In this document: positions 1 through 64,000 of the stretch, one piece after another
Position numbering within the stretch: position 1 is the stretch's first letter
Layout: every line of letters begins with the position of its first letter
Assembly: GCA_963922205.1 (NCBI GenBank)
Contig: CAWUHX010000004.1
Location: forward strand, 1-64,000
Reading direction: 5' to 3'
DNA length: 64,000 bases
Origin: Romanomermis culicivorax
Lineage: Eukaryota > Nematoda > Enoplea > Mermithida > Mermithidae
Position numbers and translations under genes: made by a program
The notes under the pieces: generated by a model
Seen by the model: only the letters and a program-made list of their open reading frames with translations
Database searches by the model: none
What the model was told of the DNA's origin: nothing

Positions 1-135
1 TCCGCTATATAAGTTGGTCGACAAGAATTCTAAGAAAAAAATAGAAAATAGTCAAAATTTCACGTTTGACAATTTCGCATAATATTTTTCAAATATAAGC
101 TTGATAACTTGATAATATTCCTGTATCAAATTTCA

Positions 136-215
136 GAAATGTTCTACAGTATACTGACTGTAAACTAAAATTTTGATAAATTTTAGTTTACAACCAGTAT
201 ACTGTAGGTCATTTC
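136..215. repeat. Long imperfect hairpin (about 36-bp arms)
   Basis: The left arm begins GAAATGTTCTACAGTATACTG and the right arm ends CAGTATACTGTAGGTCATTTC; the two are near-perfect reverse complements separated by a few bases (TGATA). A related half-copy lies near 1940-1975. This is probably a foldback MITE or a repeat terminus. Confidence 0.7.
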
Positions 216-857
216 TAAAGTGTTCAACCTCCCCCCTCGGAAATCGTCGGCCGTGTGGCTAACCAGTAGGCGATCCCCCTCGAAAGATTTGCCGATCCAG
301 CGGCGAGTGATATGGTAGACATAGGGACTCCCATACTTTTGGTCTGAAAAATGTCCATTTTTGAATCAAAAAATGGTAAAAAATGTTAATTAGCAAAAAA
401 AAGGTCAAAAATGTCAATTTTCCCGGCGTTTCGCGCCATCGAAAAGATTTTTACTGTTTCTTAGACAAAAATTGCTATTTCTTGAACGTTTTTTCGGACT
501 TTTTTCAAGAAATTTTTTTTTCATCAGGGACCTCTCTCCAAAATTTTGGGCATGTGGTGACCCCGGGCCCCAAAAAAGTGGTTTTGTACATCTTGACCAG
601 TTATACTACCTGATTTGGCACATTCTAGTTGAAATCAATCAAGGTGCAATGTCATTTCCCTAATTGGACGGGGTTTAGGGGCACCGGTCCAGTCGTACCC
701 AGGCCCCGAATTTTGGGGGAAGACGTCCGGTTCCTTCCAATCTTCCCCCCGAAGTAGAAAAATTTAGCGAAAAAAAGCTTTTTTTTGGAAAATTTTTGGG
801 TTTCAAATTTTAGAGATAATTTTTGACCCCTCTATACGTGTTCTTGGGGGGGTTAGC

Positions 858-1557
858 CAGACATGCACGGCAAAAATTTTCAACGAGTAGGCTGCTCGGA
901 CTTTTTATGGTGGGGGCATACATGTAACGGAGCTCCGAGGTCTGGGGGGGGTTGCAGCACTTTTTTGGGGCCGGGGGTCAGTAATTCCCAAAATTTTGGG
1001 GGAAGGGGTCCCTGAAGGGAAAAAATTCGATTTTTTCCATGAAAAATGTCCGAAAAACGGTTTAAAAAGTAGTAATTTTTGTCTAAAAAATGATAAATTA
1101 TGTACTTATGGGGCGGAGTGCCGAAAAAATTGACGTTTTTGACCATATTTTGTTCAAAAATTGACATTTTTCATGGAAAAAATGACATTTTTCAGTATTT
1201 TTCCGACTAAAACTATGGGGGTCCCTAGGGCTACCATATGGCTACCATAGGATTGGAAAATCCTGGAGGGGTCGCCCAATGGCTAGCCATATGGCCGACG
1301 ATTTCTGGGGGGGTTCCCATAGCACTTCCCCCCGCCCCAATTACATGTATGGGTGGGGGGGGGTGGTGGGGGTTGGCAAGTCGAAAGACAAAAAAAAGTT
1401 CTGCAGGCATGTTTTTCATACAAAATATGCATAAAAATCATCAAAAAAGATGTATTGGAAAATTGTAAGTGATGTTTGACTTTTTTTATGAACCCGAGGG
1501 ATGCCCAGGGCCTCAGGTAGAAGGGGCTACCCCCTACCCTCCCTATGTGCATGTATG
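858..1557 (+). mobile_element. Family C MITE, split by a family B MITE
   Basis: It starts CAGACATGCACGGCAAAAAT and ends TATGTGCATGTATG. The ends are inverted over CAKACATGCAC. The same body (GCATGTTTTTCATACAAAATATGCAT, then a CCCAGGGYCTCAGGTAG segment) recurs at 51815-52055, 52410-53291, 53952-54196 and inverted at 56805-57064. This copy is interrupted at 917-1351 by a family B element. Its own target duplication is not clear. Confidence 0.7.
917..1351 (+). mobile_element. Family B hAT-like MITE, TSD GGTGGGGG
   Basis: It starts CATACATGTAACGGAGC and ends AATTACATGTATG, so the terminal inverted repeat is CATACATGTAA. It is flanked on both sides by the identical 8-bp duplication GGTGGGGG (909-916 and 1352-1359). 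The 8-bp duplication indicates hAT-type integration. It is inserted into a family C element. Confidence 0.85.
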
Positions 1558-2491
1558 GGTCTAGGGGGTTCTCACCCTGGCTGACCCCCCTGCAGAATTT
1601 TCTTTTTTGCAGATTTTTTGCATGTTTGCATCAAAATTTGTAGTCGAAACTGGAGGGGCAAAGATTGAAAAACGAAGTTTCCAAACAATTTTGACAGAGT
1701 CCCCCCCCCCCCTCCAAAATTTCTATGCTGTGCATGTACGACCCCCTAATGTGGATTTTCCAAAGTTGGGTACAAATTTAGGGTTCACTTCCGCTGCAAT
1801 CGACCTTAGATCATATATAATGGTATGGCATACAAACCTGGTGATAATTTTTATGTAATTTTTCGTACACCCTCACATATTCCATAATAGTTAAATTATC
1901 AGTTTTACACGAGAAATTCATAATTTTTTCCTATTTTTGATCAATTCTAGTTTGCAACTAGTGTACTGTAGATCATTTAAAATTTTCTCGATTAAAATTC
2001 GAATTAACTTGATGAAATAACTCCCAAAAACGCCAAAAAAACGGAATTTTGAAATGTGGACTTTTTCGAGAAGAGTTTTTCTAATTATCCATATGTGGAA
2101 ACTATTTGGATTAAAAAATGATTTTTATGGAAATTGAGAGTGATCATTAAGTGGTCATAGCTGTAATTGGGGGACGCCTACCCCCAACTTGATCGAGACC
2201 TATACCCAAATCGTGGAAGCCACGCCCCAACCTGGTCAACCCAATACCCATCCCTCCTGAACCCGAAAAAATTGGCAAAAAATGGCTTTCTTGGCTTTTT
2301 CTGGAAAAATTTTCGAAATTTTCCCGTTTTTTTCTGGTTTTTTTCGACCCTTCCCTTTCACCAAAAATAATTTAGGAATTTTGTGACCCCGGTTCCAAAA
2401 GTTTTGGGTGTAAACCCCTCCCAATTTATGGGCTTCGTGCAGGTATTTATGCAATAGCTTTTTAGCTAATGTTTAGGGCCTTATTTCCATC

Positions 2492-2562
2492 GGTTCTGTG
2501 GTGTAGTGGCAGCACTTTGGACTTTGAATCCAACAACCTGAGTTCGACTCTCAGCAGGACCT
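2492..2562 (+). tRNA. tRNA-Gln (anticodon TTG)
   Basis: The 71-nt sequence folds into a complete cloverleaf. It has a 7-bp acceptor stem (GGTTCTG with CAGGACC, one G.T pair), a D stem GTGT/GCAC, a 5-bp anticodon stem TTGGA/TCCAA with loop CTTTGAA (anticodon TTG), and a perfect T stem CTGAG/CTCAG with loop TTCGACT. An oligo-T run about 4 nt downstream is a good Pol III terminator. All stems are intact, so it is likely functional. It lies directly upstream of a PITPNM splice acceptor, on the same strand. Confidence 0.95.
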
Positions 2563-2586
2563 CAAATTTTTTTTTTTATTTTCCAG

Positions 2587-4484
2587 GATCTCGGATACAT
2601 GATCATTTACGTAACCGCTCGACCGTGTATGCAACAACAACGTGTAGTTGGATGGCTGGCTCAACATAATTTTCCTCGCGGCATGTTATTTTTCACCGAC
2701 GGTGTACTTTTGACCACGGATCCTCTACGTCAAAAGACGTTATATTTGAAAAGATTGGTCAACGATTGTTGCATCAAAATTCACGTAAATCATACCTGTA
2801 CTTGGGGGGGGGGGTTGGGAGGGACCCCTCAACTTGGCTAACCATGTACCCAATATCACCCAACCCACCCCCCCCCCGTTTGGAAAAAATTACAAAAAGT
2901 GAATGTTTTTTGGCCTTTTTTGGGAAAAATTTCGACTTTTTTCGACCCCCTCCCCCCAAATTTCGGATTTACACCCCCTCTCCAACTGGTCGGAAGTTTT
3001 ACAGGTATGACTTAAATGAGTTGAAATCTGATTCAAATTTTTTGGTTTTTCGACGTTTTAGTTGAAAAATTTAGATTTTTCGCCTTAAAATTTCCAAAAC
3101 TGGTCATAAAAATATCGAAATGTTAAAAAAATTATATTTTGGATTTTTTTGTAATCAAAGCGGATTATTTTTCGGAAATTTTTCACAAATTTACGGCCGT
3201 AGTAATTTTTTTCTTGGCTTTTCGACCATTTTGATCGTGAACTAAATTACACTGTGAGTTTAAAGTTCGGTTACATCACGAATTGTAATTTATTTACATC
3301 ACTAGAAAAGTTGATGTAAACTTTCGACTATTTTGGTCGACTGTACTGTAGAAAATTTTTGGGATTACTGTAGTGTAAAACTGACAGCATTTTTCAACTG
3401 CCCGGTACCGATTAAGCTATTCTTGCTTGTTCACGAAACATACAGTAATAGTGAAGTGGCAAAGAAGGACCTCCACCCCCAACTTGGTCGAACCCTTTAC
3501 CCAATCCCCCCCAAACTTGGAAAAATTAGGAAAAAAATGTGTTTTTTGGCGAAATTTTCGTAAAAATTTCGACTTTTTCGGGGGTTTTTCTACCCCCCCC
3601 CCCCCTCCCCAAAATTTTGAAAATGTTGGGACCCCCACCCCAAAATTTTGGGGTTACCCTCCCCCCAAGTGGACCTCTTACAGGTATGTGAAGTAGTGAA
3701 GGCTAGTTTAAAGCGCTTGTAATTCCCTCAAGTTTACACCATTCATCAAAATTCCTATTGTAAAGTATAAATTGAATTTTTTTCCTTTTTTTTCAAGGCC
3801 GCTTACGGTTCGACCAAAGACGTCCACATGTACAAAGAAGTTGGCGTCGACGCCGGCCGAATTTTCGTCGTCGGTCGGGCGTCGAAAAAATGGCAACAAC
3901 AAGCGCGCGTACTTTTAGATGGGTATACTGTACATTTGATGAATTTAACGTCTCCTACGAAAACGTCGGACGACGCCGACGGCGACGATTTACGGCGTCC
4001 GGCCAACGGAAAAGGTCGTTCCATTTTGACCAAAAGTCATTTTTTCGCCAATTTACCCAATTATTATTCCTGCTCGACGAAAAAATGGCCGTCGTCTCCA
4101 TCGTCGTCGTCGAACGGCGTCTTGAAACATCAAAAAATGAAACGTTTAACGTCGGATTATAGCGATTTTACGTTTTTTGATCATCACCAGGACGACGACG
4201 ACGGCGAATCGCCGCGCGGTTGTTCTTCGGCGCGAAATTTGAAAATTACGCCGACGTCGTCGGGCGTTCAAAGGACGCGATCGTTTACGCCTAGGCGTCC
4301 GACGGAAAAACGCAACGTCCTATCGTCGTCGACGGCGGCGTCTAGTGACGTCAGCAAGCGGTCGTCGTTATGTTGCGAAACGACGCAGAAACCGCCGGCC
4401 GACGATCAAGATCGTAAAATTAGTTCTAGACATTTGTCGCCGTTCAAATTTTGGAGTCAATCGTCGTCGTCGAAACACAAGTGA
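2587..4484 (+). CDS. PITPNM: Membrane-associated phosphatidylinositol transfer protein, C-terminal exons (PITPNM/rdgB)
   Basis: Two exons are visible: 2587-2784 and 3798-4484 (stop TGA at 4482-4484), joined in phase 0 across a GT-AG intron. They encode the end of the LNS2 domain of the PITPNM/retinal degeneration B family, which exchanges phosphatidylinositol and phosphatidic acid at ER-plasma membrane contacts. Recognisable blocks are YMIIYVTARP, QQQRVVGWLAQHNFP, LKRLVNDC and, in the last exon, AYGSTKDVHMYKEVGVD followed by IFVVGRASKKWQQQ. The catalytic-looking DxD part of LNS2 would be on exons left of the window. After the conserved core comes a Ser/Asp/Arg-rich tail of about 180 residues that looks disordered and lineage-specific. 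The intron carries two family A MITEs. Confidence 0.93.
2791..3009 (+). mobile_element. Family A hAT-like MITE, TSD ACGTAAAT/ACTTAAAT
   Basis: It starts CATACCTGTACTTGG and ends TTTTACAGGTATG (TIR CATACCTGTA). The 8-bp flanks ACGTAAAT and ACTTAAAT match at 7 of 8 positions. It starts only 6 nt inside the intron, directly after the GTAAAT donor sequence, which forms part of the left target duplication. Confidence 0.8.
3460..3688 (+). mobile_element. Family A hAT-like MITE, TSD TGAAGTGG/TGAAGTAG
   Basis: The right end CTTACAGGTATG is intact and the left end is degenerate. The 8-bp flanks TGAAGTGG and TGAAGTAG match 7 of 8. The body has the family's C-rich (CCCCAACTTGG) and CCAAAATTTTG blocks. 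It lies in the same PITPNM intron as the preceding copy. Confidence 0.75.
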
Positions 4485-4786
4485 ACTGGAGATTGATCGG
4501 GTAACCGGATCCAAAGTTACCCGACCATTTTTTGGAGCCGGATCCGACATTTGCAAAATATGCTACCGAATCTCTAAAGTGAATGTCATAGTTTTTTTGG
4601 ATAGCATACTGTAATTTTAAGTACAAAACGGAATTTTTCAGCGCGGAAATTACAATCTTAGATTAAAAATTTGGAAAAGTTGAAAAATTTCAAATTTTTG
4701 CAATTTTGTTGATTTTTGATGCTAAAAATATTCAACACGATTATACACAATTTTTAAAATTTTTCTTGAGCGAGAATTTTCAAATT

Positions 4787-5208
4787 CATTCATGTAATTG
4801 GGGAAAGTCCCGTAGGAACTCCGCCCTCAGAAATCTTTCGGTCGTATGGCCAGGTATTAGGTTATCCTCACAGGGGTTGCTAGCTTTATGGCAGTCATAG
4901 AGACCCCCATACTTTTTGTCTGAAAAATACTCAAAATTGTCAATTTTTTAATAAGAAATGTCAATTTTCGAAAAAAATAGTCAAAAATGTCAATTTTCTC
5001 GGCGTTTTGCGCCACGAATACATTTTTTACGGGTTTTTAAAGCAAAAATTACTATTTTTTGAAGCGTTTTTGGACTTTTTTCGTGAAAAATCGAATTTTT
5101 TCCTGCAGGGACCTCCCCCCTTAAAAATTTACGGCCCCAAAAATGCCGCTTGACTCTCCCATCACGCCTCGGGTTTGACTCTCCCACCAGGCCTCGGGCT
5201 CATATATG
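4787..5208 (+). mobile_element. Family B MITE, TSD TTCAAATT/CTCAAATT
   Basis: It starts CATTCATGTAATTGGGG and ends CTCATATATG, flanked by TTCAAATT and CTCAAATT (7 of 8 identical). The body shares the CCATAC..TTTTTGTCTGAAAAA and GGCGTTTTGCGCC segments with other B copies. Near its right end the segment ACTCTCCCAYCACGCCTCGG is present twice in tandem. Confidence 0.7.
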
Positions 5209-5758
5209 CTCAAATTTATGGGGAAAATAACTATCAATTTTTAAAACTTGAATTCGACTCTGATTTCATTTCTTCAATTATTTCTGAATTCCAAGTATCT
5301 GAGTGTGGAAATTATAGTTTATATCAACCAAATGTGATCCTACACGCAAATGTGATCCTTGTCCAATTTTACAGAATAATTACTCGATTTTGACTTTTTT
5401 TGATATATTTTTGGGTTTTTCCTCAAATTTTCTTATCTTTCACCAGCGAAAGCTTGTAAAAGTGTAAAAAAAGTTTTTTTTAAATTGATTCTTCTCGTAT
5501 AAATCTTATCGTTTTTTATTCTTCATGTTCAAAAAATGAAATTTCATCAACGTTAAAACTCAAATTGTGGCAATACTCTTTCATAGATTTTTGGATTTTT
5601 TGCGAAAATTTCTAAACTTTTGTCTGTGTTAGTAAATTTCTGAACTAAGAGCAATTTTAGTTTTTGAAAATTTCCTCTCAATTTGAAGAAGTTGAAAAAA
5701 GTTATTTGCATTTTCCGTTGATTTTTGGTGTTAAAATCTTTCAGTTTTTTATTCTTAA

Positions 5759-5995
5759 GGCTCATTTATACTTGTCTTTTCGACGGAACGGAGCGGAACG
5801 GAATGCAATCGACGGAACGTAACCGAATGAAAAAGAAACATCCGTTCGGTTTGAGGTTACCGTCGGTTGTTTTCAGCAAAATTGCAGTTATACTTTCCTG
5901 TCTTCCGACCGAAAGTAGATTTTCAGCCTCGATGTTTCAAGCTCTTGACGATCCGTTCCGTTCCGTCGCTAAAGGCAAGTATAAACAAGCTTTAT
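5759..5995. mobile_element. MITE with about 38-bp inverted repeats, PIF/Harbinger-like
   Basis: The left terminus reads GGCTCATTTATACTTGTCTT then CGACGGAACGGAGCGG. The right terminus, read on the opposite strand, is GCTTGTTTATACTTGCCTTT then GCGACGGAACGGAACGG. The TTTATACTTG terminus is typical of PIF/Harbinger MITEs. The expected 3-bp TAA/TTA duplication is only partly visible, so the superfamily assignment is an inference. Confidence 0.65.
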
Positions 5996-7512
5996 GTCTT
6001 AAGATCCCTGAATGAGTTTTTTTTTTAAATTTAAAAATATTTTTTTAAAAATATTCAAAATAATTTGAAGATTCTGCATAAAAGATCACATCTAGATCAA
6101 CCTACCTGAGAGCTTTGCCCTAAATTTGCATTTTTTTCAAACTTTCAATTCTACAAAAATTTACATTTTCGTGTTCTGATTTTTTGGAGAAAAAAAATTT
6201 TTTGAGCGTTACGAAGGTGAATGTAAACAACTGGAGATCTATCCGGTAGCTGGACCCAAAATTACCCGGCTATTTTGTTGGATATGGCGCCGCGCCTGAC
6301 ATTCTCAAAATGTTGGACCTGGATCCAAATCCGATGTCCATGCAATTTTGAACCCGGATCCGGACCCGATATTTTCAAAACTTGCTACTCGATTCATCTC
6401 TAAAAAACCATAACAGTGTTATGCAGTGTAATATTTATTATCCATGTCATTTTTGGAATGCATAATTTTTCATAAAAGTGTAAATATTGTCTCTCGAAAG
6501 CTTCGCGTGTCGCCCGCTATACCCCATTTTTAAATTTTTGATTCCGCGCCGCGTCACGTGACGTTTTGGGTTTGCATTTCGGTTCTTCCTCGACTATATC
6601 CCCGATGATACAAATTTTTTTCTACGATTAACTTTGTAGGTCTTTGATGACTATTATTATTGTCGACAATTTTTTACGTGATCTCTTCATGTGATTTACA
6701 ATATTTTTACTGTGTGTGTATTGTATAAGGTTTTTTTCAATGTTATTCTTTCCGTCAGTAAATACAAGTTTTTTCATCATCAGTCAAATGTATCTTTTTG
6801 TAGATCTGTTTACCCTCATCCTGACTCAAACTGGAGCGATTCAATGTACTATAGTCGGTTAAACTTGAAAGGCATGTCGCTGCATAAACTAAGAAATTAA
6901 GTTCGATGTGATACGCAATTTTCTTTCAGTGGGAAGCTTCTTACTGTAGGAAAGTACAATTTTTCCGGCGAGAAAAGCTGAAATCATTTATGCACTACAT
7001 GCGCGTTAATTTGTCGTTGTTTTGCAGTAGTGAAACTACTTCCAGTATTGAACTTAGTTTTGTCAGGGTTACTGTAACTGGTTGATGTGTACCTAAGCAA
7101 GTTGGGTTTTTGACTTTACTAATTTACAACTTACAACCTTCGTACAAACGTTGGTTCAATATGAAATGTAAAAACGATGCAAAAACGCAAACGTAAAACG
7201 GGTGCGAAATTACACTACGTAAAACTCGGCGCGAAAATGCACAAACGAAATAACGGTCCAGTCGCGGGACGATTCTCGTAAGGCAAAATTACTGACAGAA
7301 TCCGGCGCGGGATTCAACTATTCGGGTCGCTACGAAAAATCAAGACTGGTCATCTTTCCAAAAACAGGGTCTTCTTCTTCGTCTCAGACCCACTTGACCC
7401 ACATTTCAGACATGAAAAACACCCACAGTGGTCGGCGCGGACCATACTTGAGCTACTGTAGGTTCTGAAATCTACAGGGCGCCACAATTAGCCCTGTTAT
7501 GCAAATGTCCAT

Positions 7513-7640
7513 AATTAGTGTTTTGAGATGTTGCCACTGTTTCCGTTGAAGTGTGCATAATTACGTGAGAGTTCCTAATTAGTGTTTCTGAGTTGTCGCC
7601 ACCATTTCCGTTGAAGTGTGCATAATTACAATAAAAAGTG
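7513..7640. repeat. Two-copy tandem repeat, about 65-bp period
   Basis: The block ATTAGTGTTTTGAGATG...CCGTTGAAGTGTGCATAATTA begins at 7513 and recurs from 7578 with few changes. No coding content is apparent. Confidence 0.7.
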
Positions 7641-9784
7641 CTCAAGTGCATAAAACTCGTAATTCTAACGAACGAAAAATAGCTGTACAAAAACAGGTTT
7701 TAACCGGAATTTTTGGGGGAAAACATGGTAGAATTTTCAAAAAAATATACAGTACTTAACTTTACATTTTTGTCACTCCTCGTGACAGTTTGGCGTGATC
7801 CCAATTCAGCGAAACTCAAAACAGCGTTTCTCATTACAACGAAGTCTCAATAGGGCGATTCTCAAAAGAGTGAATACTAAAAATTGCTATGCATTAGTAT
7901 AAATGCGCACATCTTTTTTATGAAAATACGCAAATTAGGTAAATTTAAAATCATTTTTGCTAGTTGAGATAGTCTATTTTTAGTTGCATTTAGCCATCTA
8001 AATTTCACATGCTTTTGTGTTGCGGTTGCGGTAGGTAAGCACGAACGGACAATTCCAAAATCACAAAAAAAAATTCTGGGAGAAAAACATTTTTTCGAAA
8101 CGTTTGAAAAAACAAAAGTAAAAAATTATCAAAAGGATTCTCCACTAAAGTTTTTTGTAGGCAGCTTAATTGCATTTGATGAAAAGAATGAAATGATATA
8201 AACAAATAAGATAAAATGAATAAAATAATTATGCAGTAGAAGCAGAACAAAAAACGAATGATAAAGACATGAGAAGTAAAATAATGTAGTAAAAAGTAGG
8301 TAAAAAATAGAACAAAAGTACACAACTTGAAAAAATTATACAAAAGGTAGCACAAAATCAAAATATTCAAAGAAATAAATCGATAAAGGAAAAAAGAAAC
8401 AAAAAACATCCATATTGATATGTTAATAAAAAACAACCCAGAATAAAAACCTGTAACGTCATGAAAAAGCATGCTATAAGGCCACAATGTCAGAAATCTG
8501 GAGATTGGTGCCAAAATGTGTGACAATCAGCATCCACTAGATCGAAAATGTGCCATGTGCCAAAACGTCTACCCCGTCCAATCTCAATTTTTCATTCTAA
8601 AGGATAATTTCTGATGCTTTGCTGTTTTGAGAATCCCTGAATTGAGAATCACTGCTTTGAGACATCGCGCTGTTGTGTGTTTCACTGAATAGGGCTGAAA
8701 CCATATAGAATATGCCATGTAAATTCTCCAGTTTTCTTTTCTTTGGTATTATGGTTTTGCATAACTCTGACGCCATAAAATGGCCTGTTTGCATGTTCTC
8801 AGGGTTGTTGTTGGGGATCTTTTCACGGTAGCAGTCATCCCACATCTATGCAAAAATTGGTGAAACCACAAAGTCACAATTCGACCAAGAAACAGGATGT
8901 TTATCATTCTTATACCTTGTTTGTATTGGGGGTGAGTCACGTTCGTCGCTTTTATATTTGTTCTGTTGCACAGAGTAAATCCGAATGCTGACAGTCCACC
9001 ACACATTTTTGAATAATATTTTATTAGTAATTATTATTATTACTATTATTACTTATCACTTGCACATTGAACGGAGGCTGGAGCCTATTTACATGGTAGC
9101 CATTCCAGGAGAGTCCCCAGCCGGCCTGGACATCAGTATGGTGAGTTCTGTATATTTGTGTAAACTTTTAAGAAGTATCTGGGGAGGCCCTGATTGCCCT
9201 TTGATTGCACGAGTTAGAGTTTCCAGTTGCTGATTAGTGACTGAAGGTTGTGTTTATTTTTGCTTAAGGACTGTTGCACTGTACTTAGCTGATTGCTAAT
9301 AGGAAGCTCCTTTGAGTGACCTACAATAGTCAGTTGGATACAAGCCGATAGTATCTTGAGTTATATTGCTGATGTCTTCTGACCTAAGCAGAGAAGTAAA
9401 CATAACATTGTGCTCATCAATAAAGTCTTTGTATTGACAAGCAGTTCTGCTGCAAGTGGGTGATTTACCACTGCTTGAGAATAGTGACTAGGGGATAGTC
9501 CATTCTTGGCCTAGAACATTATCTCGTGCTTATGCTGTGTTAGGTGCAGTTAACACAATGTGGTGTGTCAGTGCCACTCTGGAGCTGATTCTACAATCCT
9601 TACTTTGGCCCAAAAAGTATACCTTGGAATGCCAAAGCTCACTTACTTTGGCAAAGTCCGCTTTCACAATGCATACCCTGAAAAAAATCGCTTAAGTATA
9701 CATTTGCCAAAGTATACTTTAGCTTGGGGCGCTCTAGACCGCCCCTTGAGCTAACTATTGTCGTAAACACGGCTTGTCGGGTGA

Positions 9785-11290
9785 TTGAAGAACGATTTTG
9801 TGTTTATTCCTAGGAAAAAATTCTGTCATCACTTACATTCTTTTGATGGATTCAATGAAGATGACATTTACAACACTCATATCGATTTCTACCAGCATTT
9901 CTTCTCTTCTCTGATTTATTTCATCAGTGATTTGGTAAAAGAAAAAATTGAACGCTCTACAAATCGAAGTGCTGTGCCTAATCCACTACAGCAAGTTTGG
10001 TGTACTTTACATTACCTGGCTAATAATTCTTTTCAAATGATTGTCAGTGATACATTGAATTTTTCTGCGAGTACTATTAACTGTTCAATTTGGGGGGTAT
10101 TGAACGCTCTAGTTTTACTTTTTCTGATTTTGTTAAATTTCTGTTGAATCAAGAAATGGGCTCTATCAAACATGGATTTTACGATATAGCCAATTTTCCG
10201 AATTTGGTTGGCTTAATTCATCAAACTCATGCAAGATTAATTGTACCAAAGTAGAGTTTTTTATTTTTGCACACAGCAACCAAATTTCGGGACTGTGCAA
10301 CCTAATTTTTTCTGCCAAGTTGCACAATGCAACCTGGAGCCTGACAGCTCTCATGATTAGGTTATAAAGTATCCTGTCCAAAAACGCATTATATGCATTT
10401 TGAACGAGAAATAATTACCAAACATTTTCTAGCACTTTGCTCGGAATTTCAAATGATTTATAATTTAATTATTTCTAGTGCCTTGTTAGAAAATCTCTCT
10501 CTAGTTTATGCCCATATGCATTTAAACATCAACATATTTTGCATAAATGCTTGATTCTGTACTTATTCGATGAAAAAATCAAGACACCTTTTGATTATTT
10601 TCCCAAAATCTTTTTGTGAACCTTAATAAGTTCGACTTTCCTAAACATAAGCTTTTTGAATTTAGAGAATAATTAAAACATCATCAACTCAACAGAAAAT
10701 ATTGACCAAAGAAGGTCCTGTTGGTTGAAAAATGAAGAATCCAAATTCTTGGTTGCTTGCCTAATTTTCAAATTTAAATTTTTCACACCCAATTGAAAAC
10801 GCATATTCCTGCTTTCTCTGCGTTTATTATCATTGTTAATGAAATGGTGGACAAATGTTCGACATCTATGCCTACAAGACTGATACGATTTTTGCAGAAG
10901 AATGAGATGAAAAAATGAATTTTCTGATGTTTTAGAAGTCTCAAAATGTAAATTTTTCCGGCACTTGACACCGAACAAGTTACAATTGCCAGACTTCTCA
11001 CTTTTTCTCTGGAACTCAGAAAATTCAGTTTTAAAAGTCCAAAACTGACACCAATTAAATGCAACAAAAAATGACTACATTTTCATGGTTTTTCTCATAA
11101 AATCATACGAATTAATCAGTTTTAGTGTGAGCAACCAAAAATTTCTCTGCGCAACCAAATTTTTCCCTCAAGTTGCAGATTGCAATCTATCCTGTGCAAA
11201 AGTAAAAAACCCTAACCTAGAATATGTTTATGTGAACTGAAAAAGCTTTCACTCTATCAATGTTCAAGTAGAACTTGAATAAACATGCTA
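9785..11290 (+). pseudogene. PIF/Harbinger transposase remnant, frameshifted and split
   Basis: The frame at 9785-10147 contains a helix-turn-helix-like segment typical of Harbinger nucleases (PLQQVWCTLHYLANNSFQ, then a SASTIN block like the family's SQSTVS). After a frameshift near 10110 the adjacent frame continues with GFYDIANFPNLVGLIHQTHA, matching the conserved region of the catalytic core. The sequence is then interrupted by an unrelated repeat (about 10257-11213). It resumes at about 11215 with EYVYVN-stop-KSFHSINVQV, the family's YVNRKGFHSINVQ block. At least one frameshift, several stops and an insertion make it non-functional. The expected second catalytic Asp of the family's IDGTH motif is replaced by His (IHQTH). 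Confidence 0.75.
10257..11213. mobile_element. Non-autonomous element inserted in the Harbinger transposase
   Basis: The left end is GTTTTTTATTTTTGCACACAGC. The right end is GTGCAAAAGTAAAAAACCC, its approximate reverse complement. Both ends carry the GTGCAACC.AATTTTT..GCCAAGTTGCA block. A related copy begins near 50323. The 8-bp flanks match poorly, so the superfamily is uncertain. Confidence 0.55.
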
Positions 11291-14202
11291 TTGTTAAAGC
11301 AAGTTTGTGTACCATAGAGTAACTTTTTTTCTCAAAACCAAAAAAAAATCATTCTTGCCAATTCAACCCTTCTAATAATGCATTGGTTGTCCTACACGCA
11401 TTAAAATGTGTGCACAATAATGTAGATAATATGATTCATGCATAATGTGTATCTTTAAACACTGTATGAAAATCGACACTTTGTCAACATTAAAGTATAC
11501 TTTGAGCAATGTAAAGCATACTTTGAAAATTGCAAAGTATACTTTGAAAGGAAGGGTTGTTAGTGCACATTGTGAAATCAACTTTCGAAGCCTACTTTCC
11601 AAAGTATACTTTGGATTCGGCCACGCAAAGTATTCTTTGACAAAATATGCATTGTGGAATTGCACGTGGTTTCACACTGGACTGAGGTCTGCAAGCTGCA
11701 CCCACAGCAGGGTTTCTCTTGTGTTCTACTCTCTCAGTTTTTTGTGTTTTTCCTTCACTTAGACATGTATTTCTCCTTTTTTCCCAAGTATTAACTTCTC
11801 AAAAAAAAAATTGTAAGTGAATGTATTTTGATGCTTTTTTGAAAAATTTTCGTTTTTGAGCAGAAAATTTGGCACACTGGTGCACACTGTTTTTCACTGT
11901 TTTTGGCAAAAAAATCTAAGAACGCAAATAAATTTTTGGGATTTTTAGGTCGGAGAGGTGCATTCTCATACATTCTAGAAGGCCAAAACATCCAATGGGG
12001 CTCGAGGGCGACCCTGAGCATCAGTGTTCCTTTTGTGCCTAAACATGGTGTTTAGCACACAAAAAATTTGGAATGGCACAAAAAATTTTGAGCGTTTGTG
12101 GCAATTGGCTCAAATTCTTTTCTTTTTCCTCTGTGTTTTTTACTTCTTGTTTTGTTTTTTCTCTTTTTTCTGACTTTTGCTCTAATTTACTTTTTACTTT
12201 TCTCATCTGTGTGTTAGGGTTACTGTAGGTCTTGGTGTTAAAATTCTAGCATCAGTACACTAGCGGAGTCAATGCGGCAGAAGTGGCAAACAGTGATAAT
12301 TTACATAACACCTTTTTGCCCTTTTTCCTCATTCTTTAGTCACTATTTTAGGACATTATGGCGAAAATGTACAGAATTTACCTCAAGAATTGTCAAGAAC
12401 CAGCAGCTGTCAGTGATTCAGTCAAGTGTCAGCTGATCAGGGAAAGACGAATCAGCTGGAAGTCTATAACCATGCTTCAAAATTAATCCGCCAATTGCCC
12501 ATTGGAGTTGTCCTCCTTGTGAAAACTTTCCTGCCAGAAGATGAGCAAGTTTCATCCATCTTGTCCTTATTTGCAGAACGTCCCTTTTCCCTTAAATGGT
12601 ACAGAGGTCCAGAGAGGTTACCAAAGGGATACAGTCACTTTACACTAAAAATAATACGGAGTGTAAACAAGAGCATTTTCAGGATTTTTTGGTTGTTGGG
12701 ATTTTCCATCAATGGTTATTGAATATATGCACTCAATTTACACAAAAAATTGTCCTGAGTACATATAAACAAGCACATTTTCGTGATTTTTTCATTGGTG
12801 GGGTTTCCAACCAGTACTTATTGAATGGATGCAGTCACTTTACACAAAAATTATCCCAAGTGTAAATAGGCACATTTTCATGATTTTTTGATTGAAGGGG
12901 TTTTTGAATGCAGGGACTTTACACAAAAAATCACCTGTAGTGTAAACCATCACATCTTTCTGGTTTGCTGGAAGGGGTTTCCAATGGGGTTATTAATTGG
13001 TAAAAAAGCAGTAAGAAGCCTCTCTCTCAACTTTTCTAAAGGACTAATGATGAGTTTAACATTCAGGGAAAAATTAGACTTTTCAGACTTATACAATGAT
13101 TGATGGATTTTTTGACAATAGGAATTGTCAAAAATTTGCATAATTTACATAATCTGCAAGAAATAGAACAAATTCCTCTTGGAAAATTGTATTTTTTTGA
13201 TCAATTTCAGTGAGAAAAATTCGACATTTCACAAAAAATTTGAAATTTGTTTATAAATATTAAATTTTTCTTTTATGTGAAAATTGATTTTCTTTTCAGA
13301 AATATATGTATGTATTTTTGCACAATTTTGGCATTCAGGAAAAAAATTCACTTTTTTCAGAAAAAAAAGGATTTTTATTGGAAATTTTTTTGGTTAATCT
13401 ACTGCAAACAAGGTATTATTTGATTGATCTCACCGAGATCTATTCAAATATATGGCTTAAAATGCTCAAGTACCTTCAAATAGGGTTGGCATTTATTATA
13501 CAACACAGCAAAGTTTGCTCATTTTTTGGTTCTTTTTGAGTGGTGTTTTCAATATTATATTTTTCGGCATCTTTCCATCATGAAACTTTTTGTTATATTT
13601 CAAAAGTTGGATGGCCTTTGGTGCACAGACCAATTTGTCCCTTCCTTAATCCATGGGGTCAGAGGAAGAAGGTAAAATCGGTAGGAGTAATTGTTATGTA
13701 CGAGAGATAGACATGATTCGACCTCAACGCCAGTGCTTCCCTGCACCTGCCTCAAAAGTTGGAATGATTCCTCACCCTGGGATGAGAAGTCCAGAGCAAG
13801 AATACTACTTACCCTAGAAAAGCCTGACTGAAATTAGCCAGACTAGGTAACACACTTCAAAGCGAAAAAAAACAATTTCTTAACAAATATTCATTTGTAC
13901 ATTTGTGACTTACCCTTAAATAACCTCTCCCAAAAATGTGACATCTTAATATTATAAAAACAAGGCGAGTAATGTATAGGTGATGTACCATGTTCTACAG
14001 TAACCATTGAGTCAGGCTAGGTGCAGCATAGTCAGACATTTTGTACCTGTGGGCATCTTCTCAAAATTGACATGAGTGTGTCAGATTTCACACTACAACA
14101 TCTTCGTAGCCATTCTATTGTGCCTCATTGGTTTCTGGGGGTAAGATTTTGAGCTCTAATTTCAGACAGGATTTTTTGATTAATTTTATGAACATTAAAT
14201 AG

Positions 14203-14311
14203 GATGAAGCTTTTTTCTCAATCAACCTCCCCCAGTTTGTCAATCAAAACTATGAGGAGATCCTGGAAATTCTGAAGGATGATGAAACGCTTCCTGAATT
14301 TTATAAACAAG
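14203..14311 (+). CDS. Isolated candidate exon, family unknown
   Basis: A 109-nt open segment is flanked by an acceptor-like AATAG and a donor-like AAG/GTTTC. It encodes about 36 residues with normal amino-acid composition, including the run NYEEILEILKDDETLPEFYK. The amphipathic pattern resembles the start of an RGS-type helical bundle, but that is a guess from one short exon. A second exon-like segment lies upstream at about 12352-12480 (MAKMYRIYLKNC). No neighbouring exons were linked with confidence, so this may be part of a transposon or a decayed gene. Confidence 0.25.
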
Positions 14312-15657
14312 GTTTCTTTATTTTTTTGAGCATATTATGTCTGATAAAAATGTTTGTAGATTTTTTCTCTATGAGTCTTCACCTTATCAATCAAAAGTCT
14401 GAGGACGCGTCCATGGAAAATTCTTGCCATGCATGTCTACTTATGATGGGGGTAAAGTGCAGATGCCAATGTTGGATACAGACTGTGGATATAGTTAAGC
14501 AGTAGATGTGTTGACTCAATGTGAAATCCATACTTTTCTGGTGGATACACATTGCATATCTGTTTTGCCCAACCTTGATTTTTTTCAGCAGACATCGATG
14601 TCGAAGTATAGCTTGAAACACAAGTCAAGCAATGTCTACTTTATGGTAGGAAATAGCCAATTTTGTGTGCCAAAACAATATGTCAACTTTTTCAGATCTT
14701 CATGCCATATACTTAAATTATCATGGTTTTTGACTTTAGTAATTTTTTCAATCAGCCTAGGCTTTTAAAGCAAAACTACCTAACCCCTTGAAGTTTGTGC
14801 AAATTGGCTAAAATTCCAAAAAAATACCCACCATCAGCCATGAAGAACCCCTGTTCTGTCCTAGAAAAGTTTATTCCACATCCACCATAGTGTCCATCAG
14901 ATATGCATGAAAATATGGAGTACAAATCAACAATCTGCATTTGGGTTTACTATTTAGACCAGACCTGCCATCCACATCCTACAGTGAATTTCAATATTTA
15001 TTGCACCCTGTCTGCTTATGAAGTCCACGATGGTATCTAAAGCATCTTCCAGAAACATAAAGGATGATCAAGAGGAATTTTTGCCAGACTGGTTCATTTC
15101 TCTTGACAATTGAGATTGTGCTACATAGATAAAGCCTCACAAATTTGAAAATCTGCATTGATTTATTTTTCTGGGATTTATTGCTTTGGATGCCACAAAA
15201 TTGCATACAATAGCTTTTTGAAGTTACAATGTTCTAAGGACAAAAGTCTGTTCCAGATGCTAACTTTGAGGCTTTTTGCTGGAAGAAGCCAAACAAAGAA
15301 GTGACCTGAAACTCATTCATTGGGTTGCTCAATGGATATTTCACTTGTCAATTTGAATAGTATTAATTTTAATTCAGATTTTGTCATCAATTACAGCTGT
15401 GATTATAGCAGTTATGACATCTCCAACCTGCAGGATATATCGTCTGCTGACCAATGTATTGCTCAATGTAACCAAAAACTCAGGTAATGACATAGGATTG
15501 AAAAATCCTGGGGGGTCGCCCAATGGCTAGCCATATGGCCGACAATTTCTGGGCGAGTTCCTACAGCACTTCACCCTCCAATTACATGTATGGCCTGTAC
15601 CCTGCCCAAAGCCCATATTTTGGGCAGGGCTGGGCTTTCGGGGTTAAATTCAGGCCC

Positions 15658-17945
15658 TATTCTTCAGTATGGTCAGAGTTGTCCGAATAAGCAGACAGGA
15701 ACTGAATGTTGTTTGTTGTCAAATTCAAATACTCTCTAATGCCCCCTCAACAAAGTCTGTCCCAGTTTTCTGATACTTCTCATTCTCAATGAGCAAGTTT
15801 CTGTTGCCAAATTCTGTGATCTTGCACCACTTGTCTCTAAAAGGATTGGAATTAATTTTCAGCACCAATCCAGTGATCAATTTGATCACCTAATCTATCT
15901 CAATAGGCATGAATTTTGGCTGTTATCTCCACTTCAAGGGAAAAATCGGTTTTTTAATTTACTTTTCCAGGAGGAAGAGATCTGTTTTGATCAGATGTTA
16001 GGCCCCTGTTGTCTTAGAGGATGTAACTGACCTTTGGGTTTATACAAAGGAAGCTGCAACAGTTCTGACCGCAGGCTAAGAAACACAAACACACTAAACT
16101 CTCTCACACAGACTCACAGATACCATCACCAGTACTTTACTAAACCTCAGGCAGAACACCTTGGCAGGTACGTCAGAAGCTCCTACCCAAGTCTCCATCC
16201 TACTCTTAAAGATCCTTCCTCTACACTCACAAAACAATACAAGTTACTGTATCAACCTTGTATTGGGAATGCAGGGTGACATCTGCAATAATATATCAAA
16301 ATAAATATAAAAACTGGTGGTAGGGGGCGATGCAAACATATCAAAAACCAATAATAAGAATGGAAAATAAACCAAAACACGTGAAACAGTTGCATCACAA
16401 ATCTATGTAAATTTGTTCTTTCTTTTCTGCCACTTTTTGCCATGTCCACCGCATGCACACCGACACTGTAAGTTGAACACGTGCACCTACAGTAACCCTG
16501 ACACAGAGATCTTTAGAAATGTCGAGTTGGAGTTCAGTCCCTTTTGCTTTTTGAGTTTGAGTTCGAGTTTTGAAAGTTTTTTGAGTCAAGTTCAAGTTTG
16601 AGTAATTCAATATAGTATATAAGCATTCATTTTGTTATATAAATGCTAGTCAATATTATAATGCACATGGTACAAACAAAATGTCTTTCAGATATTATGC
16701 TACTGCCACGTTTTTACACCCCATATAAAAAGAAATATTTTGAATGCATTTATACCAAAAAAATGTGTTCTTGATAAATTAGAACAATTTTGCAACAAAA
16801 ATGTACCTGAATGTTCAGAAACATGTTGAAAAAAAAACAAAAACATCAGTTATAAGTTCAGAAAAACTTACCCTCAAAGATTTTGGAATGGCAAACAAAT
16901 CTAGTGAAAGTGAATTCAAAAATGCTGGCAATTCGGGAGCATTGCAAAAAGTTAGAAAGGACATTTTCCGCAAATATTGACATTGCAGACCTTTCTGTAT
17001 TTAACCCTTTCTTTCCCAGGGATGTTCAACAACATCAAATTCCTAATTGGCTTAAAAGTTGGTGGAGCTTGACTTTGACGAATGGCTAATTTTATGTTTG
17101 GCGACATCAGTAGGAAGGATATATGGGCAACTGTGCTTTTTATCAACAGCATTTTTGTTTTCGAGCAATTTGGATTTTTGTCAGCCAAAAATTTTGTTTT
17201 TTTCTTCATTTCAGTCAAAAAAGTTTTTTAAATCAAGTTTTTGGCTCTTGATTGTAATAAAATTCTGGTTTAGGTAATAAAATGTGGTGATTCTGAAAGT
17301 TCTTACTGTTTAGATTAAATTTCACTTCAAACTATGGAAGATGACTATTTCATTTTGATGTCCTACAACATCAGTGGGAAGTCATGAAGTGAATTTTTTT
17401 TATTTTCTCGATAGTATTGAATTTGTTTTTGTTTATGCGACTTTCCTTCCAGATTTTGGTGATTTTATGATAGATTACTCTTGCAAGATTGAACACAAAG
17501 TAGATTCAAGTAAAAATAGTTATCAGTCCTTCTAATTGAGAGATTATATTGAACAGATTACTCGCTAGGAGAAGTGCACGATACCGTTGAACAACATAAG
17601 CAAAAATATGCAAATTTAGTATTCTTCAGTATGGTTAGAGTTGTTGGGATAAGCAGACAGGAACGAAATGTTGTTTGTTGTCAATTTTGAATACTCTCTC
17701 ACGCCAATTCAACAACATCTATTCCCATTTTCTGATACTTTCCATGCTCAATGAACAAGTCTCCATTGCTCAATTTTCTGATATTGAACCACTTGTCTGG
17801 AAAGTAGTTGGAATCTATTTTCAGCACCCACCCAGTGATCAATTTGACCACCTACTCAAACTCAATAGGCATGAATTTGGGTATTCTCTCTGCTTCAAGA
17901 GAAAAATCATGTTTTACAATTTTCCAGGAGTAGGTTATCAGCAAT
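15658..17945 (+). repeat. Pair of diverged dispersed repeats (15658-16000 and 17618-17945)
   Basis: Both copies contain ATTCTTCAGTATGG, AAGCAGACAGGAAC, TGTTGTTTGTTGTCAA, TTCTGATACTT and CCAGTGATCAATTTGA in the same order, about 1.96 kb apart. The second copy keeps an open frame of 90 codons (17675-17947) with no recognisable domain. They are probably remnants of one transposon family; the intervening DNA is not duplicated. Confidence 0.55.
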
Positions 17946-18119
17946 AAGGAAATAGTACATAAGACTAAAATCCAACTGGTGCATTATGTTTACCTATGTA
18001 TAGTCTGTTTTTCTTAAAATGCTTCCAAATAATGAAAGTGTAAAACAAGTAGTATTTCAGATTTTTGCGATTTTCTGATAAACAATATATCGTCTAGGAC
18101 TAGAAATTTGTGACCATAC

Positions 18120-19132
18120 TAGAGATCCCCAAGGTCGAAAATTTAGGTAGGGGTAAAATCGTAAATTTTAAGGGTAGTACTTGAAATATGCCATGACCTT
18201 TTTTTTGCTCTCAACTTTTTGCTGAGTTGTAGTTTTTCGAACTTACAAAAATGATTAATGCCCCTACTTTACGCTTTTTACGGTCAAAAACCATTTACTA
18301 TTTCAACCCCATTTTCCAGCTCCCAATCATGAAACTTGAATGTACTAATTATACGCAGAGAATAGTCAGACTTTGAAGATTGTCGTGTCAACTGATTCCT
18401 GCACATTTCAAGAATCGGGCACAATGTACTTTTGGAAACATTATTTGAACCAGCATCTTCAGGAGTATGAGCTTATTCCATCACTGATGAGGGTTCTAAC
18501 AGTGCTTTCAATTGAAAGTGCTCATGCCGAATGTGGCTTTAGTATTATTAATCCTATTAGATTATGAACCACGAGGTTGAAACCAGGTACCACTCCTGAT
18601 CCACGTCAACAGACCTCACATGTCTCAACTCATAGCAGGAAAGTATGCCACAGCTTGGGTAACCATATGCCCACAGAAGACCCAACGCAGAAGCAGGGAA
18701 AAGGAAAGGAGAGCATGAAGAGGCAGAATTTTAAGAACATAATGTTTTTCTTCCCAAGGGGCAATTTTTTGATTAATCACATATACATAAGTCATTATTT
18801 CATCTCCCAATTATATTTATAATGATTTCCTACAAGTAGTATATATTAATGTGCTGATATCCTTTCTTAAAAATTGCTATATGGCACAGAAGTTGCATAC
18901 TTTCCCATTATCATTTGCTCAGTAAATGTGTCAAAAAGAGCAGTGAGTAATTCCTCAGAATCACACATTCTGCAATTTTTCTCGAATTAGTATAACCTAC
19001 TGGGGAGAGGATGAAGTCTACCAAAATTTTTTGCTATAGTGAGCTGTTTTTATGGGGGTAGTAAATGAATTTCCAAATCTAAGATGGGGGTAATAACCCC
19101 CCCCCATACCCCCTCCCCCATGGGGTGCCCTG
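18120..19132 (+). mobile_element. Family D hAT element, TSD GACCATAC
   Basis: It is flanked by identical 8-bp duplications GACCATAC (18112-18119 and 19133-19140). Its ends are TAGAGATCCCCAAGG and GGGGTGCCCTG. It contains a fragment of hAT transposase. Short family D derivatives with the same ends are at 52954-53127 and 54712-54888. Confidence 0.85.
18421..18570 (+). pseudogene. hAT transposase C-terminal dimerisation domain, fragment
   Basis: The frame reads YFWKHYLNQHLQEY, then IPSLMRVLTVLSIESAHAEC and GFSIINPIRL, then a stop. This matches the hAT C-terminal pattern in which a hydrophobic strand is followed by SSAxxERxFS; here the Glu-Arg is replaced by Glu-Cys-Gly. The rest of the transposase is missing, so family D is non-autonomous. 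Confidence 0.6.
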
Positions 19133-19414
19133 GACCATACTGACCTAACCTTTAGCAATTTTTTGAGTCGAAAATTTTACGGTGAGAACTTAATGTAAAC
19201 GATTTTGATGACTGTACTAATTTGTGTCACTTTTCTATTTGGAAGCATTTCATAAAAAACAGACTATAGAAAATACATACTGGGCAAATAACAATGTTGC
19301 ATTTGAAAATCGGCACAATTTTTAGTGGTGCTATAAATGAAATTAGAACATGCTGCCACTACAAATCGCGATATGATGTTGCCAACTGGACTGCATGGTC
19401 ATTCTTCTACAAGG

Positions 19415-19598
19415 TGTCACGTGTCACACGGCTGTACATCACCCCTTTGTGACAATCGCAACACTGGCTCGGTAGTTCAAATGGAAGAATGCTGCACTAT
19501 AGTCACAGAGACCCGGCTTCGAATCCCGGACGAGCATTATTTTTCGAACAGTGTTTGGGGATGGTTACAATGGCAACGCGTTTACCCAATATGTGTCA
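19415..19598 (+). repeat. TRIM 5' LTR
   Basis: 184 bp, TGTCAC...TGTCA. A tRNA-like sequence occupies 19466-19536. Confidence 0.85.
19466..19536 (+). other. tRNA-like sequence with Pol III boxes inside the TRIM 5' LTR
   Basis: A perfect A-box TAGTTCAAATGG (19473-19484) and a near-perfect B-box GCTTCGAATCC (19516-19526) sit at tRNA spacing. The sequence folds as a cloverleaf: D stem GTTC/GAAT (4 pairs, one G.T), anticodon loop CTATAGT on a partly paired stem (3 of 5), T arm with loop TTCGAAT (4 of 5 pairs), and acceptor arms pairing over the central five positions (GCTCG/CGAGC). It is a decayed tRNA or tRNA-derived promoter and not a functional tRNA gene. Confidence 0.7.
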
Positions 19599-19690
19599 TG
19601 GCGAGGCTTGGATGGTCCCACATTGGTGGGCCGCAGGAACCTGCATCTTCAACCGACGAGGTCGTCCTTCTTTCAAGGGGGGGGGGGGAA

Positions 19691-19874
19691 TGTCACGTGT
19701 CGCACGGCCATACATCACCCCTTCATAACAATCGCAACACTGGCTCGGCAGTTCAAATGGAAGAAGGCTGCACTATAGTCACAGAGACCCGGGTTCGAAT
19801 CCCAGACCAGCATTATTTTTCAAACAGTGTTTAGCGATGGTTACAATGGCAATGCGTTTACCCAATACTTGTCA
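19691..19874 (+). repeat. TRIM 3' LTR
   Basis: 184 bp, the same length as the 5' LTR. The PPT-like purine run ends immediately upstream. Confidence 0.85.
19742..19812 (+). other. tRNA-like sequence with Pol III boxes inside the TRIM 3' LTR
   Basis: The second copy keeps a perfect B-box GGTTCGAATCC and the A-box CAGTTCAAATGG (one change). Conservation of the tRNA-like portion in both LTRs suggests it belongs to the element. Confidence 0.7.
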
Positions 19875-20134
19875 AAGGTATATGCACAAAAGTATTTAAT
19901 TTTGCCTTCCAACATTCTTAATAAATTGTTGGTCGAAAATATCGGAGTCTTTTATTCCCATTGATGTTCTGTGACATAAGATGACCACTGATCAGCAAAG
20001 GTGTTTTTCTTCAAATTTTTGATATTTTAATGTCAATATGAGTCCTTGCAATCGATTTTTTGAATGAAAAATTTTTTCTCCTCACATATCATTATTCGGG
20101 AAAGAAAGGATTTAATTTGAATTTTCGATTTTAG

Positions 20135-20185
20135 GAATGGGAAGCATACAAGTCTATGAAAAAACTATCAAGCGACGATTGTGTG
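20135..20185 (+). pseudogene. hAT transposase remnant, left part
   Basis: After an acceptor-like TTTTAG the frame reads EWEAYKSMKKLSSDDCV, which fits the segment before the hAT dimerisation domain. It is cut at 20185 by element 1 and continues at 29962. Confidence 0.5.
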
Positions 20186-20926
20186 TGTCACAGATAGTGA
20201 CCTTAGTGATGAATTTTAAATGAAGCGTAAAATAATTTCTCATTCATTATTTCATAACATGTTTCGTTTTTATTATATTCATTTCTCCATTTTTATTTTA
20301 TCGTGCATTGCGTCATAACTGGATTGTTCATAACTGAACATCAGTTAATTTCCATCAACATAGAATAGTCAGGTTGACAACCTAAACATAAAGGTGTCAC
20401 GTGGAAACCTAATGGAAAAACAACCAGAAATAGAAACACTTAGAGAACAGAACCCGATTCTCCTACGTGAGGACTCCAACAACATCAATGTCCTAAATGC
20501 TATCTATAACCGAAAATAGACAACCTAAAATAGAATCAAAATATAGAAAGGACTGAAGATAAAAAACCCTCTTCAGTTCGAAGAAGAACAGTCGATAACA
20601 TTAGTCGATTCTTCGCTGCTCGCTCAACCTTTCGCGAGCTCCCAACCAAATTTGCCCAACTTACTGTAACCTAAGTAAGTAACCTATTTTAACCATACTC
20701 CAACCGAGTATATCAACCAACCTTAACCTGAACCTTCAACCCTTAGAGAACAACCTATCTCTTCAACCCAACCAAAACCGAACCTCAACCTCACAACCTA
20801 AGAGTGACGCAAGTGCACGGTTAAACTCCAAAATTAATCGTGTAATTAATTGTAATAAAAGAATAATTAATTCTTGCGTTCTTCTTACAGTTTGTCCTAT
20901 CCCTACACAGCCCCCGGGTAGTGACA
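20186..20926 (+). repeat. Element 1 5' LTR
   Basis: 741 bp, starts TGTCACAGATAG and ends GGGTAGTGACA. A polyadenylation-type AATAAA lies at 20854-20859. The second half is unusually rich in AACC motifs. Confidence 0.95.
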
Positions 20927-20929
20927 ACT

Positions 20930-20943
20930 TGGCGAGACTGGCA
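20930..20943 (+). promoter_or_regulatory. Element 1 primer binding site (probable)
   Basis: TGGCGAGACTGGCA lies 3 nt downstream of the 5' LTR, where minus-strand synthesis is primed by a tRNA 3' end. It resembles the PBS of the TRIM (TGGCGAGGCTTGG) and of element 2 (TGGCAAGGCTGG). The primer tRNA is not identified. A similar CTTGGCGAGATT recurs at about 21007. Confidence 0.6.
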
Positions 20944-21510
20944 GTTATCTAAAAACAGTTTTTCGAACCTAAACCACTTTTCCATTTATCAACCACGCCG
21001 GAGACACTTGGCGAGATTAACCTTCAATTTTTTCCATAACCCAACAACCTACTTAACATAACCGGGAGAACCTTTCCCATATCGACTAAAACATTATTTC
21101 TATTCTCTTTGAACCAAAACCACACGAACCGTGGAAACATAGATTTTTCCTAACCTAATAAAGAGTACATTTTTGAAAACCTAACCTACGTACTACTATC
21201 ATATTATCTTCTTTTATCGACTGAACCAGTTTTCTTAACAACCAGCTTTTACGTAGTATAACCTCAACTTTTATTACTACTGAGCAACATTCTATAACCA
21301 AACCGAAACCTATACGTAGTAGAAAACCTACGTCATTTTTTCCTCTTTTTCCCTAACAAAGTGAACAACATAAAACCTTCATCGTCTTCAACCTTGAACT
21401 ATCCAACACCAATAGTTCACCAACCAATAGATATTCAATTTCAACAAATCATAGAAACTGCCCGAAAAACACCTTTAACCCCTTTAACAACACGTTCAAA
21501 AAAGGTCTAT
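20944..21510 (+). other. Element 1 leader (5' untranslated region)
   Basis: About 570 nt, A/C-rich with many AACC motifs. The gag frame is open upstream of the first ATG (from about 21361), but without an ATG, so it is treated as leader. Confidence 0.6.
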
Positions 21511-23241
21511 ATGCCTAACCAACAGGATCTTTCTGTACAACTTGAACAGACAGTAACCCAGTCACTACAAACCGTAATCAACCCATTAGCTAACCAGCTA
21601 CAACAGTTAACCAACCGTATAACTCGAACCGAAACCAACCAAAAACCTTTGATGATGTTTAACCCACTTTTAACAGGAAGGCCACCTCCACAATTTTCAG
21701 GAGCTTTTGGTGAATCTTTCACAGATTGGGCAGATCGGCTTAACCAATTCATGATACTTCATGGATCATCTGATGCAGCTGACAAATTTAAACTAGCTCT
21801 GCTTGAATCTCATTTAACAGGAGCTGCCTTAGCAACCTTCAAGGAGCTCCGACGCATGCAAAATGCGCCACAAACCTATCAAGAAGCCATAAACCGGCTC
21901 AAAACCGCTTTTCCTGATGGACGAGACAGTGATGTCCACCAACAACTCATTTATGATCGAGTTCAAAAACCAACAGAAACTGTTATTGAGTGCTTAGAAC
22001 ATTTAAAGTCACTCTCTCGGGCCGCCTACCCTAACCTTTCTGAACATGACCGTGATTCTATCATTAAACCTATTTTTCTTCGGGGGCTTAACCTGGCCAT
22101 ACAAGAGGGTATCCGTTTTCGAGAATTTCCCTCCTTAGAGGCAGCAGCAACCACTGCCCAGTATATAGAGTCACAGCTTTTTAGGAGGCAACTCCATAAC
22201 TCGTCTGCTAACACTAATGCAGTTTTAACTCCTTTTAAAGGTCACAACCATACCAACATGCGAACATCATCCAACCATAACCACAACCGTAACTGGCGTA
22301 ACCAAAACCGCTGCCACCAACAACAGCAACAACCAATGGTCCAACAACTAGTGCAGGCCCTGCTGCACAACCAACAGCTACCCAACCAACAGCTACCCAA
22401 CCAGCGACCACCACAACAGCGGAACCATCATCAACGCCCTCAAAACCGGACAGCAACCCAACCATGCCGTTTTTGTCCACTGCGGAACCACACCTCACAG
22501 GAATGCAGGCACAACCCAGCCAACATAAACCGCTGCACCATCTGTGGCAGCACTGGACACAATTACGCCACCTGTGATGTGCCTTGCAACAACTGCAGCA
22601 ACACCGGCCACAAATCCACACACTGCAGAAAGAGGCCAAGTAATGCAACAATTTTTACTAGAAATCAACCCTCTGATTTTTCTAGATCCAACCAACCAAA
22701 CCAAAATTGGGTAAACTCTAACCGAGTCCCTCAACCACTATCCTTAAACATATTGGATACAGATGATGATGGTCTTTTTACTCATCACCTGTTTAAGCAA
22801 CAACCACCTAACCATATTTGTTCCATAGGGTGCTCATGCTTTCAATGTCCAGAACATCGGGCATTGGTAACATCCAACCAAACAACATCAAAACCGACGC
22901 CCCCACCAACCAAACGACCCCGACCAGCAACACCAGAACAGTCACCATCAGTGGCAACAATCATAGCCAAAACAGAAACCGAACCTTTGACCACAAATGA
23001 CGAACCAATGGCTGAGATGCTGCTCCAACCACCAGCAGCAGAAGAAGTGGTCATGAGCATGGCCGAAGAAAATGCTCTACTGGGCATGCCACACTTGGAA
23101 CAACCAACCTCCTGGGCGGCTGAATGTTTTAGCCTTGAGGAACTTCGGCTCAGCCTGGTCGCCCTATTGACCTGGACACTGCGGCAGACTACAAAAAACC
23201 GGATCTGGAGCAGCAAATTCAACAGCTGCGAGCAGGAGTAG
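21511..23241 (+). CDS. gag: Element 1 Gag (capsid/nucleocapsid polyprotein)
   Basis: 576 codons from the first in-frame ATG. The start is supported because the related element 2 protein begins at the equivalent point. The structural protein packages the element RNA. The N-terminal half matches the Ty3/mdg4 capsid family (PPPQFSGAFGESFTDWADRLN, a LTGAALATF block, and LIYDRVQKPTETVIECLEHL). The C-terminal half is Gln/Asn-rich and holds three CX2CX4HX4C zinc knuckles in a row (CRFCPLRNHTSQEC, CTICGSTGHNYATC, CNNCSNTGHKSTHC) for RNA binding. The last 34 codons overlap the env frame, and the slippery heptamer at 23193-23199 lies in this overlap. Confidence 0.92.
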   Translation: MPNQQDLSVQLEQTVTQSLQTVINPLANQLQQLTNRITRTETNQKPLMMFNPLLTGRPPPQFSGAFGESFTDWADRLNQFMILHGSSDAADKFKLALLESHLTGAALATFKELRRMQNAPQTYQEAINRLKTAFPDGRDSDVHQQLIYDRVQKPTETVIECLEHLKSLSRAAYPNLSEHDRDSIIKPIFLRGLNLAIQEGIRFREFPSLEAAATTAQYIESQLFRRQLHNSSANTNAVLTPFKGHNHTNMRTSSNHNHNRNWRNQNRCHQQQQQPMVQQLVQALLHNQQLPNQQLPNQRPPQQRNHHQRPQNRTATQPCRFCPLRNHTSQECRHNPANINRCTICGSTGHNYATCDVPCNNCSNTGHKSTHCRKRPSNATIFTRNQPSDFSRSNQPNQNWVNSNRVPQPLSLNILDTDDDGLFTHHLFKQQPPNHICSIGCSCFQCPEHRALVTSNQTTSKPTPPPTKRPRPATPEQSPSVATIIAKTETEPLTTNDEPMAEMLLQPPAAEEVVMSMAEENALLGMPHLEQPTSWAAECFSLEELRLSLVALLTWTLRQTTKNRIWSSKFNSCEQE

Positions 23242-24638
23242 ATCAGCGTGAGAAGGAAGGTAACAACAAAACATTTCTTTCTACAACCAGTGCACAACCA
23301 AATGCCATCTTTAAGGGTCAACAAACCTCGACCACTGATGCGGAGAACCAAAGTGCAACAACATGTGGAAAACCAACATCAACACATGTGATAAAAAACA
23401 TTTTGTCACTATTCTGTTTTATGTTGTTGTGTTTATTGATGAACATGATGAAACCTGTTTGTGCACAACAAATTTGTGGTTTAACCAAATCGGGACATCC
23501 CTTGGAAGTCCCAAAACAAATCATTTGCAACCCACCCGAACCTGACCAAACCACAGTCACAGATTCACTCGTAACCGTTTTCACTCCTAGACATAACCCT
23601 CTGGTCGTAACTGCATACAAATGTGTATTACAACATAGAACCATATGCACAAACACCGGATTTCTTGGGAGTAAAGGAATTGTGGCAGATCAAACCCGTG
23701 TACAACATATTACACCCCAACAATGCAGGTCAACATTTGAGTCCAAAACCTTCGGACTCCATCATCTTATAGAAATAAAACCGGGACTTTGGTCCACTAA
23801 TCAAACTCTAGACATCGAGTTCAAATGGTGTTGCACAAACATGTGCAAAACCACAACAAATTTCCTGATCCAACAGGGCCAAATCGCCACATGGGACGGA
23901 ATAAAAGTCGTAAGCAATGTGGGCGATTTAGGAGGATGTAAAGCTTCGGTGGGTCACTGTATCAACGACGACGGATTAATCGTCTGGTCCAACAACGGGA
24001 CGGATAAAGTTTGTCCAGTTGAAGCCATGAAAACGTACAAAGCTCAAGTGAGTGATGAACATGTTATCATTGATGAGCTACAGGGTGCCTTTAAGATCAA
24101 GGGTCGCTTCCTCCAATGTCCAGAAATAAGGGGAGTAGTTACAACTGAACAAGGAGCTGTCTTACAGTTTCCTAGTCCCAATTTAACCAACAAACGACCA
24201 CGTCGTTCAACCACTAATAACAAACTACCACGTGGGGCCGTTTTGGTAGAAACCCCACCAAGACGTTCCCCTCCGCATGACAGGAGTCCAATTAACCTTG
24301 ACCCTGTCAACGCAAAATTAACATATTTGGAAACACGTATGCTCCAAAACGAGCTAACCAATTTTAGACGTGTTTGGACAGAACTGTGCCACCAAGCACA
24401 GCGAACCTTAGACATAACCTGGCAACTTTTGCGCCTGGATGCAACCATGGGCGCCAGAGCGTTTTTACAACGAACCGACATCATTGCAGAATTCACAGGA
24501 GATGCCTTAACCATATGGCCATGTCAACCGGCCAACATAACCAAAACATTCACAACCTATCAAATTAACCAAACTTGTTACAAATATTTGCCTGTTATGG
24601 TCAATGACTATAGTCTGTTTTTTGTGAAATGCTTCTGA
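23139..24638 (+). CDS. env: Element 1 envelope glycoprotein, N-terminal part (disrupted)
   Basis: This frame (-1 relative to gag) has no early ATG; it opens at 23139. A short hydrophilic linker precedes a hydrophobic signal-like segment (about 23391-23460) ending near VCAQQ. The ectodomain is Cys-rich, with N-glycosylation sites such as NQT, NGT, NLT and NIT. A furin-like RPRR/S motif (about 24197-24211) separates it from an alpha-helical second half. That half has WTELC.., TWQLLRLD and GDALTIWPC, a pattern like the central helix and following strand of class III fusion proteins (herpes gB, chuvirus G). It shares most of its length with the env part of element 2 (CGL..SGHPLE, CTNTGF.GS.GI, CC...CKT..N). 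A MITE inserted at 24611 ends the frame prematurely. Confidence 0.8.
   Translation, partial: GTSAQPGRPIDLDTAADYKKPDLEQQIQQLRAGVDQREKEGNNKTFLSTTSAQPNAIFKGQQTSTTDAENQSATTCGKPTSTHVIKNILSLFCFMLLCLLMNMMKPVCAQQICGLTKSGHPLEVPKQIICNPPEPDQTTVTDSLVTVFTPRHNPLVVTAYKCVLQHRTICTNTGFLGSKGIVADQTRVQHITPQQCRSTFESKTFGLHHLIEIKPGLWSTNQTLDIEFKWCCTNMCKTTTNFLIQQGQIATWDGIKVVSNVGDLGGCKASVGHCINDDGLIVWSNNGTDKVCPVEAMKTYKAQVSDEHVIIDELQGAFKIKGRFLQCPEIRGVVTTEQGAVLQFPSPNLTNKRPRRSTTNNKLPRGAVLVETPPRRSPPHDRSPINLDPVNAKLTYLETRMLQNELTNFRRVWTELCHQAQRTLDITWQLLRLDATMGARAFLQRTDIIAEFTGDALTIWPCQPANITKTFTTYQINQTCYKYLPVMVNDYSLFFVKCF
23193..23229 (+). promoter_or_regulatory. -1 ribosomal frameshift signal (A AAA AAC plus stem-loop)
   Basis: In the gag frame the codons are ACA AAA AAC, so the heptamer A AAA AAC (23193-23199) is in the exact register for tandem -1 slippage. 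The -1 frame is the env frame, open from 23139, while gag stops at 23239-23241. Ten nucleotides downstream a small hairpin GCAGC (23210-23214)/GCTGC (23225-23229) can form; a longer pseudoknot is possible but was not computed. The predicted product fuses Gag to Env-Pol. Confidence 0.75.
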
Positions 24639-24855
24639 ATTATGAAAGTGGAAAGCAAGTATTATTTCAGATTTCCATGATTTTCTGATAAACATTATAT
24701 CATATAGGACTGGAAATCTGTAGGCATACTGATCAAACCTTTAACAATTTTCAGAGTGAAAAATTTTACAGCAAGAGCCTTATGTAAACGATTTTGACTA
24801 CACTACTGATTTCTGCATCTTTTCTATTTGGAAGCACTTTATTAAAAACAGACTA
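24611..24855. mobile_element. 245-bp TA-duplicating MITE inserted in env
   Basis: TAGTCTGTTTTT / AAAAACAGACTA inverted ends with TA on both sides (24609-24610 and 24856-24857). It belongs to the same family as 18001-19266. It brings stops in the env frame and separates the ectodomain from the membrane-proximal part. It must postdate the young element 1. Confidence 0.9.
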
Positions 24856-24858
24856 TAG

Positions 24859-27800
24859 GTACTCTTCCAAACCCCAGGAGGACCTGACTTAGTGGAGTCC
24901 AGTCCAACAGTGCCTTGCTCTCATAAACCAATTGGGATCTTTAACCATGGCACTGAATGGTCAACCAATTCTGGACATATTCATGTCAGTCAAGTACCTG
25001 TCAGCCTTCTTTGGAAAGGTCAATACAAAGTTTTTGATTTTAACACGCCTAGTCTTTTCCAAGATACCTTGACCTCCGCACCAACCGTCAACTATGCACT
25101 TTTTGGACAGTATGTTTATAAAACCCAACAAATTGAAAGCATACTGAAGGTTTTGGTAAACTATACATCTGAAATGTCCATCAACCCAGATGCAGTGTAT
25201 CAAACCATTACAGGTGCTGGATCTGGTCTAAAACAATCCATAGAAGGGGCTGGAAATGCTATTGAACACATTATAACTGGAACCCAACAAAATTTTGCAT
25301 CCCAAATGAATGTCCTACTCAAAGGTCCACTCCAACTTGTGTTTAACATTTTAGTGGTTGCACTTATAATTTTTATTTTGGGATGTATAATATACTTCTT
25401 ACTTCAACAATATTTCTGTAGAGGGAATGGTGGTATTCATTTCCCACTTTTTCGGCCACTCCCACCAACCTTGGGATTGGGTGCAGCATTACTCAGGCTT
25501 GCACGGCTCAGAACCAACCGGCCACCATCCTACAGTACGGCCACAAACCGCGCCAGTGCTGTACGATATCAACCAAGTGCACCTGAAGAGGAAAAATTAT
25601 CTCACATCGTGGCATCAAATTGCTGCTTTGGTGAGTTGAGAACCCCTCACATTGATGTAAAGATCAACAACCAATTTACAGTATCAGCTCTTGTAGATAC
25701 TGGAGCTGTTTTTTCACTTATCGACCATAAGTTGGCTAAACAAATTGATGGCCTTATTGTCATCCCAACAAGCTTAAAACCTATTGCTGCCAATGGACAA
25801 CAAATCAACCTCCTTGGCGCAGCTTATTTAACCATCTCAACCTATGACATTAAAGAAAGGGTCATTGTCCACATACAGGAGAACAGTACAACAGATCTAC
25901 TCCTGGGAACAAATTTTCTCTCCCGTTTCTCAAACATACAACTTAATTGGGAAAAATCAACCATAACCTTCAAGGCACAACCCATACCATGCCTTGGGAT
26001 GTTGTTTAACCCTGCCAAACAAAGGCGTACTGTACATTTAGAGGACTATCTTCAAATAGACCCTCGATCAATTGTAAGAACCTTTACAAAAGTCCCTACA
26101 AATTATGTGACAGTATCTGAAGTCCAATTTGAACCTAAGAAATTGGAAAACCATAATGTTTATTTTGCGGCTTCTGTCAACAATGTCATTGATGGCTGTA
26201 TTCAAGTTCAGGTACTTAACCCCAGTAACCACCCGGTGAAACTGTACCCAAATACAACCATTGGGGAAGTAACCGTTTTCTTAGATGAAATTCTAACAGT
26301 AAAAGACGTGCCACATCGACAAACCCCTGCCGTAGGAACAAAACAATGGATTGAGCAAAATGCACTCATATCGCCAACCATACCTAACACTGAAAGGATC
26401 GGACTGGTCAACCTTCTGTCCAAATATCCAAAACTTTATGCCTCTAGTGAAAAAGATACCGGCAGAACCCAGCTGGTCAGGCACAACATTCACACAGGGT
26501 CAAACCACCCTATACGGAAATATCCTTTCCGAACAGCTCCAAAAGAGAAAGAACTCATAACCCAAGAAGTTCGAGCTCTTGAGCAAAACAACATAATCAA
26601 GAAAAGCACTTCACCATGGGCCACCAATGCTATCCTTGTCCGGAAAAAAGATGGGGGGCACCGCCTATGTGTGGATTTCAGAGGATTAAATGAAATAACC
26701 AAAAAGGATGTCTATCCTCTCCCAAGGATAGACGACATTCTAGATACCTTAGGGGGCATGAAATATTTTACAACCTTAGACCAGGCTAATGCCTATTATG
26801 CCATCCCTATTGCCCCTGAGGATAGAGAAAAAACCGCCTTTACAACACCTATTGGCCTGTTTGAATTTCAGTACTTACCATTTGGTCTCTGTAACGCACC
26901 AGCCACTTTCCAGCGGCTGATGGATGTGCTTTTATCTGGTCTACAGTGGCAAACATGCCTCGTATACCTTGACGATATTTTAATATTTGCAAAAACCTAT
27001 CCGCAAATGTTGGATCGTCTGGATGAGATCCTCAACCGTTTAAACAAAGGAGGAATGAAACTTAGGCTCAACAAATGCCGCTTCCTCTATCCAGAAGTAG
27101 AATATCTGGGTCATCGGATCTCTGAACATGGTGTATTGCCCGACTCAAAGAAGTTGGAGGCAGTAAAACAAATGCCAGTTCCAACCAAAACCAAAGAGAT
27201 CAAAGCCTTTCTTGGCCTGATCTCCTATTATCGGAAATTTATTCCAAACTGTGCACAACATTCTTATCCTTTGAACAAGCTATTGAAAAAGGATGTACGA
27301 TTTGCCCGGGGTCAAGAACAACAAACCGCATTTGACACCCTAATAACCGCATTAACCAACCCTCCAATTTTGGCTCACCCTGATTTTCACAAACCTTTTA
27401 TTTTACAAACTGACGCCTCAACCACAGGAATAGGTGCAGTTTTGAGTCAAATTGGGGCGGACAACAAAGAACATCCAATCGCTTATGCAAGCCGTCTGCT
27501 AAAACCCGCAGAAAAGAATTATCCCATAACTGAGCTGGAAACCTTAGCAGTGGTCGAATTTGTGAAACATTTTCGCCCATACCTCTATCAACAAGAGGTA
27601 GTGGTCGAAACGGACCACACTGCAGTTAAAGCAGTTCTTGAGAAAGAAAACCCTTCGGCTCGCATAGCAAGATGGGGATTAGCCTTAGCAGGCTTTAAGC
27701 TGGACATCCGTCCAAAGAAAGGTACTGCAAACCAAAACGCAGACGCCTTATGCCGTCTGCCTAACCCTAACCAAGAACAAACATTCGACATTGAAAAAGA

Positions 27801-29250
27801 TGCTTTCCACAGGCCATTGGAAGCTCTAGATGACCAAACCGTGTCATCAGTTCAAGTTCAGGTAGATATTAAACGATTACAACAGGCTGACCACGATCTT
27901 AACCAAATCCTCACTAACCTTAACCCAAACCAAATGGAACTTGAGGAAAACACGTTTAACCTACAAGATGGAATTTTGCATAAATTCGAATCGGGAATCA
28001 ACAAAGTGGTCATCCCAGCATCTTTAACCAGAGAGATCATCAAAACCCATCATGATGACCCTCTAGCCGGACATTTTAGCAGTCGCAAAACCATTCGACT
28101 TATTTCTCAAAAGTATTTTTGGCCAACACTTAACAAAGATGTCCAGGAATACTGTAAATCATGTCGCCTATGCCAGATTAATAAACCAAGTCGGCATAAA
28201 CCTAAGGCCACATTAAAACCCATAACTGTGTCTGGCCCTTTCGAAAGATTGGGAGTAGACTGCATGGGTCCCTTAACCATAACCGAAAAGGGTAACCGTT
28301 TTATTGTGGTCTTTATTGACCATTTTACCAAATATGTTGAGGCATTTGCAACCCCTGATATAACTACCTCAACAATCGCAAAACTTTTCGTAGCTAACAT
28401 TGTTTGTAGGCATGGGGCACCCCGTGTTTTACAGTCAGACCGAGGAACCGATTTCACCTCCAACCTTATGGTAGAAATCACAAAATTATTTGCTACACAA
28501 AAAGTGCACACAACTGCATACCATCCTATGGCCAATGGCGAAGTAGAAAGGTCAAACCAAACCTTGGCTACTCGCATCCGCATGTATATTGGAGAGAACC
28601 ATGCTGATTGGGACGAACACCTCCCATATGCTGTTTTTGCGACCAACATCCACGCAAATGAATCAACCAACCATACACCTTTCGAACTTGTGTATGGTCG
28701 AACTCCAAAATTACCAGTGGACACAACCTTAACCTACAACCCTCCACTGCACTTCATAGATATGGAAACCTACAATCTAGAAGTAAAACGTCATTTCACA
28801 CAGGCCTTAACCATAATCCAACAACAGATTCAAACCGCACAGGAGAAGTATGCACAAACATACAATAAACGAACCCACAACATCCACTACAAAATTGGTG
28901 ACCTAGTCCTGAAGGAATCCCAACGACAACCACGCCGAGGGCTAACACATAAATTTATGCCTCTATTTTTGGGTCCTTATGTAGTAACTAAGGTCAACTA
29001 CCCTAACATAACCATACGTGATGTCAACAAACCAAACATCACAGAAACCATTCATGTGAACCGTAGTAAACCATACATACCTCGCAACCCTGAGGCACAT
29101 AAACCCATAACCACAGAAAAGCAACGACAACGTTCATCACAAATGGCACCACCAACGTCCGAAGACCAAGAACAGGAGGATCAAACGAGGACGTCCGATT
29201 TTTTCAAGGGGGACCATGTCACAGATAGTGACCTTAGTGATGAATTTTAA
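24859..29250 (+). CDS. pol: Element 1 Env C-terminus fused to Pol (PR-RT-RNase H-IN)
   Basis: 1463 codons, opening at the MITE edge without an ATG; before the insertion it was continuous with env. Residue numbers count from codon 24892. First comes the membrane-proximal Env part (TPGGPDL.ESSP..PC) with a transmembrane segment at about 147-174. One retropepsin follows, with DTGAVFSLI (Asp 269) and LLLGTNFL. The reverse transcriptase has CVDFRGLNE and the catalytic YLDD at 692-695. The RNase H has LQTDAS (Asp 841) and NADALCRLP. The integrase has an HH-CC zinc motif (THHDD..., CKSCRLC), a D1123/D1183/E1219 triad with 35 residues between the last two, and a GPYVVT chromodomain-like GPY/F module. 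The stop codon lies 34 bp inside the 3' LTR. Confidence 0.93.
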   Translation, partial: VLFQTPGGPDLVESSPTVPCSHKPIGIFNHGTEWSTNSGHIHVSQVPVSLLWKGQYKVFDFNTPSLFQDTLTSAPTVNYALFGQYVYKTQQIESILKVLVNYTSEMSINPDAVYQTITGAGSGLKQSIEGAGNAIEHIITGTQQNFASQMNVLLKGPLQLVFNILVVALIIFILGCIIYFLLQQYFCRGNGGIHFPLFRPLPPTLGLGAALLRLARLRTNRPPSYSTATNRASAVRYQPSAPEEEKLSHIVASNCCFGELRTPHIDVKINNQFTVSALVDTGAVFSLIDHKLAKQIDGLIVIPTSLKPIAANGQQINLLGAAYLTISTYDIKERVIVHIQENSTTDLLLGTNFLSRFSNIQLNWEKSTITFKAQPIPCLGMLFNPAKQRRTVHLEDYLQIDPRSIVRTFTKVPTNYVTVSEVQFEPKKLENHNVYFAASVNNVIDGCIQVQVLNPSNHPVKLYPNTTIGEVTVFLDEILTVKDVPHRQTPAVGTKQWIEQNALISPTIPNTERIGLVNLLSKYPKLYASSEKDTGRTQLVRHNIHTGSNHPIRKYPFRTAPKEKELITQEVRALEQNNIIKKSTSPWATNAILVRKKDGGHRLCVDFRGLNEITKKDVYPLPRIDDILDTLGGMKYFTTLDQANAYYAIPIAPEDREKTAFTTPIGLFEFQYLPFGLCNAPATFQRLMDVLLSGLQWQTCLVYLDDILIFAKTYPQMLDRLDEILNRLNKGGMKLRLNKCRFLYPEVEYLGHRISEHGVLPDSKKLEAVKQMPVPTKTKEIKAFLGLISYYRKFIPNCAQHSYPLNKLLKKDVRFARGQEQQTAFDTLITALTNPPILAHPDFHKPFILQTDASTTGIGAVLSQIGADNKEHPIAYASRLLKPAEKNYPITELETLAVVEFVKHFRPYLYQQEVVVETDHTAVKAVLEKENPSARIARWGLALAGFKLDIRPKKGTANQNADALCRLPNPNQEQTFDIEKDAFHRPLEALDDQTVSSVQVQVDIKRLQQADHDLNQILTNLNPNQMELEENTFNLQDGILHKFESGINKVVIPASLTREIIKTHHDDPLAGHFSSRKTIRLISQKYFWPTLNKDVQEYCKSCRLCQINKPSRHKPKATLKPITVSGPFERLGVDCMGPLTITEKGNRFIVVFIDHFTKYVEAFATPDITTSTIAKLFVANIVCRHGAPRVLQSDRGTDFTSNLMVEITKLFATQKVHTTAYHPMANGEVERSNQTLATRIRMYIGENHADWDEHLPYAVFATNIHANESTNHTPFELVYGRTPKLPVDTTLTYNPPLHFIDMETYNLEVKRHFTQALTIIQQQIQTAQEKYAQTYNKRTHNIHYKIGDLVLKESQRQPRRGLTHKFMPLFLGPYVVTKVNYPNITIRDVNKPNITETIHVNRSKPYIPRNPEAHKPITTEKQRQRSSQMAPPTSEDQEQEDQTRTSDFFKGDHVTDSDLSDEF
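29205..29216 (+). other. Element 1 polypurine tract
   Basis: AAGGGGGACCA directly precedes the 3' LTR (29217) and would prime plus-strand synthesis. It lies inside the pol coding frame. Confidence 0.7.
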
Positions 29251-29957
29251 ATGAAGCGTAAAATAATTTCTCATTCATTATTTCATAACATGTTTCGTTT
29301 TTATTATATTCATTTCTCCATTTTTATTTTATCGTGCATTGCATCATAACTGGATTGTTCATAACTGAACATCAGTTAATTTCCATCAACATAGAGTAGT
29401 CACGTTGACAACCTAAACATAAAGGTGTCACGTGGAAACCTAATGGAAAAACAACCAGAAATAGAAATACTTAGAGAACAGAACCCGATTCTCCTACGTG
29501 AGGACTCCAACAACATCAATGTCCTAAATGCTATCTATAACCGAAAATAGACAACCTAAAATAGAATCAAAATATAGAAAGGACTGAAGATAAAAAACCC
29601 TCTTCAGTTCGAAGAAGAACAGTCGATAACATTAGTCGATTCTTCGCTGCTCGCTCAACCTTTCGCGAGCTCCCAACCAAATTTGCCCAACTTACTGTAA
29701 CCTAAGTAAGTAACCTATTTTAACCATACTCCAACCGAGTATATCAACCAACCTTAACCTGAACCTTCAACCCTTAGAGAACAACCTATCTCTTCAACCC
29801 AACCAAAACCGAACCTCAACCTCACAACCTAAGAGTGACGCAAGTGCACGGTTAAACTCCAAAATTAATCGTGTAATTAATTGTAATAAAAAAATAATTA
29901 ATTCTTGCGTTCTTCTTACAGTTTGTCCTATCCCTACACAGCCCCCGGGTAGTGACA
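29217..29957 (+). repeat. Element 1 3' LTR
   Basis: 741 bp. By eye it differs from the 5' LTR at five positions. It encodes the last codons of pol (…DSDLSDEF then stop). Confidence 0.95.
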
Positions 29958-29961
29958 TGTG

Positions 29962-30110
29962 TTACAATTGCGTAAAATAAGCAAAAATACGTTCCATTGT
30001 TGGCCAGAGCTGCAAAAGTGTTCTTATTGCTGCCTTCAATAAGTCTGGGTTGGAACATCTCTTTAGCAATGCCGGTCTGACCTACCCGCAATTGTTTATC
30101 AGGTGATCAA
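29962..30110 (+). pseudogene. hAT transposase remnant, right part
   Basis: It continues the frame cut at 20185, then after a frameshift reads NKSGLEHLFSNAGLTYP, matching the hAT C-terminal SSAxxERLFSxAG signature. A stop follows shortly. Element 1 was therefore inserted into a hAT transposon; whether the hAT frame was already broken then cannot be told. Confidence 0.65.
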
Positions 30111-30151
30111 GCAGAGCATTCATTGTTCTGCAAGTTGAATTTGGTTGAAAC

Positions 30152-31608
30152 TGTCACGTGCCGCTCAATTCTCCAACGTCACGTGATCCCGATCATGCCG
30201 ACATTTTGTTATTTTTTCATGTTTCGTTTATTACTCGATCATGCTTTTGTTTATTTCATTTTTACACATGCATTTTGTGTTCGTTTTTATATTTTTATGC
30301 ATTTCTATGTTTCGTTTTGTTGTTTTTTTATTTCTTTACAAACGCGGGCTACAGTAGGCCCTTTAGCTAAAAACTTCCGCCAGTCGTGCTCCACGAGCAC
30401 ATGGCTATTTTTGGTGCGCTCACACACCTCTTATCATCAAAAATTAGCGTCGTTTTTGTTACGCAAAACGACTAGCTAAGTAGTTTTAGCTAAAGACGTT
30501 CATATGCTTAGCATAGGCACTGCAGCCGGCCTCAGTGCTAAACGCATGTGAATGAAAAAATGTCTATGTGCTCATAGGCATCTTCTGCATCGCGTCTAGC
30601 TGCAGAAGTTAGCTTGAGCGCCGAGAAACTCCGCCCAAGCTGCAGCTGTAGCCAAACATGTCCTTAAAAGGACATGTTTCTTTAGTTTTTCGCTCATTCT
30701 TGGGTTCACCAAGCTTTCATCCGGTTGTTACTTCGCGTCTGCCGCCCTGCTCAATTTGAATATTTTTATATACTCGACTGCGTCCGCCGCCTATTATTTT
30801 AAATAAATTTGCATACCCTTGCATTTCTTACTGCGTCCGCCGCTCACCGCCTACAGTACCCCGCTGCCCATCAGTGCCAGGTGTCCGACCGCCCCGGTTC
30901 GTGAATTAAACGTTGGAGTTTCGCCTCCCGCTCGCTCCCGCTCCCTCCCGCTCGCCGCCGCTCGCCGCCGCTCGCCGCCTAGGACGTTTGAGGATTGCAT
31001 CCCCCGCTCCCAGTGCCAGAAGACCGAAAGCATCCAGGGACTTGCCGCCCGTTGCGTCGTAATCGCTTGAGAAACAGGACTAGGTGAGTCTTCTCAGGGG
31101 ATTATTGTTATTTGTGGGTTATTTGTTGGGGAAATCCTTCCTAAGTCGTTTTCCCAAGGTTTCCACAGATAAGTAGGGCCTCCACCTCTCAGGTTCGGGC
31201 TAAAAGGGGCTGTCTGGTTCATAATCGGGTCCCATAATTTAGGTCATTTTACGGGTGACCCTGTCCCCACTCTCACTGAGTAGGACTCGGGGATTGTCGC
31301 ACCTAGCCTGGCAGCGTTGTCCGTTACCCTACAGCAAGACCCCAAGGACAACACAAGAGAACCAACTATAGACCTCTCTATAGCCACCATTTGCCAGGTT
31401 AGGCCCCAACGCCAACTTGGGAAGCCTGGGGAAAATGCCAGTATCCATCAGGAGTCACAGCCTATTACTCACTGTAATAGGATCAATCTGATATGGTTCA
31501 CCATCAATGTGACTTCCAAAACACAGTATTACCTGATGAGATACCCAAACCTCCCCAGCTCTCCCAAGATAAACATGTCATACACGTGACATGGCGTAAA
31601 ATGTGACA
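30152..31608 (+). repeat. Element 2 5' LTR
   Basis: 1457 bp, starts TGTCACGTGCCGC and ends AAAATGTGACA. It contains a 26-bp hairpin at 30654-30679 (arms AAACATGTCCTT / AAGGACATGTTT) and a GC-rich CGCTCCCGCT/CGCCGCCG block (about 30920-30980). Confidence 0.95.
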
Positions 31609-31622
31609 TGGCAAGGCTGGAA
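31609..31622 (+). promoter_or_regulatory. Element 2 primer binding site (probable)
   Basis: TGGCAAGGCTGGAA abuts the 5' LTR directly. It resembles the sites of element 1 and the TRIM, suggesting the same primer tRNA. Confidence 0.65.
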
Positions 31623-31624
31623 AA

Positions 31625-31985
31625 TCGACCTTAAGTCTGGCACTCGCCCTTAAGTGCAAAAATCTTCACCCTTGGGTCGGAAACTACCCCCAGGTCGGGT
31701 CAACTCCCATTTTAAGTCGGACAAGCCCCCTTAAAATCGGGTACTAGCCATCCAATAAGTCGGAGACCCCCCAGATTCGGGTTTACTGCCTAATGGGTCG
31801 GGAATGTACCTTATTTCGGATTACTGCTACTGTAAGTCCGATACCTCCCCTTATGTCGCGTATTATTACTGTAAGTCGGAATTTTTCCCGTGCCACCGAG
31901 AGTTATTACTGTAGGTCGGGAATTTATCCCTGAACATCAAATTTAGTTACTGTAAGACGGGATTTGCCCTTACGAGTGATCTAAA
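31625..31985 (+). repeat. Degenerate TAAGTCGG repeats in the element 2 leader
   Basis: Motifs of the type TAAGTCGG, GGGTCGG or AGGTCGGG followed by a C/T-rich run recur every 25-40 bp, later alternating with TTACTGTAAG. A related GAGTCGAGTTATTT triplication follows at 32055-32120. Confidence 0.65.
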
Positions 31986-32608
31986 TGTGATCTATATGTG
32001 TAAATAATTATCTCATGCGTGTGTATAACCCCCTATGAGTTATAAATTCCCCCTGAGTCGAGTTATTTATCCTCAGAGTCGAGTTATTTGTTACAGAGTT
32101 GAGTTATATATCGAGTATTCTGTATTTCTCCTCTGATTTATTCTGTACATTCCGCATACTTAATCTGTGTTGTAAACTACCTTATCTGTTCCTTTTCCCT
32201 TCTTCCCCCCCTTCCCTAATCCTGGGTGGTATACTGTAGCCCTCCGGGTGGGTGCCATTACAGTACGCCTGTGCCCATTCCCGTACAGTAACTACAGTAT
32301 ACCCATACGCGGGTACTGGTATCACAGCTGTAGGGGTTTACGGCCTCTCCTGACTGTTGGTGGTCCGTGACCCCATGATACAGTACACCCTCCACGTATG
32401 ATTCTGGACGTCATACGTGGCTGCGATTTGTTAATTGTGTACAGTATTTTTGTCTGTCGGCGGAAACTGTCGGAATTGCTCACTTTTCCGGCCCCAAAAA
32501 ATTTTACAACGACTGTTTACACATTTAGCACGCGTATGTCCATCTCTCGCCTTCCCCGTCTTTAACTATTTTCTTTCCCTTTTCCTTTCTCGGTCATCTG
32601 GGCGGTGT

Positions 32609-32647
<39 letters not shown>
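32609..32647 (+). repeat. Poly(A) run of about 38 nt in the leader
   Basis: An almost pure A homopolymer. It could mark an old retrotransposed insertion or expansion within the leader. Confidence 0.8.
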
Positions 32648-32651
<4 letters not shown>

Positions 32652-32792
32652 CTGTTTTCCGGATGCCACCGCTACAGTATGACACCCTTGCGTAAGTTCG
32701 TCTATCTTCTTCATTTCTACTTACTGTAAGGTCTGCTTCTTCTACTTTCCGGTTGTTGCATCTCGAACATAGACTTTACGGGTCATGCTCTT

Positions 32793-33500
32793 TGACGTCA
32801 GCAACGACAACGTTACGGGTTGTTGTTGTTGTGTGGTTCAGCCTCACGGATGCAACCACTGACGTCTGCAACAGCCGCTTCACTTGCTGTTGCTTTAAGG
32901 GGTGGGTAGCCCTCCGGGTCCTACTCCTGACGTCAGCAACCGACATTACGTGTTGTTGTTTAAGTTAACACTCCAGCAGTAATGACTTCAGACGTCTGCA
33001 ACAAGTGAAGCCAATGTTGTTGCAACAGGTTCGGCTGGTTCTCTGCACCCCATCTGTGACGTCAGCAATGGTGACGCACCGTGTCACCATTCAAAGATGT
33101 GCAGGTCTTACGGGTGCCACATCTGACGTCTGCAACAACTGCATCTCATGTCATTGACTTAAGGTATCAGACCCTCGGTTCCACCTTTTGACGTCAGCAA
33201 CGGCACCATCACGTGTTGCCGTATACCGATAGCTGGCTTCAGGGCCCTATTGCTGACGTCAGCAATGACAATGTATCATGTTCTCGCAGTAGGAGTTGAG
33301 ACTACATGATCCTATTCCTGACGTCCGCAACGGTAACATTACGTGCTACTGCAGGGGTTCTGTCGGCCTTAGGCACGCACCCCTGGCGTCTGCAACTGCG
33401 ACATGATACTTGAATACTCTTATCCCAGGCACCTGCAGTCAGCACCAAGGTCATGTGTTGGTTCATACCCCTACCTTTTGACGTCCGCACCAGGTTACTG
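32793..33500 (+). repeat. Array of about 12 CRE-like 65-bp repeats in the element 2 leader
   Basis: TGACGTCA or a one-base variant starts at 32793, 32860, 32928, 32990, 33057, 33124, 33189, 33254, 33319, 33384, 33434 and 33479, with an outlier at 33820. Spacing is 62-68 bp for the first ten. Each core is followed by GCAAC/GCAAT and, about 15 nt on, by GTTG or a related complement, so each unit can form a small hairpin. TGACGTCA is the palindromic site bound by CREB/ATF-type bZIP proteins, so an enhancer or insulator role is possible by analogy with the Su(Hw)-site array in the mdg4 (gypsy) leader. Confidence 0.8.
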
Positions 33501-35268
33501 TCGGCCCTATGAGTATTCCACTTGAGTTGTAGGTGGTCGCTGGCGCATGGTCCTATCACCTACCTCTCTTGTCCAAGGGTTGTGTGTGTGTCTGGGGGCT
33601 GATGCCTGGGAAACATCAGTCCACATACATACACCACCTGAGATGCTCACTAGCCTGCGTACTGATCAGGTTGTCCGCCCGGGTAGCGGCACTGTTGATC
33701 AGCACGTGGCTGTTTTCAAGCTTTAACTGCAGGTTGGAACGAGTTACACTCGGCCTCAGCTGGGTTGGTTGTCTGACTCGGGCAGGCAGCAGACATTTGC
33801 AGTCGGTACTGCCTGTGTCTGACGTCTGCAAGGGTTCGGCAATCTTCTTGTAAATTTCTTATCTAAATTCACTCATTCTCTTTCATCTCATCGAGCTGTC
33901 ATACATAGATCTTCTTTAGTGTCCCCGCCGTAGTGGTTCCCAAGGGACCGCGGCACAGCCTCTGGTTGGGCCTAGAGTGTATAGGACCCCCTGTCATATT
34001 ACATTCACTCGAACACCTTCGTTAACTGGCTTAACGATGCCCGCGCTAGAGTCACCACTGACCCAGAGTCCGCCTCCGCGGTCCACCCTCTATTAGTCAT
34101 GTAAGTAATAGGCACCGTTGAGTCCGCCTCAGCGAAGGTATTGGGTACGCCTCGATACATACTTTACACTCATATTCAATCAGGGACACCTTGTACCCGT
34201 GATCCCTTAGATGTTTTCGGGTGCGCCCTCAAAACATCCAGAGTATTTCATTTTAACTGACTGAGTGTGTCAGAATAGCACCCTTGGTACCCGTGCTCCT
34301 TCCCTCTTCTACTGTGTGACCTGCGAACCTCACTTCATCTCAGTGATCGGCAAACCCGGCCACCAGCTGTGTATAATACTCCTGGAGAGTGTCCGTTCTG
34401 TTCGGAATGCGGGCTCCCGTTTCGGACACGGCTGTAAGTTACTTGCGAATGTCGTCCAACACGGAACCTCCTGTATAGTCCATCTCACTATGCAGAGATC
34501 GCAATCGCTCCTGGCGAGTGAGGCCCGTTGCGTAACTGCGCGACCCCCTTTGCGTAACTGGGTTTGTAAATTAGTTTTGTCCCTATTTATTGCTCCCTCT
34601 TAAGTTCATTTTCAGTTGACCCCATCATTTTCACCGTGTGCCACTTTATGCGCTACTCCTGGTGAGTAGGATCTTGCCGGCCACGAGTCCGCCTCGCCCC
34701 AAGGTTTGTAAACTAGTACAGCGGTCGAGCCTCCAGGAAAAATCCCTCCTGAGCGGGTTCATCCGTCATCTCTTTTCGGCAGGAAAACCGCCTCTTCTCC
34801 CCTCTTATCTCTGATATTTCATCCACTTCAGCTATTGCCATTGCCGGGTCCAGGCCCCAACTCTACATTTTGGTCGGGATCAATTCCCCCATACCTCAGG
34901 CCATGCCTCTGTCCATCACGGGCGACCAGATAAATTCCCTTCTGCGTCACCCTGATGTACTCTGATCTTACATCTTATAATCCTATTCCATTCTAGCTCC
35001 CTTTTCGTGGTCGCTAGTCTTAAGCTAAATCAAGTTTACATTACAAACGCCGTCGCGCACGCGTTTCCCGAATTCACGCGCTCTTCCGCCGCGAATTCAA
35101 AAGTAGTATTCACTTTCACTTTACACAATAGAGACACCCCGTCGTTCCTGCCGTCTCAGTACCCAGCCTGTACAGACCAGTGAGCGGCTCTCTATCCAAT
35201 TTGACCTAATTGCTTCACGGGCAAGGACCTCTGTTCTAACCACCTTATGGGAAAACGAACCCTCGGAC
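33501..35268 (+). other. Remainder of element 2 leader
   Basis: About 1.8 kb without a convincing gene. It contains the motif GAGTCCGCCTC several times (about 34066-34130 and 34686). Open frames are short and low in coding character. Confidence 0.5.
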
Positions 35269-38200
35269 ATGAAGTCGGAAGCTGATCTCCCTTCACAGAT
35301 CGAGAACAAAGTCCAGGCAGCATTTGAGAATGCTCTTGGACCCCTCAACCAAAAGTTAGAGGCCATGAATGGTCGGAGGCACCCTCCCGTGTCCAGCTTT
35401 ATGGCCCCTCCCACCTTCTCCGGTGCTTTTCGTGAGTCTATCACCGATTTTATGTCGCATCTTACTCGTTTCTTTACACTCCAGGGTGTAAGCGAAATGG
35501 ATCATGTGTATAAAATCGCCTTTCTGGAGTCATGCCTCACGGGTCCTGCTCTCGCCTCCTACCGGGACTTTAGCAGTAGCACTCCGATACCTACCCGCTA
35601 CGAAGAGTTTACGGCTTTTCTACGGAGAGATTTTCCGGTAGGGCCCGACTCTGATCTGCATCAGCAGCTGATCCAAGATCGACTGCAGAAGCCAACAGAG
35701 TCCGCGATAGTCTACCTTGAGCACCTCAAGAGACTATCCAGGGTAGCGTATCCAGATCTCGCGACGGATGTCCGAGATTCTATCATCAAACCTATCTTTC
35801 TGCGGGGACTGAAGCCAGTCCTCCCAGATAGTATCAAGTTTAAGGAGTTCACGACTCTTGAAGAGACACTCAAGGCAGCCTGTTACGCAGAATCCCAAAT
35901 CTTTCGGGACGAGATCCGGTACACTGCTCCATCTAACGCCGTTTTCTCTTCAGAACCTAAACACGCCGGATATAATCCCGAAATGCCTAACAGAAGCGCA
36001 AACGGTCGTCAGAGCAACGCTCCAACATCGTCATCCTCCGCCGATGAGGTTCGCCGCTTGAAACAGGAAATGGCCAGGCTCACGGCCCACGTAGCGAAGC
36101 TCACGGCCCAGCAACGTGCACCCACGCCAATCCAACAGACGCCGCCTCCACAGCCGTCGACACCAAATCAGTCCGCCGGGCGACGCTCGTCGGGAGCACA
36201 CCTTCAAACGTGCTCCTTCCACGGACTGTGTACACATAGCGACGCCGACTGCCGGGCCCAGCGTCCCACCGGTGCTGCTCCCGGTAACAACGCCGCTAAC
36301 GGTGGTCGCTGTTATTTTTGCCGTACACGTGCTCACCCCACGGACCGATGTGATAGGCCATGCCCTCATTGTCGTCAAGTGCGAGTGCACCGATCAACTG
36401 CCTGTCCGCAGCGCAATCCGGCAAACACGGGTGAGAATGTCTACCAAGATACTGGTTATTCTTCCCAGGGGACAAATGTGTATCATCAAAGAAATGGTTA
36501 TCACCCTCCCAACGGGATAGGAAACCAATATCGGCAGCCCATACGCCGCAACAACGCCGTTGGGGCTACCGATGGCCCTCCTCATCCAGATCCTCTTGAC
36601 CTGGATGATGAGGCACTTGCTGAACACCTGACAGATTCTTCACAACAGTGTTATCCTGTCTGCGTAATCAGTATTGGATTTTCAGTGGTCCAAGCAGCCC
36701 AGGTACCCGTACCGATAAATGTATCGGACATACCGCTGCCACCACCACCACCAAAGTATGGGATGCCGGTCACCCTGGACCCCTCGACGACACCGCAGTT
36801 TGTTGGCCACGCTAACATCCTCGCATCGTATCGCATTCCTAAAATTAAGACTGCCGAGCCAACTCCAGCCGCCAATACGACGTCTTCGGCGCCACCGGCC
36901 CGCATCGTCCCTCCAGGACCACCGCCTTCGATCCCCACGGATTCGGCTGCGGAAGCCCTCGACCAGGTCGAGCCCATGAATTTGTCAGGTATACTACCTT
37001 CCTCTTCAGGTGATCCTAGAGTAGGAACCAGAAATCTATCTCAGTCCACGACTCTATCGATTTCTTGTTCACAGCGCCATCGCCCGTTTAAGACGCGATG
37101 TTGGCCATCTGGTCAGTCGACCTGGCCAAGAAATACCCGCATTTGCCGTGGACTCTGCTCAACGAGCCATCGAATGTCGAAGCGCTCACGGCCGCCGACG
37201 TCGTGCTTGCAGCACCCGTCTCAATGCGCCTCTTACGACCCGATGTCGCCCGACGGGCACTCGAGTTCATTGCCAATGGGACTATCACCATCTCGCCCGT
37301 CGAGAAGTTCTTATTGGACGGGGAGCCATCCTCGCCTTCAGTCGATGCCATCCGCCGAGCAGTCGAACAGGCCAGTCGGATCCTCCTGCCTGCTGCCGCC
37401 GCTACATCACCGGCAGCAGCGCCTCCTGTTGCCGCGACATCGCCAACAAAAATGGACATTACTGCTTCCTCGCCCCCGGCCAAGGAACCCGCAAATGATC
37501 CTACACCGCCGGCACCAGCCCAACATACATCGTCGGCAACAGCCCAAGTCAAATCGCCGGCACCAGCCCAAACGACATCTCCAACCGCTGCGACCAAGTC
37601 GCCCGTCGTCGAACACATGGCCATCGACGAGACCTTACGTCCGGTTAACGAAGATGTCAGCATCGTTGAGGAATCTCCGTTCCCAACGGCAGTCGCCCCA
37701 CGGTCACCAAAAATCGGTATCCTCCGGGAAATCCACCCGTGCGGTGGATTGGTCCTCGATTTCCCCGGCCAGGAACCAATCTCGTCCGACAGCGACGAAG
37801 AAGAAATCTGACACTGCCCCTCAGGCCAGATTTGTGAAATTGAGTGAACACTTACAAATCACGTTTGTACAGTTGTTTTTGACAATAAAATTGACCTTGG
37901 TAGCATCACTGTTTCTAGGGGTGAGTTTGTCAGCACCGGCGGCTCAGTATCAATTTTGCGGTCTCTCAAGAAGCGGACATCCACTTGAGTTACCCCAGCG
38001 TGTAGAGTGTAAACCACCGCAATCTTCATGGAGCCCGCGGCGCATGAATGTTACGGTGTATGTCCCTAGCTCAGACCCGATTACAACCACAGCGTGGAAA
38101 TGCACATTGCGCTCCCGCAAAGTCTGCACCAACACTGGTTTCTTCGGCTCTAGGGGCATCACTGCAGACGTCATCACCACTCAGCACTTAGCGCCTGCGG

Positions 38201-41200
38201 CATGCACGCTAGCACATCGCACTAAGATGTTTGGTTCACAAAAACTTGTCGGCATTCGCCCTGGCTTTTATAGCACAAACCAAACATTGGAAGTGATGTA
38301 CGAATGGTGCTGCAGCGACGTCTGCAAGACAGTGACTAACCTCTTCATCGAGGAGGGACAAGTCGCTTCGTGGGATGGCACTACGGCCCTAAGCACCTTA
38401 GGCGATGTAGGTGGATGCAGCCCCACTGCAGGCCAGTGCACTACTCTAGACGGGGTCATTGTCTGGCCTGCACAAAACTTCACGGCGCGGTGTCATTATC
38501 ACCCCAAGGGAAATTACACTGCATCCATGTCAGGGAACCACGTCATCATCGATGATCTACAGGTTGCCCTCAAGATCCCGGGAAACTCCCGCGTCTTCCA
38601 ACTGTGCCCAGAACTACGTTCCACCACAGTCCGGACGGATCAGGGTCTTCTCCTTCGCATCCACGGGAGATACAATTTGACCCAAAACTTGTTCAGAGTG
38701 GCAACGGACAGCCGTCCCGATCCTGTCAATGCCAAACTGAACTATCTGGCTCAGCAGATCAAGGAGTCGGAAATTAACGGTTTCCGGTTCACGTGGCTTG
38801 AGCTCTGCTCTCACGTTCAACGCTATCTTGATCTGACTTGGCAGTTGCTTCGCTTCGACCCTACCCTGGGTGCCCGGGCATTCCTCCAGAGGAATGACCT
38901 GACGGCGGAATTCACAGGCGATGCGCTGACAATATGGCCGTGTCAGAAGGTCAACGCCACCTACGTTTACCACTCGTACCGGGTGGGGAACGTTTGCTAC
39001 AAGTACTTACCTGTACAGGTTGGCGGCACCATCTACTTCGCCACCCCCGGTGGTCCGGATCTCATTAAATCTAGCCCAATTGTGCCGTGTCATCACCACT
39101 TTACAGGGATTTTCCGAAATCGCTCGGGCTGGTTTACTGAGTCTGGCGCGGTCCATGTGAGCCACATCCCACTGGAACTCTTCTGGAAGCAGCGCTTCAA
39201 CATCACTCACTTTGAGGCACCGGCGCTCTTCCATGACCAGTTGGCGATGACCCCTTCAAACTTTGCCTTCTTTAAACAGTACGTTTACAAGACTGAGCAA
39301 ATTGAAGCGGTACTCAACCTGCTGGTAAACTTTACCGCTGGCCTATCCCTGCAACCTGACGCCATTTACCAGGCCTTTGCAGGGGTAGGAACCGACATCA
39401 AGGCCTCTCTGGAAGGTGTCAGTTTGGCAGCAAACCATGTTATTACGGGTCAACAACACACCCTCGCCCAGGGCTTGCATGCTGTCCTGAGCGGGCCGGT
39501 CCAGTTGATCTTTAACATCCTAATTACCCTGACAGTGCTGATCGGTGCCGGATACCTTGCCTATCTTGGTGTATCCTATTATCTCAGCTACCCTCTGCGG
39601 AGCAAACAGGTCAGGTTTGTTAGCCGTTTCTCCCCGTTGGGTCTTTATCGCAAAGTCCAACGCTGGATCGGTTTTCACTACGTGCAAAACGATGTGCCCT
39701 CCCAGCTTGACCGAATCACACCGTGTTTCGTCGTGCTGCTGGACACCAAGGAAACTCCTGCTTTCCTTGACACGGGTTGCCCACGCACTATCATTAGCCA
39801 ACGTCTTCATAAGGCCTTGGCTAAAGAAAGTCCGAAGGCGGTCATGGCGTTCCAGCAACATCACGACTTTAACCCATTGATGAGCATCAATGGTAAAGCC
39901 GTTCATACCATCCTTTCGGGACCATATGAAATCATGTTGCCCGGAAACCGCCAGCCGAACACACGGATCGATATACATCTCCATGTGTGCAAGACTACGT
40001 CTCCCTTCTGGGCACCTGTTGACCTCATACTCGGACTGGACTTCTTAGAACAGTTCAAGAACATTATGTTTGACTACCAACGTAATGTTTGTCGGCTGGA
40101 CGCGGTAGAATTACCCCTCCTGCTGACCACGCCAGAGATTGACCAGATCGACCCCTGGTGGGAGAACACCCGTGCTCTCTCGCGAAACTCACACAGGTCG
40201 GGATCACGATCGCGGTCCAGGGCTTCGTCCATCTCTCGGCCACACTCTCGGGCCTCCTCAGTTGCCTCATCACGTGGGTCAACTAGGGGATCCCGGGCCT
40301 CCTCTAGACGGGCAAGTCGTCATCTGTCGACCTTGCACGGGTCAGGCTGCCCTCGACCTCCGCCTGGAACTTCTCCAGTTACGCTAGAGAAGGGCCGATA
40401 CCGTGAGCCAAGTGATTCAGATGCTCCGGCATCACCCGTGCCAAACGCCCCTCCGCTATCGGACACCGAGATTGAATCACTAGGAGCTACTCAGAGTCCG
40501 AAGGATCACTCAGACCACGTACTAACGGTGCAGGATGAGTCCACCCTTCTGAATGACCCGGAACCCTCCGTCGGATACGCTCTAGTAGGTCTTCTGCGTC
40601 GTACAGGATTGCCAATTCCAAAGCGGTCCGGTAAGACCAAACACGCTTGTGGTGCCACCACACCTGATTCCGGTCATGTGGTCACTGCTTTTTACCCAAA
40701 TGATATTCGGACACCCCATATCAGAGTTCTCCTCAACAACTGGGTAGAAGCGAAGGCACTGGTCGACACAGGAGCTGTTTTCTCACTCCTGGACCACAAG
40801 TTAGCGGCCCAGCTGCCCAACTTGTCACTATCACCAACCAGGGCACGCCCTATCGCAGCCAATGGGTCCCCGATCCCACTGCTAGGAGCAGCCTACATCA
40901 CAGTTACAGTGGCTGATGTCTCTGAATGGATTCAGGTCCAAATACAGGAGAACTGTTCAGCTGAACTGGTCCTTGGAACCAACTTCCTCGGCCGGTTCAA
41001 TTGTGTCAGTTTGAACTGGGAGAAATCCTTCCTCCAGTTCAAAGAAAGTAGAATCCCCTGTGACGGTCTCATCCACAGCCCACCTTCTGCCCGCGGTGCT
41101 TTGCCCCTGAAGGACTTGGTGATTCTAGAGCCTCGCTCCCTGACACGGTTCACTGTGCCTGTCCCACCAATCTATACGAACGTGCCTGAGGTGGCCTTCT

Positions 41201-44200
41201 TTCCGAAGCACCTCACGGGATCGCAAAGACACGTATATTTTGCTGGAAGCGTGAGTACCGTGACCAACGGTCACATACCACTTCAGGTAGTCAACCCGAG
41301 TACTCATTCCGTGGTTCTCTACCCGCACACGACCATCGGTCATGTGCAGATGCATAGTGAGCCCTCACGGGATTCACCCGTCGACTCAGACACCGTCCTC
41401 GATCGTCAATGGGTCGAGGCCAATGCTGTAATCTCACCGGACATCTCCTCTCGGGACCGGGCAGCATTACTCGATCTGCTGGTTGCATACACCGACCTTT
41501 ATGCTCTTGATGAAAAGGACACAGGTTCCACTGATCTCGTCCAGCACGAAATCAGCACGGGCGATGCCCGCCCAGTCCGCCGTTTCCCTTACCAGTCCTC
41601 ACCTAAGGAAAAGGATCTCATCATGCAAGAGGTCAAGGCGCTCCAGGAGAAAGGTATTATTCGGCCGAGCACGTCTCCGTGGGCTACTAATACTGTCCTG
41701 GTGCGCAAGAAAAACGGTTCTCACCGTATGTGTGTCGACTTTCGTGGTCTTAACGAGGTCACGAAAAAGGATGTCTACCCTCTCCCACGGATAGATGACA
41801 TTCTCGACACACTCAAGGGTATGAAGTATTTCACTACCCTTGACCAGGCTAACGCTTATTGGTCAATCCCGATTGCCGAGGCCGATAAGGAAAAGACGGC
41901 TTTTAATACGCCTATTGGACTTTACGAATTCAATTATTTGCCTTTCGGTTTATGCAACGCGCCAGGGACATTTCAACGCCTTATGGACCTCCTCCTTACT
42001 GGAATCCAATGGCGCACGGTTCTGACTTATCTCGACGACATTTTGGTGTTCGGGAACTCTCACACCCAAATGCTTGAGCACCTGGCAGATGTGTTCGCCC
42101 GTCTTCGCTGGGGTGGAATGAAGCTCAGACTGAGCAAGTGCAAATTCTCGCACTCAGAGGTAGAATACCTAGGCTATCGCATCTCACAGAGCGGCCTAGA
42201 ACCTGACCGAGCCAAGCTGGCCGCCGTCCAAAACCTACCCATTCCACAAAACGCCAAAGACATCAAGTCCTTCCTAGGCCTCGTGTCTTACTACAGGCGT
42301 TTCATCCCTGGTTGTGCCCGGCTCAGCGAGCCACTCACCAAGCTCTTACGGAAGGAAACTACTTTCCAGTGGTCAAAACCTCAGCAGGAGGCGTTCGATG
42401 AACTCCGCCGCCTGCTGACCAACCCTCCTATCCTGCGCCATCCGGACTTTTCGAAATCCTTTATCCTTCAAACTGATGCGAGTATTTCGGGGATAGGAGC
42501 GGTTCTTAGCCAGTTAGACGAAAATGGATACGACCATCCTGTCGCGTACGCCAGCCGAGGGTTAACAGCGGCCGAGAAAAATTACTCCATTACAGAACTG
42601 GAGACTCTCGCTGTTGTCCATTTCGTCACGCACTTTCGACCATACCTCTTCCAGCACGAGGTGGTCGTTCAGACTGACCATACCGCGGTCAAAGCAGTGT
42701 TGGAGAAGCCTAACCCCTCTGCTCGGATCGCTCGGTGGGGACTCGCGCTCACCGAATTCAAACTGACAATTCGGCCGCGAAAAGGTCAGTCTAATGGTAA
42801 TGCTGACGCATTATCACGCCTGCCGGATCCTAACTCCCTCACCGGTCAGAGTATTGATGATACTCCCCTTTACAGACCTGAGGGGCATGTCATGATGATC
42901 ACCGATGGTGCGCAGCACCTGGCGCGATCCAGGACCTTGACCGATGGTGTGCAGCACCTGGCGCGTTCAAGTAATTCAGCACCGATCACTGTTGGCGCAG
43001 AGCGCCCGGTACGATCAGAGTCTTATGCCGAGATATCCGTTGGTGCGCAGCACCCCGACCTTTTCGCTACTCAGCTGGAGGATCCGGAGTTAGCCGACAT
43101 CATTCGCTCTCTTAAGCCTCTGGGCGACCAGAATGATGTGCACGGCTACCATCTGTTGGATAACGTTCTTCAGAAATGGACAGGCGAGTCCAATAAGATC
43201 GTCATACCCCGATCCATGGTTACTACCATTATCCGGGCTCATCATGATGACATCTTAGCTGGACACTTTGGTGCTAAACGTACTGCGCGGCTCATTGCTC
43301 GCAGATACCACTGGCCGTCCCTCAGTCGGGATGTCAAGTCCTTCTGTCAGCGGTGTGATCTTTGCCAACGGAATAAGCCCGCTCGACAGAAAACCACTGC
43401 GACCCTGAAACCTATCACCATCACGGGACCGTTTCACCGGGTAGGTGTCGACTGTATGGGACCAATGACCACTAGCGAAGCTGGCAACCATTTCATCGTA
43501 GTCTTTATCGACTACTTTACAAAATGGGTCGAGGCTTTTGCTACTCCGGACATCACTGCGCACACCATAGCCCGGCTGTTTGTAACGCAAATTGTCTGCC
43601 GGCACGGGGCACCGCAGATTCTTCAGTCAGATCGTGGCACTGATTTCACATCCAAACTGATGGCTGAGATCACTGCGATCTGCGCAACGAAGAAAATCCA
43701 CTCTACCGCCTATCATCCGATGACCAACGGCGAAGTGGAAAGAGCTAATCAGACGCTAGCCACACGGCTACGTATGTATGTTCATCAAGGACATACCGAT
43801 TGGGATGAACACCTACCATACGCTGTGTTTGCCGTCAATATCAGAATGAATGAGTCAACAGGGTACTCGCCCTTTGAACTCATGTACGGTCGCACACCCA
43901 TGCTCCCTGTTGATGCCGCGCTCTCATTCAACCCTCCGGCCCATATCATTAATGTTTCCTCATATGATATGGAGGTCAAACGTCATTTCACGAATGCGTT
44001 AACCTTAATCCAGAGTCGGATTGAGAAAGCACAGGAAGCCTATGCACGGTCGTACGACTGGAAGGCACATGATGTCTCGTACAAAGTAGGGGATCAGGTG
44101 CTCAAACTGCGCACCTCCAGCAAACGTGGACTCACTCCTAAATTGCTGCCCATCTACGATGGACCCTACCTTGTAACAAGTGTGGCATATCCCAATGTCA

Positions 44201-44409
44201 CACTTCGTCTCGAGATGGATCAGGAAGACACTGTACATGTCAACCAGCTTCGACTTTACGTGTCCCCTGAACAACCGAGTGAAGCAGAGGATACACCTCC
44301 CACTTCACAGGCAACAGGTTCGGCACCCTTATTGTATCCCTCAATAAGCCGGGACTTTACACCGAATCTGATTGACCCACATCTTGATGCAGAGGTCCCC
44401 GACCCGTAA
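35269..44409 (+). CDS. gag-env-pol: Element 2 polyprotein: Gag-Env-PR1-PR2-RT-RNase H-IN
   Basis: 3046 codons in one frame from ATG 35269. Gag spans about 1-570, with capsid and zinc knuckles at about 315-380. Residues 607-848 are covered by a better-looking frame (37098-37811), so may not be real protein. Env spans about 864-1441: signal-like hydrophobic segment 864-893, Cys-rich ectodomain, GDALTIWPC and a transmembrane segment 1411-1441. Protease 1 has LDTGCPRTI (Asp 1501) and LILGLDFL. A Ser/Arg-rich linker lies at about 1638-1688. Protease 2 has [10 protein letters not shown] (Asp 1833) and [10 protein letters not shown] has YLDD at 2254-2257. RNase H has TDAS (Asp 2403) and NADALSRLP. 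Integrase has HH-CC, then D2728, D2788, E2824 and a GPYLVT module. Unlike element 1, no furin-like site is evident in Env. Confidence 0.92.
36989..37074 (+). other. Possible 86-nt mini-intron at the end of gag
   Basis: A donor-like CAG/GTATAC and a pyrimidine-preceded acceptor TTTCTTGTTCACAG bound 86 nt. Removal would shift gag into the -1 frame and stop it at TAA 37089-37091, 6 nt before the ATG (37098) of the overlapping frame. A second donor CAG/GTGATC at 37010 gives the same frame. This is only a motif observation. Confidence 0.25.
37098..37811 (+). CDS. Overlapping -1-frame ORF between gag and env, function unknown
   Basis: 237 codons starting at ATG 37098, seven nucleotides after a same-frame TAA. 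It ends at TGA 37809-37811, where the env signal segment begins in the long frame. Its codons follow the RNY pattern (GTC GAA GCG, GCC GAC GTC), while the long frame here is a basic Ser/Pro/Arg/His-rich string that looks like an out-of-frame translation. The N-terminal half (about 80 residues, [40 protein letters not shown]) looks folded and helical. The second half is Pro/Ala/Thr-rich with an acidic end (SDSDEEEI). I recognise no family. It may be an accessory protein, a Gag extension reached by frameshifting or splicing, or the result of two compensating indels. Confidence 0.6.
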
Positions 44410-44927
44410 CTCAGGATGCATTCTCTTCAGTGTCCCCGCTTACGGACGAGGACGTCCTTTTTCGAAGGACCGCCGTGCCCCTCACGAAGTATCCACTCTT
44501 GTCCATGCTGGATCTTAGCGGATAGAAGAGAGCGTTCAGCAACCTAAGCGTCACGCCTTAGGCGCATCCTCACGCGATAGCCTACATCTCACTGGGTGCA
44601 TCCTCTGCGATAACCCGACAATCTGTACCTCACTGGGCGCATCCTCTGCGATAGCCTACATCTTGCCCTGAAAATTTTTCTTTTCTGTGTTCTAGACTGT
44701 CGCACAGGATACTCAATGTCGGCAACTTCACGCATCAATAACCCCCGGTTACCATACCGCAGGACGAATTACGATCAAAGAAGGCTTCATCCGCCGACAA
44801 CCCAATGGACCTATTCGACCACTCCCGCCGTCACACCTTGGAATGACCTACGACCACGGACACGCCGTACAAAACCTCACTACTGACCACTGCAAGGACG
44901 AGGACGCCCTTTTTCGAAGGACTGCCG
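44410..44927 (+). other. Element 2 3' region with short repeats and duplicated pre-LTR segment
   Basis: A GCATCCTCTGCGATA / CCTACATCTCACTGGG unit occurs about three times (44570-44665). The segment GAGGACG(T/C)CC-TTTTTCGAAGGAC-GCCGTG occurs at about 44447-44477 and again at 44899-44930, where it abuts the 3' LTR. Element 1 has a similar GAGGACGTCCGATTTTTTC just before its PPT. Confidence 0.6.
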
Positions 44928-46384
44928 TGTCACGTGCCGCTCAATTCTCCAACGTCACGTGATCCCGATCATGCCGACATTTTGTTATTTTTTCATGTTT
45001 CGTTTATTACTCGATCATGCTTTTGTTTATTTCATTTTTACACATGCATTTTGTGTTCGTTTTTATATTTTTATGCATTTCTATGTTTCGTTTTGTTGTA
45101 TTTTTATTTCTTTACAAACGCGGGCTACAGTAGGCCCTTTAGCTAAAAACTTCCGCCAGTCGTGCTCCACGAGCACATGGCTATTTTTGGTGCGCTCACG
45201 CACCTCTTATCATCAAAAATTAGCGTCGTTTTTGTTACGCAAAACGACTAGCTAAGAAGTTTCAGCTAAAGACATTCATATGCTTAGCATAGGCACTGCA
45301 GCCGGCCTCAGTGCTAAACGCATGTGAATGAAAAAATGTCTATGTGCTCATAGGCATCTTCTGCATCGCGTCTAGCTGCAGAAGTTAGCTTGAGCGCTGA
45401 GAAACTCCGCCCAAGCTGCAGCTGTAGCCAAACATGTCCTTAAAAGGACATGTTTCTTTAGTTTTTCGCTCATTCTTGGGTTCACCAAGCTTTCGTCCGG
45501 TTGTTACTTCGCGTCCGCCGCCCTGCTCAATTTGCATATTTTTATATACTCGACTGCATCCGCCGCCTATTATTTTAAATAAATTTGCATACCCTTGCAT
45601 TTCTTACTGCGTCCGCCGCTCACCGCCTACAGTACCCCGCTGCCCATCAGTGCCAGGTGTCCGACCGCCCCGGTTCGTGAATTAAACGTTGGAGTTTCGC
45701 CTCCCGCACGCTCCCGCTCCCTCCTGCTCGCCGCCGCTCGCCGCCGCTCGCCGCCTAGGACGTTTGAGGATCGCATCCCCCGCTCCCAGTGCCAGAAGAC
45801 TGAAAGCATCCAGGGACTTGCCGCCCGTTGCGTCGTAATCGCTTGAGAAACAGGACTAGGTGAGTCTTCTCAGGGGATTATTGTTATTTGTGGGTTATTT
45901 GTTGGGGAAATCCTTCCTAAGTCGTTTTCCCAAGGTTTCCACAGATAAGTAGGGCCTCCACCTCTCAGGTTCGGGCTAAAAGGGGCTGTCTGGTTCATAA
46001 TCGGGTCCCATAATTTAGGTCATTTTACGGGTGACCCTGTCCCCACTCTCACTGAGTAGGACTCGGGGATTGTCGCACCTAGCCTGGCAGCGTTGTCCGT
46101 TACCCTACAGCAAGACCCCAAGGACAACACAAGAGAACCAACTATAGATCTCTCTATAGCCACCATTTGCCAGGTTAGGCCCCAACGCCAACTTGGGAAG
46201 CCTGGGGAAAATGCCAGTATCCATCAGGAGTCACAGCCTATTACTCACTGTAATAGGATCAATCTGATATGGTTCACCATCAATGTGACGTCCAAAACAC
46301 GGTATTACCTGATGAGATACCCAAACCTCCCCAGCTCTCCCAAGATAAACATGTCATACACGTGACATGGCGTAAAATGTGACA
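44928..46384 (+). repeat. Element 2 3' LTR
   Basis: 1457 bp, equal in length to the 5' LTR and about 1% different by eye. The hairpin is at 45430-45455. Confidence 0.95.
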
Positions 46385-46862
46385 AAACAAAATTCACATA
46401 TTGATTAATTGATAATGAAAAATCAGGTTTGTTGAATGAAATTTATGGGGAATTAAGTTATAAATGGCATATCTTCATCACTAAGCTAAAGTTGAAAAGA
46501 ACTAGAAATAATAGTTGGAAAGAATTGAGTTCGAGTTTGAAATTTTGAGGTTTTTGAGTTCGAGTTCGAGTTGCCAAAATTGTCGAGTTTTAATGGAGTT
46601 CGAGTTCAAGTACTCAAACGAGCCCTAATACATACAGGCTAAAGTCCAACCGGTGCATTACATTCATGTGGCTGATCGATTTGAATTAGCTGTTACAATT
46701 CGAGTTCATGACTAACACAGATTATAAACTTTTGTTTTTCGGGTCGTTAAATGTCATTTTATATACTTATTTTAAGTGTTAATTTTTACAATTCGATGCT
46801 GCTAGGAGATGTATGTACTGTATTTCGATGCAGAATGAAGTTTGGTAGAGGTGTCACTGTGT

Positions 46863-47876
46863 CAGTGTTTTTTTTGTGCCAAAAACCATGTTTTTGGCAC
46901 AAAAAAATTTGGAATGGCACAAAAAATTTTGAGCGTTTGTGCCAATTGGCACAAAAAATTTGGCTGGTCAAACATTAAATTTCCTTAATTTTTAGACGTT
47001 TTAGGGGCTGAAAATGCAAAAAATTTTCGGCGCTTCGCGCCGCGCCGAGTCAATGGATATAATATTTCCTATTCGTATATTTGAACCGAACGCGAACGAT
47101 TTCTCTTCGAACAGTGTATTGTTATTGTTGCAGCAAACTTTGTAGGCTGTCAAGACTGATGAGTGAAAAGAAATTCTGGATATTCTCTGCGAATTCAGTC
47201 AGATTCGGATTTAAAACAGGAATTCTTACTTTTACTGTTTGATTGATTCTAATAGAAAAATTGATATCGTTGATAATCGTACAATGTTTAGATCGAAAAT
47301 TTACACAATTTTTGACTCTATTTTCTCTAGTCTTTACATTGTTGTTAAATATAGATATTTTTCGTAGTCGAAAATTGAATCAATTTGAACTTTTCATGTA
47401 CAATTCTAGAGCTAATTAAATTTTTTCAGCATTCCATTTATTGTGTTTTCGTGAACAATTTTGTTGCATAGTTTTTTCTTGTCTCACTGACATGGTTAGC
47501 TGAAAAATAAGTTGGGCGCGATTTTTGCAAAAATAATCTGTTAAACGTTAAATTTTTATCAAACTTTTGGCCTAAAACTTTTCCGCAGTTTTCATTGAGG
47601 TAAAGTGGGGTGACTTTGATCAGAGTATAGCATTTGATAACTATTTGAGATCAGCACGTCATTTTCGCTGTGTAGGCAACCTCACAGCAGGGGTTATCTA
47701 CTCAGCAAAAATGACCTGCTGATCTCAAATAGTTATCAAATGTCATACTCTGATCAAAGTCACCCCACTTTACCTTTATGTTTCTAGGAAAAAAAATTTT
47801 TTTTGTGCCATTGACACAAATTTTTTTGGCCTCTTGTGCCAATTGGCACAAATGTCCGTGCACAAAAAAAAACGCT
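46863..47876. mobile_element. Non-autonomous element with CAGTGTTTTTTTTGTGCC ends
   Basis: The left end CAGTGTTTTTTTTGTGCC is inverted relative to the right end GTGCACAAAAAAAAACGCTG. Both subterminal regions repeat GGCACAAA and AATTGGCACAAA. The 8-bp flanks CACTGTGT and GTATGTGT match only partly. The CAGTG ends resemble the confirmed hAT derivative at 61538-62292. Confidence 0.55.
47598..47775. mobile_element. Foldback element, about 65-bp arms
   Basis: The left arm starts AGGTAAAGTGGGGTGACTTT and the right arm ends AAAGTCACCCCACTTTACCT. Complementarity continues inward through CATTTGATAACTATTTGAGAT. It is nested in the 46863-47876 element. Confidence 0.75.
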
Positions 47877-47937
47877 GGTATGTGTGAAAAAAATTTTGGG
47901 CGTGGTTTGAGGCACTGTTTTTTTCCACATTTACACT

Positions 47938-48401
47938 CATACCTGTACTTGGGGGGTTGGGGGGGGACCCCCCCCCAACCATACCTGTAAGACCTCCGAC
48001 CAGTTGGGGGGGGGAGGGGTAGGAAAAAGTCGAAATTTTTCCCAAAAAAGGCCAAAAAACATACACTTTTTTGGAAATTTTTTTAATTTTTTCCAAACTG
48101 GGGGGGGGTTGGGGGGGGGGAAATGATTCTGGGTACAGGGTTGGCCAAGTTGGGGGGGTCCCCCCCCCAACCCCCCCCAAGTACAGGTATGCCCCCAACT
48201 TGGCCAACCCTGTACCCAAAATCATTTCCCCCCAACCCCCCCCCCCCCCAGTTTGGAAAAAATTAAAAAAATTTTCAAAAAATTGTATATTTTTTGGCCT
48301 TTTTTGGGAAAAATTTCGACTTTTTCCTACCCCCCCCCCCCAAAATTTTGGATTTACCCCCCCCCCCCCCCCCCCAACTGGTCGGAGGTCTTACAGGTAT
48401 G
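47938..48401. mobile_element. Back-to-back family A double element, TSD TTTACACT
   Basis: Perfect 8-bp duplications TTTACACT (47930-47937 and 48402-48409) flank a 464-bp unit. It contains two family A copies in inverted orientation, with internal CATACCTGTA and ACAGGTATG ends near 47988 and 48190. The single outer duplication shows that it moved as one palindromic unit or arose after one insertion. Confidence 0.8.
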
Positions 48402-49701
48402 TTTACACTATAGTGTGGAAAAAAAGTCTGGAATGTGGAAAAAATTTTTGAGGTCGTTTGACAAATGTGGAAGAAAAATTTGGGGTTTTCATATTGAAAA
48501 AATGCATTTTAGTCACCTTCTTTTCCTCAAATGGGGCTTTTTAAGGAAAAAAATTTGGGAATGAGGAAACAAATTTTGGGTATGGTTCTTATTGTGGAAA
48601 AAAATTTGGGGTATTGAAAATCGAAAAGATGCGTTTTGGTGGACTTTTAAAGGTAAATCTCAAATTTTTCGGGCGCTTCGCGCCGATCAGGGGTAAAGCA
48701 TTATTTTCTAGAAGGCAGGAGCGGCCGTTAGCATATCTATTTCCACTTACTAATTAATTATCAACAGTTTCTATCAATCAAGTTAGCTCATCTCATTTTC
48801 TAATCGTTAACAGTCAGTATTTCGCTGAAAAAAACAATTTTTCATCAATTCTCTCAATTTTTTTCTCTCGATGCTTGGAATTTTTCCAACATGTTTAACA
48901 TCAACCTTTGGGTTTATTGAAAATTTAAATTGAAGACATCATTCTCGACTGTGATTTTAGAATTTCTATCCACGCATTCGCGAATATCCATTAGAGAGAT
49001 TTATTTTCCAGCGTTTTAGAATATAAAAACTGAAAATTTTTGCCCGCGCTTCGCGCCGGAATGGGTAACAAATTATACTTCATCAGTCGGATTTTAATTT
49101 ATTTTCCAACGTTGTGAATGTTCAATTTCCAGCGTTTTAGAAAGTAAAAATCCAAAAAATTTTCCGGCGCTCCGCGCCGGGACAAAAATCAAATAAAATT
49201 GGATAGTCCTAATTGGAACCACAGAAATGTTAATAAAGGCTAAATTCATGACAACTCTGTCGTTAATATGCTTTCTCTGCTGTTGTAGAACACCAATATA
49301 TTCTTCATCAGCCGATTTGACCAGCATAACCAGAACTTTCAGAATGTTTCCTAATTTTCGCGGGTTTCTGAATCAAAAAGCATCAAAATGCTTGGGTATG
49401 CCCCTCAAATGCATAAAAAAGCATCCGTAGGCATATTATAAACGTTTTTGAAAATGTGGAAAATTTTTGGAAAATGAGGAAAAAAATTTTGGGTAAGGTT
49501 CTCATGTGGAAAAAATCTTTGAGGAAAGAAACGGTGATTTTGGTGCATTTCAGGAGGTCCAAATCTCAAAATTTTCCGGCGCTTTGCGCCGGTCAGAACT
49601 TTAGCAATCATTATTATTTATTATCGAGCTCAGGCGTGGCTTTTAGCATGTCTGCCTTTACTTACTATTTAACCTTAAATAGTTTTCATAATCTTGAACG
49701 T

Positions 49702-49880
49702 CATACCTGTAAGAGGTCCGACCAGTTGGGGGGGGGGTCAAAAAAAGTCGAAATTTTTCCCAAAAAAGCCAAAAACATACACTTTTTTTCTAATTTTTTC
49801 CAAATTGAGGGAGGGGTTGGGTATATGGTTGACCAAGTTGGTGGGGGTCCCCCAACCCCCCCCCCCCAATTACAGGTATG
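49702..49880. mobile_element. Family A MITE, TSD TTGAACGT
   Basis: CATACCTGTAAGAGG...AATTACAGGTATG, flanked by identical TTGAACGT (49694-49701 and 49881-49888). It is 179 bp long. Confidence 0.9.
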
Positions 49881-51078
49881 TTGAACGTATTTTTTAATGT
49901 TTAATTGGCAATCTTGAATTATTTTATCTTTATATTTAATGACGATATCCACATTTTTTCCTTAAGAGATTTTTTGAGAAAGATCAAAACGTCAACTTTC
50001 TAAACTTTTTGAAGCGTTTGTTCCTTTCTTAACGTTAATTGAATTCAAAAGCTTCATGGAAAATTTCTACGCTTCTGACTCATAGCTTTTCGGCCAGATT
50101 TATGAAAGGATTAATTTCTTCATTAGTTCTAAAAAGACAAGATTGAAGTCATTGACAGTAATGCATTGTTAAAAAAAAACTGTCCAATTGGCTTTTGCCA
50201 AATAGATTTGAAGAGATTCGTAATCAGCTTTCCTGAAATCAAATTTATCATTTTAAATCATAAATTTTAATTTTTTAATTTTTTAATTTTAAATTTTAAT
50301 TTTAATATATAGGTCAAACAGATCAGGGTTTTTATTTGCACACAGCAATCAGCATCCAAAAATGTCGGTCCGTCGGGCTGTGCAACCGAATTTTTCCGGC
50401 CAAGTTGCACCGTGCAGTTTGAAGCCTGACTGCCTTTTTGATTAAGTTAAAGTGTTTCTTGTCCACTCAAAATATGCTTTTTTATGCTTTATAAAATGCG
50501 AAATATTGAAAATTAAATTCTAGTGCGCGGTACTGTTTTTTTCGCAGAGACTCTTTGGTCATTTAGCGAAAGAGGTAAATTTTTTTTCGCTATTTTCGCC
50601 ACGTTGTTTTTTCGCTTAAAAATGTTACCACACATTTTATTTATCCATTTTGTTTAAGCTTTTCTAAACATGTTAATGCTTCTACTTACTGTAACTTACC
50701 GAAAAATGAAGAAAAAACAAAAAAATTTAACTTGTGGGCTGCCACATTATGATAAAAAATATCAAAATGAAAAGCTAAAGCTCGAAAAACCTAAATTGGA
50801 TAGAAATTCGACTGCTAATGCTGGCATATTCCTTCTTAGCCAAAATGAAGAATCAATCATAGGCTGCGTTTGAATCATATTCCCATACGGCGCAAAGCGT
50901 CGAAATAATTTTTGGACAATAGTAGAAATTCTTGCTGGTTGAAAAATTCAAATTCTTCATTGTTTGCCTGGTTTTTGGATTTTAGTTTGCTGGACTGAAA
51001 ATTCATTTAATTCGCTGAAAAATAAGGCCTTGTGTCTAGGAAATAAATGTTAAAAAGATTCAGTTTCCAGCGATCTAG

Positions 51079-51361
51079 CATACATGTAATTGGAGGAGCT
51101 TGAGGGACCCTCACATCCAACTTGTTCGAACCCTTTACCCAACCGTTGGGACCCAACTCCAACCAAACTCGAAAAATTTTGAAGAAGAGTCTTAGCTTTT
51201 TCTTGCCTTTTGGACGAAAATTTTCGAAATTTTTAGTATTTCGATTTTTTTGGGATTTTAGGTAACCCGCAAAAATTTTTGGGACTTTGGGACCCGTACC
51301 CCAAAATTTTGGATTTAGCCTCTCCCCCCTCCCCCAAATGGTCGGATCTCTTACAGGTATG
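51079..51361. mobile_element. Family A/B MITE, TSD CGATCTAG/CGATCTGG
   Basis: The left end is CATACATGTAATTGG (family B type) and the right end TCTTACAGGTATG (family A type). Flanks match 7 of 8. The mixed termini suggest that A and B are subfamilies of one group. Confidence 0.8.
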
Positions 51362-51605
51362 CGATCTGGAATATCAAAATCCAAAAATAACTTAAAGGCT
51401 ACACGCCGGAATCGCCGATATTCGAATCCTTGATAAAATACTTGCCTCACTTTTTTATGCTTCATATCATTTCAGAAAAAAATAGGCTTAATCGGTCCCA
51501 TCAGAAAACTCAAATATGGGCGGGCATGAATATGGAGCGTTATTGACTCTAAAATTTAAATATTTAAAATTTCTATAATTTAAGTTTTAAAATTTGTCAT
51601 CAATT

Positions 51606-54600
51606 ATGGATATCGAATCATATTCAAATTTTATCTTCGCCGAATTTCTAAAGAAGACGAAAAATAGCGCATTGTTCATCGAATCCGATCTATTCAATTA
51701 TATTCAATTTCTCGGCGGTATTCCGCGATTAATGAACGATGGTTCTGTCAAGTTCGTTATGGAATTAGTGGCTGACCAGGTTTGTGGCGAAAATTTTCGT
51801 AGTCTAAATTGCACCAGACATGCAAGACAAAAAATTTTCAGGGGGGTCATCGGACTTCTCATCAGGGGGGTCTTGGGTTAGCAAAAACAAAAAAGCTCCA
51901 CAAGGCTTTTTTGCATAGAAAATATGCATACAAATCATGGCAAAACTGTATTGGAAAAAGTTCAGGGCTGATGTTTGCCGACGTTTTTTGGGTCAGGAGG
52001 TGCCCAGGGTCTCAGATAGGAGGGGTTACCCCCTTACCTTCTATGTGCATGTATGGATTGCGCATTGTATACATTAATATCAGGATTTTTTTGCACAAAG
52101 AAGATAATCATCAGTTTTCATTGAATTGATGATCCTCAAATGTTAATTTTAGCTTATTCTTTTAGATTACGCCCCACACCTGCACCAAAGCCGTATTTTT
52201 AATTAAATATAAGCTGACCCCTCGAATTAAAGATCAAATTAAGCAAATAATCCAAAACAGCGAAAGTCGTTTGAACTATTGTTGCGTTATTATCACCACA
52301 CCTTCAGTGTCGGACGAGAATTTTTCAATCTTTTCGAAAATGGAGTCGGATTTGCTCGAATGGATGGGTAACAAAGTAAAATTCTCGAATTTCAATACAT
52401 GGTCCATGACAGAAACGCACCATACGGGTAACAAGGCCCCAAGGTCTTGGGGGGCGGGCGACTTTTTTACGCCGGGGTCAGTAATTACCAAAAAAAAAAT
52501 TTTGGGGGGTCTCAAGGAAAAAAATCGATTTTTTTACGAAAAAAGCCCGAAAAATAGTTCAAAAAATATTAATTTTTGTCTAAAAAGACCGAAGAAATGT
52601 GTTCATGGCGCGAAGCGCCCAAAAAATTCATATTTCTGACCATTTTTTGTTCAAAAATCGTCATTTTTTATCAAAAAATTGTCATTTTTTAGTATTTTTC
52701 CGACCAAAAGTATGGGGGTCCCTACGGCTACCGTATGGTTAGCCATAGGATTGGAAAATCCTGGGGAAGGGGGTGGTCGCCCAATGGCTAGCCATACGGT
52801 CGACGATTTCTGGGGGGGGGGCTTCCCATAGCACTTCCCCCAATTACATGTATGAAACGCATTGCAAGAATTTCCCAGGGTGCAGGGTCCTCTGACTTCT
52901 TATCAAGGGTGCTTTGGGGGTGGGTGAGCAAAAAAACAAAAAAATTCCACAAGCAGAGGTCTCCAAGGTCAAATTTTGAGGTAGGGGTAAAGTTGAAAAT
53001 TTGTTTGGTACTTTACCTAAATGTTCAAAAACACTCATTTTGTGCCAGAATTAGGCAACCAGTGACCAATTTTTACGACTAGGTAGAGGTAATACCCCTC
53101 TCATACCCCTCCCTATGGGGCAGTCAGTCCTCAAGCATGTTTTTCATGTACAAAATATGCATAAAAGTCATCAAAGAAGCTGTCTTGCAAAAAGTTCTGG
53201 AGGTGTTTGACAAATTTTTTCGGGTCAGTGGGCGTGTCCAGGGTCTCAGGTAGGAGGGTTCACTCCCCACACTCCTATTTGCATGAACATGGCTGATGTC
53301 AAACGTAAAAATTCTTTTTTCTAGGATTTCACTGCGGAAGTATTAAGTATGCCTTTATTCTTGGCTTCTTTATCAACGGATTTGTTCATTTGTCCGACTT
53401 ACGGTTCATTGTATCCAAATCTAGATAATGTACGCAAAGTTCGAAAAACTCGTTTAATTATTCTAATGTGCAGCAATTTTTAAAATTTAAATTTTTTTCT
53501 TTCAGTCCTTTTTCCATAGCGACTTTGATCATTTACCACCCGATTGTCGAGAAAATTTGGAAAGTTTAGTCGCAAATTTGCATAATTTTCTAAAATCTAC
53601 CAATTTAAGTCAAGAAATTTATTGCGTCGGTCCTACGAGTTCGATTTTGGGTCAAAAATTGGCAAATCTCGGACATAAAAGGCAGGTTTGTATAGCAATT
53701 CTTAGAGCTAATATTTATACGCTTCTCTTCTGCTAAAAGTACAATAACCTTCACTTTCCAGGCGGCTACTAACGATACATGTTCGTTGATTTTGGTCGAT
53801 CGAAATACCGACTTGATATCACCCGTTATTGGCCGAAAATTTTCGGCATTCGATCATATTTTAGCGTCTAATGATACTTTAAGTGGTCATTTTAATGAAA
53901 AATGCGTCAAGTAAGTTGATTTTGAAGATTTGTAAGGAGTAAGAACTGAAGCAGACATGCACGGCAAGAATTTTCCAACGGTTAGGGTCCTCGGACTTTT
54001 TATCGAGCGGAGTTGGGGGGGGTTGAGCAAAAAAAGTTCCACAAGCATGTTTTGCATACAAAATATGCATTAGAATCATCAAAACAACTGTCTTGGAAAA
54101 TTTTCAGGAGGGTTTTGACGTTTTTTTGGGGTCAGGGACGGGTGTCCAGGGTCTCAAGTGGGAGGGTTTACCCCCTACCCCTTATGTGCATGTATGGTAA
54201 GAAATAGACATGAAACGAATCCAAGATTTTCAATCATCCGGATCCAGATCCCGGTTATCAACTTGCCTCCATCAGGTTCCAGATTCTGCCGAATTGTTTA
54301 GGGTAGGGTAGATCCATACCCTGTGGGCATGTATGTAAATCACTCAAATAAATGTTCATTATATTACCTGATAATGTTACCCTAGTGCCAATATCCACTT
54401 AATAAGTATCAGCTATGTTCGAACTACATTTGGAATTATACGAATCCAGGTAATGGAAATTGCTTATTCCGGATCCGTGTTACCCGGAACTTTTCAGGAT
54501 TCGGGTACCCGTTTCATATCATGAACAAATTATTTCATTTTTTAATTTTCTCAACTTTTCTTTGATTTAATGCTTAGATTAGATCAAGCTATGGATTTTC

Positions 54601-57600
54601 CGCCTTTCACGTTATTCGATCGCATCGATAATCAAGAAGTTTGTGATTTTATTCAACAACTTATCGAAAAGTCGCCAGAGGTACAAGAAGACAACATTTA
54701 ATCGATCTGATTAGACTATCTCATAGGGAGGGGTATGAAGGGGTTATTACCCCTACCTGAAGTCCTAAGAATTGATCACTGGTTGCCTAATTTTGGGACA
54801 AAATGACGTGTTTAATGGAGATTTAGTTACACGTTCCTGTAAATTTTCAACTACCCCTACCTGAAAGGTCTAACCTTGGGGACCTCTGGATCATACATGT
54901 AACGGAGCTCCGAGGTCTGGGGGGTTGGAGCACTTTTTTGGGGCCGGGGGTCAGTAATTCCCAAAATTTTGGGGGGAGGGGCCCCTGAAGGGAGAAAAAT
55001 TCGATTTTTTCCATGAAAAATGTCCGAAAAACGGTTTAAAAAGTAGTTATTTTTGTCTAAAAAATGATAAAATATGTACTTATGGTGCGAAGCGCCGAGA
55101 AAATTGACGTTTTTGACCATTTTTTGTTCAAAAATTGACATTTTTCATGGAAAAAATGACATTTTTCAGTATTTTTCCGACTAGAACTATGGGGGTCCCT
55201 ACGGCTACCATATGGCTAGCCATAGGATTGGAAAATCCTGGGAGGGGGTCGACCAATGGCTAGCCGTATGGTCGACGATTTCTGGGGGGGGGGGGGTTCC
55301 CATAGCACTTCCCCCCAAATTACATGTATGCTCTGGATCCGATTTTTACCATTTAAAATATTCTATTGAAATTTCTTCACATCTAGGATTGTTTAATCAT
55401 CGGTAAAGAGAAAATTCTCCGAATTCTTCAACATCAGTCCAAAAAAGAATTTCCATCGTCGAATTTTTCGGAACTCTTAGCAGATTATTGGTAGTATTTC
55501 ATTATTTCTATCTTATTTTTTCATATACGTATAATATTATTTGATTTATCACAATAAGGGAATCGTCGATTAAATTTTCGGACGATTTTTCGCCAATTTT
55601 TCCTCATTTACTCGCTTTGACTAAAAACGACGACAATTTCAATGGCGATACGGTCTTATCGACATTACAGTGTTTAGAAATGATGGCTTCTTTATCGTGG
55701 GATGGAGGTTGTTTGACCGATTTTGTACAGTATTCGGCGGAAAATAAGTAAATGTATAATCCTATATCTTTTCTTTTCTTTCCTTTTTTCTTTTCTTTTC
55801 TTTTCTTTCCTTTTTTCCTTTCTTTTCTTTTCTTTTCTTTTCTTTTCTTTTCTTTTCTTTTCTTTTCTTTTCTTTTCTTTTCTTTTCTTTTCTTTTCTTT
55901 TCTTTTCTTTTCTTTTCTTTTCTTTTCTTTTCTTTTCTTTTCTTTTCTTTTCTTTTCTTTTCTTTTCTTTTCTTTTCTTTTCTTTTCTTTTCTTTTCTTT
56001 TCCTTTCTTTTCTTTTCTTTTCTTTTCTTTTTTTTCTTTTCTTTTCTTTTTTTTCTTTTCTTTTCTTTTCTTTTCTTTTCTTTTCTTTTCTTTTCTTTTC
56101 TTTTCTTTTCTTTTCTTTTCTTTTCTTTTCTTTTCTTTTCTTTTCTTTTCTTTTCTTTTCTTTTCTTTTCTTTTCTTTTCTTTTCTTTTCTTTTCTTTTC
56201 TTTTTTTTCTTTTCTTTTCTTTTCTTTTCTTTTCTTTTCTTTTCTTTTCTTTTCTTTTATTTCTTTTCTTTTGTTTTCCTTTCTTCTCTTCTCTTATCAG
56301 TTTTCTTTTTCTTTCCTCTGGTTTCGTTTTCTGTTTTCTTTCTTATGTTTTGGGTTTTATTTTTTCTCTTTTCTTTAATTCTGTTCTCTTTTTTAATCTA
56401 TTCTGTTTTCTTTTTTGCTTTATTCTGTTTTCTTTTTCTGTCTCCTTCTTTCTGTTTTATGGGTTTTTCTGTCTCCCTCTTTCTGTTTTATGTTTTCCTT
56501 TTTATGTTTTCTGTTTTATATTATCTTTTTTTTTTGTTTTCTTTTCTTCTTCCAGATTTTGGTATCTTTTTTCTGGTAATTTCAGTTTCCTTTTCTCCTC
56601 TTCTTTTTCTTTCTTCAATTTTGTTGAATATTTAGTACACGAATTTTTTTAAAATTTCTAGATTCGCTTTGTACGACGACGTGCAGTATTTAACCGCACT
56701 TTACACGATGGCTGGTCAAAAATCTCTAAAATGGAACTATGATGACTGTAAAGTGCGTTGACGTCTTTGATGCCAATATTTTTTATTATAAAAGCACTAC
56801 ATTTCATACATGCACATAGGGGGTAGGAGGGGTAAACCCCGTTACCTGAAACCCTGGCCACCCCTCCTGGCTCGAAAAATGGTCAAACACCCTGAAATTT
56901 TTTCAAGGCATCTTTTTTGATGATTTTTGTGCATATTTTGTATGAAAAACAAGCTTTCACAACTTTTTTCTTGTTTTTTTGCTCGCCTACCCCCTCCCTA
57001 CCCCCCTGGACAAAAAGTCCAAGGACTCTCCCTCCTGAAAAATTCTTGTCGTGCATGTCTATGACATTCCATTCTATTTTCAGACGTATCTCATTGGTAA
57101 ATACGCCAAAGAGCAAGCAAAACATGGTAAGTTCCAAGTTTCGTGCGTATTTTCGTGTCAAAATTTGATATTTTTTGCTCCACGCAGCTCCAATGTCATC
57201 GTCTGGAGCCATTTTGGTTGTCGAAAATTTGTTCAACAAACTGAAAAATGTCGCTAAATTGAGGCACGTTCTGGGAACTCAACAGTAAGTCATAAAAATT
57301 TTAAAGCTTTAAAATTTCAAATTTTTGCAAAACTATAAATCGTACTTTTGCTGGACGAAAATGGGATTTTTTGTAAGTTTAGTCGTGAAACACAATCCGA
57401 TATTCTCTTTTGTCATATTTCGTTTTGATTACTTTAAACTATGGTTTCCCATTTCAGTTATCGCACACCTTACATTGAAAATCTCGTTGAGCGAATTTTC
57501 GATCCGACGAAGCCATCTTTGGACGAACTGTCGTGTAAAACATCATCTTTCAGCTTATCGAGTTTAAAGTAAGTTGAAGCAAATGTGATGTTTCTATCCT

Positions 57601-57905
57601 TTATTTCAAATTCTTATGTTTAGTTCCTTCCTAAATTTGGCAGCCAAGGCGCCGAAACCCTGCGATTCAAAACTTTGCGTTTTTTTCATCGTCGGCGGCA
57701 TAACCGGCTACGAAATTTCGCGTTTTAGGCAAAAGTTGAAGCAATTGCACATTAAACGTAGCGAAAAAGTAAGATTTTTTTGGATGAAATGTTTCTCTTA
57801 AAGATTTTGGATATGTGTTTTTAGCAAATCTTGATCGGATCCAATAGTTTTATCACAACCGCAGAGATTTTACGCGAAATGTTGGTAACTAATGACGTTT
57901 GTTGA
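51606..57905 (+). CDS. SCFD2: Sec1 family domain-containing protein 2 (SCFD2)
   Basis: Fourteen GT-AG exons give 593 codons: 51606-51779, 52166-52375, 53325-53429, 53506-53685, 53762-53910, 54578-54680, 55387-55490, 55559-55747, 56662-56752, 57084-57126, 57188-57284, 57458-57568, 57624-57768, 57825-57905. All phases join without a stop. SCFD2 belongs to the Sec1/Munc18 (SM) group, which acts with SNAREs in vesicle fusion; its own role is poorly defined. The match is clear at EWMGNK-DFTAEVLSMPLFLASL (across the exon 2/3 junction), CCVIITTPSVS, LILVDRNTDLISPVIG (SM domain 1 core) and the C-terminal FFIVGGITGYEISRFR. The ATG at 51606 matches the start of the family's N-terminus. The protein is somewhat shorter than the vertebrate protein. 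Introns 1, 2, 5, 6 and 9 contain MITEs and intron 8 a pentanucleotide array. Confidence 0.93.
51815..52055 (+). mobile_element. Family C MITE in SCFD2 intron 1
   Basis: CAGACATGCAAGAC...TATGTGCATGTATG, with flanks AATTGCAC and GATTGCGC (6 of 8 match). Confidence 0.7.
52421..52854 (+). mobile_element. Family B MITE, TSD AAACGCAC/AAACGCAT
   Basis: It starts CATACGGGTAAC and ends CAATTACATGTATG. Flanks match 7 of 8. It is nested in a family C element and contains the GGCGCGAAGCGCC hairpin. Confidence 0.8.
52954..53127 (+). mobile_element. Family D hAT MITE, TSD TCCACAAG/TCCTCAAG
   Basis: 174 bp, starts CAGAGGTCTCCAAGGTC. It shares AGGTAGGGGTAAA and AATACCCCTC with the 1-kb hAT element at 18120-19132. 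It is nested in a family C element. Confidence 0.75.
53952..54196 (+). mobile_element. Family C MITE in SCFD2 intron 5
   Basis: CAGACATGCACGGCAAGAAT...TATGTGCATGTATG. The target duplication is not clear. Confidence 0.7.
54712..54888 (-). mobile_element. Family D hAT MITE in SCFD2 intron 6
   Basis: Inverted copy ending CTTGGGGACCTCTG. The left flank is GATCTGAT. The right flank GATCCGAT is split by the family B insertion at 54892, so B arrived later. Confidence 0.7.
54892..55330 (+). mobile_element. Family B MITE in SCFD2 intron 6, TSD CTCTGGAT
   Basis: CATACATGTAACGGAGC...AATTACATGTATG with identical CTCTGGAT at 54884-54891 and 55331-55338. It is 439 bp long, the best-preserved B copy here. 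Confidence 0.9.
55767..56290 (+). repeat. (CTTTT)n satellite array in SCFD2 intron 8
   Basis: About 500 bp of nearly pure TTTTC pentamers, then degenerate T/C-rich DNA to about 56620. The long Phe/Leu/Ser frame across it is an artefact of the repeat. Confidence 0.95.
56805..57064 (-). mobile_element. Family C MITE, inverted, in SCFD2 intron 9
   Basis: It starts CATACATGCACATAGGGG and ends AATTCTTGTCGTGCATGTCT, the reverse of the other C copies. Flanking CTACATTT and GACATTCC are similar. Confidence 0.7.
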
Positions 57906-58401
57906 TTTTATGTACTCATATAAAATTATTTATTACATTTCTCCACGGAAAGCTGGGTTTTTTGGTTTGTGTCTCAGTTACGTATCTGAGTGAGACTGTT
58001 CGACGGTTGCCGAATGGGATACGGTTAGTGATTGTACCCGGTCCCCATCCCTGAAAGAAATACCAGGGATTCCCCGATTTTCATCCCCGTCCCCGATCTA
58101 AAAAAGTGATTGGGGAATTTTCGTGCGGTTTTTTATATGTCTCAGCACTATAGGGATGCAACGGGTACCCGGACCCGTTATCCGTTATTACCCGGTATTT
58201 TTCGCTACCCGGATATAATTCTGAGGAAATTATAACAGGTATCGGATAATGCAATTTTTATCAACCAACAACTGATGATAATATACTCATGATTCAAGCT
58301 TTCTTGTTTCTAAAAATAATTAAAATAACTTCATCAAAAATTTATCCAACGTTGAACTTGTATTTACAACTTCGACAAAATCAAATTATACTTTAAAAAT
58401 A

Positions 58402-59167
58402 CAGTCGAACATGGTTAATGAACACCCCGAGCGGACCAAAATAAAAGTGTTCACTATCCGTAAGTGTTCATTATCAGAACTCCGTCAAATTCAACATAAA
58501 TTTTACTTCAACATGAATCACTTATCATCATTTGAAAAATGACGTTATTTTAGACTGTTTCAACGAAGCAATATGACTTGTATCCATAAAATCATCAATA
58601 GAATTTACAGAGGCAAGTATTTCATCAGAGGATTCCTTTGAAAACAAAAAATTTCTGACAACGGATATAGCTCGTTTGGCTTCTTCAAACCTAGGTATTT
58701 TTTGAACAGCCCCTTGATCATCACGGTCACCATAGATTTTAGTGGTTTCAATTTCTGGTTCGTCCGGTTTTCTCACTAAATCAACAATTGATTGTTCATC
58801 CATATTGCCAGAAGTAACAACATCATCATCGATGTGCAAAAACTCCGAAAGACTGAACTTTGTATCGTGATGGGACGCTAATGTTTCGCACAATTTTTCA
58901 AATGCTTCTCGAATAAGAACATGGAACTTCTCGAATAAGAAAAGCGTGTTCAATATCCATCAAGCGTGTTCATTAAACATAGAATTTAACGTGTATCAAG
59001 ATATGCAGAGATTCTACCAGGCGTGTTCATTATCCGTTAACCGTGTGCTCATTAACCGTATTATCAACATATAAGAAACTATAGGAATTGAGTTGGGACT
59101 GTGCTACAGCGTGTTTATTAAGCGTAAATGCTCAATATCCAGAGTGTTCATTAACCGTGTTCGACTG
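58402..59167. mobile_element. Tigger/pogo-like derivative, TSD TA
   Basis: The inverted ends CAGTCGAACATGGTTAATGA and TCATTAACCGTGTTCGACTG are flanked by TA. The GTGTTCATTA motif is repeated many times internally. It is inserted in the hAT element 58149-59358. Confidence 0.85.
58528..58953 (-). pseudogene. Tigger/pogo transposase C-terminal fragment
   Basis: A 141-codon frame ends SLKQSKITSFFK, matching the C-terminal KQTxIxxFF tail of Tigger-type transposases. It is preceded by an acidic stretch (FLHIDDDVVTSG) and a helical segment. The DNA-binding and DDE domains are absent, so this is a deletion derivative. Confidence 0.6.
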
Positions 59168-59366
59168 TAATAGTTTTTGTGTATGTCATCGATGTGTATG
59201 TTAACATGTGTATATATCATCGAATTTTAGAGATTGGACCCGGACCCGAACCCGATATTTTTTGAATAAACTATCCAGACCCGGACCTGGTATTTGAAAA
59301 ATTACAGACCTGGACCCGGGCCCGTTATCATTAAAAACTTGGACCCGTTGCATCCCTACTCAGCAC

Positions 59367-61529
59367 ATCATGTTGCCTCGGCCTAAAGTAATGTAGCTAT
59401 GCATCAATTTATAAATATGTATAGGTGCAAAAAAAGTCTGAGCAATGGCATCCACATGTATCTTACAATATTATGTGCTGGTGGGTTGCTGAAATAATGT
59501 ATTGAATGTGGTGTATTTAGGCTTGTCCGAGGTCTGTTTAGTTTTTTTGCATTTGGTAAACTATTGTCTACTTTGTATACTATGTATTGATGTTACTAAC
59601 CTTTGGTGCGACTATTCTTCATTCATCCTTAACTGGGGATGAGGTATAGGGAGTCAGACCTTGAATGAAATGAATGGAGTTTTAGTAATGTCATCTGTGA
59701 TGACCTGTTATCACTTGTCATAAGTTAATTACGAATTTTGGAAATCGATTAATGTCAGGATTATGAGGCATTAAGGAGTTGTACCTGAGTTTTTCCTGTG
59801 AATAATCAGACTTTATTAACAGCTCTGATTTATTCAATTCTCGATCAGTTGAGCTGAAACTTGCTCAAAAAGATTCCTTGTTATCAAAATTTCCTACCAT
59901 AAGTTTATTGAGAATTTCCAAAATCTTTTAATGGAGGATTTTTGCGCAAAGATGGCAGTTGATTCAGTCAAAAGTCGCCAATTTTTTCAACTTTAAGGTT
60001 GAAATATTATTTTTTGGCTAATCTGACATTTTTCAATGAAATCACAGAACCAAATTTACGTGCTTCCCAACCACCACCCATGTGATCCGTTGGATAGATA
60101 AGTTTTCAGTTTGTTGTTACTCACTACTGGACTTGAAAACTCGAGATGTAAAGTCCTGACAATTTGATTTGTATATTTTATCAACTTTAGATTAGAGAAT
60201 TAGAGATTTTATTGATTGATTTAATCGTCGAACAATAGATAGAAAAGTTGAAGGAGTGATTCAGGAAGATGAAGATCAATCAGCATATTATGCTAATTGA
60301 TGATTTACTGTGTTCATGTGTCAAACAAATTTTTTAGTGGAGAAATGAGACATTTATCAACCAATGAATGGTACTCTGATAATATAATACATTATTACAC
60401 TTGTGGCATATCACATATACTTGTATTATACATGTCTATAGTATATATCCCTTCCTGTCCTCAAAAGAATGGGGAAAAACTCGTCCTTGCCTTGTCCCCA
60501 AAAAAACTGTCCCCATATGATCACTAGATTTGGTGGAGATTTCAGCCCATGTGTGTCTACCACAACTGCAGCACAAAAGCATGGCCAAATGAAAATAACC
60601 TATCTCAACTAGCAAAAATGGTTTTAATATTCCTAATTTGCATATTATAAAAATGATGTGTGCATTTACTCTAATGCATAAAACTTTTTGCTATTCACTG
60701 TATTGGGATTCTACCTAGGGCTTCGGGCTAATAAGGTAGAATAGCTGATTAGGTCCCTTCATCCTCTTTATTATTAACCCATGTCCCTATTGTGTGGGTC
60801 ACTAGGTTTATCCTCTACAGGTGGCTCACACATACAATGTAGTTGTGGAGGTATCGGTTACGCTGGCTGATTAGCATAATGTATTCGTATATACAATGAC
60901 GGTAAATATGAGATGATAGGAAGGCGAAAAGAGACGAATGAATAGTTGGCCAAAGGCTCAATTTGGGCAAAATTTGCATGCCCAAAAACTATATGCACGT
61001 GCAAACACATCAGTCCCCTTTTAACACTCTAGGATTTTTTCATTTCTGAATTGGGCTTAAATTTTTTATACTAAATCCCTGGAGCCTTAAAACTTTAAAA
61101 AGTTCTATAGTCTTACAATTTTAGGGTTTTACATTTGAGAAATTATTCCTGAAATTTTAATGCTTTTTTCAGGCGACAAAACTTTTTTGCACACTTGAAA
61201 CTCTAAAAGCCATTTGAAAATGCAGCTTTTAGGGTTTCAGGTGCAGGTCTTACTGTTTCATCTAATAAAAACATTTTCTGTTCAAAAAAGTTTTTAATTA
61301 TGTAAAATATTAAACTTTAAAAAAGTTTCAATTTTTCATGTTGTTTAAAACCTAAAATTCAATTTCCACTTCAGCTCCAGCATGCTGGATCTTAGTAGGT
61401 TTTAATTGACAGTTTGTCTTTTTTGTTTTAGCTTAGCTTGTTCTCAACAGGTCAGTATTTCTGATATACCACATTGGCAGCAGCACTTCGAATAACATTT
61501 CAGTGACAACTTTTTTGCCCTTTTCTATA
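59367..61529. other. Intergenic, nothing recognised
   Basis: AT-rich DNA with only short open frames on either strand. No repeat with clear ends was noticed. Confidence 0.4.
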
Positions 61530-61537
61530 CTCTTGTG

Positions 61538-62292
61538 CAGTGTTTTTTTTGTACGAGCCTCTTTGTACATGTACAAAGATCGAAAAAAAATTTTGTATGC
61601 AAGATTGTTTGTTTGTACAGTGTAATAATAGCAGCATGCACAAAGAACTTGAAAATTTACATGAAAATTATTAAAGAATTTGAGCATAAGTGCATGTAGA
61701 AAGTATATAAGAATGAAGTTTATAAGTTTTAAAAATTTATTACCATCAACATGTTTAAATTGCGAAAATTTATGGCATTTCAAGTCAGACAATTCAAAAA
61801 TTCAGAAGCTCGCTCATCATCCAAATCAGATTCTTCCAAATCATTTTGCAAATTCTGGGACGTTTCTTTGCAACAGATTTTTTTTCCGGCAACAACCCTA
61901 TATTATAGCGACCACGTTCACTCATTTCTATCCAAATCTTGTAAGAGTCGGATAGGTCCATTTGATCATAGGGAGGCGAGGTAAGCTTCACGTGCATTAA
62001 AGAATCAAGTACTTTGATGTGCAGTCTGGTGCGAGCTTTGGTTTTGATATGATGAGATTTTTGAATAGATAGGAAGCAACATGTGATTTTTGAATAGATA
62101 GGAAGCAAAATACAGCTAGAAATTGGAACTTAGAAGCAAAAATGAAGACGAGGTATAAAATTTATTCCAGTAAAACAATATTTTTACCTTATCATCGGTA
62201 AAAAAATCTTGAAAAAATCTTTGTTGTACAAAGATCATCGAAAAATCTTTGTACGAGACCAAAAATCTTTGTTCCATACAAAAAAAACACTG
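61538..62292. mobile_element. hAT derivative, TSD CTCTTGTG
   Basis: Identical 8-bp duplications CTCTTGTG (61530-61537 and 62293-62300) and inverted ends CAGTGTTTTTTTTGTAC and TACAAAAAAAACACTG. Subterminal CTTTGTAC/GTACAAAG blocks recur on both sides. No transposase is recognised; the internal open frames are short. Confidence 0.9.
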
Positions 62293-62603
62293 CTCTTGTG
62301 TGTGTGCTATGCAAATGTTCCTGCTGACATGAATTTGTGTTTATGTGTGGGTAATAGTGACTGAGACACTACAGTGGGGTGATGGCTACAGTGAATTGGA
62401 AAACTTTCTTCAAAAATATTTCTTTGGTTTTTTACAGTAAATTTCTTGCAAAATTAGCATATTTGATATGTAAATTTCCTGACAATTTTACATATTTGTG
62501 ATGTTTCAGATTTAGAAGATATATTTAACACTTTGAGCAACATCATTTTAATTCAATAGAAAATATAAAACTTCAATAAAATATTCAGATATAATATTGT
62601 CTC

Positions 62604-63742
62604 TCATTTTTTCGGAGGTTTATTGTACTGTCCAGCAAATAGCACTGATTCGAATTGCTGTGCCATACCATGTTTCATAGTGATGAAAAAAGCAAAGGGT
62701 CTATCAACATGGAAATTTGTGTCAGGTGTTGCTGCAGACTTAAAGCCTAGACCTGCTGATGAACCAGCCGCCGCTTCGATTCCAGTTTCGGTGACCTAAA
62801 TCAAATGATATATCACAATAATAATTTTGGATGCATAATTTTGTAAAGAGGTCAAAATAGACTAATTTTATAATTTGAACATGCACATTTTTCTTATTGA
62901 GAAAAGCCCTATTTCTGGTTTCTAGTCATGTAAATATAGAGGTCACTGAATCTAAACTTACTTCAAAAAAAGCTTTATGCTGCATGTCAGAAACAACAAC
63001 TTTGTCCCAAGGATATTGCAACAATTCACTGAAGTCAGCTTTCGACCTGTCAAAAATATTGGTGACATTCAATAATTTCACTTGGCCTACCAGGTCTTGG
63101 ACCGTATACTCCATAGTGAATTTTGGTAGCTTGACCTGCAAAAAAGACAATTTGTGGGTGAAGTATTCATGAATCAAAGAAAAAATAATTTTGCACAATA
63201 TTGGTTCACATTTCAAAAATAATATTGAAAATTGACTGTTTCAAGGAATTTCCAAGTCTAGCTTTACAAGGTGCCCACTTTTTAACCTCGATTCAAATTG
63301 ACTACATCCTCTCATGACTCACATCGACAAATTTTTCTTCAAAGTTGATTTCTCCAGCAAATTTTTGGCAGATGACATCACCAACATCTATCTTGTGACC
63401 GAATTCTTGCATGGCAATGTACAAGCTCAAGTTTTCTTCATGGAAAGGTAGCTCTATCATGGAAAAGGGACCCTTTTTGTGATAGGGTAGATCAAGGATT
63501 TGGCCATGCAAAAATTCCACATAGTGGAATATTGTTCTTGACTCGAGGAATGTGCCATTTTGTGTTTCTGAGAAAGGTTCTAGGAAACGAGCCTTCAAGT
63601 AGAGTGCATTGACCAAAATCATGGCAGTATTGCCATTCAAACTCCCATGTGGTATCAAATTTTTGATTCGGTCTTGCGTTGAATGAGCCACAATATTGTT
63701 GATTTGATTAACAACTTTATCTCCATCTTTAGCAAAGTTGAC
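62604..63742 (-). CDS. Serpin, three C-terminal exons (gene continues past the right edge)
   Basis: Minus-strand exons are 63742-63323 (140 codons), 63135-62962 (58 codons) and 62795-62604 (63 codons plus TGA), all phase 0 with GT-AG introns. Serpins inhibit serine or cysteine proteases by trapping them after reactive-loop cleavage. Visible blocks are NFAKDGDKVVNQINNIV, TAMILVNALYLKARFLEPF, the KLPKFTMEY strand, the reactive-loop hinge ETGIEAAAGSS, DRPFAFFITMKH and VLFAGQYNKP. The small-residue hinge (Gly, Ile, Glu, Ala, Ala, Ala) fits an inhibitory serpin. Counting 17 residues from the hinge Glu puts Lys at P1 and Ser at P1', suggesting a trypsin-like target, but the loop is three residues longer than in alpha-1-antitrypsin, so P1 is uncertain. 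The N-terminal exons and any signal peptide are outside the window. Confidence 0.93.
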
Positions 63743-64000
63743 CTGCATGGAAAAGACATTATAGCAAAACATAAGGTAACAGATACACAAGCTACTGTAT
63801 TAAGGACTCAAGTCATACCCATATTCAAGATTTTTAAAGAAGGATGAATTCCCCAAAAATTTTTTAGAACTTACTGAATAAATAGAAAATCATTTTTACG
63901 CAGTAAACATTCTAGCAGCATCTATATGTCATAAGACAGTGTTATTCTACAGTCTTAGCCGTCATGTCAGCATCCTGTCAGTTTCACAGGTAACACCTAG
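63743..64000 (-). other. Serpin intron (upstream exons outside window)
   Basis: The next exon's acceptor is CATGCAG/GTCAAC at 63743. No further serpin exon is visible before the window ends. Confidence 0.6.

What the first reader, a model, noticed from the sequence alone, without database searches (positions are those of the whole stretch)
35269..44409. An envelope gene sits between gag and pol, all in one 3046-codon frame
In element 2 a glycoprotein with signal segment, Cys-rich ectodomain and transmembrane anchor lies upstream of protease-RT-RNase H-integrase, in the same open frame as gag and pol. Retroviruses and env-bearing Ty3 (errantivirus), Pao and tas-type elements place env downstream of pol. 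Element 1, with unrelated LTRs, has the same order, so the arrangement is inherited and not a chance rearrangement of one copy.
Basis: partly seen in the sequence, partly recalled or inferred. Interest (0 to 1): 0.92.

Follow-up and report, generated by a model that had tools for sequence, protein, structure and literature searches.

The report
Retroelements with envelope inside the polyprotein
A young-looking family of virus-like jumping genes in this genome keeps its envelope (cell-entry) gene between the capsid and the replication-enzyme genes in one unbroken reading frame, whereas the standard description puts the envelope gene last.

Summary
Confirmed. ORF 35269-44409 (3046 codons), between 1457-nt LTRs (98.8% identical, 4-bp TSD), reads Ty3-type capsid, signal segment, viral fusion glycoprotein (Pfam Monjiviricetes_fusion, E 4e-14), TM, protease, RT, RNase H, integrase. 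The order is inherited: 104 of 104 scored genomic copies keep the env-protease stretch stop-free (68 in frames of at least 3042 codons), and other families in this genome share the layout. Of 25 database proteins found, 12 Ty3-like ones have this env before pol or directly after gag (7 complete gag-to-integrase ORFs); the only two with it 3' of pol are BEL/Pao-like. Env is under purifying selection in the polyprotein frame (40 synonymous:16 nonsynonymous).

Two corrections. Element 1 is out of frame in the window, but most sister copies are not. And in 37098-37811 selection acts on an overlapping -1-frame ORF of 237 codons; the polyprotein frame there is kept open with free amino acids.

Best mechanism (inferred): a Gag-Env-Pol polyprotein threading the ER membrane, cut by signal peptidase and its own protease(s). 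No RNA, protein or fold evidence; deep RT branching is unresolved; the key comparator paper (Chary & Hayashi 2025) could not be read.

The parts
30152..31608 (+). 5' LTR of element 2 (TG..CA)
   Evidence: self-BLAST 98.8% to 44928-46384; ends, TSD AAAC
44928..46384 (+). 3' LTR of element 2
31609..35268 (+). 3.7-kb leader between 5' LTR and ORF; ORFs inside it at most 112 aa, no gene recognised by eye (not searched against families)
35269..44409 (+). Gag-Env-Pol open reading frame, 3046 codons
35437..35883 (+). Gag capsid, Ty3_capsid match
   Evidence: E 4.6e-7
37069..37818 (+). gag-env linker in the polyprotein frame: basic (R+K 45, D+E 4 over 237 residues), amino acids not conserved
37098..37811 (+). 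ORF-X: overlapping ORF of 237 codons in the -1 frame, ATG and TGA kept in 60 of 60 other copies fetched, under purifying selection, no Pfam match
37858..37935 (+). internal signal-like segment of Env (hydrophobic, followed by APAA-Q)
37939..39480 (+). Env ectodomain, Cys-rich; Monjiviricetes_fusion match at about 38725-39162
39481..39576 (+). Env transmembrane anchor
39706..40101 (+). extra retropepsin-like domain PR1 (FLDTG ... LILGLDFL), right after the Env tail; Pfam matches below cut-off
40690..41070 (+). second protease domain PR2, the one shared with relatives
   Evidence: E 1.2e-6
41701..42183 (+). reverse transcriptase (RVT_1)
   Evidence: E 4.6e-37
42469..42759 (+). RNase H
43204..43719 (+). 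integrase (H2C2 zinc domain and rve core)
20186..20926 (+). 5' LTR of element 1 (partner 29217-29957)
29217..29957 (+). 3' LTR of element 1
21361..23241 (+). element 1 gag (PNMA match E 3.8e-4, below cut-off; BLAST match to relatives' gag); out of frame with env in this copy
23388..24608 (+). element 1 env, first part (Monjiviricetes_fusion E 1.1e-9), interrupted to about 24891
24892..29250 (+). element 1 env C-terminus, TM, protease, RT, RNase H, integrase in one frame

Best explanation
Elements 1 and 2 belong to a lineage of Ty3-like, envelope-bearing LTR retroelements that carry a Monjiviricetes-type fusion glycoprotein (the chuvirus/bornavirus kind; that it is class III is recalled) between gag and pol and have kept gag-env-PR-RT-RH-IN in one reading frame. 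Most likely mechanism: the genomic RNA is translated into one Gag-Env-Pol polyprotein. Gag stays in the cytosol, the internal signal segment opens the translocon, the glycoprotein is put into the ER lumen and trimmed by signal peptidase, the TM stops transfer, and Pol emerges back in the cytosol, where the protease(s) directly behind the Env tail release Pol and Gag. In element 2's family the gag-env linker is overprinted with a second gene, ORF-X. Shown: order, single frame, inheritance across copies and families, purifying selection on env and pol in that frame, selection on ORF-X in the -1 frame. Inferred: a single capture, translation as one polyprotein, membrane topology, cleavage, infectivity.
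For: Order and frame. In the host genome, 104 of 104 scored copies are stop-free in env-PR, 68 of 104 in frames of at least 3042 codons. Further families: gag in 16 of 16 upstream pieces; in the 8 whose frames were listed the env frame is open for 674-797 codons up to env, and in the 6 whose gag hits were printed gag lies in that frame; 4 of 4 downstream pieces run env C-terminus-PR-RT-RH in one frame of 966 codons. Database: 12 Ty3-like proteins with env before PR/RT or directly after gag, 10 of 12 with a gag match in the same ORF (weak, E 0.001, in P0031), 7 complete through integrase. Selection in frame 0 among 8 copies: env 40 syn:16 nonsyn, third-position p 3e-8; PR2-RT 48:8. TM after env in 12 of 12 relatives; signal-like segment before env above my threshold in 9 of the 11 whose ORF covers that stretch (P0010 and P0029 below it). 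In 10 of 19 rows examined, element 2 included, no in-frame Met lies in the signal core or within 25 residues before it (element 2: nearest 79 residues upstream), so Env there is most simply read from upstream.
Against: No RNA or protein data: a spliced message that joins an upstream AUG to env-pol, or removes env, is not excluded. In 9 of 19 rows a Met lies in the signal core or within 25 residues before it, so independent initiation is possible there. Amino acids of the frame-0 linker 37098-37808 are not conserved (17 syn:85 nonsyn), which is odd for an ordinary translated product. How excess Gag is made is unexplained. A single origin is not shown: in the 20-row RT tree the env-in-the-middle rows need 2 changes and one clade is not rejected (AU p 0.32), but P0031 falls apart from the rest; in the 13-row tree they need 4 changes, no better than shuffled labels, with weak deep support.
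Confidence: 0.7

Rival explanations
1. Same order, but env-pol is expressed from a spliced subgenomic RNA (as errantivirus env is), so Gag-Env-Pol is not the working precursor.
For: Errantivirus Env is typically made from a spliced RNA (PMC12992720 passages). 3'-splice-like sites at 37009 and 37074 (ranks 2 and 5 of 477 AG sites by my rough matrix) lie upstream of ORF-X, and the leader has GTAAGT-like donor motifs.
Against: No strong acceptor-like site directly before env: rank 36 of 477 in element 2, 29 of 392 in element 1. Splicing alone would not explain why frame 0 is kept open through the linker: 0 stops made by shared variants against 4.0 expected, P 0.012.
Confidence: 0.3
2. Gag and env-pol are joined by a programmed -1 frameshift, as the window copy of element 1 suggests.
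For: In the window copy env lies in the -1 frame of gag, and an AAAAAAC heptamer sits in register at 23193.
Against: In 8 of 10 sister copies the env frame is stop-free across the boundary, against 3 stops in the window copy, so the shift is a lesion of this copy; 7 relatives are complete single ORFs.
Confidence: 0.02
3. Env is a passenger: a captured glycoprotein read through as part of Gag-Pol without entry function.
For: Nothing here tests fusion or budding; Env sits inside a polyprotein, and its selection (40:16) is somewhat weaker than that of PR2-RT (48:8).
Against: Clear purifying selection; cysteines and TM conserved in relatives 34-48% identical to it.
Confidence: 0.08

Closest known systems
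Metaviridae (Ty3/Gypsy), with Ty3 as solved reference
   Same: Ty3-type capsid match, PR-RT-RH-IN order, TG..CA LTRs; RT-RH closest in the PDB to Ty3 (308 bits; next 202 for 8r0s, 131 for 7kse, recalled as caulimovirus and foamy virus)
   Different: Env lies between gag and PR; the ICTV profile puts env downstream of integrase
Errantivirus / insect ERVs (gypsy, ZAM)
   Same: env-bearing Ty3-like LTR elements, potentially infectious
   Different: Errantivirus env is F-type and from a spliced RNA (PMC12992720 passages) and lies 3' of pol; here it is Monjiviricetes_fusion-type and 5' of pol in one frame
Anakin and other BEL/Pao elements with chuvirus glycoprotein (PMC7642597, passages seen)
   Same: Same glycoprotein family in BEL-like P0016 and P0023
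   Different: Different pol (BEL/Pao) and env after integrase in P0016 and P0023
Lokiretroviruses (as described in PMC9040795, passages seen)
   Same: Env related to Mononegavirales glycoproteins
   Different: Lokiretroviruses have a dual RNase H; only one RNase H region matched here

Membership tests
Metaviridae (Ty3/Gypsy) | pol order PR-RT-RH-IN | tested here: met
Metaviridae (Ty3/Gypsy) | RT nearest to Ty3 RT | tested here: met
   Ty3 308 bits, next kind 202; PDB chains only
Metaviridae (Ty3/Gypsy) | RT tree places it with a named Ty3/Gypsy clade | tested here: inconclusive
   deep branches unsupported; Ty3 was the only named reference
Metaviridae (Ty3/Gypsy) | env, where present, downstream of integrase (ICTV profile) | tested here: not met
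Errantivirus | F-type Env in a separate 3' ORF | tested here: not met
   Env matches PF24664 and lies 5' of pol in one frame
Anakin / BEL-Pao | BEL/Pao-type pol | tested here: not met
   no BEL-type domains, Ty3-type RT
Monjiviricetes-type glycoprotein (PF24664) | profile match above Pfam cut-off | tested here: met
   51.9 bits, cut-off 27; 37.3 bits for element 1
Class III fusion fold | fold similarity to known class III glycoproteins | not testable with these tools
   structure prediction interrupted, then put off and switched off; sequence search of the PDB gave no glycoprotein
Lokiretroviruses/retroviruses | dual RNase H (tether plus RH) | tested here: not met
   one RNase H region only by Pfam; a degenerate tether was not looked for at fold level

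The most novel reading that the evidence does not exclude
A retrovirus-like lineage with alphavirus- or flavivirus-style logic: one Gag-Env-Pol precursor threads the membrane, so capsid, spike and replication enzymes are made and localised together, with a protease placed right behind the Env tail. In one young family the gag-env linker is overprinted by a selected accessory gene while the polyprotein frame is only kept stop-free.
Probability: 0.5. Interest if true: 0.93.

Novelty: new variant of a known kind. Interest (0 to 1): 0.85.

Why it matters
The descriptions I could read place env 3' of pol, as its own ORF or from a spliced RNA. A many-copy, apparently young lineage with env inside the gag-pol frame shows another way to build an enveloped retroelement, and makes questions about Env expression, assembly and env capture by Ty3-type elements testable. 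Dezordi et al. 2023 reported no clear evidence of a jingchuviral glycoprotein captured by Gypsy elements (PMC10084718 passages). The overprinted ORF-X is a second finding: a selected gene inside a linker that must also stay open.

Tried and rejected
Programmed -1 frameshift in element 1 (AAAAAAC at 23193): rejected after sister copies showed the env frame open across the boundary. (first alignment of that junction) mixed in four loci that were not turned to the right strand, and one search's env counts did the same with five; both were redone with strands corrected. In one search three query pieces (e2_IN, e1_PR, e1_IN) were cut out of frame and gave no usable hits; integrase was mapped again for 8 proteins, and for the others rests on their precomputed Pfam domains and motifs. 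Spliced env message: my rough 3'-splice matrix (frequencies recalled) gave no strong site right before env. Synonymous shuffling is not specific evidence for the dual frame: polyprotein frame open given ORF-X P 0.026, ORF-X open given the polyprotein frame P 0.006, but the control third frame was also low on stops (3 against 7.0, P 0.024). Viral-contig scans with env (A1) and RT (A2) alignments found nothing. The env-only protein search returned 1 protein, with the candidate cap reached. L104's second open frame looks like low-complexity overlap. A TTAGG x6 pattern gave 0 matches; the host was not identified. Env fold: not obtained. P0015, a Ty3-like protein without a match to this env, has a C-terminal TM-like segment that may be another Env type 3' of pol; not followed up.

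Literature searches for the order. One search, on six phrases such as gag-env-pol, found 0 papers; no paper describing this order was seen in the listings or in the passages read (PMC12440569 also abstract and outline; passages of PMC8556966, PMC7642597, PMC10084718, PMC9040795, PMC13172572, PMC8220671, PMC12859917, PMC12992720, PMC5408684, PMC7879559). [quoted passage not shown] I know it only from citing passages, so I cannot say it does not describe this order.

Full report
WHAT IS THERE. The window holds two LTR elements with both LTRs. Element 2 spans 30152-46384 (LTRs 1457 nt, 17 differences, TSD AAAC) and element 1 spans 20186-29957 (LTRs 741 nt, 5 differences, TSD TGTG). Element 2 has one 3046-codon frame, 35269-44409. 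Pfam on pieces gives, in order, Ty3_capsid, Monjiviricetes_fusion, aspartic protease, RVT_1, RNase H, H2C2 and rve. On the env piece alone the glycoprotein match is E 4.1e-14, 51.9 bits against a cut-off of 27, with a Borna disease virus G match below its cut-off. A hydrophobic signal-like segment precedes the Cys-rich ectodomain and a TM follows it. Element 1 has the same order with a glycoprotein match of E 1.1e-9. In the window it is broken: gag and env are out of frame and env is interrupted.

IT IS A FAMILY TRAIT. The host genome (G000, 359 Mb, unnamed) holds at least 104 copies of element 2's env-protease stretch. All 104 scored copies (of 3329 first-look candidates) are stop-free there, the others 98-99% identical to the window's, and 68 of 104 lie in frames of at least 3042 codons. 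With element 1's env as query, 116 matches from 103 scored candidates appear, including element 1's own relatives and other families at 41-47% identity over their long matches; of 73 rows at 45-47%, I tallied 72 (leaving out one with a 1058-codon frame), and 38 lie in frames of at least 2450 codons. I fetched 16 upstream and 4 downstream pieces of these families. Gag was found in 16 of 16 upstream pieces. In the 8 whose frames I listed the env frame is open for 674-797 codons up to env, and in the 6 of them whose gag hits were printed gag lies in that frame. All 4 downstream pieces run env C-terminus, PR, RT, RH in one frame. For element 1's family, 8 of 10 sister copies have the env frame open across the gag-env boundary, against 3 stops in the window copy.

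RELATIVES ELSEWHERE. Three protein searches gave 25 distinct proteins. Fifteen carry this env: 12 Ty3-like, 2 BEL/Pao-like by their precomputed Pfam domains (P0016, P0023), and one env-sized protein without context (P0027). In all 12 Ty3-like ones env precedes PR/RT or directly follows gag; 10 of 12 have a gag match in the same ORF; 7 are complete from gag to integrase (P0006, P0008, P0009, P0010, P0028, P0029, P0031). P0031 is the weakest: its env matches only at about E 1e-8 to 1e-12 and its gag at E 0.001. P0007 and P0012 begin at env, P0013 ends in env, P0011 and P0012 are cut in RT, and P0030 lacks a recognisable RT. In the two BEL/Pao-like proteins env lies after integrase. A TM follows env in 12 of 12; a signal-like segment above my threshold precedes it in 9 of the 11 whose ORF covers that stretch. 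A size filter in the searches may hide elements whose env is a separate short ORF, and the env-only search hit its candidate cap. P0015, Ty3-like and without a match to this env, has a C-terminal TM-like segment that could be another Env type; I did not follow it.

SELECTION. Among 8 copies of element 2 (window plus 7), differences in env fall 11/6/39 on codon positions 1/2/3 of the polyprotein frame (40 synonymous, 16 nonsynonymous; third-position p 3e-8); PR1 and the following stretch give 9/4/35, PR2-RT 7/3/46. So env is maintained as a protein in this position.

AN OVERLAPPING GENE. In 37069-37788 codon usage (trained on the element's own other coding stretches) favours the -1 frame in 6 of 6 windows; elsewhere in 35269-40548 the polyprotein frame is beaten in a few scattered windows only. 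In 60 further copies, variants shared by at least two copies inside 37098-37808 fall 67/18/17, with the 67 on third positions of the -1 frame (p about 3e-11): 65 synonymous to 37 nonsynonymous in the -1 frame, 17 to 85 in the polyprotein frame. ATG 37098 and TGA 37809 are kept in 60 of 60. Yet the polyprotein frame stays open: 55 of 60 copies are open in both frames, and shared variants make 0 polyprotein-frame stops where 4.0 are expected from the same kinds of change, P 0.012. Synonymous shuffling is weaker and its control frame was also low on stops (see Tried and rejected). So 37098-37811 looks dual: ORF-X is a selected protein, and the polyprotein frame there is a basic linker that only has to be open. 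ORF-X has no Pfam match, no convincing PDB match (best E 0.009), no match in the 20 pieces of other families and only an antisense E 0.046 match in L071. How it is expressed is unknown; in 56 of 61 copies the -1 frame is open for 26 codons upstream of the ATG.

HOW IT PROBABLY WORKS. In 10 of 19 rows (some of them copies of one family), element 2 included, there is no in-frame Met in the signal core or within 25 residues before it; element 2's nearest is 79 residues upstream. There Env is most simply read from upstream, so I infer a Gag-Env-Pol precursor with Gag in the cytosol, Env in the ER lumen and Pol in the cytosol. In the other 9 rows an internal start is possible. The alternative is a spliced message that supplies an AUG; I found no strong acceptor-like site right before env, but the matrix was rough. 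Element 2 also has two retropepsin-like domains in a row, the first directly after the Env tail.

WHAT IT IS CLOSE TO. RT-RH is nearest to Ty3 in the PDB (308 bits; next kinds 202 and 131). RT trees keep element 1, element 2, P0006 and P0007 together (100/99), but the deep order is unresolved. In the 20-row tree the ten env-in-the-middle rows need 2 changes (1 of 500 shuffles as low) and one clade is not rejected (AU p 0.32); in the 13-row tree without the longest branches the nine need 4 changes, as shuffled labels do. The Env tree is also weak at depth; the pairs element 1-element 2 and P0006-P0007 recur in both. The ICTV Metaviridae profile states that Env, where present, is encoded downstream of integrase (PMC7879559 passages). 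Chuviral glycoprotein capture is known for BEL/Pao (Anakin; PMC7642597 passages), and the 2023 follow-up found no clear Gypsy case (PMC10084718 passages). The survey most likely to have met such elements, Chary & Hayashi 2025, is not held, so priority is not settled.

LIMITS. No RNA, protein or fold data; host not named; the relatives' hosts are mostly unknown (only P0023 of the env-bearing ones carries a species name, Anisakis simplex); copy counts are lower bounds.

Noticed in passing
37098-37811: Overprinted ORF-X in the -1 frame of the gag-env linker, under purifying selection across 60 copies while the polyprotein frame stays open.
   Followed up: yes
39706-40101 and 40690-41070: Two retropepsin-like domains in tandem in element 2; the first matches other proteases of the lineage at 19-26% identity over its length. 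In element 1 and in the downstream pieces of the other families the gap between Env TM and protease leaves no room for it.
   Followed up: partly
31609-35268: Long 3.7-kb leader between 5' LTR and gag without a long ORF and with several donor-like GTAAGT motifs.
   Followed up: no
44440-44480 and 44890-44930: A near-duplicate stretch follows the ORF and again abuts the 3' LTR; the tract before the 3' LTR of element 2 is a poor polypurine tract.
   Followed up: no
55723-56652: Repetitive stretch carrying a 309-codon open frame without Pfam match.
   Followed up: no
24609-24891: Stretch that interrupts element 1 env; parts resemble 17999-18120 and 19136-19269 of the window.
   Followed up: no
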